Shown: in pieces, positions 1 through 39,259 of the stretch
Layout: every line of letters starts with the position of its first letter
Position numbering within the stretch: the stretch's first letter is position 1
DNA from: Chloroflexota bacterium
GTDB taxonomy: Bacteria > Chloroflexota > Limnocylindria > Limnocylindrales > CSP1-4
Reading direction: 5' to 3'
Assembly: GCA_003158295.1 (NCBI GenBank)
Contig: PMIP01000084.1
Span: forward strand, 117,571-156,829
DNA: 39,259 nucleotides
Notes under the pieces: generated by a model
Databases searched by the model: none
The model's input: only the letters and a program-made list of their open reading frames with translations
Told to the model about the DNA's origin: nothing
Program-made: the position numbers and the translations under genes

Positions 1-664
1 GAGATTGCTACATAGATTGCTACATTGACCGGTGTCGAAATGGAGTCGTCCGGGGCCATTCCGGCCGGGGATCTTGGCTTGGTCGCAGGCTCCACAGGAT
101 TTACCTACCGGACGCCGGCCTCGAGCAGGGCCGCCAAGAAGTCGGAACTCCCTATTGGTCAGATCGACCGCCTTATCACGAGATTCGTCGAATCGCCCGG
201 CTCAGAGTCTGGTTCCCGCTCGGGCGGCCGCTGGAGTCAGGTGCCCGCGCCCTGAGCTTCGCGGAGTCTTGTGCCCTCGGTTTGCGGACTCAAATGCCCG
301 AGCCGACGAGTACGACGACTGGTACCGGCGGGTACGCTACTCGCGCGGCGCTCTGCAAGATGAGGCTTGGAGATCAGACCCTCGAGCCGTGCTTTGGTTC
401 ACACCGAAGTACGCCATCCTCTAGCGCGATGCGGAGGTCGTCCATCGCCCGCAGGGGCGGCCGTATCGATTTCCTGGGCGCGCGAAGCCTGGTTGGGAGA
501 CCGCAGTATCCGCGCGATGTCCGCTGGGGCGCAGCATGACAACGCCTCCCTGTGTCGACCGAGAACCCACTCACAGGTCCCTTACAATGCGCTCACGAGG
601 CATCGGCTGGCGGGCGCAAAGATCGACCGAGTCGCTCGGCCAAGAGGGAGGGAACGGAGACGAG
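1..664. other. 5' flank, no confident gene
   Basis: No reading frame here has recognisable protein character. One plus-frame stretch around 285-350 reads vaguely like the first helix of a SAM-dependent methyltransferase, but it is too short and isolated to call. The last 60 bases carry the purine-rich leader of the IMP dehydrogenase gene. A possible -10-like TACAAT lies at 583-588, without a clear -35 partner. Confidence 0.4.
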
Positions 665-1840
665 ATGACCACTCAGAACGGTATAGCCGGCGCCCATGTC
701 GGGTCAGACCCCGCGCTCAAGCTGCCCCCGTTCGAGACGATCTTTGGGTTGACCTTCGACGATGTGCTCCTGATCCCGCAGTACTCGGAGATCCTGCCGG
801 GCGACGCCAGCGTCGCGACGAACTTCTCGCGCCACATAACCCTGAACACGCCCATCGTCAGCGCGGCCATGGACACTGTGACGGAAGACCCTATGGCCAT
901 CGCCATGGCGATCGAGGGCGGCATCGGCGTCGTTCATCGCAACCAGGCCCCGTCACGCCAGGCGGAGCAGGTCGCGACGGTCAAGGCGGCTGCCGTGCCC
1001 GCGGACGCGGACCTCGCCAACGTGGACGGGCGCGGTCGACTGCGCGTCGCGGCTGCGTGCGGCGTGGGCTCGGACTCCATCGCCCGAGCCGAGGGTCTCG
1101 TGAGGGCGGGCGTTGACGCGCTCGTAGTCGACACAGCCCACGGCCACACCCGCAACGTGATCGAAGCGATCAAGCTCTACCGCGCCACGTACGGTTCCTC
1201 CATCGACATCGTGGCCGGTAACGTGGCGACTCCCGAGGGGACGGCCGCGCTCATCGAGGCGGGAGCCGACGGCGTGAAGGTTGGCATCGGCCCCGGGTCC
1301 ATCTGCACCACTCGCATCGTGGCCGGAGTCGGCGTCCCGCAGCTCACGGCGATCATCATGTGCGCTGCCGAGGCTCACGCGGCCGGCGTGCCGATCATCG
1401 GCGACGGCGGCATCCGGTACTCGGGCGACGTGGTCAAGGCGCTCGCGGCGGGCGCGGATTCGGTAATGCTCGGCCGGCTTCTCGCGGTCGCGGAGGAGAG
1501 TCCCGGCGAGTCCGAGCGTGTCGGCGGGCGAGTCGTCAAGGAGTACCGAGCCATGGGCTCTCTTGGGGCCATGCAGGCCGGCAGCGACCGCTACCCGCAG
1601 ATCGACCGGCATAAGCTGGTCCCTGAAGGCGTCGAGGCGCGGGTGGCAGTGGTCGGCCCCCTTTCAACGATCCTCTACCAGCTGATCGGCGGTGTCAAAG
1701 CCGGCATGACCTACTGCGGGGCCAAGTCGATCGCGGGCCTAAGAGCGAAGGCCCGCTTCGTCCAGCTGACCCACTCGGGCCAGATCGAGAGCCACCCCCA
1801 CGACATCGAGCTCGCGCGCTCCGCGCCCAACTATCCGTAA
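665..1840 (+). CDS. guaB: IMP dehydrogenase lacking CBS domains
   Basis: Converts IMP to XMP with NAD+, the committed step of guanine nucleotide synthesis, in the cytosol. The 391-aa product opens with the family signature [15 protein letters not shown]. It has the catalytic loop [15 protein letters not shown] with the nucleophilic cysteine near residue 214, the phosphate-binding [12 protein letters not shown], and the flap motif [10 protein letters not shown]. Ordinary bacterial GuaB is about 490 aa; here the chain passes from GVVHRN almost directly to AACGVG, so the regulatory CBS (Bateman) pair is absent. The start at 665 follows a GGGAGG/GGAGACGAG purine tract and removes an implausible upstream extension. 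It is the only plus-strand gene at this end and faces the convergent minus-strand kinase. Loss of the CBS pair should remove adenine/guanine nucleotide control. A pathway-dedicated or self-protective copy is possible, but that is inference. Confidence 0.93.
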
Positions 1841-1869
1841 AGCGCTTGGGTTGGGCCGCGACACATCGA

Positions 1870-2505
1870 CTAGCGAGCCGTGGCCAGAAGGCGATCGAGA
1901 CTCCTACGCACGACCAGGGCGGCCGTTTCCAATGGGCCGTCTGTCGGCACCGTTACGAATTCGTTCAGATCACCGAGGGCTCGATATCGATCGATGTGGC
2001 GGCGCACAGCCTCCGAGTCGTAGTAGAGAACTCGCTCATCGGGTCTGGAGAGCACTCGCGCACGTACCGTCTCCACGCTGGCCGTGGCGAGTAGAACCAA
2101 GTCCGGCCGCAGGAATCGGTCGCCTATGGCGTCGATCAACGGGTCATCGCACATGATGCTCCCCGTGTACGCATACCGGTCACACAATACCCAGCGTCCG
2201 GTTCTGAGTGCAGGGATGACTTCGGTCTCCAGCACGATGAGGCGATCGCCCGAAACGAGCACGGTGAGAGCTTCGACGGAGACTGCCGTTCGTTTGTTCT
2301 CGTCATGGCTGTCGTGGAAGTCGCGGAACACGGGTAGCGACCTAATTCTGTCGCTCGGCATCCTTGTTAGGATGCAGTCCACCCCCCCGCTTGCAAGGTA
2401 CCGCTTGGCCTCGGCGAGGAGACTCGTCTTCCCAGATCCGTCGACGCCAGTGGCGACGATCAACTTGCCCTCATATGGGTTCTTACGCATCTCGAACTTG
2501 CGCAC
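1870..2505 (-). CDS. Thymidylate kinase-like P-loop kinase (copy 1)
   Basis: A 211-aa member of the dTMP-kinase fold, expected to move phosphate from ATP to a nucleoside monophosphate or related substrate. The Walker A motif GVDGSGKTS lies near residue 20, and the DRYAYTG segment matches the DRY/F motif of thymidylate kinases. The lid region carries RARVLSRPDER. The first codon used is GTG; an in-frame ATG five codons later would also serve. It lies 17 nt downstream of the HemW-like gene on the same strand, so the two are probably co-transcribed. Four intact kinases of this fold and one relic occur in the window. That is far more than housekeeping dTMP synthesis needs, so a specialised substrate is likely; which one cannot be read from the sequence. 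Confidence 0.8.
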   Translation of the reverse strand: MRKFEMRKNPYEGKLIVATGVDGSGKTSLLAEAKRYLASGGVDCILTRMPSDRIRSLPVFRDFHDSHDENKRTAVSVEALTVLVSGDRLIVLETEVIPALRTGRWVLCDRYAYTGSIMCDDPLIDAIGDRFLRPDLVLLATASVETVRARVLSRPDERVLYYDSEAVRRHIDRYRALGDLNEFVTVPTDGPLETAALVVRRSLDRLLATAR

Positions 2506-2522
2506 GCCTAATCGGGACCCCT

Positions 2523-3971
2523 CTACTCGGGCCGATACGCGGAATACAGTTCGGTCACGCGTTCGCTCTGAAACACGCCTGCCGCGACATCGCTGTACTT
2601 CCGCCCCATTCTCGTGAGTGCGTAGAAGTCTCCGTCTTGACTCTCTACCAGTCCGGCGTCCATCAAGGCTCCAAGTTCGGCCACAAAGTCAAAACTAGCC
2701 CCAAATACCCGCTCGTAGGAACCGATACTTATGCCTGGATCCAGCAAAGATAGTGTCAAGTGCTTGCGCCGCAATTCGTCTGGGCCTAATAGGAAGCCCG
2801 TATGCTGCGCGCTTCCAAAATCGGACTTGAGGAAGTCGCGAACTATGCCGCTGACAAGTCCGCTCTGTACCCTGTATGGAAGGCAGTAGTGCACGGATGG
2901 GGCATAACTCCGAGCCCCAGCGCCAAGCCCGAGAGTCGGAACGCCGGCGTATTCAAGCCTTTGCTGTTGGTACGTGGAACTATCGCTCTTCACGTACCGC
3001 ACGACGGTCTGACACGTGTATCCGGCTTCTTCCAAACGCATGCGGACGCGGTCGTACAAGGCGTACTTGTCCCGAGTCGACATCAGGCTGGATTGTGGCA
3101 GACGGCCGATGCCGGTCAGCTCCCTCACAGCCAGTGGGTAGATCGTGATGCACTCGGGCCCGAGCTCTGCGACCTGATCCAAGTTTCGCATTATCGATGA
3201 CTCGCTTTGACCCGGAAGACCGTAGATGAGATCGAGGTTCATCCTCAATCCAGCAGACCGAAGATTCTGGATGACCTCGTACACGTCCTTTGCCGAGTAA
3301 TGGCGATTAACGTGGTCTAGGTCTTCCTGGAAGAAACTCTGCACTCCGATGCTGACCCGATCGAAGCCAAGCCGCCGCAACTCTCTTATGTACTCTGGGC
3401 TCAATCTATCCGGGGAGCATTCGATGCATTCCTCAACATCTTCCTCCCTCGTCCCAAAGGCCTCGGTGAGCGCTTCCTGGATTCTCGCCAGCTGGTCAGA
3501 AGCAAGTACGTTTGGAGTTCCGCCGCCGTAGAAGAGCGACGTGACACGCGGGGCAGGTATGTACTCCCTGTAGTACTCGATCTGTCTTACCACTGCGTCA
3601 ACGTAGGCATCGAGCACGTGTCGCATTTCATGCGTTGGCACGGGATACGAGAACAAGTTGCAGAATGAGCACTTTCGCTCGCAGAAGGGTACGTGTACGT
3701 ACAGGTTCAGGTCCGTCACGCCCGCCCAAGTCGCCCGCATATCCATACTGACGAGCGGCCTGTAGGCACGCTTGTGCGGATAGGAGTGAACGTACCCAGG
3801 CCAGTAGCCACCGGCCATCTGGCTTCGTAACCGCTCGGCCAGTACCGTGCGGCGGTCGCTCTCGCTCGTCCCCTCTGGTGGCGCCATCACGCTCTTGGCG
3901 GGCGGCTGAGCGGTCGATGTCTCCGGCCCCCGGTGACCAGACGCGGTCGAATCGAGATGGCGGTTGGCCAC
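2523..3971 (-). CDS. HemW-like radical SAM protein
   Basis: A 482-aa radical SAM enzyme of the HemW/coproporphyrinogen-III-oxidase-like branch. The motif VHVPFCERKCSFCNLFS holds the CxxxCxxC triad that binds the 4Fe-4S cluster and SAM. Further family marks are FYGGGTPN, RVSIGVQSF and DLIYGLPGQ, followed by a C-terminal winged-helix-like domain ending in LTRMGRKYSDV. An N-terminal extension of about 90 residues (including YVHSYPHKRAYRPL) precedes the barrel; the same element recurs in the relic at 5928-6227, so it defines a local subfamily. GTG at 3971 is chosen because AAAGGGGGA lies 6 nt upstream; the ATG at 4004 has no ribosome site. HemW relatives act as haem chaperones or in methyl, ring-opening or cyclopropanation chemistry. 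Given the peptide genes and nucleoside enzymes nearby, a tailoring role is more likely than haem handling, but this is inference. Confidence 0.85.
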   Translation of the reverse strand: MANRHLDSTASGHRGPETSTAQPPAKSVMAPPEGTSESDRRTVLAERLRSQMAGGYWPGYVHSYPHKRAYRPLVSMDMRATWAGVTDLNLYVHVPFCERKCSFCNLFSYPVPTHEMRHVLDAYVDAVVRQIEYYREYIPAPRVTSLFYGGGTPNVLASDQLARIQEALTEAFGTREEDVEECIECSPDRLSPEYIRELRRLGFDRVSIGVQSFFQEDLDHVNRHYSAKDVYEVIQNLRSAGLRMNLDLIYGLPGQSESSIMRNLDQVAELGPECITIYPLAVRELTGIGRLPQSSLMSTRDKYALYDRVRMRLEEAGYTCQTVVRYVKSDSSTYQQQRLEYAGVPTLGLGAGARSYAPSVHYCLPYRVQSGLVSGIVRDFLKSDFGSAQHTGFLLGPDELRRKHLTLSLLDPGISIGSYERVFGASFDFVAELGALMDAGLVESQDGDFYALTRMGRKYSDVAAGVFQSERVTELYSAYRPE

Positions 3972-4288
3972 GTTGATTCCCCCTTTGGCAGCGGTTCGTC
4001 CCATCTGGATTCGCTGGATATAGTACGCTAGCTTCGCATGCGGCGGCTCGACGACGGCAGCACGAGGTGGGGAGTCGGGAATCTGCAGTCTGCCGCAACC
4101 CGTCGCGCGTGGAATCCGGCCGGCGCGTGAGCCTACGGGTTGGCATCTAGGACCGCCATCTCATCGCCATGGGCAATGTCGCACGGAGAGACTACGTGGT
4201 CTTGGCCGCAAGTGGGGCCGAGACCAGGTTGGCCGCAGCCGGCCGCCGACAACCTCGCTCCTGGTAATACGCGAGTCTGGAGGAAGGC
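3972..4288. promoter_or_regulatory. Divergent intergenic region
   Basis: These 317 bases separate the minus-strand HemW-like gene from the plus-strand nucleotidyltransferase gene and must hold both promoters. An AT-richer patch (TATAGTACG, about 4020-4028) could contain the minus-strand -10. I do not see a convincing -35 pair, inverted-repeat operator or small gene. Confidence 0.35.
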
Positions 4289-5353
4289 ATGTCTACTGGG
4301 GAAGGTCGGTCGCGACAGGGGCTGACCGACCGACACCGGTCAATCGCTCGCGAAGTCCTCGCCGAGCACGAATGCTCCGCAGCGATACGCTTGGCCTACC
4401 TGTCCGGCAGCTTGGCGGCAGGTCTCGGCCATGCCAACTCCGACCTTGACATTCACGTCGTGCTGGCGTCCGGACGGAACCTAGAGCATCCGTTCGCGCG
4501 CAAAGATGGCCTCAAGGTCCAGCTGAATGTGGTCCCGGAGCAGGTGATCGGCGAGCTCGCGGAGGCGACGCGAGGCTATGAGGTCAGACCAAGCAATAGA
4601 GACCAGGTGCCCATCGAATCGGCCCGGCTTTGGCAGATGGCGCGAACGTGCGAGTCTGAGTTTCTCGACGGCGAAGACGCGGAGTTGCTCAGCCTCTACC
4701 GAAGCATTGACAGGGCCGTTGCCGGGAAACTGATCGCTTTCCGGTTCGCTGCCGAGGCTGGCCTGTTTGCTGAAGATGCCTACGGAATGCTGGCTCGCGG
4801 AGACATCAGGAGCTCCCTAGTCGCAGCCCGTATGGCCTTGGCCTGCAGCGCCGAGGTCGCGGTGGCATTGCTCGGTGATTTGTACGCGCTCCCCAAGTTT
4901 CTGCTCGCCCGGCTGGAAAGGCATGCGGAATTCGACGACTGCATCGTGGGCATCTGGGACCTGCTGCAGCGTGCTCCAGAATGGAGCAACCTCGAGGCCA
5001 TCGCCGAACTCATTCCGCGGATCCTAAGGGCCGGGCAGCAGCTCTCCGCCGACGGCCTCCTCTCGCATTGGTCCGGCGGCGGGGCGGCGTACCGTCTGCC
5101 TCCGTTAGCCAATGATGGCCCCAAGCGGGATCCTGAGCGTGGCCTCCTGCGCTTCGAAGGTACGTGGGGAATCGCAGGGCCCACGGAGCAGCTTCGGGTA
5201 GGCGAAGACATGGCCCGACTCTGGGCCGCATGCAATGGGCAATCTCGAGACGGCGTGCAATCGGAACTCATTGCCCAAGGCGTGGATGCGCCGTCGGAAG
5301 AACTGGCCGCCCAGATCCAACGGCTCCAGCAGCGTGGCGTGCTGTCGGCGTAG
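4289..5353 (+). CDS. Nucleotidyltransferase with C-terminal PqqD-like domain
   Basis: A 354-aa two-part protein. Residues about 25-60 form a DNA-polymerase-beta-type nucleotidyltransferase core: YLSGSLAAGLGHANSDLDIHVV contains the G-S helix motif and the metal-binding DxD. This family transfers a nucleoside monophosphate to a hydroxyl, phosphate or amine acceptor. The middle is helical, as in aminoglycoside-type transferases. Residues about 285-354 resemble a PqqD/RiPP recognition element: short beta strands, then helices in VGEDMARLWAACNGQ and SEELAAQIQRLQQRGVLS, the usual ending of that winged helix. Such domains bind leader peptides of ribosomal peptides, so the enzyme may act on, or be docked to, the 18-residue peptides encoded at 6304-6360 and 32265-32321. 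The ATG follows GGAGGAAGGC directly. The gene is monocistronic as far as visible. The nucleotidyltransferase call is firm; the PqqD call rests on pattern only. Confidence 0.78.
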   Translation: MSTGEGRSRQGLTDRHRSIAREVLAEHECSAAIRLAYLSGSLAAGLGHANSDLDIHVVLASGRNLEHPFARKDGLKVQLNVVPEQVIGELAEATRGYEVRPSNRDQVPIESARLWQMARTCESEFLDGEDAELLSLYRSIDRAVAGKLIAFRFAAEAGLFAEDAYGMLARGDIRSSLVAARMALACSAEVAVALLGDLYALPKFLLARLERHAEFDDCIVGIWDLLQRAPEWSNLEAIAELIPRILRAGQQLSADGLLSHWSGGGAAYRLPPLANDGPKRDPERGLLRFEGTWGIAGPTEQLRVGEDMARLWAACNGQSRDGVQSELIAQGVDAPSEELAAQIQRLQQRGVLSA

Positions 5354-5563
5354 GCTGACGCTGGCGGCGTCGGATTGCGTCCTGCAGGATAGAGTGGCGC
5401 GCGTCCGAGTCCGGCTCCATCGATTGACTGCTTCCCGGCGAATCTCGGAGCGGTGGCACATCCCAGCCTCTGCGAGTCCGAGGCCGTTGTTCAGGTACTA
5501 CTACTCGGGTCGGAAAAGCTCGGGGCCAAGGGAGTGAATGGGAAGGCAGGACCCGAGATCCGG

Positions 5564-5689
5564 ACGACGGCATACGCAGAGCGGGCGCATTCCGTCTGGC
5601 TGCGCACCAACGATCGAGGTGGGGCAACAAGAAGCGAATGGTTGAGGTGCCGCCTCCGCGTGGAGCGCAACGATGCCGCCTTTCGACGA
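5564..5689 (+). pseudogene. Relic of a TldD-family N-terminus
   Basis: A 42-residue stretch (YAERAHSVWLRTND and following) matches the N-terminal region of the intact TldD at 30477-31841 (FVERAHAVRLRIDD) in the same relative order. After about 5690 similar but frame-shifted traces continue (FDDVTSDG against DSLDDGD). No start, stop or domain is intact. It is read on the plus strand, opposite to the TldD C-terminal half at 6518-7204, so the two are not halves of a single broken gene without an inversion. The remaining bases between 5354 and 5927 show no gene. Confidence 0.42.
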
Positions 5690-5927
5690 TGTCACCTCGG
5701 ACGGCCTACTACGAGGGACCTCGCACTGTTGCGCGATCGGGCCGTCCGCCTTGGCATCCAGTGGGGCGTCAGGGTCACGAACGTGGCTGCGGCTGCGAAG
5801 CCATGCGCTCACGACGGACTTGCGAAACGAAGCCCCGTAACCTGGGCGAGCTGCTCTCGGTACATTGGAGTTGATCCTTGAAATGTCGCCCAAGCCGCAC
5901 CGGAGGCACACCGGAGCGGTGAGTGCG

Positions 5928-6227
5928 TCATCTCCCGCGAGGGCTAGCGACCGACATGGAGCCACGGAGGAGCTTGCGGTCCTTCAACAGTTGTCGGTAC
6001 CGAATATCAGCACGGATCTCACCGTGCCAGATGCGGTCGATTGTCCAGCGGGACGGCAGGCGGCGATATGCCGAGCGAACCGGATAGGCATATACGAACG
6101 GAGGGATGGCGCCGCTGTCGATGAGGCGAGCCATGCTCTGCTGTTGATCCCTCACGAGGCCCTCATTTCCCCTAGTTGCGCAGGAACGTCGGTCAGGTGG
6201 TGGCACCCATGCCGCGCCGGATGGCAA
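5928..6227 (-). pseudogene. N-terminal fragment of a HemW-like radical SAM gene
   Basis: A 99-codon frame whose residues about 32-75 (PPFVYAYPVRSAYRRL, then IDRIWHGEI) align with the N-terminal extension of the intact HemW-like protein (PGYVHSYPHKRAYRPL, then TWAGVTDL). Similarity ends just before the position where the intact enzyme has its CxxxCxxC cluster, and no radical SAM barrel follows. It lies directly downstream of the tiny peptide gene and hairpin on the same strand. That suggests the ancestral order was TldD, peptide, hairpin, radical SAM. It is most likely a dead fragment, though a short expressed protein cannot be excluded. Confidence 0.6.
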
Positions 6228-6259
6228 CGGGGATGGCGGCCGGCGAGCAGTCAGCTGGA

Positions 6260-6288
6260 TGGTGCCCGGGCGCGATGCCCGGGCACCA
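6260..6288 (-). terminator. 12-bp perfect hairpin after peptide gene A
   Basis: The arms TGGTGCCCGGGC (6260-6271) and GCCCGGGCACCA (6277-6288) pair perfectly around a 5-nt loop. The hairpin begins 15 nt after the stop codon of the 18-codon gene. There is no U-tract on the minus-strand 3' side, so it is not a canonical intrinsic terminator. It may stabilise the 3' end of a short transcript or act as a processing or attenuation element. An unrelated sequence forms an equivalent 12-bp hairpin after peptide gene B, so structure rather than sequence is conserved. Confidence 0.7.
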
Positions 6289-6303
6289 AACTGAAGAAGA
6301 CGG

Positions 6304-6360
6304 CTAGACCCTCTTCATTGCGTGGGTCTCATCGGACTCTAGGTCCCAGTTTCGCAGCAT
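6304..6360 (-). CDS. 18-residue peptide gene A, putative precursor/scaffold peptide
   Basis: This 57-nt gene encodes MLRNWDLESDETHAMKRV, stop TAG. It was found by reading behind an exceptional ribosome site (AAGGAGGTGAT, 6368-6378). A second gene at 32265-32321 encodes MLRDWDLESDDNCGMKRQ: 12 identical residues and two conservative ones (N/D, E/D). L2, R3, D6, L7, E8 and D10 are all conserved with different codons, so selection acts on the peptide. Residues 11-14 vary (ETHA against DNCG) between a conserved N-terminal block and a conserved MKR. Both copies sit downstream of a TldD-family gene on the same strand and are followed by a 12-bp hairpin. TldD-family proteins process ribosomal peptides such as microcin B17, and PqqA/mycofactocin precursors are similarly tiny. 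I therefore infer a scaffold or precursor peptide; no named family is recognised. Confidence 0.8.
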   Translation of the reverse strand: MLRNWDLESDETHAMKRV

Positions 6361-6367
6361 CTCGTCA

Positions 6368-6378
6368 ATCACCTCCTT
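6368..6378 (-). promoter_or_regulatory. Near-perfect Shine-Dalgarno for peptide A
   Basis: On the minus strand this reads AAGGAGGTGAT, complementary to essentially the entire anti-Shine-Dalgarno tail of 16S rRNA. It lies 7 nt before the ATG (11 nt from AGGAGG). It is stronger than the sites of most neighbouring genes and indicates high translation of the 18-codon gene. Confidence 0.8.
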
Positions 6379-6517
6379 TCCTCGGTATTGTCTCCGTGAC
6401 CTCAATCGATGGGTCGTGCCTGCGTGAGCGAGCTCAGTTCGGCCCCATCGATGCCGTCACCTCAGTCGCGACTCGGTCCAGCCGGCGCCGTCCATCGACG
6501 TCTCCATCCCGAGAGGA

Positions 6518-7204
6518 TCACATCGACACCTTCAGCGTGGAGAAGCAGAACGAGGGTGCACCGTCTGCGACGGGAATGTCCTGCCCTCGCTTTCGACAGA
6601 GTGTGTAGAACCACGTGAAATCGCTGCCGACTGCTACCAGATTGACGAATGCCGACGCGGCATCGAGCGCAATCACTCCGCCGCGACGGCTAGTGGTGCA
6701 GCGACCGTGCTCGATGTCCTGGCTCTCACGGATGCGCAGGACAACCCGTTCTGGCCGCGAGTTCACCTCACCGCTGGAAACCGAATGAACGAATACACCG
6801 TTGGGAATGTCGTTGAGGACACTGTCGGGGCCAACGTCCGAGGGTTCGGTTCGCAAGCGACCGAAGCGCGGAAGCGCCGGATCACGACGAGTAGCTCTGA
6901 TCCCGTGACCATCTGACTCCGCGCCTCGAACGACAGCGTGCCTCTTGGATAGGAGCTGCGCGACCGGGTGGCCGTTCACGAGAAGCGAGGTACTCAAGGC
7001 TGGCGAGCCCTCGTCGTCGATCTCGAAGCCTCCCCAACCCTTGTCGCCCGAAGCGCATTCCGTCACGCTCAGGCACTGCGGCGTAACCTGCTCTTGCGAC
7101 GCGAGCAGGCACGCGTGCTCTGCCTCGATCTGGCGGAGGACGGTGAGCCCTGCGTGTCGTTGGGCTGCGGAGATGCCCTGGAAGCCGGGAGCATCAATGT
7201 TCAT
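6518..7204 (-). CDS. TldD-family C-terminal half, lacking HExxxH
   Basis: A 228-aa product matching the C-terminal half of the intact TldD at 30477-31841 almost throughout: GWGGFEIDDEG against GWGAFQRDDEG, DPALPRFGRL against DPAIPRFGRL, and CRKRGQDIPVADGAPSF against CRKQGQDIPVADGAPSF. The first ~45 residues are unrelated, and the zinc motif HELVGH of the full copy is absent. The conserved C-terminal cysteine, a zinc ligand in TldD, remains. The ATG overlaps the stop of the aminotransferase gene (ATGA), so translation is probably coupled. It is either a truncated relic or a TldE-like partner without its own metal site. It ends 157 nt before peptide gene A on the same strand, mirroring the TldD-to-peptide order elsewhere in the window. 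Confidence 0.75.
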   Translation of the reverse strand: MNIDAPGFQGISAAQRHAGLTVLRQIEAEHACLLASQEQVTPQCLSVTECASGDKGWGGFEIDDEGSPALSTSLLVNGHPVAQLLSKRHAVVRGAESDGHGIRATRRDPALPRFGRLRTEPSDVGPDSVLNDIPNGVFVHSVSSGEVNSRPERVVLRIRESQDIEHGRCTTSRRGGVIALDAASAFVNLVAVGSDFTWFYTLCRKRGQDIPVADGAPSFCFSTLKVSM

Positions 7205-8466
7205 CGCTCGTTCCCCTCCGTGCGCAGGCTCATTCCTTCACCGCCGCTCGTCCAACTGCGCAGCGCCCTGGCGAACGCCCTTCCGAGTCGGTCCCAGTCG
7301 AGGTCGGCCTGGTCGAGGCACACGAACGAAGGGTGGCCCTGAAGGAGCAGTACCCCTTCGTCAGCCATGACGCGAGCCAGCGCCTGTCGCCGTCCAGCTT
7401 GACCGAGCAGTTCATCTGCGAACGTCAGGTCGAACATCGATCCCCCAAGCACCTGCACGGCCTGGACGCAGCCGGCAATCCCCTCGCTCCGGGCCGCGTC
7501 GTTGAAGGTCGAAACGACCCGATCACCGACGTCGGCGAGAACTTCGTACCCGGACCGCTCTGACATCACCTGGGCGGTAGCCATCGCCGCGTACGGACCG
7601 AACAGCTCTTTGCAGTGGGTGCCGCTAATCGCGGCGGCGGGATACAGGCTCATGATCTCGCGCGATCCCACGAGAAGGCTCAGCGGCGCTCCGTTCGAGA
7701 TGGCCTTGCCGAGGACCGTCATGTCGGCCCGCGGCAACCCCTCCTTGGCGAACACGCCCCTCGGAGCGACGCGACCTGCAGTCTTGGTCTCGTCGGCGAC
7801 TACGAGGATACCCTGGCTCCGGCACATCTCAACGGCGGCGGCAAACCGGTCCCGCGCTGCATGGTGGAACTGGTAGGTATCGATCACGAGGCATGCGTAG
7901 TCGTTTCCACGACCCTCGAGTTCCTTCGCGAGCGATCCGAGTTCCAGGTCCACCCAGTTGAACACGCGCTCGCTGCCGCTCACGCCGCGGAAGTGCCCCT
8001 CGAACCTGACCTCTCCCCTGAGCGGGGAGGTCAGCTGCTCGTGCCAGCGCGGCGTCTTCGCGATGAGCGCGTCATGCCACCCTATGTACCCGCAGCGGAT
8101 CACGCCGAAACGGTCCGTTCTGTGCGTCGCAAGGCGGATGGCGGCCGTGATGGCGTCCGATGAGTGCTTGAAAAAGCCAACCACCTCGTCGAACTCCGGA
8201 TCGGCGACGGACATCGCTAGGCGCTCATGCGTCGCAGCGTAGCCGGGGAGATGCAGTGGACCGACCAGGTGCGATGCGAGTAGCTGCTGGAAACGGGAGT
8301 TCCGATGACCGATGACGACGGGTCCTGATCCGAGGACGAAGTCGACGTAGGTCCTGCCCTCGCTGTCCTCGACCTTCCCGCCGAACCCATCGACGAAATG
8401 GATCTCCTCGCCATTCGAGCGGAAGAAGCGGCACACGGACGATGACGCGACCCGAGCGCCGTTCAT
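7201..8466 (-). CDS. Class-III PLP aminotransferase / aminomutase-like
   Basis: A 421-aa fold-type I PLP enzyme close to glutamate-1-semialdehyde aminomutase and class-III aminotransferases. Visible marks are a start resembling DSEGRTYVDFVLGSGPVVIGH, VVADETKTAGR (Asp225 for the pyridine nitrogen), and the Schiff-base lysine in VLGKAISNG (Lys254). The family moves an amino group between a keto compound and an amino donor, or within one substrate. The ATG at 8466 overlaps the stop of the Nudix gene (ATGA), and its own stop overlaps the next start, so it sits inside a coupled operon. The substrate is not readable. An amino-sugar, amino-acid side chain or keto-nucleoside intermediate would fit the neighbourhood, but that is inference. 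Confidence 0.88.
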   Translation of the reverse strand: MNGARVASSSVCRFFRSNGEEIHFVDGFGGKVEDSEGRTYVDFVLGSGPVVIGHRNSRFQQLLASHLVGPLHLPGYAATHERLAMSVADPEFDEVVGFFKHSSDAITAAIRLATHRTDRFGVIRCGYIGWHDALIAKTPRWHEQLTSPLRGEVRFEGHFRGVSGSERVFNWVDLELGSLAKELEGRGNDYACLVIDTYQFHHAARDRFAAAVEMCRSQGILVVADETKTAGRVAPRGVFAKEGLPRADMTVLGKAISNGAPLSLLVGSREIMSLYPAAAISGTHCKELFGPYAAMATAQVMSERSGYEVLADVGDRVVSTFNDAARSEGIAGCVQAVQVLGGSMFDLTFADELLGQAGRRQALARVMADEGVLLLQGHPSFVCLDQADLDWDRLGRAFARALRSWTSGGEGMSLRTEGNER

Positions 8467-9071
8467 GACAATGCCCCGACAGCTGGCGGCTGTCCCGCGA
8501 GGCCAAGGGCCCGCGAGACCCAGGCCCATCGTGCCGAGAGCGCGCCGTGTGCGGCGCGCGCCGAAGGACTCAAGTCGCGACGATCAACCTCGTCAAGACG
8601 GAGGCGCACATAGCCGAGATTCCGCTCCGGCTCGTGGACGATGGGGTCCCCGTTCCCCAGCAGTGCCAGGTAGGAGACGATGATCCAGTCCTGGCGTCCG
8701 CACCGCCCGCTCTCGTTCAGCACGCAATCGAAACGAACCTCGAAGAAACCCTTCACCACGAAGCTCACGCCGCCAGCCTCCTCCCGAATCTCCCGAGAAA
8801 GCGCGTCGCGGAGCGACGCGTCTCCGGCCTCGACCATCCCACCGATTCCTTCGAGCTTCCCCACTCCGTCACGACTCGCCTCCCCCCGCCGCATGAGGAT
8901 CCACCGCCCGAACTCATCGAACAGCAGTGCCTCGACCGCGATTTGGAACTGCCGTCCAGCGAGCTCCGTGTCGGCGAACGCGAATAGATCGCGTATAGAC
9001 CGTGGCTCAGACTCGCTCAGGGTTGAGGGAATGGCGGCGCACATCCCATGGTCGTCGGGCGGATTCTCCAT
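8463..9071 (-). CDS. Nudix hydrolase (copy 1)
   Basis: A 202-aa protein with a Nudix box at GGMVEAGDASLRDALSREIREEAGG, residues about 75-99. The catalytic REIREE is intact, while the first conserved Glu of the box is Asp. Nudix enzymes cleave nucleoside diphosphates linked to another moiety, releasing a nucleoside monophosphate. The start at 9071 lies 5 nt after the stop of the OMP decarboxylase gene; the 3' end overlaps the aminotransferase start. In this cluster it could remove pyrophosphate from a nucleotide intermediate or clean up toxic nucleotides. A second, different Nudix gene lies at 14399-14932. Confidence 0.88.
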   Translation of the reverse strand: MENPPDDHGMCAAIPSTLSESEPRSIRDLFAFADTELAGRQFQIAVEALLFDEFGRWILMRRGEASRDGVGKLEGIGGMVEAGDASLRDALSREIREEAGGVSFVVKGFFEVRFDCVLNESGRCGRQDWIIVSYLALLGNGDPIVHEPERNLGYVRLRLDEVDRRDLSPSARAAHGALSARWAWVSRALGLAGQPPAVGALS

Positions 9072-9076
9072 CGCCG

Positions 9077-9931
9077 TCAGATCACCGCTGTCCAGGCTTC
9101 GCTACGGAACCGCTCCACGATCTCCCGGAGCGATGCCACGTCCGGACCATGCCGGAGAATGCCACGGGAGATCGGGAGTATGACCTCGCCCGGCCGTCTT
9201 CGAAGGGACTGGTGGAGCGACGCGAAGGTCGCCCCCTGGGCCCCAATGCCCGGAGCGAGGATGGGGCAACCATCGAGCAGCTCGATGACCTCATGAGCCC
9301 TTTGGCCGCATGTGGCGCCCACGACCGCACCCGCGGCACCGGAACCAATCGTTGCGGGCCGGGAGCGATTGTAGTCAGCGATTTCGAGGGCAAGACGCTC
9401 GGCCACCGTGTGGCCGTCCTCGCATCGGGATGACTGGAGCGCGATGCCCTCGGGGTTTGACGACATCACGACCACGAACACGCAGGCTCCAAGGCGCGTA
9501 GCGAGATCGAGCACAGGCGTAACGGTTCCGAAGCCCAGATACGCGCAGACGGTCATCCCGTCGGCACCGTAGCCGTCCTCGTCCAGGAACGCGTGACCGT
9601 ACGCCTCCATGGTCGAGCCAATATCTCCACGCTTGCAGTCCATCACCACCATCGTCCCGGTCGATCGGCAGCGATCGGTGATCTCCCGCAGCACCGCCAT
9701 CCCCGGAGGGCCGAAACGCTCGAAGAAGCCGACCTGTGGCTTCACTACCGCGATGCGATCGCCGACGGCATCGAGGACGATGTTGCAGGCCCGGCGAAGG
9801 CCCTCAGGGGTCGTGGGCAGGCCCCAGGATGCAAGCATCTCGTACGACGGATCCAGACCGACCGCCAGAGGGCTCCTGTCGGGAACCAGGCGAGCCAGCC
9901 GATCGCGGAAGGTGAGATCAGGCAATGTCAT
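9077..9931 (-). CDS. pyrF: Orotidine 5'-phosphate decarboxylase, type 2
   Basis: A 284-aa OMP decarboxylase of the mycobacterial-type (type 2) subfamily, which converts OMP to UMP. It shows LAVGLDPS near the N-terminus, the catalytic loop VVMDCKRGDIGSTMEAYG with its Lys/Asp set, VMSSNPEG, VVGATCGQ, and the phosphate-binding LAPGIGAQG. The length is normal for this subfamily. ATG 9931 lies 14 nt inside the end of the upstream archaeal-type decarboxylase gene, so the two are translationally linked. Two different OMPDC subfamilies side by side are unusual. One may have shifted to another phosphorylated substrate, as in the hexulose-phosphate synthase and KGPDC branches of the suprafamily. This copy keeps all the usual motifs. 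Confidence 0.9.
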   Translation of the reverse strand: MTLPDLTFRDRLARLVPDRSPLAVGLDPSYEMLASWGLPTTPEGLRRACNIVLDAVGDRIAVVKPQVGFFERFGPPGMAVLREITDRCRSTGTMVVMDCKRGDIGSTMEAYGHAFLDEDGYGADGMTVCAYLGFGTVTPVLDLATRLGACVFVVVMSSNPEGIALQSSRCEDGHTVAERLALEIADYNRSRPATIGSGAAGAVVGATCGQRAHEVIELLDGCPILAPGIGAQGATFASLHQSLRRRPGEVILPISRGILRHGPDVASLREIVERFRSEAWTAVI

Positions 9932-10604
9932 GGGTATCTCCCGGGGTGCTGGAGGCGAGGATCTGGTAAATCGCCCGGACGGGATCCGCGGCTTCGTAGA
10001 TTGAGCGCCCGATGATTGCGTACGTGCCGCCTGATGCGAGAACCGTGCCATAGGTGCCACCCTGGGCGCCCACGCCACAGCACACGACGGTCATCTCCGG
10101 CCCCACGACGCCACGAATTGCGCGGATGCGATCTGGACGGTTGCCGGGCGCTTGGACGCCATAGACGCCGATCTCGCGTGCAAGCCGCGCCATGTCCTCT
10201 GCGATGGGCTGCGTAAACATCGCACCCCCGGGGTTGGTTAGTTCAAGCTGCACGATGATGCCGATCTGGTCGCGTGCCGCCTCCATGCAATCCTCGAGCG
10301 CGTCTGGGCCCACGAACCCGTGAACCATCACCGCGGCCCCGCCGAATCTTCGGACGAGATCGACAATTCTCGCATCCGTGTGCGGCACGTCCGCCACCTT
10401 GAGATCAGCGAATACGGGCTTGTGGCTCCGATCGGCGACGGCGCGTATCGCTCGCGCCCCTTCCCTATAAACCAGCGGGCTGGCGATCTTGATAACGTCA
10501 ACGTGGTCGGCGACGCGATCAATGAGAGACAGGTTGTCATCGAGGGTCGGCAGGTCGGCCGCAAGGATGATGGATGTCTTTCTAGAGCCGAAATATGGCT
10601 GCAT
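9918..10604 (-). CDS. Archaeal-type OMP decarboxylase-like protein
   Basis: A 228-aa OMPDC-suprafamily barrel of the short archaeal type. It opens with SIILAADLPTLDD, carries the catalytic FADLKVADVPHTD (the D-x-K-x-x-D pattern), VMVHGFVG, LTNPGGAMF, QAPGNRPDRI, and the phosphate site CCGVGAQGG with IIGRSIYEA. These match archaeal pyrF rather than KGPDC or hexulose-phosphate synthase. ATG 10604 is preferred because GAGGT lies 5 nt upstream (7 nt after the preceding gene); ATG 10631 would overlap that gene. Its 3' end overlaps the type-2 OMPDC start by 14 nt. It could act on OMP or on an orotidylate-like carboxylated nucleotide of the pathway. The decarboxylase family call is firm; the substrate is inferred. 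Confidence 0.85.
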   Translation of the reverse strand: MQPYFGSRKTSIILAADLPTLDDNLSLIDRVADHVDVIKIASPLVYREGARAIRAVADRSHKPVFADLKVADVPHTDARIVDLVRRFGGAAVMVHGFVGPDALEDCMEAARDQIGIIVQLELTNPGGAMFTQPIAEDMARLAREIGVYGVQAPGNRPDRIRAIRGVVGPEMTVVCCGVGAQGGTYGTVLASGGTYAIIGRSIYEAADPVRAIYQILASSTPGDTHDIA

Positions 10605-10611
10605 CAGTACC

Positions 10612-10908
10612 TCATCGCGATTCGCTGGCAACTGTCTCCGCTAGGTTGGCGATTTCGCTGATTGCTGACTCAACGCTGTCAACGCGAGACATCGAGAACG
10701 TTCCGTCGCCACGCAGGATCAGCAAACCTCTATCGCGACGCGCCAACAGCGCGCCTCGATCCGCCATCTCTACGACGCGGTAGCCCATCTCGCCCAGCCG
10801 GTCTCGAGCTCGGTCGAGCGAGACCGAGAACAGGACCCCCTCGATCTGTACTAGCCCATCCTGCTCAGCGCACGGCACAACCTCACGGACAACGAAAGCG
10901 CGGCCCAT
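10612..10908 (-). CDS. 98-aa protein of unknown function
   Basis: A small acidic/basic mixed protein that I do not recognise. It has no signal peptide, membrane segment or metal-binding cysteine cluster (one Cys only). The C-terminal half alternates strand, turn and helix: ARRDRGLLILRGDGTFSMSR then SVESAISEIANLAETV, a small alpha/beta module similar in feel to TBP-like or ACT-like half-domains. It begins 3 nt after the cysteine desulfurase stop and ends 7 nt before the archaeal-type OMPDC start, so it is locked into the operon. A substrate-binding or partner protein for the sulfur or radical enzymes is possible but unproven. Confidence 0.7.
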   Translation of the reverse strand: MGRAFVVREVVPCAEQDGLVQIEGVLFSVSLDRARDRLGEMGYRVVEMADRGALLARRDRGLLILRGDGTFSMSRVDSVESAISEIANLAETVASESR

Positions 10909-10911
10909 TGG

Positions 10912-12033
10912 CTACCCGACGGCCGTGAGCGCACCCGCGAAGTCGCGGATGGCTGCAGCCGCGTCATCGATGTTGGCCGACGTGTTGAAGCGCCCAATGC
11001 TCAGTCGCAGCGTGCCTGCCCGCAGTCCGAGCTGGTCGTGGTGGACGGGCGAGCAGTGGAGCCCGCCGCGAACGATGATCCCCGCCGCTCGCAGAAACGG
11101 CACCCAATCCGCCTCGGGATCGGACCGCTGCGTCGCCATTGCCACGATGCCGGTTCGCCGATCGCCCGGCGGCCTGCCCAACAAAGTGAGTCCCGGCATC
11201 CCTTCGAGGGCAGCCCAGAGCTGCTCCTGAAGGGTTGCCACTGCCGATGCATAAGCCGCTGAGTGCGCGGCCCAGTCCTCCAGCGCCGCGACCATCGCCG
11301 CGATCGCAGGGCTGTTCGGGGTGCCAACTTCCATGAAATGGCTGCCATCGTCATCACGGAGGAGCCGAGACCTTCTTCCAGTGCCACCCGTGAGCAGCGG
11401 ACGCAGGGGACGTTTCGCCACGAGGATCGCTGCACCGGGCACGGAGCACAGGTGCTTATGTGCCGGGAAGACCACGAAGTCAGCCTCGATGGCCTGGGAC
11501 AGGTCGATGCAGCCGGCTGACTGAGCGGCATCTACGAGCACTGCCACGTCAGGGAACCGGCGGCGTAGATCTACGAGGACGGATCCGAGGTCGTAGACGG
11601 ACCCGCTGACGTTGCTCACGTGCGTGAGGCAGACTAGGCGGGTCCTGGGTGTAATGAGTCGTAGCAGCCTATTCGGATCGGTGCGCTCGTCGGGGTCATG
11701 TAACTCCGCGATGGCATAGACGACACCAGCCAGAGCGTCGACTGTCCGAAGCACAGCATTGTGCGGGCGATTATCGAGGATGCACGTGTCCCCGGGACGC
11801 AGGTACCCCCGGAGGACGGCATTCAGGCCGAACGTAGCGTCGGGCACGAAGAACAGAAACGCGGCATCGGTTCCCACCGCCGCAGCCGCTCGTTGCCTAT
11901 AGAGCCAAATGTCGCTGGCCTCATCGGGAAAGTTCCGAACATCCGCGGGGGGACGTCGCGCGGCTTCGTCGAACGCTGCTAACGCCACCTCCGATCTGGG
12001 GAAGGCGGTGGTGGCGTTGTTGAGGTATATCAA
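10912..12033 (-). CDS. Cysteine desulfurase-like class-V PLP enzyme
   Basis: A 373-aa class-V aminotransferase-fold enzyme. It starts with YLNNATTAFP (family YLDNAATT), has the PLP aspartate in VLVDAAQSAG, the lysine in FPAHKHL (about Lys193), and a catalytic-loop cysteine in VRGGLHCSPVHHDQLG (about Cys327). GTLRLSIGRFNT follows, as in the stand-alone cysteine desulfurase family rather than IscS. It should release sulfur from cysteine as persulfide, or act as a lyase. No ATG fits: the TTG at 12033 overlaps the radical SAM stop (TTGA) and has GGAGGT 5 nt upstream, which settles the start. The tight pairing with a radical SAM enzyme suggests sulfur or amino-group delivery in a shared step. The desulfurase role is inferred from motifs. 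Confidence 0.85.
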   Translation of the reverse strand: MIYLNNATTAFPRSEVALAAFDEAARRPPADVRNFPDEASDIWLYRQRAAAAVGTDAAFLFFVPDATFGLNAVLRGYLRPGDTCILDNRPHNAVLRTVDALAGVVYAIAELHDPDERTDPNRLLRLITPRTRLVCLTHVSNVSGSVYDLGSVLVDLRRRFPDVAVLVDAAQSAGCIDLSQAIEADFVVFPAHKHLCSVPGAAILVAKRPLRPLLTGGTGRRSRLLRDDDGSHFMEVGTPNSPAIAAMVAALEDWAAHSAAYASAVATLQEQLWAALEGMPGLTLLGRPPGDRRTGIVAMATQRSDPEADWVPFLRAAGIIVRGGLHCSPVHHDQLGLRAGTLRLSIGRFNTSANIDDAAAAIRDFAGALTAVG

Positions 12034-12968
12034 CGCGCACCTCCGACTTCGCGGGCTTCCGGCGATCCACCATCCTCGCCCTCGCAGTCTCGGCACGAAA
12101 CGCACAAGGCGGGATACTCCCGCCAGATCCTTGGGAGCGGGAAGCGATCGCGAGTCACGGCGGTGACGCAGACGGACGTATGGAAAACCGAGATTCCGCC
12201 CGTACCGCTTTCGAGAGCCTCCACGAATTGGCGGCAGAGGGCGTCGATTCCCCCCGAGCGGAGGTTGGCATGTATGGGATGGCGGTACGGCCGTCCCTCA
12301 TCTGGCACTGACGTGTATTTCATTCCGACGCATGCGGCGTTCGGTCGCGATTGAGCGACGAGTTCAAGGAAAAGAGGCAGGTCCCGGTAAGTGAGGGAGG
12401 TAAACGGCTTGATGTAGATGCAGGAGAAAAGCCCTGCCTCCCGGCAGCTTTCGAAGTTGCCAGCACGTAGCGCCACTGACGCCGCGTGGGGCTCGATCAG
12501 GGATGCCCGTGAGACTGTGGTTATCGACGTGAAGTTGACCACTTGGTGTTTCCACGACGAGAGTCGACCGATGAGGTCCAGCATCTCGGGCGGGATGGCC
12601 TCTTTGGTCGAGATCTGGACCGGGTTGCCCAGCGGCAGAACTTGACCGAGGATGGTCGCGATCAGATGGATTGACTGCTTCGTTCTGTACGGTTCGGTGC
12701 CCGGACACAGCGACAGGACTGTCCCGTGTTTCCCTAACTCAAACAGGGGGTGCGCGAGGAGGAATTCGAGCGACTCGCAGGCCTGACGTTCGGAGATCAA
12801 GACCTGCGGGCCCCCTGGATCGACGATGTAGCAGTATCGGCATCCGCAGCCGCACCCCCTCGTCGTGATGTTGACGAACGCGCGACCTGGTTCGTTGGTA
12901 CCCTCGCGGTCGTGAAACGCCACGTTCGCAGGAAGCGCGGGCATAAGTACGCGCGACAGTTCCCGCAT
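12030..12968 (-). CDS. Radical SAM protein, cysteine-rich
   Basis: A 312-aa radical SAM protein. The motif TRGCGCGCRYCYIVD gives CxxxCxxC from Cys39, Cys43 and Cys46, with an extra Cys41. Near the C-terminus CVSCRDCEG forms a second possible Fe-S site, so an auxiliary cluster is plausible, as in SPASM/Twitch-type peptide-modifying enzymes, although the spacing is not classic. The strand motif LSLCPGTEPY replaces the usual GGEP. ATG 12968 is chosen for the GGGGGGA tract 10 nt upstream; a longer start at 13043 lacks one. It is the first gene of the minus-strand operon, and its stop overlaps the TTG of the desulfurase gene. Its substrate is unknown; peptide or nucleoside modification are both reasonable. 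Confidence 0.85.
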   Translation of the reverse strand: MRELSRVLMPALPANVAFHDREGTNEPGRAFVNITTRGCGCGCRYCYIVDPGGPQVLISERQACESLEFLLAHPLFELGKHGTVLSLCPGTEPYRTKQSIHLIATILGQVLPLGNPVQISTKEAIPPEMLDLIGRLSSWKHQVVNFTSITTVSRASLIEPHAASVALRAGNFESCREAGLFSCIYIKPFTSLTYRDLPLFLELVAQSRPNAACVGMKYTSVPDEGRPYRHPIHANLRSGGIDALCRQFVEALESGTGGISVFHTSVCVTAVTRDRFPLPRIWREYPALCVSCRDCEGEDGGSPEAREVGGAR

Positions 12969-13295
12969 CAAGTCTGGGTCCCCCCTCACGGATCTACACC
13001 GCACACAACTCGTCGGTGATACGTCCCGCCGTCGGAGCAGCACCGAAGCGCATCATATCCGATCCACCGGGCGTCTTGCCCGCCGCGCGATCGACGAGCC
13101 CGATGGGGGTATGACGTCAGCCTGGCAGAGCGAATCGCGCCCAGGATGCCGGACTCCGCTTCCGCGGGACGGGGGCGTGGTCTCTCCGCGATCCTGGAGG
13201 GGGTGGGCCACGCGTTTGCCTCCTGGCCCCGGTCTAGTGGATCATTGGATCGGGCACGGTCTAGTCCGTGCAGGGAGAGCCCCACTCAACGGTTG
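12969..13295. promoter_or_regulatory. Divergent intergenic region
   Basis: These 327 bases lie between the first gene of the minus-strand operon and the plus-strand kinase at 13296. They must contain the operon promoter. Frames running through here lack family character. I see no clear -35/-10 pair or operator. Confidence 0.35.
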
Positions 13296-14087
13296 ATGAG
13301 GGCCTCGAGAAAGCAACGTAGAACCGGGGAGGTACGCGCCGGCGTGTGGGAGAGCGGAGATGGGCCCGACAAGCGGATCCCAATCGATCTCTCGAGCCTG
13401 TGGGAATCGCAACGGCACGGACCGGGCCGCCTTGTTGCCATCTGTGGATTCGACGGGGCAGGCAAGACAACACAGCTGTCGTCGCTCGCCGCATCGCTTC
13501 GGGCAGCCGGCAAGTCGGTCGTCGTCACGAAGCAGCCGACTGACTGGTATCGTGGCCGACCGGAGGTGCGCTCGTTCCTGGCCAACGGCGGCTCAGTACA
13601 GGAGGCCGAGGATCTTGCGCGGCTGGCCGCGCGGGACCGGCGGGCGCACATTGAGGAGGTCATCCGGCCTGCGATCGGCATGGGGTATGTGGTAGTAACT
13701 GACCGGTATGTCTTCTCATCGATCGCATATTTCCTGGCACGGGACGTCTCGCTCCCGCTGTTGATGTCGTTGAATGCGCCCCTCCCGCGCCCGGATCTGG
13801 CCGTCTACCTCGACGTGCCGCCGGCAACGCTGCACGAACGGCTCCGCGCTAGGGACGGTGGCTCAAGGAAACGCGAAGAACTCACCGTGCGGTCAATCAC
13901 CCGTGTCTGCGCGAACTTCGGCCGGATGAGATCCGAACTCGCATGGCTCGACGGCGCCGCTGCACCCACCACGATCGCGGCCTGGATCTTGCGTGCCGTC
14001 GGTGGTGCGCGTAACGGCAACGACGAGCTCACCTTCACCCCCGACACCGCTCCGGGCTCCCAGGCCGGCCGAGCCAAGACCAGCTGA
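13296..14087 (+). CDS. Thymidylate kinase-like P-loop kinase (copy 2)
   Basis: A 263-aa dTMP-kinase-fold protein. Walker A is GFDGAGKTTQL at about residue 51, preceded by an extension of roughly 45 residues not seen in normal thymidylate kinases. KQPTDWYRG takes the place of the usual REPGGT substrate loop, DRYVFSSIAYF is the DRY motif, and DLAVYLDVPPATLHERLRAR is the typical core strand and lid. The altered substrate loop suggests a substrate other than dTMP. ATG 13296 is the likeliest start; a start nearer the fold, at about codon 40, is possible. It opens the plus-strand half of the window and is followed 311 nt later by a Nudix gene. Confidence 0.82.
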   Translation: MRASRKQRRTGEVRAGVWESGDGPDKRIPIDLSSLWESQRHGPGRLVAICGFDGAGKTTQLSSLAASLRAAGKSVVVTKQPTDWYRGRPEVRSFLANGGSVQEAEDLARLAARDRRAHIEEVIRPAIGMGYVVVTDRYVFSSIAYFLARDVSLPLLMSLNAPLPRPDLAVYLDVPPATLHERLRARDGGSRKREELTVRSITRVCANFGRMRSELAWLDGAAAPTTIAAWILRAVGGARNGNDELTFTPDTAPGSQAGRAKTS

Positions 14088-14398
14088 CGTGGCAGTCCGC
14101 AAGCTGCCCACGACGTGGGCGAAAGCAAAGGGCGGCGGCAAGGGCCGCGCGATACTGGCCACGGCGCTTCGGAGAGGGCCAAACCAGCAACTTCCGGGAG
14201 GAGCGACGGTGGGTCCTCTCATCGGCGCCGTGCAAGGCTGGACAACTTTCGAGGGCCGGGAGAGTTGGTGAACTTTGACGTTGCCGACGGGCTGCATGAG
14301 CTGTCCGCGAGTGCACAGGAACAGGTAACTAGGGACTGGCTCGACGTGTTTAGAGACCCAGTCTCGGGGCAAATCGTCGCTGGATTCGGAGGGTTGAT
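14088..14398. other. Non-coding gap
   Basis: Nothing recognisable is seen between the kinase and the second Nudix gene, apart from the GGAGGG ribosome site just before 14399. No palindrome or relic stands out. Confidence 0.35.
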
Positions 14399-14932
14399 AT
14401 GCAGCAGGACAACCGCGTCCGCTCCGAGATCTCGGCCTTGGGCGGTTCAAGTCCGGCGCCGCAGCTGGCGGCGTTCCTCCAAGCTGGAGTTTCTCTGCAA
14501 TCCGCCGAGGAGCACATGACGGCGAGTGTGCTCGTGGTTGATGCCGTCTCCCGCGCGATCTTGCTGGTTCTTCATCCGACACTAAAGATGTGGATCCGCC
14601 CGGGTGGCCACGTAGATCCAAATGAGCTGCCCTGGGATGCCGCGCTGCGTGAGCTTGAGGAGGAGACAACGCTCCAAGCCGCATTCTCGGGCGACCCTCG
14701 CACTCATTTCGTGGATGCTGACACACATACAGTCGCGGAGCCCGATGGCCGCAAGCACGTGCACCACGATCTCTGCTTTGCACTGGAGGTAGATATGAGA
14801 GCCGCAGCCGCGACTCCGGCTGACGGGGTGTCCGGCGTGGCATGGGTCTTGCCGGAATCGCTGGACGAACTCGTGGTCGCAGAGAACGTGCGCAGGACGG
14901 CCAAGGAGTGGCTCGCAAAGTCGAAGGCCTAG
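14399..14932 (+). CDS. Nudix hydrolase (copy 2)
   Basis: A 177-aa protein with a complete Nudix box GGHVDPNELPWDAALRELEEETT at residues 69-91, including the first Glu and the catalytic RELEEE. A preceding strand LLVLHPTLKMWIRPGGH is typical of nucleotide-diphosphate hydrolases. HVHHDLCFAL forms the following beta strand. ATG 14399 has GGAGGG 5 nt upstream. It differs strongly from the Nudix protein at 8463-9071, so the two probably act on different nucleotides. It lies upstream of a decayed region and appears to be transcribed alone or with the kinase at 13296. Confidence 0.88.
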   Translation: MQQDNRVRSEISALGGSSPAPQLAAFLQAGVSLQSAEEHMTASVLVVDAVSRAILLVLHPTLKMWIRPGGHVDPNELPWDAALRELEEETTLQAAFSGDPRTHFVDADTHTVAEPDGRKHVHHDLCFALEVDMRAAAATPADGVSGVAWVLPESLDELVVAENVRRTAKEWLAKSKA

Positions 14933-14989
14933 ACTCGCCGATCCTTGCCCGCAGACCGTCATCGGACTTGTAGTTGGCAGGGCCGAAAC

Positions 14990-15326
14990 GAGACACCCCG
15001 ACGACGTCCCCGTCCCTCATCACGGGTGCCTTCCGCTGAGACCCCGACGGCTCGCACCAATAACCAGATCAGTTCACCAATCCCCGCCGCCGGCGCGTTG
15101 GCATATCCAAGCAACCCCTCGCTGATTACAGACCAGCATCCTTCCAGCTTCGCCAGCTCGTCGCTCCGCATACTTGTTCAAGCGGCTGTAGTCGGAGGTG
15201 CCGTGGCGTTGGAGGACGTGTGCTGACCGAGGCCCTGCGCGCTGCCCGGATCCAGGCGGGCCCCAATGCGTCTGCCAGAGAGACAGACCTCTCGAGGAAG
15301 CGTTCCTTTGGGAGAGCCAGGACCAC
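14990..15326 (-). pseudogene. Decayed hisG-like (ATP phosphoribosyltransferase) gene
   Basis: The minus strand from 15326 begins VLALPKERFLERSVSLADALG, matching VLGLPKGRFMSQSIAVAQSLG of the intact HisG-like gene at 24184. The similarity then jumps frame: ARRASVST resembles ARRVSFNT, and in a third frame DELAKLEGCWSV and GELIWLLVRAVGVSAEG resemble the DIATLLRDG and PELVDLRWCLTQVVYAAPRSG segments. At least two frameshifts separate these pieces and the C-terminal PRPP site is missing. It is therefore a dead copy of a gene that is intact elsewhere in the window, lying in inverse orientation to it. Confidence 0.6.
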
Positions 15327-15479
15327 CCGCTGTTAGCCCAACTCGGAACCCTCACGGTCCGGTCGGATGCTCAACACGCAGGCCCCGCTGTTACCCGCCC
15401 CACTGGCAGGACCCAGCCCCAAGATTCGGCAGCGACCGCATCGCGGTTCCGGCGATTCGCCGTCCGAAATACACCGTCG

Positions 15480-15525
15480 TTGGTCGTGCTTCAGTAAGTT
15501 GGTCGTACCTCAGTAGGTCTATAAT
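15480..15525 (+). promoter_or_regulatory. Promoter with 19-bp tandem direct repeat
   Basis: Two adjacent 19-bp units, TTGGTCGTGCTTCAGTAAG (15480-15498) and TTGGTCGTACCTCAGTAGG (15499-15517), differ at three positions. Two bases later comes a consensus -10 hexamer TATAAT (15520-15525). The TTGGTC of the second unit could serve as the -35 with a short 15-bp spacer, as expected for an activator-dependent promoter. The repeat may be the activator site. It would drive transcription through the kinase relic into the FBPase-aldolase-transketolase operon. Confidence 0.55.
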
Positions 15526-15533
15526 GCGCCGCC

Positions 15534-15737
15534 ATGGAGCGGTTGAGGGAGAGGTCGCGCTCCGCCAGCGGCGAAGGGTTAGCGGCGGGCGAACACCGCC
15601 CCGGTCGGCCCAACGGGCTCCGCCTCGAGCTGGTCGGAATCGACGCCATTGGCTTGACCACCATGTCTCGCTCAATCCGCGATTGGCTCGGCTCTCTGGG
15701 GACCGGGTGCGAATCGAACCTGGCGGGCCTCCCGTGA
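15534..15737 (+). pseudogene. Truncated P-loop kinase relic
   Basis: A 67-codon frame whose residues about 29-60 (GLRLELVGIDAIGLTTMS, then RDWLGSLGTGCE) align with the start of the kinase at 25325-26236 (GLRIAMLGIDGIGKTSLA, then RDWFVSFGRECE). The Walker A lysine is changed to leucine, and similarity stops after the first helix. It sits immediately downstream of the TATAAT promoter. The promoter thus probably belonged to this kinase gene originally and now feeds the operon behind it. Confidence 0.6.
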
Positions 15738-15808
15738 AGGGATTGAGGGGCGGGCGAGGCGAGGCTCAGATAGAGGCGCCTGTTGATTCGCGCAGGATTG
15801 GGATTGAG

Positions 15809-17020
15809 GTGGCAGCGGAGCAGGTCCAGGCAAAGGCAAGCTCCGGGGCTGTGCCGTCGGTGGAGGAGCTTGCGCTTCGGGCGGTGATGGCCGCCGTCGC
15901 TGCGGCCTATCCGCTGTGCGGGCGGGGAGACGCTGCCCGAGAAATGCTGGACGCTGCCGCCACCAACGCCATGGCCAAGGTTCTTGTCGCGGCTGCGTGC
16001 CAGGTACCGTTCTCGGTCGTAGCCTGCGAAGGTGCGAGGGATGGCGCAGACCCCCTAGCTGTCGTCCCTCCCAGAGGCGCCGCGGCACTACTGTACGCCG
16101 ACCCCGTGGACGGAACGCTCAATGCTGCGCGTGGGGGCCCTCGGGCTTTCAGCGCGCTGGGTATCGGACGACAACCAGCAGTCTCGTGGACCTATGGACT
16201 CGACGACTCTATTAGCGTGTTTGCCGTTGGCGGTCGAACTGGCATTGCAGGCCTCTTCGCGTCGCAAGCCACCTGGCGTGAGCGTCTCGCAGCGCTCATC
16301 AATAGTTCGGACGTGTCCGTCGGCACGTTGAACCGCGAGGACAATATCCAGATACTGCAGGAGCTACGCGGTCCGCGGGAAGCACGTTTCGGCACAGCCA
16401 GCCGCACCGGCTACCGCCCCACGCTATACGGCCCACGCGTGCTCTGCGTCGGTGACGCTACCGTTACATTGCCACTTGAGTGCGACGTCGAATTCGGCCG
16501 CATCGGCCTGGTAGAGGCGCAGCTGCAAGCGGGGCTGCACGGGGAGTGGACTGGACTGATCGTCTCCCGCGATCGTATCCTCGAACTGCCCGGAGGCACC
16601 GCTGACTACCTGGACCGGTACATAGCGGCGCGTGACTGCGGCGACGTCGCTGCGCTAGCGGCACTTTTCACGTCACGCGAGCTGTCATGTTTCGCCCGGC
16701 TGGGCGTTGACCTGTTTGAGATTGCGCAGCCGCTGACGCAGCAAACGTTCGGCGTCGGGCCCGGCGGCCGGGTCGTCATCGCGGCCCTCCGCTCCGATCA
16801 CGACCGGCTGCTGCCCAGGAGGTCAACGCTGCTACCGTCGCCGCGCTGGGACGCGGCCACGGGGACACTCGCCATCAGTGCGCTTAGCGCGTCAGCAACA
16901 GACGCTAAGCGCCACTTGCTATACCTTCGCCCGATCGAGATGAGGGAGCTAGAGCTGTATGCACGCGAGTGGTACCAGAGACGCCCCTCCGACATCCACA
17001 ACGAAGGAGCCGACACATGA
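15809..17020 (+). CDS. Class II fructose-1,6-bisphosphatase (GlpX-like)
   Basis: Up to 403 aa. Predicted to remove the C1 phosphate of fructose-1,6- or sedoheptulose-1,7-bisphosphate using divalent metal. ELALRAVMAAVAAAYPLCGRGD matches the GlpX N-terminal helix and GRGD. CEGARDGADP replaces GEGERDEAP, and YADPVDGTLNAARGG is the metal-binding DPIDGT motif. The C-terminal half (PGGTADYLDRYIAARDCGD and onward) is divergent. The start is uncertain: GTG 15809 is used, GTG 15734 and later codons are possible, and the longer frame reaching back to 15266 only crosses relic DNA. Its stop overlaps the aldolase start (ATGA). It is the first gene of a five-to-six-gene coupled operon for sugar phosphate rearrangement. 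Confidence 0.72.
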   Translation: MAAEQVQAKASSGAVPSVEELALRAVMAAVAAAYPLCGRGDAAREMLDAAATNAMAKVLVAAACQVPFSVVACEGARDGADPLAVVPPRGAAALLYADPVDGTLNAARGGPRAFSALGIGRQPAVSWTYGLDDSISVFAVGGRTGIAGLFASQATWRERLAALINSSDVSVGTLNREDNIQILQELRGPREARFGTASRTGYRPTLYGPRVLCVGDATVTLPLECDVEFGRIGLVEAQLQAGLHGEWTGLIVSRDRILELPGGTADYLDRYIAARDCGDVAALAALFTSRELSCFARLGVDLFEIAQPLTQQTFGVGPGGRVVIAALRSDHDRLLPRRSTLLPSPRWDAATGTLAISALSASATDAKRHLLYLRPIEMRELELYAREWYQRRPSDIHNEGADT

Positions 17021-17904
17021 TGCCCCACTCGCACACGGTCTCCGAGTTGTTAGCCACCAGGCCTGCCCATCAGGCGTTGTGCGCGTTCAATGCTGAGAAC
17101 TTTGACACCCTCACCCCGATAATGCGCGCCGCGGGGGAACTCGTTTGTCCGGTAATCGTCGCCTTCAGCGTGCCCGCCGCCCGCTATCTAGGCTACGACT
17201 ACCTGGTGGACCTCGTAGCCCTGACCGCTCACCGATTCGGTACAGAGTATGCCCTGCATCTAGACCACTGCGAGGATGCGGTCGAACTCCGCGCGGCGGT
17301 TGAAGCGGGCTTCACTTCGGTCAACTTCCTCAATGAGGGCACACTCTCCGACCCAGAGTACTTGAGCGCAGCCCAGGCCCTGGCCGAGGAGTATCGCGAC
17401 CGGATCTCACTCGAGTTCGTGCTGGGAACGCTCGGGCACGCGACCGAAAGCGCACACGACGGGCACACGCATCACCGCGGCGAACTCCGAAGTCCTAACG
17501 CCGCAGAGGTGATCGAGTTCGCTGCCGCGTGTCAGCCGGACATCCTCGGTTTCCACTGTGGGTCGTTGCATGGCATGCGCACGCGCGAGCGGACAATAGA
17601 CCTTTCGTTGATCCGCGAGATTAGCTCAGCGACAGGACTTCCCATTGTTCTACATGGGTCGTCGGGCGTTCGTACGGACGATATACTCGCTGGGATCGAC
17701 GTCGGCGTCAGGAAAGTCAATATTGAGACCTCGATCCGCACGGTTTACATGAGCGCGCTGCGCACCGCGGCTTGTGGCGGTGGCCCTGCCGCCCGCAAGC
17801 CCCGATACGTAACAATGGCAACCGACGAGGCTCTCACCCCTGAACTGAAGGGTTTCCTGATGACCTATACGCTCCGCCCGCCTGCCCCGTCCGGACCGCG
17901 GTGA
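17017..17904 (+). CDS. Class II fructose-bisphosphate aldolase-like
   Basis: A 295-aa class II (zinc) aldolase, joining dihydroxyacetone phosphate to an aldehyde or cleaving fructose- or sedoheptulose-bisphosphate. Motifs: ALCAFNAENFDTL at the start, the zinc-binding LHLDHCED, EFVLGTLG with a conserved Glu, the histidine-rich FHCGSLHGM, LHGSSGV, and RKVNIETSIR for substrate phosphate binding. ATG 17017 has AAGGAG upstream and overlaps the FBPase stop. Together with FBPase and transketolase it forms a compact set able to build or rearrange C4-C7 sugar phosphates. The exact aldehyde acceptor cannot be told from sequence. Confidence 0.88.
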   Translation: MMPHSHTVSELLATRPAHQALCAFNAENFDTLTPIMRAAGELVCPVIVAFSVPAARYLGYDYLVDLVALTAHRFGTEYALHLDHCEDAVELRAAVEAGFTSVNFLNEGTLSDPEYLSAAQALAEEYRDRISLEFVLGTLGHATESAHDGHTHHRGELRSPNAAEVIEFAAACQPDILGFHCGSLHGMRTRERTIDLSLIREISSATGLPIVLHGSSGVRTDDILAGIDVGVRKVNIETSIRTVYMSALRTAACGGGPAARKPRYVTMATDEALTPELKGFLMTYTLRPPAPSGPR

Positions 17905-17910
17905 GTTCGT

Positions 17911-19017
17911 ATGACTGAGCACAACAGCACCACTTATCGGTCTGTCGGCGTGGACTACGACCTGCTCGACGCTGGCAAACGACAGGCCATCCTGGCCGCT
18001 CTCGGCACCTCGGCGCTCGCCGCCGCCCGCGGCGCCCAGGCGCTGGACGCCTCCCGCGGCGAGCCCGCTTTCGTGATGAGCGCCGGAGGGCAACGACTCG
18101 CCCTCGTCATCGAATGCCTCGGGACCAAGTCGATCCTCGCCCGTGAGTACGAGGCGGCCACTGGCGTCAACCGCTTCGATTGGATCGGCTACGACACCGT
18201 CGCTGCTATCGTCAACGACCTGTGCGCCGTCGGAGCTCTGCCGCTCATGATGAGCGCCTACTTCGCCACAGGCTCGCCCGACTGGTATGCCGCCCCAGGT
18301 CGGTTCGATGCCTTGGTTAGTGGGTGGCGCCGTGGCTGCGATGACTCCGGGGCCGTTTGGGGCGGCGGCGAATCGCCGATGCTAAGCGGCGTCGTGGAAC
18401 CCGGTGAGATCGACCTGGCGGGCTGCGCGGTGGGGATCATCCCTGAAGGCCGGCCACCGCTACTCGGAGACCTTCTGCAGCCGGGCGACGAGATCGTGTT
18501 GGTGGCAAGCACCGGGCTACACACGAACGGAGCTTCGCTGGCGCGCGAGGCTGCGCGCCGGGCCGGGGGCTTGGAGCAGAAGTTGCCGGGCGGGCAGACG
18601 CTAGGGGATGCACTGCTGGCCCCTAGCGCCATCTACGTGAGGCTCGTCGAGGCCCTCTACGCCGCCGGCACGCCCTTGTCGTACACGACCCCGATTACGG
18701 GGCACGGCCTGCGCAAGCTGATGCGCGCCGACCGGCAATTGAGCTACCGGGTGACGCAGTTGCCGGCGGTGCCAGAGGTCTTCGCGTACATTACCGACGT
18801 GCTTGCTCTCTCTACTGCTGAGGCTTACGGAACCTTCAACATGGGCGCCGGCTTCGCGCTGTTCTGCCCTCGGGGCGAGGGAGAGCGTGCGGTCACGGTT
18901 GCCACAGAGCAGGGCTACAAGGCATACCTCAGCGGCCAGGTGCAGGAAGGGCCACGCAGCGTCGTCCTTGAGCCAGTGGGCGTCGTCTTCGAAGAAGGGG
19001 AACTGAGACTTCGATGA
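17911..19017 (+). CDS. AIR synthetase-like protein (PurM, divergent copy)
   Basis: A 368-aa PurM-superfamily ATP-dependent cyclo-ligase. DYDLLDAGKRQAI recalls SYKDAGVDIDAGN, CLGTKSILA is the catalytic GVGTK loop in altered form, DTVAAIVNDLCAVGALPL is the family dimer helix, GGGESPML replaces GGETAEMP, and ASTGLHTNGASLAR matches the SSGLHSNGYSLVR signature. PurM converts FGAM to 5-aminoimidazole ribotide. This copy departs from canonical PurM more than the one at 21014. It may have another formamidine or amide substrate, or form a partner subunit. It follows the aldolase by 6 nt and overlaps the transketolase start. Confidence 0.82.
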   Translation: MTEHNSTTYRSVGVDYDLLDAGKRQAILAALGTSALAAARGAQALDASRGEPAFVMSAGGQRLALVIECLGTKSILAREYEAATGVNRFDWIGYDTVAAIVNDLCAVGALPLMMSAYFATGSPDWYAAPGRFDALVSGWRRGCDDSGAVWGGGESPMLSGVVEPGEIDLAGCAVGIIPEGRPPLLGDLLQPGDEIVLVASTGLHTNGASLAREAARRAGGLEQKLPGGQTLGDALLAPSAIYVRLVEALYAAGTPLSYTTPITGHGLRKLMRADRQLSYRVTQLPAVPEVFAYITDVLALSTAEAYGTFNMGAGFALFCPRGEGERAVTVATEQGYKAYLSGQVQEGPRSVVLEPVGVVFEEGELRLR

Positions 19018-21017
19018 CCGACGCTCCTGCCAAGCCTGACGGGTTCGCCAGCTCCGTTGACTCAGGGCGCGACCTCGACGAACTCGCGGTGGCAGTTGTG
19101 CGCGGATTGGTTATCGACATGGTGGAGGAGGCAGGCACCGGACACCCCGGAACGGCGATGTCTCTGGCGCCCCTGCTGCACGTGCTGTTGCACCAGCACC
19201 TGCGATGCGACCCCGCTGAGCCCAGCTGGGCTGATCGCGACCGGCTCGTTCTGTCCTGCGGCCATGCCGTCGCGGTGCTCTATGCGCTACTGCACCTCAC
19301 CGGCTATCCGCTCACCCTCGACGAGTTACGCAACTTCCGCAAGCCTTGCAGCACGACCCCTGGACACCCCGAGCACCGCACCACTCCCGGCATCGACGCC
19401 ACCACGGGACCGCTCGGACAGGGAGTTGCCCAAGCCGTCGGCATGGCGCTCGCGGAAAGCATGCTGCGGGCCCGACACGGGGCGGGTGTTTGCGATCATT
19501 GGACGTACGTGATAGCCGGTGACGGCGACATGCAGGAAGGGATCAGTCACGAGGCGGCCGCCCTTGCCGGTCATTGGGGCCTGGGGCGGCTCGTCTGTAT
19601 CTACGATGACAACGATGTCACCCTCGACGGACCCGCCTCCCTGAGCATGAGCGAGGATGTGGGCGCACGGTTCCGAGCGTACGGCTGGCGGGTTCGAGAC
19701 CTCGGCACCGCGGGCGAGGACTTGGCGGCGCTGCGGGAGGCGCTTAGCTGGGCCCGCCAGGACCACGGGGTCCCCACCCTGCTTACATTGCATACCCGCA
19801 TTGGGCACCCGGCCCCGAACATGGCCGGTGACGTCCGCTGCCACGGGCAGCCGCTGGGGCCGCAGGAAGCGCGACTGACGCGCGCGGCTTTGCGAATCCC
19901 GCTAGACGAGAGCTTCTGGATTCCCAAGGAAGTGGCACGGTTCTATCGGAAGGGTGATCGAGAAAAGTCTCGCGCTCGTCAGGCATGGGAACGCAGGCAA
20001 ACAGGCGCCTCAGCGACGACCAAGGCGCCGCCGGCCCCCTCAGTTTGGATCCAGCCGCCGAACGAGACGTTGTGGGAGGGGCGCACGCTGCTTAGCCCGC
20101 GCGATGCCAGCAGGATATGCCTCCGGCGGATCTCGAGTGACTTACCCGGCGTTGTGGTGGGGTCTGCCGACATCACGGTTGGCACAGGAACAGATATGGC
20201 CGACGAACCCGACTACTCGGCCACGGTTCCGACTGGGCGGCAGCTGCGTTTCGGCATCCGAGAACATGGTATGGCGGGCATCATGTGCGGGCTCGCCCTC
20301 CACGGTGGCCTTCTGCCAGTAGGAGGCACGTACCTGGCGTTCAGCGACTACTTGAGGCCGGCCCTCCGGCTGGCCGCGCTCAGTGGACTCCCGCTGGTGC
20401 TCTGCCTGACTCATGACGGACTCGACTGCGCCGAGGATGGTCCCACCCATCACGCCCCCGAGCATCTTGCCGCCCTGCGCGCGATGCTCGGTGTGCGTGT
20501 GCTGCGCCCGGGCGACGCCGGAGAGGTGTCCGCCGCCTGGGAGTTCGCGGTTAGTGCTGGAGTCCCGGTGGTAATGGTCCTGGGGCGCCAGCCGGTACCC
20601 GTGCTCGCGGCAAGGGGCGCCGGCGGGCTTGTGCGAGGCGCCTACGTACTCCAGGACGAGGCCGGGTCGGGACCGGACGCGGTGCTCATCGGGACGGGAA
20701 CAGAGATCCACCTCTGCATGCAGAGCGCGGCACTGCTACGCGAGCGCGGCCACCGGATCCGGGTCGTCTCGGCGCCCTGCTGGGGACTCTTCGACGAACA
20801 GCCGGAGTCTTACCGTAACGACGTGCTGCCGGCTGGTATCCCTCGGTTCGCAGTCGAAGCCGGTGTCGCGTTCGGCTGGGTAGGCCGAGCGACACCGGTA
20901 GCGGCAGTTGACCAGCTCGGCCCCTCGGGGCCAGCCGCCTGGCTGCGCACGCGATACGGGCTGACAGCCGATCGGATCGCGGATTCTGTGCACGGACTAT
21001 TGAGCGTAGGGCCATGA
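19014..21017 (+). CDS. tkt: Transketolase
   Basis: A full-length (667 aa) thiamine-diphosphate enzyme that moves C2 ketol units between sugar phosphates. The N-terminal domain has GHPGTAMSLAP, SCGHAVAVLYALLHL, TTGPLGQGVAQAVGMA, and the TPP/metal motif AGDGDMQEG with YDDNDVTLDG. The pyrimidine domain shows RFGIREHGMAGIMCGLALHGG with the catalytic Glu and GTYLAFSDYLRPALRLAAL. THDGLDCAEDGPTHHAPEHLA is the typical GEDGPTHQPVE segment. The C-terminal domain is normal. A proline/alanine-rich linker at about residues 330-345 is the only oddity. It is coupled by ATGA overlaps to both flanking PurM-like genes. It should supply pentose, tetrose or heptulose phosphates, possibly to raise PRPP for the HisG-like step. 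Confidence 0.95.
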   Translation: MTDAPAKPDGFASSVDSGRDLDELAVAVVRGLVIDMVEEAGTGHPGTAMSLAPLLHVLLHQHLRCDPAEPSWADRDRLVLSCGHAVAVLYALLHLTGYPLTLDELRNFRKPCSTTPGHPEHRTTPGIDATTGPLGQGVAQAVGMALAESMLRARHGAGVCDHWTYVIAGDGDMQEGISHEAAALAGHWGLGRLVCIYDDNDVTLDGPASLSMSEDVGARFRAYGWRVRDLGTAGEDLAALREALSWARQDHGVPTLLTLHTRIGHPAPNMAGDVRCHGQPLGPQEARLTRAALRIPLDESFWIPKEVARFYRKGDREKSRARQAWERRQTGASATTKAPPAPSVWIQPPNETLWEGRTLLSPRDASRICLRRISSDLPGVVVGSADITVGTGTDMADEPDYSATVPTGRQLRFGIREHGMAGIMCGLALHGGLLPVGGTYLAFSDYLRPALRLAALSGLPLVLCLTHDGLDCAEDGPTHHAPEHLAALRAMLGVRVLRPGDAGEVSAAWEFAVSAGVPVVMVLGRQPVPVLAARGAGGLVRGAYVLQDEAGSGPDAVLIGTGTEIHLCMQSAALLRERGHRIRVVSAPCWGLFDEQPESYRNDVLPAGIPRFAVEAGVAFGWVGRATPVAAVDQLGPSGPAAWLRTRYGLTADRIADSVHGLLSVGP

Positions 21018-22141
21018 CCAAGACTAGGGCGAGCTGGGCGCTTGGATCGCGAGGTGACAGTGAGTGGCTGAGTCGCCGCCCTGGAACCTATGCCTCCGCC
21101 GGTGTGGACCGTGAGGCCGGAGGGGAGGCGGTAACTCGGATTGCCGAGTTGGCGCGTGCGACTTTCGGTTCGTCCGTCGCGACCGAGATCGGAGGTTTCG
21201 CCGGGGCGTACGCCTGGGAGGCTGTTGGCCCAGGGGGTCCTTATCTCGTGGCCTCGACCGACGGGGTCGGAACCAAGGCGCAGATCGCCTCTGCCGTTGG
21301 ACGCTACGACACCATCGGGCTGGACCTGGTCGCGATGAACGTGGACGACATCGTGGTGTACGGAGCACGGCCGCTTTTTTTCCTAGACTTCGTAATGACT
21401 GGGGCGGTCGATCCCGGCCAGGTCGAGGATATCGTCCGAGGAGTCGCTAACGGATGCAAGCAGGTCGGCTGCGCACTCCTCGGTGGGGAGGTCGCCGAGC
21501 ACCCGGGGACGATGGGTCGCGGGGAGTTCGACCTCGTCGGCTTCGTCGTGGGTTCGGTCGATCGGAAGGAACTCATCACTGGGACCTCTATTAGGCCAGG
21601 GGACCGCGTCATAGGACTGACCGCGCCCGGGCTGCGGAGCGACGGGTACTCTTTCGTACGAAAGATCTTCGCAGATCGCTCACTCAACGAACCAGCCTAC
21701 CCAGACGCCGACCACTCGCTCGGTGACGAACTCCTTCGGCCATCAGCGATCCTAACTCCCATGGTGCTGGACCTACTGCGGGCAGTCGACGTACATGGGT
21801 TGGCCCATGTCACCGGTGGGGGTATCGCAGCGAACGCTGCTCGCATCCTCCCTCCGGATTGCGACCTCGTGTTGCACCGCGGCTCCTGGCCCGTACCGCC
21901 CATCTTTGTCGAAATGCGCCGTTCACGGGGCATTACGACGCGGGCCATGGAGGACGCGTTCGGCCTCGGCATTGGGATGGTGGTCGTGGTCCCCCCAGAG
22001 GCCGAGGAGCAGGCGCTGCAGATCCTTGCCCGGGGAGCGGTGCCAACTCCAACTCTGACCATCGGCGAGGTCACACCGGGGAGTGGGCGTGCGGCGTTCG
22101 CCGGTGCGTCTCAAGAGGTCTTTTGGCGTGAGAAGCTATGA
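21014..22141 (+). CDS. purM: AIR synthetase (PurM, canonical copy)
   Basis: A 375-aa phosphoribosylformylglycinamidine cyclo-ligase, producing 5-aminoimidazole ribotide from FGAM and ATP. TYASAGVDREAGGEAVTRI is the family start, LVASTDGVGTKAQIA the catalytic loop, DLVAMNVDDIVVYGARPLFFLD the dimer helix, GCALLGGEVAEHPG the signature, and LTAPGLRSDGYSFVRKI and HVTGGGIAANAARILP the ATP and substrate segments. All key elements are present, in contrast to the divergent PurM at 17911. Its start overlaps the transketolase stop and its stop overlaps the HprK-like start. A dedicated AIR supply fits a purine-derived nucleoside pathway. Confidence 0.93.
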   Translation: MTKTRASWALGSRGDSEWLSRRPGTYASAGVDREAGGEAVTRIAELARATFGSSVATEIGGFAGAYAWEAVGPGGPYLVASTDGVGTKAQIASAVGRYDTIGLDLVAMNVDDIVVYGARPLFFLDFVMTGAVDPGQVEDIVRGVANGCKQVGCALLGGEVAEHPGTMGRGEFDLVGFVVGSVDRKELITGTSIRPGDRVIGLTAPGLRSDGYSFVRKIFADRSLNEPAYPDADHSLGDELLRPSAILTPMVLDLLRAVDVHGLAHVTGGGIAANAARILPPDCDLVLHRGSWPVPPIFVEMRRSRGITTRAMEDAFGLGIGMVVVVPPEAEEQALQILARGAVPTPTLTIGEVTPGSGRAAFAGASQEVFWREKL

Positions 22142-23301
22142 GGACGCCACCCGTTACGGAATTTGAGGCTGCCGGTGGCCTTGTTCGCGTACAGCTCGAA
22201 GGCTGTCACGCGACCATTGCCGCAGGCACCGAGGCCATAGCCAACTGGGCATTGAGCTACCTGGGAAGTTGGTGGCCAGAGACGGAGCGGATCGCCATCG
22301 GCCAGACGGCCGATCGAGTGGATGCGGTTGTGACCGGCTGCGTAGACCCAGAGGGCTACCGTCAGGTAGTCTCATTCGTCGCGGCGGACGCAGAGCCGAC
22401 AACAACTTTCATCCGGGTACCTGGCTTCAGGCGGATCGTTGACGGCGTCGTCTACGCGCACTGCCCGGAGCGCCGCGTGGCCTATGTGCACAATCCTGTT
22501 GACGGGACGATCAGGGTCGTCGGTCCCGATGAATCGCAGGTGAAGCTGGATACTGCGCGGATTGCCCGTATGCTCGTGACCAACGAACTTGAGCAGCGGG
22601 GATGGGTCGTACTACATGCCGCGTGCGTGATCGGGCCCGAGGGCGGTGTTCTAGTCATCGGGAACAAGGGCGCGGGCAAGACAACACTGAGCCTCATCCT
22701 TTCCAGTCTGGGCACGAGGGCGCTGCTCGCCAACGATCGCTGTCTTGTCCGCACTGACGGTAACGTGGTGCAGGCACTGCCCTGGCCGGGTTCCGTATCG
22801 ATCGGTTTTGGCCTGCTGACCGGGCTCGGTTGGGCGGAGTTGGCCGCTCGATCGATTCGGAACGGTGCAGAGCAACACCCCTTTCAGCACTCGGACGTTG
22901 CTGCTCTGCTTGCGGCTGGCTCGTTCACGCCACGTTTCGGGGAGGACGGACGGGAGCTCAAGTTTGAAGTCATGGTGCCGCAACTGGCGGAGTGTTTTGG
23001 GATCGACGTAGCAACCGAAGGAAAGATCGGCCGAGTGTACTTTCCTCAGATCACTTCGCAGGCCCCTCGAGGTCCGGCGCGGTCGGTGCGGCAACACGAG
23101 TCCTTCACCGAGCATGTCTTGTTCGGCCCTGCGAGCGGCTATCCAAACTTCCTCGAGCTCACCCCGGTGCTGCCACCAGAGCAGCGGGCCGCAACTGCAG
23201 AGCTGCTCAGAGCATTAGGGGACCTGCCAGCGTACGAAGTGGCTCTCTCCCTGGATGCCGCCCGTAACCGCAGCGCGTTGAGCGGTGGCTGGCCCGACTG
23301 A
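22138..23301 (+). CDS. HprK-like kinase with novel N-terminal domain
   Basis: A 387-aa protein. The central part, about residues 155-260, resembles HPr kinase/phosphorylase: WVVLHAACVIGPEGGVLVIGNKGAGKTTLSL holds the P-loop (about residues 173-182), followed by LLANDRCLV. In HprK-related proteins of peptide clusters this fold phosphorylates a protein or peptide serine, and some tail lasso peptides. The first ~150 residues and the C-terminal ~120 are not recognised. ATG 22138 overlaps the PurM stop. Phosphorylation of the 18-residue peptides (each has one serine, in the conserved ESD) is an attractive but untested role. Sugar kinase activity is the main alternative. Confidence 0.72.
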   Translation: MRTPPVTEFEAAGGLVRVQLEGCHATIAAGTEAIANWALSYLGSWWPETERIAIGQTADRVDAVVTGCVDPEGYRQVVSFVAADAEPTTTFIRVPGFRRIVDGVVYAHCPERRVAYVHNPVDGTIRVVGPDESQVKLDTARIARMLVTNELEQRGWVVLHAACVIGPEGGVLVIGNKGAGKTTLSLILSSLGTRALLANDRCLVRTDGNVVQALPWPGSVSIGFGLLTGLGWAELAARSIRNGAEQHPFQHSDVAALLAAGSFTPRFGEDGRELKFEVMVPQLAECFGIDVATEGKIGRVYFPQITSQAPRGPARSVRQHESFTEHVLFGPASGYPNFLELTPVLPPEQRAATAELLRALGDLPAYEVALSLDAARNRSALSGGWPD

Positions 23302-24183
23302 TGCGCGTGAGGAGTCAGCGTAACGGAAGTGTGCCTCCTGAATGGCCGGCTCGGGCCGCTGAGGGGATCTCGACGGCGTAGCCCAGAGCCTCGAGGCGTC
23401 GGACCGATCTGCGGCGAACGTGCTCGCGGTGGCGCTGGTCGAAGCAGTTGGGCCCGAGGTCCTCGAAGCTCGCGCCGCGGCTGAGCAGCTGATAGCTCCA
23501 GATATGCATCTTGCCGATCGGCTGGCACGGCGCATCCGGCCGTCCTATAAGACCAGCGGCCTCCGCCGATGAGCTCGCACGAGGGCCCCTGGCCCCAGGT
23601 GCTGGAGCCAAGTCCGGCACGTCAGCGCAAGAACTCCCGCTGACTACGGGTTGATTGTCGCTAGGGCGGTCAGTATGCCCCTCCCGGCCTGGGTCGGCTC
23701 CTAGGTACACCGGCCCGCCGCCTTTGTTTGGGCGCCGTTCGCGGGTCCTCGTGCTGCCCTCGCCATGCCTGTGGCGTGTTGCTTGGCATCGAGTTCAGGC
23801 GAGTCTGCACATACGGCATGCGTCGACGACCGACGCCCGTTATGCTCGCTGCGCACCCGTTGCGGTTGCGCCCGAAGGAGGAGGGATGGTTCGGAGACCG
23901 GAAGCGACGACGGTTGGCTGACATCCTTCGCGAGCGGCTTCTCCATCCGGGTTGCCATTCGGGCGAGGGTCCCAGGGCCCACGGTGAGGGACGGCGTGGT
24001 CGTGTCAGAGTCGTGGAGGCTGGCGCCACAGACATCCGACCAACATGACCGAGGGGTGACGATGGTGGCCACGAACGTTGCATCCGAGCCCTTTGCTGGA
24101 GAGCTGGCCTTGTTCAGTAGCTGAGCGACGGCGCAGTCGACTTGACGAATTCATGGCGAGTATTGAGGCGGGGGACAGGACGA
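23302..24183. other. Intergenic decay region
   Basis: Apart from the transposase fragment noted separately, these ~880 bases hold no credible gene. Frames on both strands are low-complexity in character and match nothing. The region separates the sugar-phosphate/PurM operon from the HisG-led gene set. The segment just before 24184 (AGGACGA) carries the ribosome site of the hisG-like gene. Confidence 0.45.
23366..23515 (-). mobile_element. Remnant of IS110-type transposase C-terminus
   Basis: About 50 codons on the minus strand read HIWSYQLLSRGASFEDLGP and then RSVRRLEALGYAVEI. This resembles the end of IS110-family transposases, where a short helix is followed by a DLGxDYFxxR-type stretch and a terminal RLxxLGYxVxL. 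The catalytic domains and the ends of the element are absent. It is a footprint of past insertion, consistent with the broken genes in this locus. Confidence 0.5.
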
Positions 24184-24864
24184 ATGGGCGAGTCAATCGT
24201 GGCCGAACCAGCGGGCGGACCCAGGGGCGCGCCTGAGGACTTGTTGGTGCTGGGACTGCCCAAAGGGCGGTTCATGTCTCAATCGATAGCGGTCGCTCAA
24301 TCACTTGGTGTCGCACGTGACCAGCATCCGGCTCGTCGCGTGTCGTTCAACACAACATTTGAAACGTGCCGTCTTGCTGTCAAACTGCTGAAGATTCAGG
24401 ACATCGCGACCCTTCTTCGGGATGGGCAGCTCGACTTCGGTGTTTGTTCTGACGAATGGATGAACGAGGCGTACGTCTCGCTTCCTGAGCTCGTTGATCT
24501 CAGATGGTGTCTGACGCAGGTGGTCTACGCAGCGCCCCGCTCGGGAATCCCCGCCGCAGCCGGAGGAACTGTGCGGATTGCCACGCCCTATCCGAACCTT
24601 GCGCGTTCTTTCCTCGCGAAACGGGGGAGGTCGTACCACATTCAACCGGTACTGGGGTGCCCGGAAGCCCTCGTACCTGAAGTGTGTGATGCGGTGATCG
24701 ACTGCGTCGAAACAGGCCGGAGTCTCGAAGACAACGAATTGATTGCTCAGGACACGCTTCTCGTGTCGTCCATTCGGCTCTATGCACAGCGGCGACACCA
24801 GGGGACTCCAGTCGCGACTGGGCTCGCGGCCCTGCTCTCCAGCCACGTCGCCACGAACCAGTAG
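24184..24864 (+). CDS. HisG-like ATP phosphoribosyltransferase (PenA-type candidate)
   Basis: A 226-aa short-form HisG homologue, joining ATP and PRPP to give N1-(5-phosphoribosyl)-ATP. LLVLGLPKGRFMSQSI is the N-terminal signature, FGVCSDEWMNEA replaces the usual GITGxD segment, and IATPYPNLARSFL with DAVIDCVETGRSLEDNELI is the PRPP/ATP-binding signature. It lacks a regulatory C-terminal domain, and no HisZ or other his gene is nearby. In pentostatin and coformycin biosynthesis the first enzyme (PenA) is a HisG homologue working with a SAICAR-synthetase homologue (PenC) and an SDR (PenB). Both other families occur at 32948 and 33723, so a PenA-like role is inferred. ATG 24184 has AGGA 7 nt ahead. 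Confidence 0.87.
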   Translation: MGESIVAEPAGGPRGAPEDLLVLGLPKGRFMSQSIAVAQSLGVARDQHPARRVSFNTTFETCRLAVKLLKIQDIATLLRDGQLDFGVCSDEWMNEAYVSLPELVDLRWCLTQVVYAAPRSGIPAAAGGTVRIATPYPNLARSFLAKRGRSYHIQPVLGCPEALVPEVCDAVIDCVETGRSLEDNELIAQDTLLVSSIRLYAQRRHQGTPVATGLAALLSSHVATNQ

Positions 24865-24891
24865 GCATTGGCGGCATACACGAGGTGCGAA

Positions 24892-25254
24892 ATGGGCGAA
24901 CCGATCAAGGAATGGATCAACAGTCCGAAGTTCGGTCAGTTGGACTCCGAGAAATACTGGTGGCATCACGCCTTCATTTTCCGCTGCTCAAGCGCCATCC
25001 ATCCGACGCTGCACATGACCATGGTCACGACGCCCGATGGCAAAATGACCGTGTGCCCGGTTAGCGGCGATGACAACGGGCCCAACGTCGAGCAAGCTAT
25101 CGCCGTGGCGAAACAGCTCGCCTTCGAGGGTGCGAACAAGATCGACCTCTGCTCCGGGTTCAACGCCGAGCTGGCGACCAAGATCCAGGAGGCGGTCGGC
25201 GACAAGGCAGAAGTCTCTGTGTCGATCCGCGCTAGCGAGCTAGCGCGTCCTTAG
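24892..25254 (+). CDS. Small DUF6506-like protein (copy 1)
   Basis: A 120-aa protein. From HHAFIFRCSS through EQAIAVAKQLAFEGANKIDLCSGF to KIQEAVGDKAEVSVSI it follows the pattern of the DUF6506 family (AFIF, then AxxVAKELxxEGxxAIELCGGF, then KIxEAVG). An N-terminal extension holds INSPKFGQLDSEKYWW. No function is established for that family that I can cite. The gene lies 27 nt after hisG. A second copy at 32620-32946 has the same N-terminus (INSPKFGQLDSEKYWWHHAF) next to peptide gene B and the PurC-like gene. Its repeated occurrence with pathway genes marks it as part of the system. The single small alpha/beta domain would suit a binding or auxiliary protein. Confidence 0.75.
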   Translation: MGEPIKEWINSPKFGQLDSEKYWWHHAFIFRCSSAIHPTLHMTMVTTPDGKMTVCPVSGDDNGPNVEQAIAVAKQLAFEGANKIDLCSGFNAELATKIQEAVGDKAEVSVSIRASELARP

Positions 25255-25324
25255 AGGAAGGCCCCTTTCTGTGCGTGAATAACGCTGTGCAGGTTTCTGC
25301 GCACTCGCGCTAAGGATCTGGCGA

Positions 25325-26236
25325 ATGCGAGCAAATGCAGCCGAACAGGGCGTCCGCTTTGGACAAGGCCGTGGACTCAGAATTGCGATGCTGGGAATCG
25401 ACGGCATCGGCAAGACGAGTCTGGCGTCCTGCCTCCGAGATTGGTTCGTCTCCTTCGGGCGCGAATGCGAGATCGTAAGTTGGCGACGGTTGATCGAGAC
25501 GGGCGCATGCGAACGTCCATTTCCGGCCACGGCCATACGGGAGCTATGGGTCGAGGATTGGCGGCTTCTGTATGGAGGAGGCCATGCCGGAACGCGCGTG
25601 ATCGACTCGGAAATCCCGAGCGGATTTTGTGCGTTCTCTGACCTCAATATCGAAGGTCGGTTCCCGTCTTTGGTCTCGGATGTCCGCGCGTCGGGACCGC
25701 TCGTATCCGGCCTTGTTGAAGCAGCGCTCGACTTCCTCATCGAGTCCGAAGTGGTCTTGCCGTTGGCCTCGCGCGGCGTCTCCGTCATTCGTGAGAGTTA
25801 CGGACTGAAGCCAGTCCTCAAGTCGATGCTGATTGCAAAGAAGTGTGCGAGCGACACGTTGCCAGCGGATGTTGTAGACCGCGTCGTTGGGAACGTGGCT
25901 AGTCTTTACTCTGACCCATACCTGCAACCGGACATCGGCATCCTCGTTGATGGTTCGCCGGAGGTGGCGCTGCGTCGACGTCTAGCGCAAGATCGGCGAG
26001 TTGGCGTGGCTGAGGATTATGGTCTGGCCGGGATCGATGGCATGGCGTCCTTTCTTTCTTTGCAGGAAGACTGCGCAAGGATCTTCCGAAAGCTGGCCGA
26101 GGACTGGGGTTGGTACCGTCTGGACACAGGCGATCGACAGCCGGGGGAACTGTGTACCGAGATAACCGAGGCACTCATCGAGCCCCTGTTCAGCCGATCC
26201 GGACGTAGGCAACGTTCAACCGAGGGCCCAGACTGA
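25325..26236 (+). CDS. Thymidylate kinase-like P-loop protein (copy 3)
   Basis: A 303-aa P-loop protein. RIAMLGIDGIGKTSLASCLRDW contains Walker A near residue 25, and SVIRESYGLKPVLKS takes the position of the DRY motif as RESY. DIGILVDGSPEVALRRRLAQDR is the core strand plus lid. It is longer than dTMP kinase (about 210 aa) because of an insertion between Walker A and the RESY motif. The relic at 15534-15737 is a lost paralogue of it. It ends in a TGATG overlap with the MazG-fusion gene, so the two are coupled. It is probably a nucleoside monophosphate kinase for an unusual substrate. Confidence 0.76.
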   Translation: MRANAAEQGVRFGQGRGLRIAMLGIDGIGKTSLASCLRDWFVSFGRECEIVSWRRLIETGACERPFPATAIRELWVEDWRLLYGGGHAGTRVIDSEIPSGFCAFSDLNIEGRFPSLVSDVRASGPLVSGLVEAALDFLIESEVVLPLASRGVSVIRESYGLKPVLKSMLIAKKCASDTLPADVVDRVVGNVASLYSDPYLQPDIGILVDGSPEVALRRRLAQDRRVGVAEDYGLAGIDGMASFLSLQEDCARIFRKLAEDWGWYRLDTGDRQPGELCTEITEALIEPLFSRSGRRQRSTEGPD

Positions 26237-27240
26237 TGGCTGCAGCCAAATCGCCGAGGGCGGCTCGGCTGGAACGAGCCATCCAATCCATGGGCCCATA
26301 CAGGATCGACGTGGTCGAGGAAGCAGTCGCGCTGGGCGACCGCGGAGCCGAAGCTCATTCTGTCCAGCGCGCCGCTGAGGTTGGTGTGCCCATACGCGTC
26401 GTAGCTCGAGGCGACCCCGGCGGAATGTCCCTTTCCGAGTCGCACGAGACTGTCGAGGTCGAGCGCGGCTACATACACGAAGCCATGCAGGCGACGCCGT
26501 TGTTCGCCTGGCTAGCAGCACATCACGCCGAGGTTTGCATCGTCGGAGCGGTCCGGTTCGACTCGGACGACATGAATTGTGAGATGGTCCTACCCAGGGC
26601 GCCTGATGACTTGACGTCCGAGATGACGCTCAATGCTTTCCGCGGCTCGAGCGTCTTCATCGAACAAGACGGAGCTTGCGGGTGGTATGCATGCCGCAGC
26701 CTCCGGGTGGTATCCCAGGGGATCGAGATCGGCGCGGAAGAGATGACCACAGGTGAGCTCGAGGAGACGTTGTTCGGTGCCGGCCTGCCCTGCGTCGACC
26801 GGCTAGGCGAGTTGAGACGGCTCGCGCCTCTGAACGGCGAGATGCGACGCGATGTCGAACGTGCCGAACATGAAGCACTACCCCGGCTGGCGCGGGCTGC
26901 CGGTCATCTCTCCTCGAAGGGCGCCCATGGTGTGCCCATCGCTGGCCTCCGCGAAGTCCAGGAACAGATGCTGGCGCTCTATGGCCGACTCGAACCTGAC
27001 CGGGCCCTCGTTTGGACGACTGAGGAATTGGGGGAACTTGCGCAAGCGGTCCGCCGGAACGAGTCCACGGTCCGACTTGAAGAGGAACTCGGCCAGCTCA
27101 CCACGTGGTGCTTCTGCCTCGCCAACATACTCCGCATCGATGTCGCCAAAGCCGTAAGCGAGGCGTACGAGACTGAGTTGACCCGACAGATGCGCAAGTA
27201 TGGGATGCCGCGCCCGTATGGGTTGTGGCCCAAGTCCTGA
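26236..27240 (+). CDS. Two-domain protein with C-terminal MazG-like domain
   Basis: A 334-aa protein. Residues about 255-330 match the MazG/all-alpha NTP pyrophosphohydrolase fold: LVWTTEELGELAQAVRRN, then LEEELGQLTTWCFCLANILRIDVAKAV. These enzymes hydrolyse NTPs or modified nucleotides to the monophosphate and pyrophosphate. The second metal site normally reads EELGD; here it is EELGQ, so one metal ligand may be lost. The first ~230 residues are a domain I do not recognise, rich in acidic residues, with VEVERGYIHEAM and RFDSDDMNCEMVLP. The start overlaps the upstream kinase stop (TGATG). PR-ATP made by HisG must lose pyrophosphate, which a MazG-type (HisE-like) domain does in histidine synthesis, so a PR-ATP pyrophosphohydrolase role is a reasonable guess. 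Confidence 0.75.
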   Translation: MAAAKSPRAARLERAIQSMGPYRIDVVEEAVALGDRGAEAHSVQRAAEVGVPIRVVARGDPGGMSLSESHETVEVERGYIHEAMQATPLFAWLAAHHAEVCIVGAVRFDSDDMNCEMVLPRAPDDLTSEMTLNAFRGSSVFIEQDGACGWYACRSLRVVSQGIEIGAEEMTTGELEETLFGAGLPCVDRLGELRRLAPLNGEMRRDVERAEHEALPRLARAAGHLSSKGAHGVPIAGLREVQEQMLALYGRLEPDRALVWTTEELGELAQAVRRNESTVRLEEELGQLTTWCFCLANILRIDVAKAVSEAYETELTRQMRKYGMPRPYGLWPKS

Positions 27241-27933
27241 ATGATTAACAGCGCGCGTCGGGACTCAATCCGGAATCTGCCTCCGCATGTCCGACTTCTT
27301 GTCTGGCCTGAGGCGGTCACACAGGATCGCCGCACGGGCTTGGGGCTACTACGGGCATGTCCACGAGCGCCTACGCCTTGGAGCGAGCTGATCGTCGACC
27401 GACGGCGCGCGATGTCATTCTCGTGCGACGAGGCGTGGTTGAAAGCCGTTCATCAGATCCCGGAGGTTCGTGAACCTCTGAGCATCATCGCTATCCTTGC
27501 GCTTTGGGACGAGGTCGTGCGGAGGGTCGGGATCTACGCTGGCAACATCTACCTTGCATCCGAGGCGGCAGTCTCGCAGCTCTTGACAATCGGCGGATTC
27601 GTGCCTGCCCAGGACATCGTGTGCCTGCTGGATTGGCTAACCGCATTCGAACTGCTCTATCGTTTTCCAGTCGCATACAAGTTTCGGCAAGGCTACGGGT
27701 CCGAACGGCAATGTCGACTCAATGGATGGGGGCGCCTCACCTACCGGATGGTAAGGAGCGACACCGGCGTCGATCTCCCGTTCGATGAGTGGGAGCGCGC
27801 CCTGGAGCGCCACGCTTCGACGTTCTCCGAGACATATCGTGCTGTCGTTGGCGCCGCACTTAGCGCGCAGGACGGCAACGACGTGTCCGTCTGGCAGCTC
27901 GCGAACCAGTTGCCAATCGGCGTCCTCGTGTAG
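27241..27933 (+). CDS. Protein of unknown function
   Basis: A 230-aa frame that starts directly after the MazG-fusion stop (TGA ATG). An alternative start at 27412 (MSFSCDEAWL) would give 173 aa and removes a region of poor protein character, so the true start is uncertain. The product has helical stretches (EPLSIIAILALWDEVVRRVGIY) and LNGWGRLTYRMV resembling the wing of a winged helix. No catalytic motif, signal peptide or membrane segment is evident. I do not recognise the family. Its tight position between MazG and the aldo/keto reductase fragment places it in the same transcript. Confidence 0.6.
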   Translation: MINSARRDSIRNLPPHVRLLVWPEAVTQDRRTGLGLLRACPRAPTPWSELIVDRRRAMSFSCDEAWLKAVHQIPEVREPLSIIAILALWDEVVRRVGIYAGNIYLASEAAVSQLLTIGGFVPAQDIVCLLDWLTAFELLYRFPVAYKFRQGYGSERQCRLNGWGRLTYRMVRSDTGVDLPFDEWERALERHASTFSETYRAVVGAALSAQDGNDVSVWQLANQLPIGVLV

Positions 27934-27945
27934 GAGTTGGTGGTC

Positions 27946-28473
27946 ATGGGTTGGAACCCTGCGGGTCTGTCACCTGTTGGATTTGGAGGCTGGGAAGCCG
28001 GTGGAGGCAGAACTTGGGGCGCGAACGCAAGCCGAGACGACGTTATCGGCGCGATGCTTGCCGCGTTTGACGCAGGTGTGAACTGGGTGGACACAGCTGC
28101 CGTCTATGGAGCCGGGGGCGGATCCGAGACGATCGTGGGCGAGGCCATCGCTGACCGCCGCGCCCTCCTCGTTTCGACCGAGGTTGCGCCGGAGCCGCTG
28201 GCTCGCTTTCGGAAGGACGGGCTCGTCTGGTCGATCGAGGAATCGCCACGGCGCATCGGCCGTTCGTCGGTGGACCTCTATGTCCTGCACTGGTCCGAGC
28301 CATCCGTGCCAATAGAACATACCTGGCAGGGTGTTCCACCCGACTCTCACCCGATCAGAGTATGGATTGAGGGGGGCGTGAGGATCGCAGCCGGAAGTGA
28401 CCACCCCCTCGCCTTAGGCACTGACCTGCACTCAGAGGTCGAGATCACTAGACGTCTCGTCGCGGACGCGTGA
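27946..28473 (+). pseudogene. Chimera: truncated aldo/keto reductase plus amidohydrolase fragment
   Basis: Residues 1 to about 125 are an aldo/keto reductase N-terminal half: SPVGFGGWEAGGG, NWVDTAAVYGAGGGSE (Asp/Tyr of the active site) and SSVDLYVLHWSEPS (His). The catalytic lysine position (normally TK in the third strand) is TE in LLVSTEVAP. The barrel then stops, and residues about 135-175 instead read IRVWIEGGVRIAAGSDHPLALGTDL, a piece typical of amidohydrolase barrels (GVRVALGSDxP). Neither half is complete. It is best seen as the product of a deletion joining two genes. ATG 27946 follows GGAG 9 nt upstream, and its stop overlaps the next start, so it may still be translated. Confidence 0.65.
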
Positions 28474-29492
28474 TGACCGGGCCGTCTCCCAACACGAGCC
28501 TGTCCCCTCCCTTGCAGTCGCCGATGCTGCACCCGCCTCGCATCAACCTCGCACCGTTATCAGGACGGGAGTGCGGACTCGTGGCTGCTTACAGCCACCG
28601 CGTTGGACTGGTAGGAAACGCGATGGCAGTGACGAAGGGCAAGTCGAGGCGGACGTATCGCCTTGAAACGGACGGCGGGACGTACGCCATCAAACGAGGC
28701 TCGGTGGGCCAGATCCAAGCCGAGTACGTCGTGATACGAGCGCTTGCCGAGCATGGTTTTGGGAGCGTGCCGGCTATACGAGCGCCGGTGATCGAGTTTG
28801 CGCGGCAGCAATGGGTCGCCTACGAGTGGGTCGAGGGGCCATCTGCGAAGCCGGAAGGAGGGGCAGCACTCGTGCCGCCGGCCATCTCTCTGTCTTTGGG
28901 CAGAGCCACTGCGGCTTTGCACAGCGCATTTGGCCGAGTCACGTTCGCTCCCGACATGATCCCGAATGTATCCAAGCGGGCGGCCCAGCTGGCACGGTCT
29001 CTGAGCGTCACCGAGGGGGTATCGCCGCAGATACGTCCGTTGCTGCTTGATGCATCACACAGGGTGCAAGGCGCTCTGGCGCGAGGCCGCTTCACGAGGG
29101 ATCGGCTCGTGCATGGCGATATCCGCTTTGGAAACATCGTTTTCGACGAGACGGGGGCTGTCAAGGCGTTTCTTGACTTCGAAAAAGTGGCATGGGCGAC
29201 TCCCTTCATTGATCTGGCCGTGGGCGTCCGAAACCTCTATTCGATCGAGCAGGCGCCGGTCTGCTCATTGCCTCTCGATCTCTCAAACGCGCTCGTGTTT
29301 CTGGATGGCTACGAGCCGAGCCTCGCCGAAATCGTCGACCGCACTTCCTGGCGCTGTCTCCAAGAGGAGCTCGTACTGGCCGCAGCCTACGAACTGCTCT
29401 TTGTGCTTCAGTACCCTTTTCTGGATCCAACGCGAGCCGTGATGCTTCGAGCGGTCGCAGAAGCGCAGCTGGAATGGGCGGTCGGTTTGTGA
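28473..29492 (+). CDS. Aminoglycoside phosphotransferase-family (APH) kinase
   Basis: A 339-aa protein-kinase-like small-molecule kinase. The ATP lysine is in TYAIKRG, the brackets of the catalytic loop are LVHGDIRFGNIVF (H-G-D-x4-N), and the metal aspartate is in AFLDFEKVAW. The C-terminal half is helical as in APH and choline-kinase-type enzymes. It would phosphorylate a hydroxyl of a small molecule: a nucleoside, sugar, amino alcohol or an antibiotic (self-protection). The start overlaps the preceding stop (TGATG). The N-terminal ~30 residues are proline-rich and may lie outside the fold. It is followed by a HAD phosphatase gene coupled by GTGA. A kinase-phosphatase pair is common where an inactive phosphorylated precursor is made and then activated. 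Confidence 0.85.
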   Translation: MTGPSPNTSLSPPLQSPMLHPPRINLAPLSGRECGLVAAYSHRVGLVGNAMAVTKGKSRRTYRLETDGGTYAIKRGSVGQIQAEYVVIRALAEHGFGSVPAIRAPVIEFARQQWVAYEWVEGPSAKPEGGAALVPPAISLSLGRATAALHSAFGRVTFAPDMIPNVSKRAAQLARSLSVTEGVSPQIRPLLLDASHRVQGALARGRFTRDRLVHGDIRFGNIVFDETGAVKAFLDFEKVAWATPFIDLAVGVRNLYSIEQAPVCSLPLDLSNALVFLDGYEPSLAEIVDRTSWRCLQEELVLAAAYELLFVLQYPFLDPTRAVMLRAVAEAQLEWAVGL

Positions 29493-30440
29493 GCCCGAGT
29501 CGTGATGCCCGTCGCCGGCAGAGGCCGGGACTCGCCGCTCGCGAGCCCACAGGAGGTGTGGTCGCCATTGATCTCGACGGAACGCTCCTGCCGGGCCCTA
29601 GCGTGTTGCGACTCCTGGCGTCCGAGCTGGGAGCAAGCTGTCTCGTCGACCGCCTGGAGCGGGACTTCTCCGCGGGCACGATTGGCAATGAGCGGGTCGC
29701 CGACCTTACGGCAGCACTCTTCCGTGGAGCGCGACTGCGCCATATAGAGGGCGTGCTTGCGGCCGCCCAGTGGTTGCCGGGCATCTCCGACGCGGTGGAG
29801 CGCCTCGGCCAGACAGGCTGCCGGACACTGCTCGCGACGGTCACCTGGTCGTTCGCGGCAGAGATCGTCGCATGCCGTTTCGGTTTTGACGGCTGCTGCG
29901 GGACACGAATGAACAATGTGCATGGACGACTGACCGGGACGGTAGAGTCTTACTTCCGCCCGCCTGACAAAGGCAGCCTATGCCCTGGAGGAGTGCCGCC
30001 TCTTGGGCCTTTCCCGCAGGCACCTCATCGCGATCGGCGACTCGCGCAGCGACTTCGACCTGTTCCGCATGTCAGGACTATCGATCGCAATCAACGGGAC
30101 GCCGGAGGCTATCAATGAGGCCGACGTGTCGATTGACGTTCGCGACCTCCGCGAAGTCGTGCCGGTGGCGGTGGCTTACTCGAATCGATCGACTCCTCCT
30201 CCTGACGACGAGGCTAGGACTCCCGAATTCGGCGCGACAAGCGAGCTCGTCGCCAAATGCGACCTGCGCGCTTCGCGACGCGCGGGTCTTCGCCGGCGGC
30301 GGGATCGAACCATGTGTTGGGCGAAAGTGGCGAGATGTCCATGCAGGCGCTCGGTGAGCTCTACGGCAGCAGACGAGCGCTTCGGCCAGAATGACCTTCG
30401 CGGTCCCTCAAATACCACGGAACTCTGGCTACCTCATTGA
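29489..30440 (+). pseudogene. Frameshifted HAD phosphatase (SerB-like)
   Basis: The first frame gives VVAIDLDGTLLPGPSVLRLL (HAD motif I, DxDGT), followed by a cap region and LLATVTWSFAAEIVA (motif II region), down to ESYFRPPDK at about 29970. The next frame resumes AAYALEECRLLGLSRRHLIAIGDSRSDFDLFRMSG (motif IV, GDSxxD) and ends the fold near 30170. Reading AAG instead of AAAG at about 29969-29972 restores one protein (DKAAYALEE), so a single-base insertion in an A-run explains it. This could be a recent mutation or a sequencing error. GTG 29489 overlaps the APH kinase stop (GTGA). If the frame is corrected, a small phosphatase for a nucleotide or phosphorylated intermediate results. The frame beyond 30180 has no recognisable content. 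Confidence 0.75.
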
Positions 30441-30476
30441 ACGAACGGACGTTTGGTAAGATACCTCCGCTCTCGA

Positions 30477-31841
30477 ATGCTCACGGTGACTGACGCGAGG
30501 CGCTTACGAGAGTTCGAACCGCTGGGGGGCGTTATGGCTCCGCGAGGGGAGAGCCACGAGTTGCAGCATGACGCGAGCCCGACCGTATTTGTCGAACGGG
30601 CGCATGCAGTGCGGCTTCGCATCGACGATCTGTGCCAGAGGCGGTTGGCAGAAAGGTGGCACTCGGGGGCTCGCATCGAACACTGCGGGCTTGACGAAGA
30701 GTTCTACTGCGACTCGCTAGATGACGGAGACGTCGTCCTGGCCGCAGCCGGGGCGGCCCGCGCGGGCTTGGTCGTTGAGGACGAGTTGCGCCACGTGCTC
30801 TTGCTCGCACGTGAAGCAAGCTGGCCCCACAAGCAGGCCGCAGACGCTGCCCACGACCTGGCATCCGCGGCATCCGATCGGCTCGCTGAGCTCGCCCGGA
30901 GTTCTCATTGGGAGGTCACGGCGCATCTCTCGCAGCGGCTCGTGTCCGTCTGGCACGAGGAGGGCGCGATCCTTCTGCCAAGATGCTTCTGCCGACTCTC
31001 TGTAGTGGTGGACGGAGTGAACGACGGCGGCCATGCCACCTACCGCTGGGTGGAACCTTCAGGCGCACCCGACCAACACGCAATCGATTGCGTTGTCGCC
31101 GACGCGTTCGAGCAATCAGAACGACTTCGCACGGCGGAGCCACCTCGGCCGCGCGTCCTCCCTGCCGTTCTGGCACCGGATGCCGCGTCTGCCGTCAGTC
31201 ACGAGTTGGTCGGCCACCTGCTCGAGGCCGACAACTGGGAGACGGCTCGGGGGTTTCTGGGTGATCGGCGCAACCTGGGGCCTAGCTGTCTGAACGTCAC
31301 GGAGAGAGCCTCCGCAGAGCACGGGTGGGGCGCGTTCCAGAGAGACGACGAGGGCATGCCGACGCTGTCTACACCGCTGGTTCGCAACGGCGAAATCGTC
31401 GACCAGCTAGTGAACAAGCACCACGCCGCCGTTCGCGGGTCCCGATCTAACGGACACGGAATCCGGGCGTCGCACCGCGATCCTGCGATTCCGCGATTCG
31501 GTCGGCTGGAGACCGAACCATCGACAATCCCTTCTTCGGCACTGATCGCCGACATGACGGATGGGATCTTCATTCACTCGATATCTAGCGGCGAAGTCAG
31601 TCCAAAGACTGGGCGCGTCGTCTTGCGCATTCGCGAGGCGTGGGATATCGAGCATGGCCGACGAACGACCATCCGTCGGGGCGGCACGATCGTCTTGGAT
31701 GCCCGGACTGCATTCGATGGATTGATTGCCGTCGGGGATGACCTGACGTGGTTCAACGCCCTGTGTAGAAAACAGGGTCAGGACATCCCCGTTGCGGATG
31801 GAGCGCCGTCTTTCTTCTTTTCATCGCTATCGATCTCATGA
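30477..31841 (+). CDS. TldD-family metallopeptidase
   Basis: A 454-aa homologue of TldD/PmbA. The zinc motif HELVGH (residues 242-247) in AVSHELVGHLLEAD matches the HExxxH of TldD, and the C-terminal CRKQGQDIPVADGAPSF supplies the conserved cysteine ligand. GIFIHSISSGEVSPKTGRVVLRI is the usual C-terminal core. TldD/TldE acts as a heterodimeric protease on unfolded or modified peptides, including microcin B17 maturation. No complete TldE partner is nearby; the C-terminal half protein at 6518-7204 is the only other member. ATG 30477 is the likely start, with an upstream TTG at 30453 as alternative. It lies upstream of the 18-codon peptide gene B in the same direction, which suggests it cuts that peptide or its modified product. 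Confidence 0.88.
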   Translation: MLTVTDARRLREFEPLGGVMAPRGESHELQHDASPTVFVERAHAVRLRIDDLCQRRLAERWHSGARIEHCGLDEEFYCDSLDDGDVVLAAAGAARAGLVVEDELRHVLLLAREASWPHKQAADAAHDLASAASDRLAELARSSHWEVTAHLSQRLVSVWHEEGAILLPRCFCRLSVVVDGVNDGGHATYRWVEPSGAPDQHAIDCVVADAFEQSERLRTAEPPRPRVLPAVLAPDAASAVSHELVGHLLEADNWETARGFLGDRRNLGPSCLNVTERASAEHGWGAFQRDDEGMPTLSTPLVRNGEIVDQLVNKHHAAVRGSRSNGHGIRASHRDPAIPRFGRLETEPSTIPSSALIADMTDGIFIHSISSGEVSPKTGRVVLRIREAWDIEHGRRTTIRRGGTIVLDARTAFDGLIAVGDDLTWFNALCRKQGQDIPVADGAPSFFFSSLSIS

Positions 31842-32248
31842 TGAGCGCTTTGGCTGGAGCCTATGGTTCCTCGTTGCACCTATCGCCGCGACCTAGCGGA
31901 TCGCTCACGGATTGCGCACTTGCGCATGCGAGACGACTGGGCACTTGCCAGAAAGAGGCGACTGACCTGCGCGCAGGCAACCGAAGTTCATTAGAGACCT
32001 CATTCCTGGCAGGCATCGACCGGCGCCACGGGCAGAGATGGGCTGAGCGCGATGCTTGCATAAGGTCGGGCCTGCGACTGGCGAACGGACGATTCCGCGC
32101 CCTGAGCCAGGACTCTCGCACGCCTCAATTCGGCGACGCCTCCAAGGGAAACCGGCTCGAGTGGCACAGATCTGCCTGTGGCGATCTACGCCGCTGTTTG
32201 TTGGGTCGTACCAGGCAGGCGCCGTATCGCGCGAGCGAAATTCGGAAG
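31842..32248. other. Gap between tldD and peptide gene B
   Basis: A 144-codon frame overlaps the tldD stop (from 31838) but has no recognisable protein character. Short traces in another frame (RMRDDWALARKRRL) hint at a lost gene. No promoter is clear. The peptide gene here is 423 nt from tldD, against 157 nt in the other copy. Confidence 0.35.
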
Positions 32249-32250
32249 AG

Positions 32251-32258
32251 AGGAGGTG
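32251..32258 (+). promoter_or_regulatory. Strong Shine-Dalgarno for peptide B
   Basis: AGGAGGTG, preceded by GAG, lies 8 nt (from GGAGG) before the ATG at 32265. Like the site of peptide A it is far above the local average in complementarity to 16S rRNA. This is what drew attention to the short frame. Confidence 0.8.
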
Positions 32259-32264
32259 GTCTAG

Positions 32265-32321
32265 ATGCTTAGAGATTGGGATCTTGAATCCGACGACAAC
32301 TGCGGGATGAAGAGGCAGTAA
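32265..32321 (+). CDS. 18-residue peptide gene B, putative precursor/scaffold peptide
   Basis: Encodes MLRDWDLESDDNCGMKRQ, stop TAA. It is the paralogue of the peptide at 6304-6360: the frame M-L-R-x-W-D-L-E-S-D, four variable residues, then M-K-R is kept. Six of the conserved residues use different codons (for example CTT/CTG, AGA/CGA, GAT/GAC, GAA/GAG), so the similarity is not a recent DNA copy. The variable stretch DNCG contains the only cysteine; copy A has ETHA. It lies downstream of tldD, 8 nt ahead of a 12-bp hairpin and about 300 nt ahead of the second DUF6506-like gene. It is too short for ordinary gene finders. Precursor or scaffold function is inferred from size, ribosome site and peptide-processing neighbours. 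A regulatory leader peptide is the alternative. Confidence 0.82.
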   Translation: MLRDWDLESDDNCGMKRQ

Positions 32322-32329
32322 CCCGTTGA

Positions 32330-32365
32330 TGTCGGGCTACCGGGGCTCGCTTCGGTAGCCCGACA
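32330..32365 (+). terminator. 12-bp perfect hairpin after peptide gene B
   Basis: The arms TGTCGGGCTACC (32330-32341) and GGTAGCCCGACA (32354-32365) pair perfectly around a 12-nt loop whose ends can add pairs. It starts 8 nt after the stop of the 18-codon gene. No U-tract follows, so it is not a standard Rho-independent terminator. Its position mirrors the hairpin after peptide gene A although the sequence differs. Confidence 0.7.
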
Positions 32366-32619
32366 CTCCGGCGGGGAAGGGCCCCGTCAACAGAGCGTGG
32401 CGCCATGGGTCAGGAACGGATCGCGTCGTCAGTCCCGAGACGTGGCCGGGGTCGTCGCGATCGGGGCGATTTGAGCCCTGCTGTGTCTGCCCTGCGGCTC
32501 CTCTGGCGGCCACACCTCGAGCATTCGCCTGTTACGACGTCCCGGCGGATCGCTTCGCCGAGCACGTTGTTGCTGATCTAGCACGCCCGCAGAGGCGCCT
32601 ACAGCCGAGAGGTCCGGAC

Positions 32620-32946
32620 ATGGGTGAAGCCATGCGCGAGTCGATCAACAGTCCTAAGTTTGGCCAGCTGGATTCCGAGAAGTACTGGTGGCATCACGCC
32701 TTCATCTTCCGGAGCTCGAGCAACGTCCACCCCGCCCTTCACATGGGGATCGTCACCACTCCTGACGGCAAGGTGACCGCGTGCGCCGTCGGCGGCGACG
32801 AGAATGGCCCGAACCTCGAGCAGGCCATCGCCGTCGCCCGGCGACTGGCGGCCGAAGGCGCAAACCAGGTCGATTTATGCTTCTCGCGACGTCGCAAGAA
32901 TCAGGATTCGCTACCTGGCATCCCTGGATTGGCCCAGGAGGGTTGA
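32620..32946 (+). CDS. DUF6506-like protein, copy 2, altered C-terminus
   Basis: A 108-aa product whose first ~90 residues match the protein at 24892-25254 closely (INSPKFGQLDSEKYWWHHAF, VTTPDGKVTAC, GPNLEQAIAVARRLAAEGAN), with many silent differences. After VDLC the sequence diverges to FSRRRKNQDS and stops early. A neighbouring frame there reads SRDVARIRIR, more like the expected end, so a frameshift near 32885 has probably replaced the last helix and strand. It is likely impaired, with the intact copy elsewhere. The end lies 1 nt before the GTG start of the PurC-like gene. Upstream of the ATG the same frame reads YDVPADRFAEHVVADL, perhaps the tail of a lost protein. Confidence 0.65.
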   Translation: MGEAMRESINSPKFGQLDSEKYWWHHAFIFRSSSNVHPALHMGIVTTPDGKVTACAVGGDENGPNLEQAIAVARRLAAEGANQVDLCFSRRRKNQDSLPGIPGLAQEG

Positions 32947-32947
32947 T

Positions 32948-33721
32948 GTGGCGGATAGTGTCCTAGATCGTGGCTCGCGGCAGGCCTCCAGCTCCGGCTC
33001 GGCCGCTGCAGCAGCTGCTCTCCGGGGCCGGGAGAGCCCGGACGCTTCGGGGCGGAGCAAGATCGTCTACCGTCTCGACGATCGTTCATGCCTCGTGCAG
33101 CTCGTCCCAACACTGTCGAGCTTCACTCACCAGCGACATGAGATCGTGCCGGGTACCGCAGAGCTCCGGCTGGACTTCTTTGAGGCGGCTGCGAGCAAGT
33201 TGGCGCAGCACGGGGTCCGCTCCGTATTTCGAGAGCGGGTCAGCGACACGTCCTACCTCGCCGATTGGTGTCCCTACCTTCCGTTCGAGACGATCGTCAA
33301 GAACGTTGCCTGCGGATCTACGATCCGGAAGTACCCGGGCCTGTTCGACCCAGGACACCGGTTCCAGCAGCCCGTCGTCAAGTTCGACTACCGAATCGAT
33401 CCCGAGGATCAGCCTCTTCCCGACGATTACGTCGTCGCCCTCGGTCACCGGGTGGATGTGCTCCGACGGATCGCCCTCGACGTCAACGGGTGTCTCCAGA
33501 CGTGGCTCGAGCCCCTGGTCGTGCTCGACTTCTGTCTGATCTTCGGCTTCGACGACGCCTCCGGCGAGTATACGATCGTGTCCGAGATATCCCCGGACGC
33601 AATGCGAATTCGCGACGGAAATGGGGCGCCCTTGGACAAGGACCTCTTCCGAGAGGGGGCGGGGGCGGACGCCATATGCTCTCGATGGCGTTCGCTCGTC
33701 GATGCAGTCAGGAGCGAATAG
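32948..33721 (+). CDS. SAICAR synthetase-like protein (PurC family, PenC-type candidate)
   Basis: A 257-aa PurC homologue. GRSKIVYRLDDRSCLVQLVPT matches the ATP-binding GKxKxVY loop, IVKNVACGSTIRKY the CAIR-binding region, PVVKFDY with DPEDQPLPDDYVVALG the PxxExYxKDDxxxDP-type signature, and LVVLDFCLIFGFD with IVSEISPDAMRI the conserved aspartate and EISPD(S/T)CR motif. PurC joins CAIR and aspartate. In pentostatin/coformycin clusters a PurC homologue (PenC) acts on the HisG-derived nucleotide instead. GTG 32948 is fixed by AGGAGGG 5 nt upstream. An SDR gene follows at once, giving the PenC-PenB order of families. There is no other purine gene in this transcript. Confidence 0.88.
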   Translation: MADSVLDRGSRQASSSGSAAAAAALRGRESPDASGRSKIVYRLDDRSCLVQLVPTLSSFTHQRHEIVPGTAELRLDFFEAAASKLAQHGVRSVFRERVSDTSYLADWCPYLPFETIVKNVACGSTIRKYPGLFDPGHRFQQPVVKFDYRIDPEDQPLPDDYVVALGHRVDVLRRIALDVNGCLQTWLEPLVVLDFCLIFGFDDASGEYTIVSEISPDAMRIRDGNGAPLDKDLFREGAGADAICSRWRSLVDAVRSE

Positions 33722-33722
33722 C

Positions 33723-34412
33723 GTGCCTGGGCGAGCAGTCATCACCGGCAGCAATCGAGGTATCGGCCGCGCGATTGCGGAGGCGCTTCGGGATCGAGGA
33801 TACGAACTCGCTTCGATCAACAAGACAATCGATGGGGCGCAATGGCTCGGTGAGATTCGTTGCGACCTCCGCGACCGCGCCGCCACCCGGGACGCCGTCC
33901 GACTCGCGATCGAGCACCTAGGTGGCGTCGACCTTTGCATCGCCAATGCTGCCGTTCGGCGGCTCACCGGCTGTGCTCGGATGTCCGATGAGGACTGGAA
34001 CGACTCGATCGCAGTCAACCTGACCAGCGTATTCGTCCTCGCTCGAGAGGTTATTCCGGCGCTTCGGTCGTCCGGGGGACAGTTGATCGTCATCGGCAGT
34101 CAGGCCGCCAGACAAGCCTTTGAGGGAGGCGCTGCCTATTGCGCCACAAAGGCAGCGTTGAAGGCTCTGTGCGAGGTCTTGATCCTTGAGGAACAGCCCG
34201 CAGGAGTGCGGGTCACGCTCGTGAGTCCGGGGGCTACTCGGAACAGACCCAAGAACCTTGACGATCACAAGATGGATCCTGCGAGCGTAGCGGCAGCAGT
34301 TGTTTCGGTAGCCGACGCCCCTTCGGACGTGCTGATCGGCGAACTCGAGTTGCGACCCATGAATCCCCTAAGGTCTGAGATCACCGGCATCGACAGGCTG
34401 ACCATGCTGTGA
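33723..34412 (+). CDS. Short-chain dehydrogenase/reductase (PenB-type candidate)
   Basis: A 229-aa classical SDR. The cofactor motif is TGSNRGIGRAIA, CIANAA is the NNAG-like stretch, VIGSQAA carries the catalytic Ser, and YCATK gives the Tyr-x3-Lys pair, so it should be an active NAD(P)H-dependent oxidoreductase. GTG 33723 follows AGGAG with a 7-8 nt gap and lies 1 nt after the PurC-like stop. In pentostatin biosynthesis the SDR PenB reduces the 8-keto group of the diazepine ring. The adjacency to a PurC homologue and the presence of HisG support that role here, by inference. Its stop overlaps the following kinase start (GTGA). Confidence 0.9.
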   Translation: MPGRAVITGSNRGIGRAIAEALRDRGYELASINKTIDGAQWLGEIRCDLRDRAATRDAVRLAIEHLGGVDLCIANAAVRRLTGCARMSDEDWNDSIAVNLTSVFVLAREVIPALRSSGGQLIVIGSQAARQAFEGGAAYCATKAALKALCEVLILEEQPAGVRVTLVSPGATRNRPKNLDDHKMDPASVAAAVVSVADAPSDVLIGELELRPMNPLRSEITGIDRLTML

Positions 34413-34951
34413 GAGATCCGCTGCCAGGCCAGATCCTCGTGCTCGACGGGCATGACGCCGCCGGAAAGTCGACCCTCGTGGGCCTCCTGTCGGACCGACT
34501 CGGGGCCCAGGTGGTCAAGCCGTTCGCAGGTCCGCTCGGCGATCTGATCGCCTGGCTGTGGGGCGACGGCCGCTTCGAGGAAGCAGACATGGTCGCGAGG
34601 CTCGCCGCCGAGCGGGCGAACCAGGTTAGCGCCAGAGCGGTCTTTGATCGCCACTGGTTGTCGCTGTTCACCGTACTGCCCGAGCGTATGTGGGAGCGCT
34701 GGCTGCCACTACCTCCCACTGTGCTGTGCTGGGCTGACGTGGAAACGACGTGTCGCCGGCTCGAAATCCGGGGCGAGCCAGTTGGCGATCGAGCGGCGCA
34801 TGAATACTACGTGGATCGGTACCGAGTCCTGGCAGAGAGACTTGGAGTCCCGATCGTGGATACCGCCGCGTCATCGGAGGAGGATTGCGTCGAGGAAATC
34901 CTGGGCCTCTGGCCCAACCTGGGATATCACACTACCCTGCGGCAAAGGTAA
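34409..34951 (+). CDS. Thymidylate kinase-like P-loop kinase (copy 4)
   Basis: A 180-aa kinase of the dTMP-kinase fold. Walker A is LDGHDAAGKSTLV near residue 15; FDRHWLSLFTVLPE takes the place of DRYxxS; CWADVETTCRRLEIRGE is the core strand and lid. It is short for the family. GTG 34409 overlaps the SDR stop, so it is co-translated with the PurC-like and SDR genes. It may phosphorylate a nucleoside monophosphate intermediate or product. It closes the plus-strand series and faces the convergent ABC transporter operon. Confidence 0.8.
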   Translation: MRDPLPGQILVLDGHDAAGKSTLVGLLSDRLGAQVVKPFAGPLGDLIAWLWGDGRFEEADMVARLAAERANQVSARAVFDRHWLSLFTVLPERMWERWLPLPPTVLCWADVETTCRRLEIRGEPVGDRAAHEYYVDRYRVLAERLGVPIVDTAASSEEDCVEEILGLWPNLGYHTTLRQR

Positions 34952-35003
34952 CCCCAGCGGGCGGGCAACCTTGTGAAGCTGGGGGCGAAGGTGCTTGGAC
35001 TCC

Positions 35004-35837
35004 TCAGGCCTCAAACGCCCCGCGGCCCGTTTTCATGCCACGCCTGTCCATTGCCGTATACATGAACGCGGCGATCAGCGCCCAGGCCGCCGCCACCAGC
35101 AGCTCGAGACCCAGATCGGCGAGCCATGGCTCGCCCGCGAGCATTGCCCGGATCCCTTCGATGGCGTGAGTCAATGGGAGAACGGCACCGACAGCACCCA
35201 GCGCCCCTTCCGCACTGCGCGGAACGAGAGCGCCGCTGAAGACGACCAGCAAAGAGCTCACGGTGTTGTAGGTGAGCGTGTCGTACCGGGTCCCAATTAC
35301 CGGCGCGATGACGAATAGGCCGACTGCCGCCCCACTCAGCAGGGAGGCAAGTACGAGTGGAACCGCTGGGAGCATTGAGATAGCCAGCGGAAGCCTGCCA
35401 GTTAGCAGTCCGACGGTGGCAGCCGCGACGGCGCAGTCCGCGAGGCCCGCGCCGAGAACGGGAATGCCTCGCAGCGCGAACGTCGCGCACGGCGGCAGGC
35501 GACTCCCCCGAACGCGCCAGTAAGTACCGTCCATGCGGTCGCGCATTGGCACATCACACATCAACCCGATCGTCGATTCCGCGCCCGCGAGCATGACGGA
35601 GCCGATGAACGCGAAGTTGCCGCCTGCCTCACCAGCCGCAGCTACGCCGAGCAGCGTGAACAGAAGCGAAAGGCAGGCGACGCGGAACCACTCAGAAAGA
35701 ATCACTGGCCGAAATGGGTTCTCCCTGCGATAGAGCAAGACACCGAGGCGAACCGTCGCGGCCACCGACTCTCGAATCGGCACCCGAGCGTAGGCGCCCA
35801 GTCGGCGATCGTCCGCGGTCGCCTCAGAAGAGATCAA
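35004..35837 (-). CDS. ABC-2-type transporter permease (second)
   Basis: A 277-aa integral membrane protein with about six hydrophobic segments (VACLSLLFTLLGVAAAGEAGG, LLVVFSGALVPRS, LELLVAAAWALIAAFMYTA and others) in the arrangement of ABC-2 export permeases. It is the last gene of a three-gene operon; its start overlaps the upstream permease end by 14 nt. The two permeases would form the transmembrane pair for the ATPase at 36666-37649. Such DrrAB-like exporters often remove the cluster's own product or confer self-resistance. Confidence 0.83.
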   Translation of the reverse strand: MISSEATADDRRLGAYARVPIRESVAATVRLGVLLYRRENPFRPVILSEWFRVACLSLLFTLLGVAAAGEAGGNFAFIGSVMLAGAESTIGLMCDVPMRDRMDGTYWRVRGSRLPPCATFALRGIPVLGAGLADCAVAAATVGLLTGRLPLAISMLPAVPLVLASLLSGAAVGLFVIAPVIGTRYDTLTYNTVSSLLVVFSGALVPRSAEGALGAVGAVLPLTHAIEGIRAMLAGEPWLADLGLELLVAAAWALIAAFMYTAMDRRGMKTGRGAFEA

Positions 35838-36669
35838 GGGTCGCGTCCCGTCGAGCTCGGTCGACCATTCGGCGAAAGACGAAGACTCCGATCGCCGCGT
35901 ACGCGAGCGACAGGGCGAGTGCGCAGCCGAGTGGCGTCCAATCGATTGGCCCCGCCGTGGCGGTGTGCAAGAAGTCCTGGAGCCACGAAAGGCTAATGAG
36001 GCGCGATAACCATGTCACGGGTTCCGGCAGGAACGTCAGAGGAAGCAGGGTCCCTCCCAGCAGAGAGATCGGGACCCCGATGGCGTTGGAGATCGCGACC
36101 CCATGACGGGAGACGACCAGAAGTGCCCCGACGAGGAGGCTGGCGGCAGCCCCGGACAGGACGACCGTCGCAAAGCCGAGCAAGGCGCCGAGTGGGCTCC
36201 CAAAGGCAGGACGGAGGCCGAAGATCAGGCATCCCACAGCCAGGCTCGCAACCACGACTGCGAGATTGAGCACGCTCGCCCCGAGGAGCTTGCCCGTGAG
36301 TAGAACGAGAGGATCCTGGACTCCCGTGATCGATCGACCAAAGACGCCCATCCATCGTTCGCGCCGCAGGATGGCGACGCCGCCCCAAACCGAACTCGCC
36401 CAGAAGGCTGCCAATGCTGTGCCGGTGAGGATCGCCGTCGTGCTGCCCGGATCGAGCGGCTCGCGCCGGGAGAGCACGAGGATGCTCAAGAACATCAGTG
36501 AGTTGAGGACACCCGCTGCGTACGTCATGGAGTGCCGGAGCCCCAGCCGGAACTGCATCCTGCCCGCCGTCCAAAACGCGAACCAAGCGTTGGCGCGGCG
36601 GCGTCGGACCTCGATTTCGGGCCGATCACCCCGGCCGGGGCGGCGAATACCTGTCTCGGCCCCGTTCAT
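35824..36669 (-). CDS. ABC-2-type transporter permease (first)
   Basis: A 281-aa membrane protein with repeated hydrophobic helices (YAAGVLNSLMFLSILVL, LTGTALAAFWASSVWGGVAIL, LLGASVLNLAVVVASLAVGC, VLSGAAASLLVGALLVV). RRERWMGVFGRSITG is the amphipathic coupling segment common in ABC-2 permeases. ATG 36669 overlaps the ATPase stop (ATGA). It is distantly similar in layout to the second permease, suggesting a heterodimeric channel. The substrate is unknown. Confidence 0.83.
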   Translation of the reverse strand: MNGAETGIRRPGRGDRPEIEVRRRRANAWFAFWTAGRMQFRLGLRHSMTYAAGVLNSLMFLSILVLSRREPLDPGSTTAILTGTALAAFWASSVWGGVAILRRERWMGVFGRSITGVQDPLVLLTGKLLGASVLNLAVVVASLAVGCLIFGLRPAFGSPLGALLGFATVVLSGAAASLLVGALLVVSRHGVAISNAIGVPISLLGGTLLPLTFLPEPVTWLSRLISLSWLQDFLHTATAGPIDWTPLGCALALSLAYAAIGVFVFRRMVDRARRDATLDLF

Positions 36670-37649
36670 ACAGACTGGCCCTTCGTCAGGACGGCAAACG
36701 CCTCCTCGAGGCCCGCCGCTCGCACCTGGATGTCGAGAACCGGGACCGCGGTGAGCGCTTGGCCAAGCACCACGAGGAGCTCCGGCTGCCAGCGCTCAAC
36801 GAGCAGCGTGACGTGGTCGTTGCCGTCACCGTCCGTGCCATCGATCTTCGCGACTACGATCCCACCGACTTCCCGTGCCCTGCGAACGACCACGTCAGCG
36901 GCGCCCTCGCCCACGCTCACAATCACGGCCGCCTCGTAGCCCGCGACCGCAGCGAATGCGCGAAGACTCATGTCGTGAGTCAGCCGCCCGTGATCGATGA
37001 GCAGCACGCGGGCCGCCAGGCGCTCGACATCGAGGAGGTAGTGGCTCGTCAGGAGCACCGTCATTCCACCGTCAACGAGCTGGGCGATCTTGCCGCGGAG
37101 ACGGTCTGCCTCTGTTGGGTCGAGACCGACCGTTGGTTCGTCCAGAAGAAGCACTTCTGGGTCGCCGACAAGACCCGCAGCGATGTGGAGTCTCTGCTTC
37201 ATTCCCTTTGAGTAGCCCTCGACGCGCCGATCCGCCGCGTCGTCGAGTCCGACTTCGGCAAGCAGTTCGGGGACCCGGAGACGAAGATCACGCCGACCCA
37301 CCCCGGCGAGCATTCCGAAGTACTCAAGATTCTCGCGGGCCGTCAACATAGAGTAGAGGCCGCGCTCTCCACCGAAGACCGCGGCGAGGCGCGCTCTAAC
37401 CTCCCGTGGCTGTTCCACGACATCGAAGCCAGCGATGCGCGCCTTGCCTGATGTCGGCAGCAGGAGGGTCGAGAGGACTTTGGTTAGTGTGGTTTTGCCA
37501 GCCCCATTGACCCCGAGAAGCGCGACGCACTCGCCGGGCGCGACCGAGAACGTTACGTCGTCCAACGCACGGACGACGTCGGAACCAGCGGCGAAGATCC
37601 TCGTCAGACCACACAACTCGATGGCGGGTGACGTTGCGACGTTTGACAT
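36666..37649 (-). CDS. ABC transporter ATP-binding protein
   Basis: A 327-aa ATPase of the DrrA-like ABC-2 exporter group. Walker A LLGVNGAGKTTLTKVLST, signature GYSKGMKQRLHIAAGL, Walker B VLLLDEPTVGLDP and switch histidine LLTSHYLLD are all intact. The C-terminal ~90 residues form the extra domain typical of this group. ATG 37649 is chosen for GAGGGGG 4-5 nt upstream, which discards an implausible N-terminal extension. It is the first gene of the minus-strand exporter operon, divergent from the HAD phosphatase at 38039. Export of, or resistance to, the locus product is the likely role. Confidence 0.92.
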   Translation of the reverse strand: MSNVATSPAIELCGLTRIFAAGSDVVRALDDVTFSVAPGECVALLGVNGAGKTTLTKVLSTLLLPTSGKARIAGFDVVEQPREVRARLAAVFGGERGLYSMLTARENLEYFGMLAGVGRRDLRLRVPELLAEVGLDDAADRRVEGYSKGMKQRLHIAAGLVGDPEVLLLDEPTVGLDPTEADRLRGKIAQLVDGGMTVLLTSHYLLDVERLAARVLLIDHGRLTHDMSLRAFAAVAGYEAAVIVSVGEGAADVVVRRAREVGGIVVAKIDGTDGDGNDHVTLLVERWQPELLVVLGQALTAVPVLDIQVRAAGLEEAFAVLTKGQSV

Positions 37650-37722
37650 TGGCCCCCTCGCGGCTGGCTGTCCGGACCGAGTTGAATGTTCGCATAATTG
37701 GGTGGTCCGGCGCGGTGCCGGG

Positions 37723-37986
37723 ACGCACCCAGTGATTGATAGCCTTGTGAGCCACTTCCTGCTGCCTCGAAATCCCGCTTGCCTTTGCCTCAATCCACTG
37801 ATCAGGAGCGCTGCACACTAGACCACCCCGATCCAACCGACGTTCACCCCAGCCATACAACTCCGCACTGACAGCAATCACTCGGCGCAGCCGCTGTGGA
37901 ATGTCCTGCCAAGCGGCCACCAGAGCGTCGACCAGCTCCTCAACCTCAAAATCCAACTCGCCTCCGATACTGCCGTGTCGCTCCCC
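37723..37986 (-). other. Possible coding remnant in divergent intergenic region
   Basis: Within the ~390-base gap between the exporter operon and the HAD gene, one minus-strand frame reads like protein for about 80 codons (ELDFEVEELVDALVAAW, then VIAVSAELYGWGER). It has no good start and I do not recognise a family. It may be a relic. The promoters of both divergent units should also lie in this gap. Confidence 0.3.
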
Positions 37987-38038
37987 GGTTATCTTCTGAC
38001 TCTGTGGAATGGACCGCTTGCGACCTGAAGGGACGATC

Positions 38039-38800
38039 GTGTCTATGGTGGAAGCAACACCTCTGGGACCTCGTCCGCTCGCCCTTCTTGTCGACTTGGA
38101 CGACACCATCGTCTCGGACTCGGATCGAGCTGGGCTCAACTGGGCCTCCGCGGTCGAAGCGGCGGCCGCGGTAGTGCCTTTCCCGGCTGAGGCCGTCCTG
38201 CGAGCCATCGAAATCGAGCGCGATTGGTTCTGGAGTGATCCCGAGCGACATCGGGTGGGTCGCTCCGATCTGATCGGTGCTCGCCGGTCAATCGTCAGCG
38301 CGGCGCTGCGCCGGGCCGCTATTCCGGAGGCAGACATGCCGACGGCTATCGCAGCAATCGTGGCTGCCTATGGAGCCCGCACTGAGGCGGACCGCGGGCC
38401 GTTCCCCGGTGCATTGGATGCGCTCCGCACCTTTCGCGAATTGGGCATCAAGCTCGCTCTGGTGACCAACGGCGCGGCCGAAGTCCAGCGCGCCAAGATC
38501 GAGCGGTTCGAGCTCGCTCCGCTATTTGACGCGATCGTCGTGGAAGGCGAGTTCGGGTTGGGCAAGCCAGAACCGGCGGTCTACACCCACGCACTAGCGT
38601 CGCTGGGTGTTTCGGCCGCGGATGCCTGGATGGTCGGCGACAACCTGGAGTGGGACGTCGTCACACCCCGAGCGCTTGGCATGCGAGGCATCTGGATCGC
38701 TAGAGGGCCTTCGTCCGTTGCCAACTGCGTGATAGCCGACGCGATCCTGCCCGATCTGCCTGCTCTTGCGGGGCTACTCACATCGATGACACCACGGTGA
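38039..38800 (+). CDS. HAD-superfamily phosphatase
   Basis: A 253-aa haloacid-dehalogenase-type hydrolase. ALLVDLDDTIVSD is motif I (nucleophile Asp and acid Asp), LALVTNGA motif II, GKPEPAVYTHAL motif III with its Lys, and WMVGDNLEWDV motif IV. The helical cap between motifs I and II marks it as subfamily I, like phosphoglycolate phosphatases and pyrimidine 5'-nucleotidases (YjjG type). GTG 38039 is preferred because AAGGGA lies 5 nt upstream; ATG 38045 and ATG 38009 are alternatives. It could dephosphorylate the final nucleotide to the nucleoside, complementing the frameshifted HAD gene at 29489. Confidence 0.9.
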   Translation: MSMVEATPLGPRPLALLVDLDDTIVSDSDRAGLNWASAVEAAAAVVPFPAEAVLRAIEIERDWFWSDPERHRVGRSDLIGARRSIVSAALRRAAIPEADMPTAIAAIVAAYGARTEADRGPFPGALDALRTFRELGIKLALVTNGAAEVQRAKIERFELAPLFDAIVVEGEFGLGKPEPAVYTHALASLGVSAADAWMVGDNLEWDVVTPRALGMRGIWIARGPSSVANCVIADAILPDLPALAGLLTSMTPR

Positions 38801-39259
38801 TGTCCAAAAGGGTTGACCGACGTCAGGTACCGGGTCAGGGGGCCCTGGGTCCGCGCTGGCCTGTCTGCACGACCTCGCAATGGGGGCGATCTGCCCACGG
38901 GCACGGGCAGTCCTACCAGACTCGATCTAGATCGGTCGAGGTGCATCCGATTTGGCTAACTGCCTTGGGCTGCCCTGGGTATCGCCTCGCCGTGGCACGC
39001 TCGATCGACTGATGGTCTCGCGGCGAAGGGCGTCAGCGTCGAGGCGTACAATCCGGCCTCTCGTCGTGGGCATTTGAAGGAAGCCGATTCCGACGAGGGC
39101 ATCGGACTCTTCCAAGTTCAGGCGGCGGGATCAAGACTCTCTCTGGGGCGGGAACCTGACTCACCCCGGAATCGACGACGGCGTTGCCTCACGCGCCCGT
39201 CGTCCACGCACGAATCGGCTCTCGCTGCTCGCCCTGACGGGAACCGGACTTCGGATCAG
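38801..39259. other. 3' flank, no gene seen
   Basis: No credible gene is seen on either strand between the HAD stop and the end of the window. The bases at 39000-39115 have a short minus-strand frame with fair codon character (DALVGIGFLQMP) but no recognisable family, and it could be the edge of a neighbouring gene. Confidence 0.35.

Follow-up and report, generated by a model that had tools for sequence, protein, structure and literature searches.

Two related 18-residue peptide genes, each located behind a TldD-family gene, in an apparent nucleoside-type gene cluster of a Chloroflexota bacterium

Two short genes, referred to as peptide genes A and B, are located on opposite strands of a 39,259-nucleotide stretch of DNA (the window), which forms the end of a contig in the 2.72 Mb draft genome (85% complete) of a Chloroflexota bacterium. 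Both frames follow a GGAGGTG ribosome site, bear a mark of selection on their amino acids and are followed by stable hairpins (Table 1). Each stands behind a TldD-family gene, and a PF19289 search of the genome detected just these two genes of the family. As judged from the protein families encoded around them, the neighbourhood looks like a nucleoside-type biosynthetic cluster. By analogy with known TldD systems, we consider it somewhat probable that a RiPP-like, TldD-processed branch of this cluster uses A and B as its precursor or scaffold peptides. Finding a TldD-peptide pair combined with nucleoside-type chemistry was unexpected.

Table 1. Features of the window around peptide genes A and B (positions count from the first nucleotide of the window).
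Feature	Position	Strand	Remarks
STM4012/HemN-like radical SAM protein, complete	2523-4004	-	paralogue of the 5928-6185 fragment
STM4012/HemN-like radical SAM protein, truncated N-terminus	5928-6185	-	ends before CxxxCxxC; about 118 nt behind peptide A
Hairpin behind A, GC-rich	6261-6287	-	16 nt past the stop; z -4.34; no T tract
Peptide gene A, MLRNWDLESDETHAMKRV	6304-6360	-	18 codons + TAG
Shine-Dalgarno of A, AAAGGAGGTGA	6369-6379	-
TldD-A	6518-7204	-	TldD-family protein, C-terminal half only (PF19289 positions 42-219); lacks HExxxH
Class III aminotransferase	7201-8529	-	stop overlaps the start of the following TldD-A by 4 nt
NUDIX hydrolase	8463-9071	-
Two OMP-decarboxylase-family genes	9077-10631	-	ORFs 9077-10078 and 9918-10631
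Class V aminotransferase and radical-SAM-like protein	10912-13043	-	CxxxCxxC, no Pfam match (radical-SAM-like protein)
HisG-family protein	24142-24864	+	as PenA
TldD-B	30453-31841	+	full-length TldD-family protein with HELVGH
Shine-Dalgarno of B, GAGGAGGTGG	32250-32259	+
Peptide gene B, MLRDWDLESDDNCGMKRQ	32265-32321	+	stop TAA
Hairpin behind B, GC-rich	32330-32365	+	8 nt past the stop; z -3.89; no T tract
SAICAR-synthetase-family protein	32804-33721	+	as PenC
Short-chain dehydrogenase (SDR)	33621-34412	+	as PenB

Peptide gene A had been noticed in a sequence-only reading of the window as an 18-residue frame starting 157 nt after a TldD-family gene, and its positions hold. The near-perfect Shine-Dalgarno sequence ascribed to it is present, but is located at 6369-6379, one base off the 6368-6378 given there. 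The second copy reported in that reading was recovered as peptide gene B, 423 nt past TldD-B: 12 of the 18 residues are identical in A and B, six of them being encoded by differing codons. The identical positions form the blocks M-L-R-x-W-D-L-E-S-D and M-K-R and include a charged and aromatic block shared by the two copies, while residues 11-14 and 18 differ, the C-terminal residue being either V or Q. Neither peptide contains more than one Cys or a core rich in Ser, Cys and Thr. Labelling the copies as paralogues is fair, because TldD-A and TldD-B are 61% identical over 185 residues. A frame overlapping the start of peptide B (31838-32272) matches no family and is probably non-coding.

The likeness of the two copies is confined to the genes themselves: nucleotide identity amounts to 65-75% from the Shine-Dalgarno sequence to the stop (-20 to +57), and to 5-40% in all other 20-nt blocks within 200 nt on either side. 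If the 17 observed substitutions are placed randomly, at least 12 identical residues are retained in 0.2% of the trials (P about 0.002), and when 18-codon ATG frames of the window, a pool including A and B themselves, are paired at random in register, at least 12 identities are reached in about 5 of 300,000 cases. Among the 27 short frames in the window led by a Shine-Dalgarno sequence, A and B are the only matching pair, and the pattern of a Shine-Dalgarno sequence, ATG, three codons and W-D-[LF]-[DE]-x-[DE] occurs at these two places, against none expected by chance. Third-position changes account for 9 of the 17 substitutions (p = 0.075), which is weak when taken alone, and the synonymous divergence is saturated, so that dN/dS is not calculable. 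Since the codon-position statistics are weak, the argument is built upon the identity test and on the contrast with the flanks; on these grounds the frames behave as selected peptides, as the sequence-only reading had proposed, and we regard the inference of selection as sound. It is hardly credible that the frames are not expressed and resemble each other by chance or as leftovers of a duplication: some neighbours indeed look truncated (TldD-A, the radical SAM fragment and an aldo-keto reductase), but the flanks have diverged to randomness while frame and ribosome site have not, and the retained identity is improbable given the substitutions.

Of the two TldD-family proteins, TldD-B combines the HExxxH metal motif with the C-terminal domain PF19289, as expected of a TldD protease. 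Its C-terminal half matches the solved E. coli-type TldD, and the alignment to its best relatives in the phylum (about 30% identity) covers most of the N-terminal half as well; a structure prediction from a two-row alignment was set aside (mean pLDDT 33). TldD-A, which amounts to half of the protein and carries no catalytic motif, may serve as a non-catalytic partner, in the way that TldE serves TldD (PMC10885120), or be a remnant. Several RiPP pathways, such as those of microcin B17, klebsazolicin and a Yersinia microcin C analogue, rely on TldD-family enzymes for peptide processing (PMC10885120), and a TldD/E-like enzyme frees the product from the C-terminus of the scaffold peptide in the biosynthesis of ammosamide, one of the pearlins (PMC12424672). 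Because enzymes of this family act on ribosomal peptides elsewhere, the 18-mers would by analogy most likely be precursors or scaffolds. Each peptide would be made from its strong ribosome site, its conserved blocks would be read by enzymes of the cluster, and residues 11-14 and 18 would carry the modification or the differences in product. The adjoining TldD-family protein may then trim or cleave the modified peptide, with TldD-B as the catalytic subunit and TldD-A as a possible shortened partner or remnant. In favour of this precursor reading are the island of conservation with synonymous change, the fact that each peptide follows one of the two TldD-family genes and that no third such gene was detected, the radical SAM fragment after peptide A with its complete paralogue nearby, and the presence of exporter genes; TldD-A, being incomplete and devoid of the motif, counts against it. 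Alternatively, the substrate of the TldD-family proteins may be a small-molecule intermediate of the nucleoside pathway, with the peptides playing an unrelated role. The LmbIH/LmbQ proteins of the PmbA_TldD superfamily are indeed present in lincosamide antibiotic clusters (PMC4351081), N-deacetylases are counted within the TldD protein family in a review cited in PMC10885120, and the rest of the cluster represents small-molecule chemistry. We nevertheless regard this alternative as very unlikely, since it leaves two peptides directly behind both TldD genes unexplained.

The combination of a short gene conserved as amino acids with an adjoining peptide-protease gene, as expected of RiPP precursors in general, is present here. 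Set against the precursor reading, none of the hallmark enzymes of the known TldD-using RiPP classes turned up. In the 85% complete genome, searches for YcaO gave no match (control matched in 5), no ThiF protein (MccB-type adenylyltransferase) exceeded the cut-off (control matched in 14 of 14), and the PqqD-type leader-binding domain was not matched (control matched in 5), fused or divergent domains being able to escape this search. A genome search for Lant_dehydr_N/PEARL (truncated lantibiotic dehydratase, PF04738) was negative, yet its control was equally silent, and no PEARL ligase was present among the Pfam-scanned proteins of the window. Two radical-SAM-type proteins are encoded there, and nothing ties either of them to the peptides. 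The missing set of recognized modifying enzymes, the strict pairing with TldD and the charged and aromatic block kept in both copies would also fit an unmodified microprotein, serving as binding partner, inhibitor or specificity factor of TldD or another cluster enzyme, or as a secreted signal. We consider this unlikely, as peptides are the best-known targets of TldD-family proteins and the variable positions 11-14 amid conserved blocks resemble a variable core more than a binding surface.

The closest known systems resemble the loci described here in some respects and differ in others. In gene content, the pearlins, represented by ammosamide with AmmA and the TldD/E-like Amm12/13, likewise place a ribosomal peptide and a TldD-family gene inside a small-molecule cluster (PMC12424672). 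Pearlin systems use a TldD/E heterodimer or an M50 protease; here TldD-B is complete, and the search revealed no family member besides it other than the half-length TldD-A. In contrast, pearlin clusters encode a PEARL ligase, which had no match here (with a silent control), and the chemistry here is nucleoside-like. Microcin C-type peptide-nucleotide antibiotics combine a tiny precursor with nucleotide chemistry and, in the Yersinia version, with TldD/E processing (PMC10885120 and its reference 134), but no ThiF-family protein exceeded the cut-off here and the C-terminal residue is not conserved. The microcin B17 and klebsazolicin systems share a TldD-family protease with HExxxH, as in TldD-B, but differ by their YcaO proteins and by a Ser-, Cys- and Thr-rich core.

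The GC-rich hairpins behind the two stops are both very stable, and their sequences are unrelated to each other. Because T tracts are absent from both, they are named hairpins and should not be regarded as proven terminators; a terminator scan returned no terminator-like site at copy A. A short frame with a strong ribosome site and a strong hairpin right past the stop in both copies, followed by further genes on the same strand (6185-5928 behind A, 32620 onward behind B), could also be interpreted as a leader or nascent-chain arrest peptide controlling the downstream genes, with the hairpin as attenuator and the TldD genes as incidental neighbours. This appears distinctly unlikely, as neither hairpin has a T tract, the next candidate starts are roughly 75-130 nt (A) and 250 nt (B) away from the hairpins, the gene behind A is merely a truncated fragment, and conservation is seen in amino acids rather than in codon runs. 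Scanning the window for Rfam families and tRNAs gave no match.

The surrounding genes, beginning with an IMPDH-family gene at 536 and closing with an ABC exporter set whose end is near 37793, encode nucleotide- and sugar-type enzymes. In addition to the proteins listed in Table 1, they include three nucleotide-kinase-like proteins, FBPase- and aldolase-family proteins, a transketolase, two AIR-synthase-family proteins, MazG, APH and HAD proteins. The HisG, SDR and SAICAR-synthetase trio of pentostatin/coformycin-type clusters, which contain these families together as PenA, PenB and PenC (PMC12648386), is present as well at the level of protein families. In contrast to the window, the cluster descriptions consulted name neither a TldD protease nor a peptide, and many extra enzymes are encoded here. 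The IMPDH-family gene at the cluster edge (536-1840, + strand) possibly lacks CBS domains and could be a self-resistance copy. The aldo-keto reductase and HAD frames (27937-28473 and 29474-30118, + strand) look shorter than their relatives, owing to either decay or assembly error. Three of the features treated here had not been part of the sequence-only reading, namely the cluster of nucleoside type that surrounds A and B, the half-length TldD next to A and the hairpins.

Parts of the cluster recur on plasmids. Agrobacterium tumefaciens plasmid pAt1 (13391-22954) encodes counterparts of seven proteins from the half around peptide A in a similar order (35-62% identity), namely a kinase, both OMP-decarboxylase-family proteins, the NUDIX hydrolase, the class III and V aminotransferases and the radical-SAM-like protein. 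This seven-gene sub-cluster, related to the 8-14 kb region of the window, is annotated as dTMP kinase, two pyrF, NUDIX, aminotransferases and a hypothetical protein, the latter being the radical-SAM-like one. Apart from this match on one Agrobacterium plasmid, the radical-SAM-like protein had none in viral contigs, phages or 177 genomes of the class. From the half around peptide B, the AIR synthase, MazG, HisG, a 230-residue protein, the aldo-keto reductase and the HAD protein are found again on a plasmid of Streptomyces anulatus; Nocardia and Leptospira plasmids contain fewer of them. The module of HisG, MazG and the 230-residue protein is common to Streptomyces, Nocardia and Leptospira plasmids, accompanied by AIR-synthase, aldolase/FBPase or aldo-keto reductase, and looks like an undescribed nucleotide-type pathway. 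An HPr-kinase-like protein (22138-23301, + strand) has all its plasmid relatives in Streptomyces, in a conserved trio with NAD(P)-binding and hypothetical proteins; this lead was dropped, as no TldD occurs there. The Agrobacterium, Streptomyces, Nocardia and Leptospira plasmid stretches contain neither a TldD match nor a matching short frame, which argues against the precursor reading to some extent and suggests that TldD and peptide were added to a chemistry running elsewhere without them.

The peptides match no named family in NCBIfam or in a literature text search, in agreement with the sequence-only reading, which had gone further in speaking of a peptide family and in recommending a search for the peptide pattern near TldD genes of other genomes. 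The association with TldD is true for both copies, but was not found in any other genome searched, and the supposed family is reduced to a pair in one genome, which again counts against the precursor reading. No further copy was detected in the contigs of 84,980 species with one exact DNA pattern (GGAGG, ATG, three codons and W-D-[LF]-E-x-[DE]), which diverged members could escape, in a collection that may omit records very near the source genome. The same applies to genomes of the same genus, 201 relatives, as many as 400 genomes from the phylum, viral contigs and plasmids, and no matching peptide was present at the loci of TldD-B relatives in the phylum or in six larger regions. Pattern matches in 11 stretches of viral contigs and 5 stretches of genome contigs belonged mostly to long unrelated proteins, and two short matching frames (22 and 37 residues) had only the searched motif in common with the peptides; the 22-residue one, MVVIWDLEEDEKCVDENKCKVK from a viral contig, has a good ribosome site and is probably a chance match. 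A profile search of the phylum with both peptides yielded six weak matches beyond the own genome, without a comparable short frame and none near relatives of the genes in the window.

Peptides A and B look genuine, although they are known from a single genome, and the negative searches matter because this type of peptide has so far been seen only there. Standard annotation and RiPP miners are expected to miss an 18-residue frame without the usual hallmark enzymes nearby. We infer a link of the peptides to the nucleoside chemistry from their cluster context. If they belong to that pathway, they would represent a ribosomal peptide used as a handle for making or delivering nucleoside compounds, and would also provide a cluster-dedicated TldD-family protease with a concrete substrate open to testing. 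More specifically, and only as a tentative, rather doubtful proposal, the 18-residue peptide may be the scaffold or amino acid source for a part of the nucleoside-type product, freed by the dedicated TldD without a known RiPP ligase; if true, this would join the RiPP and pentostatin-type worlds within one cluster.
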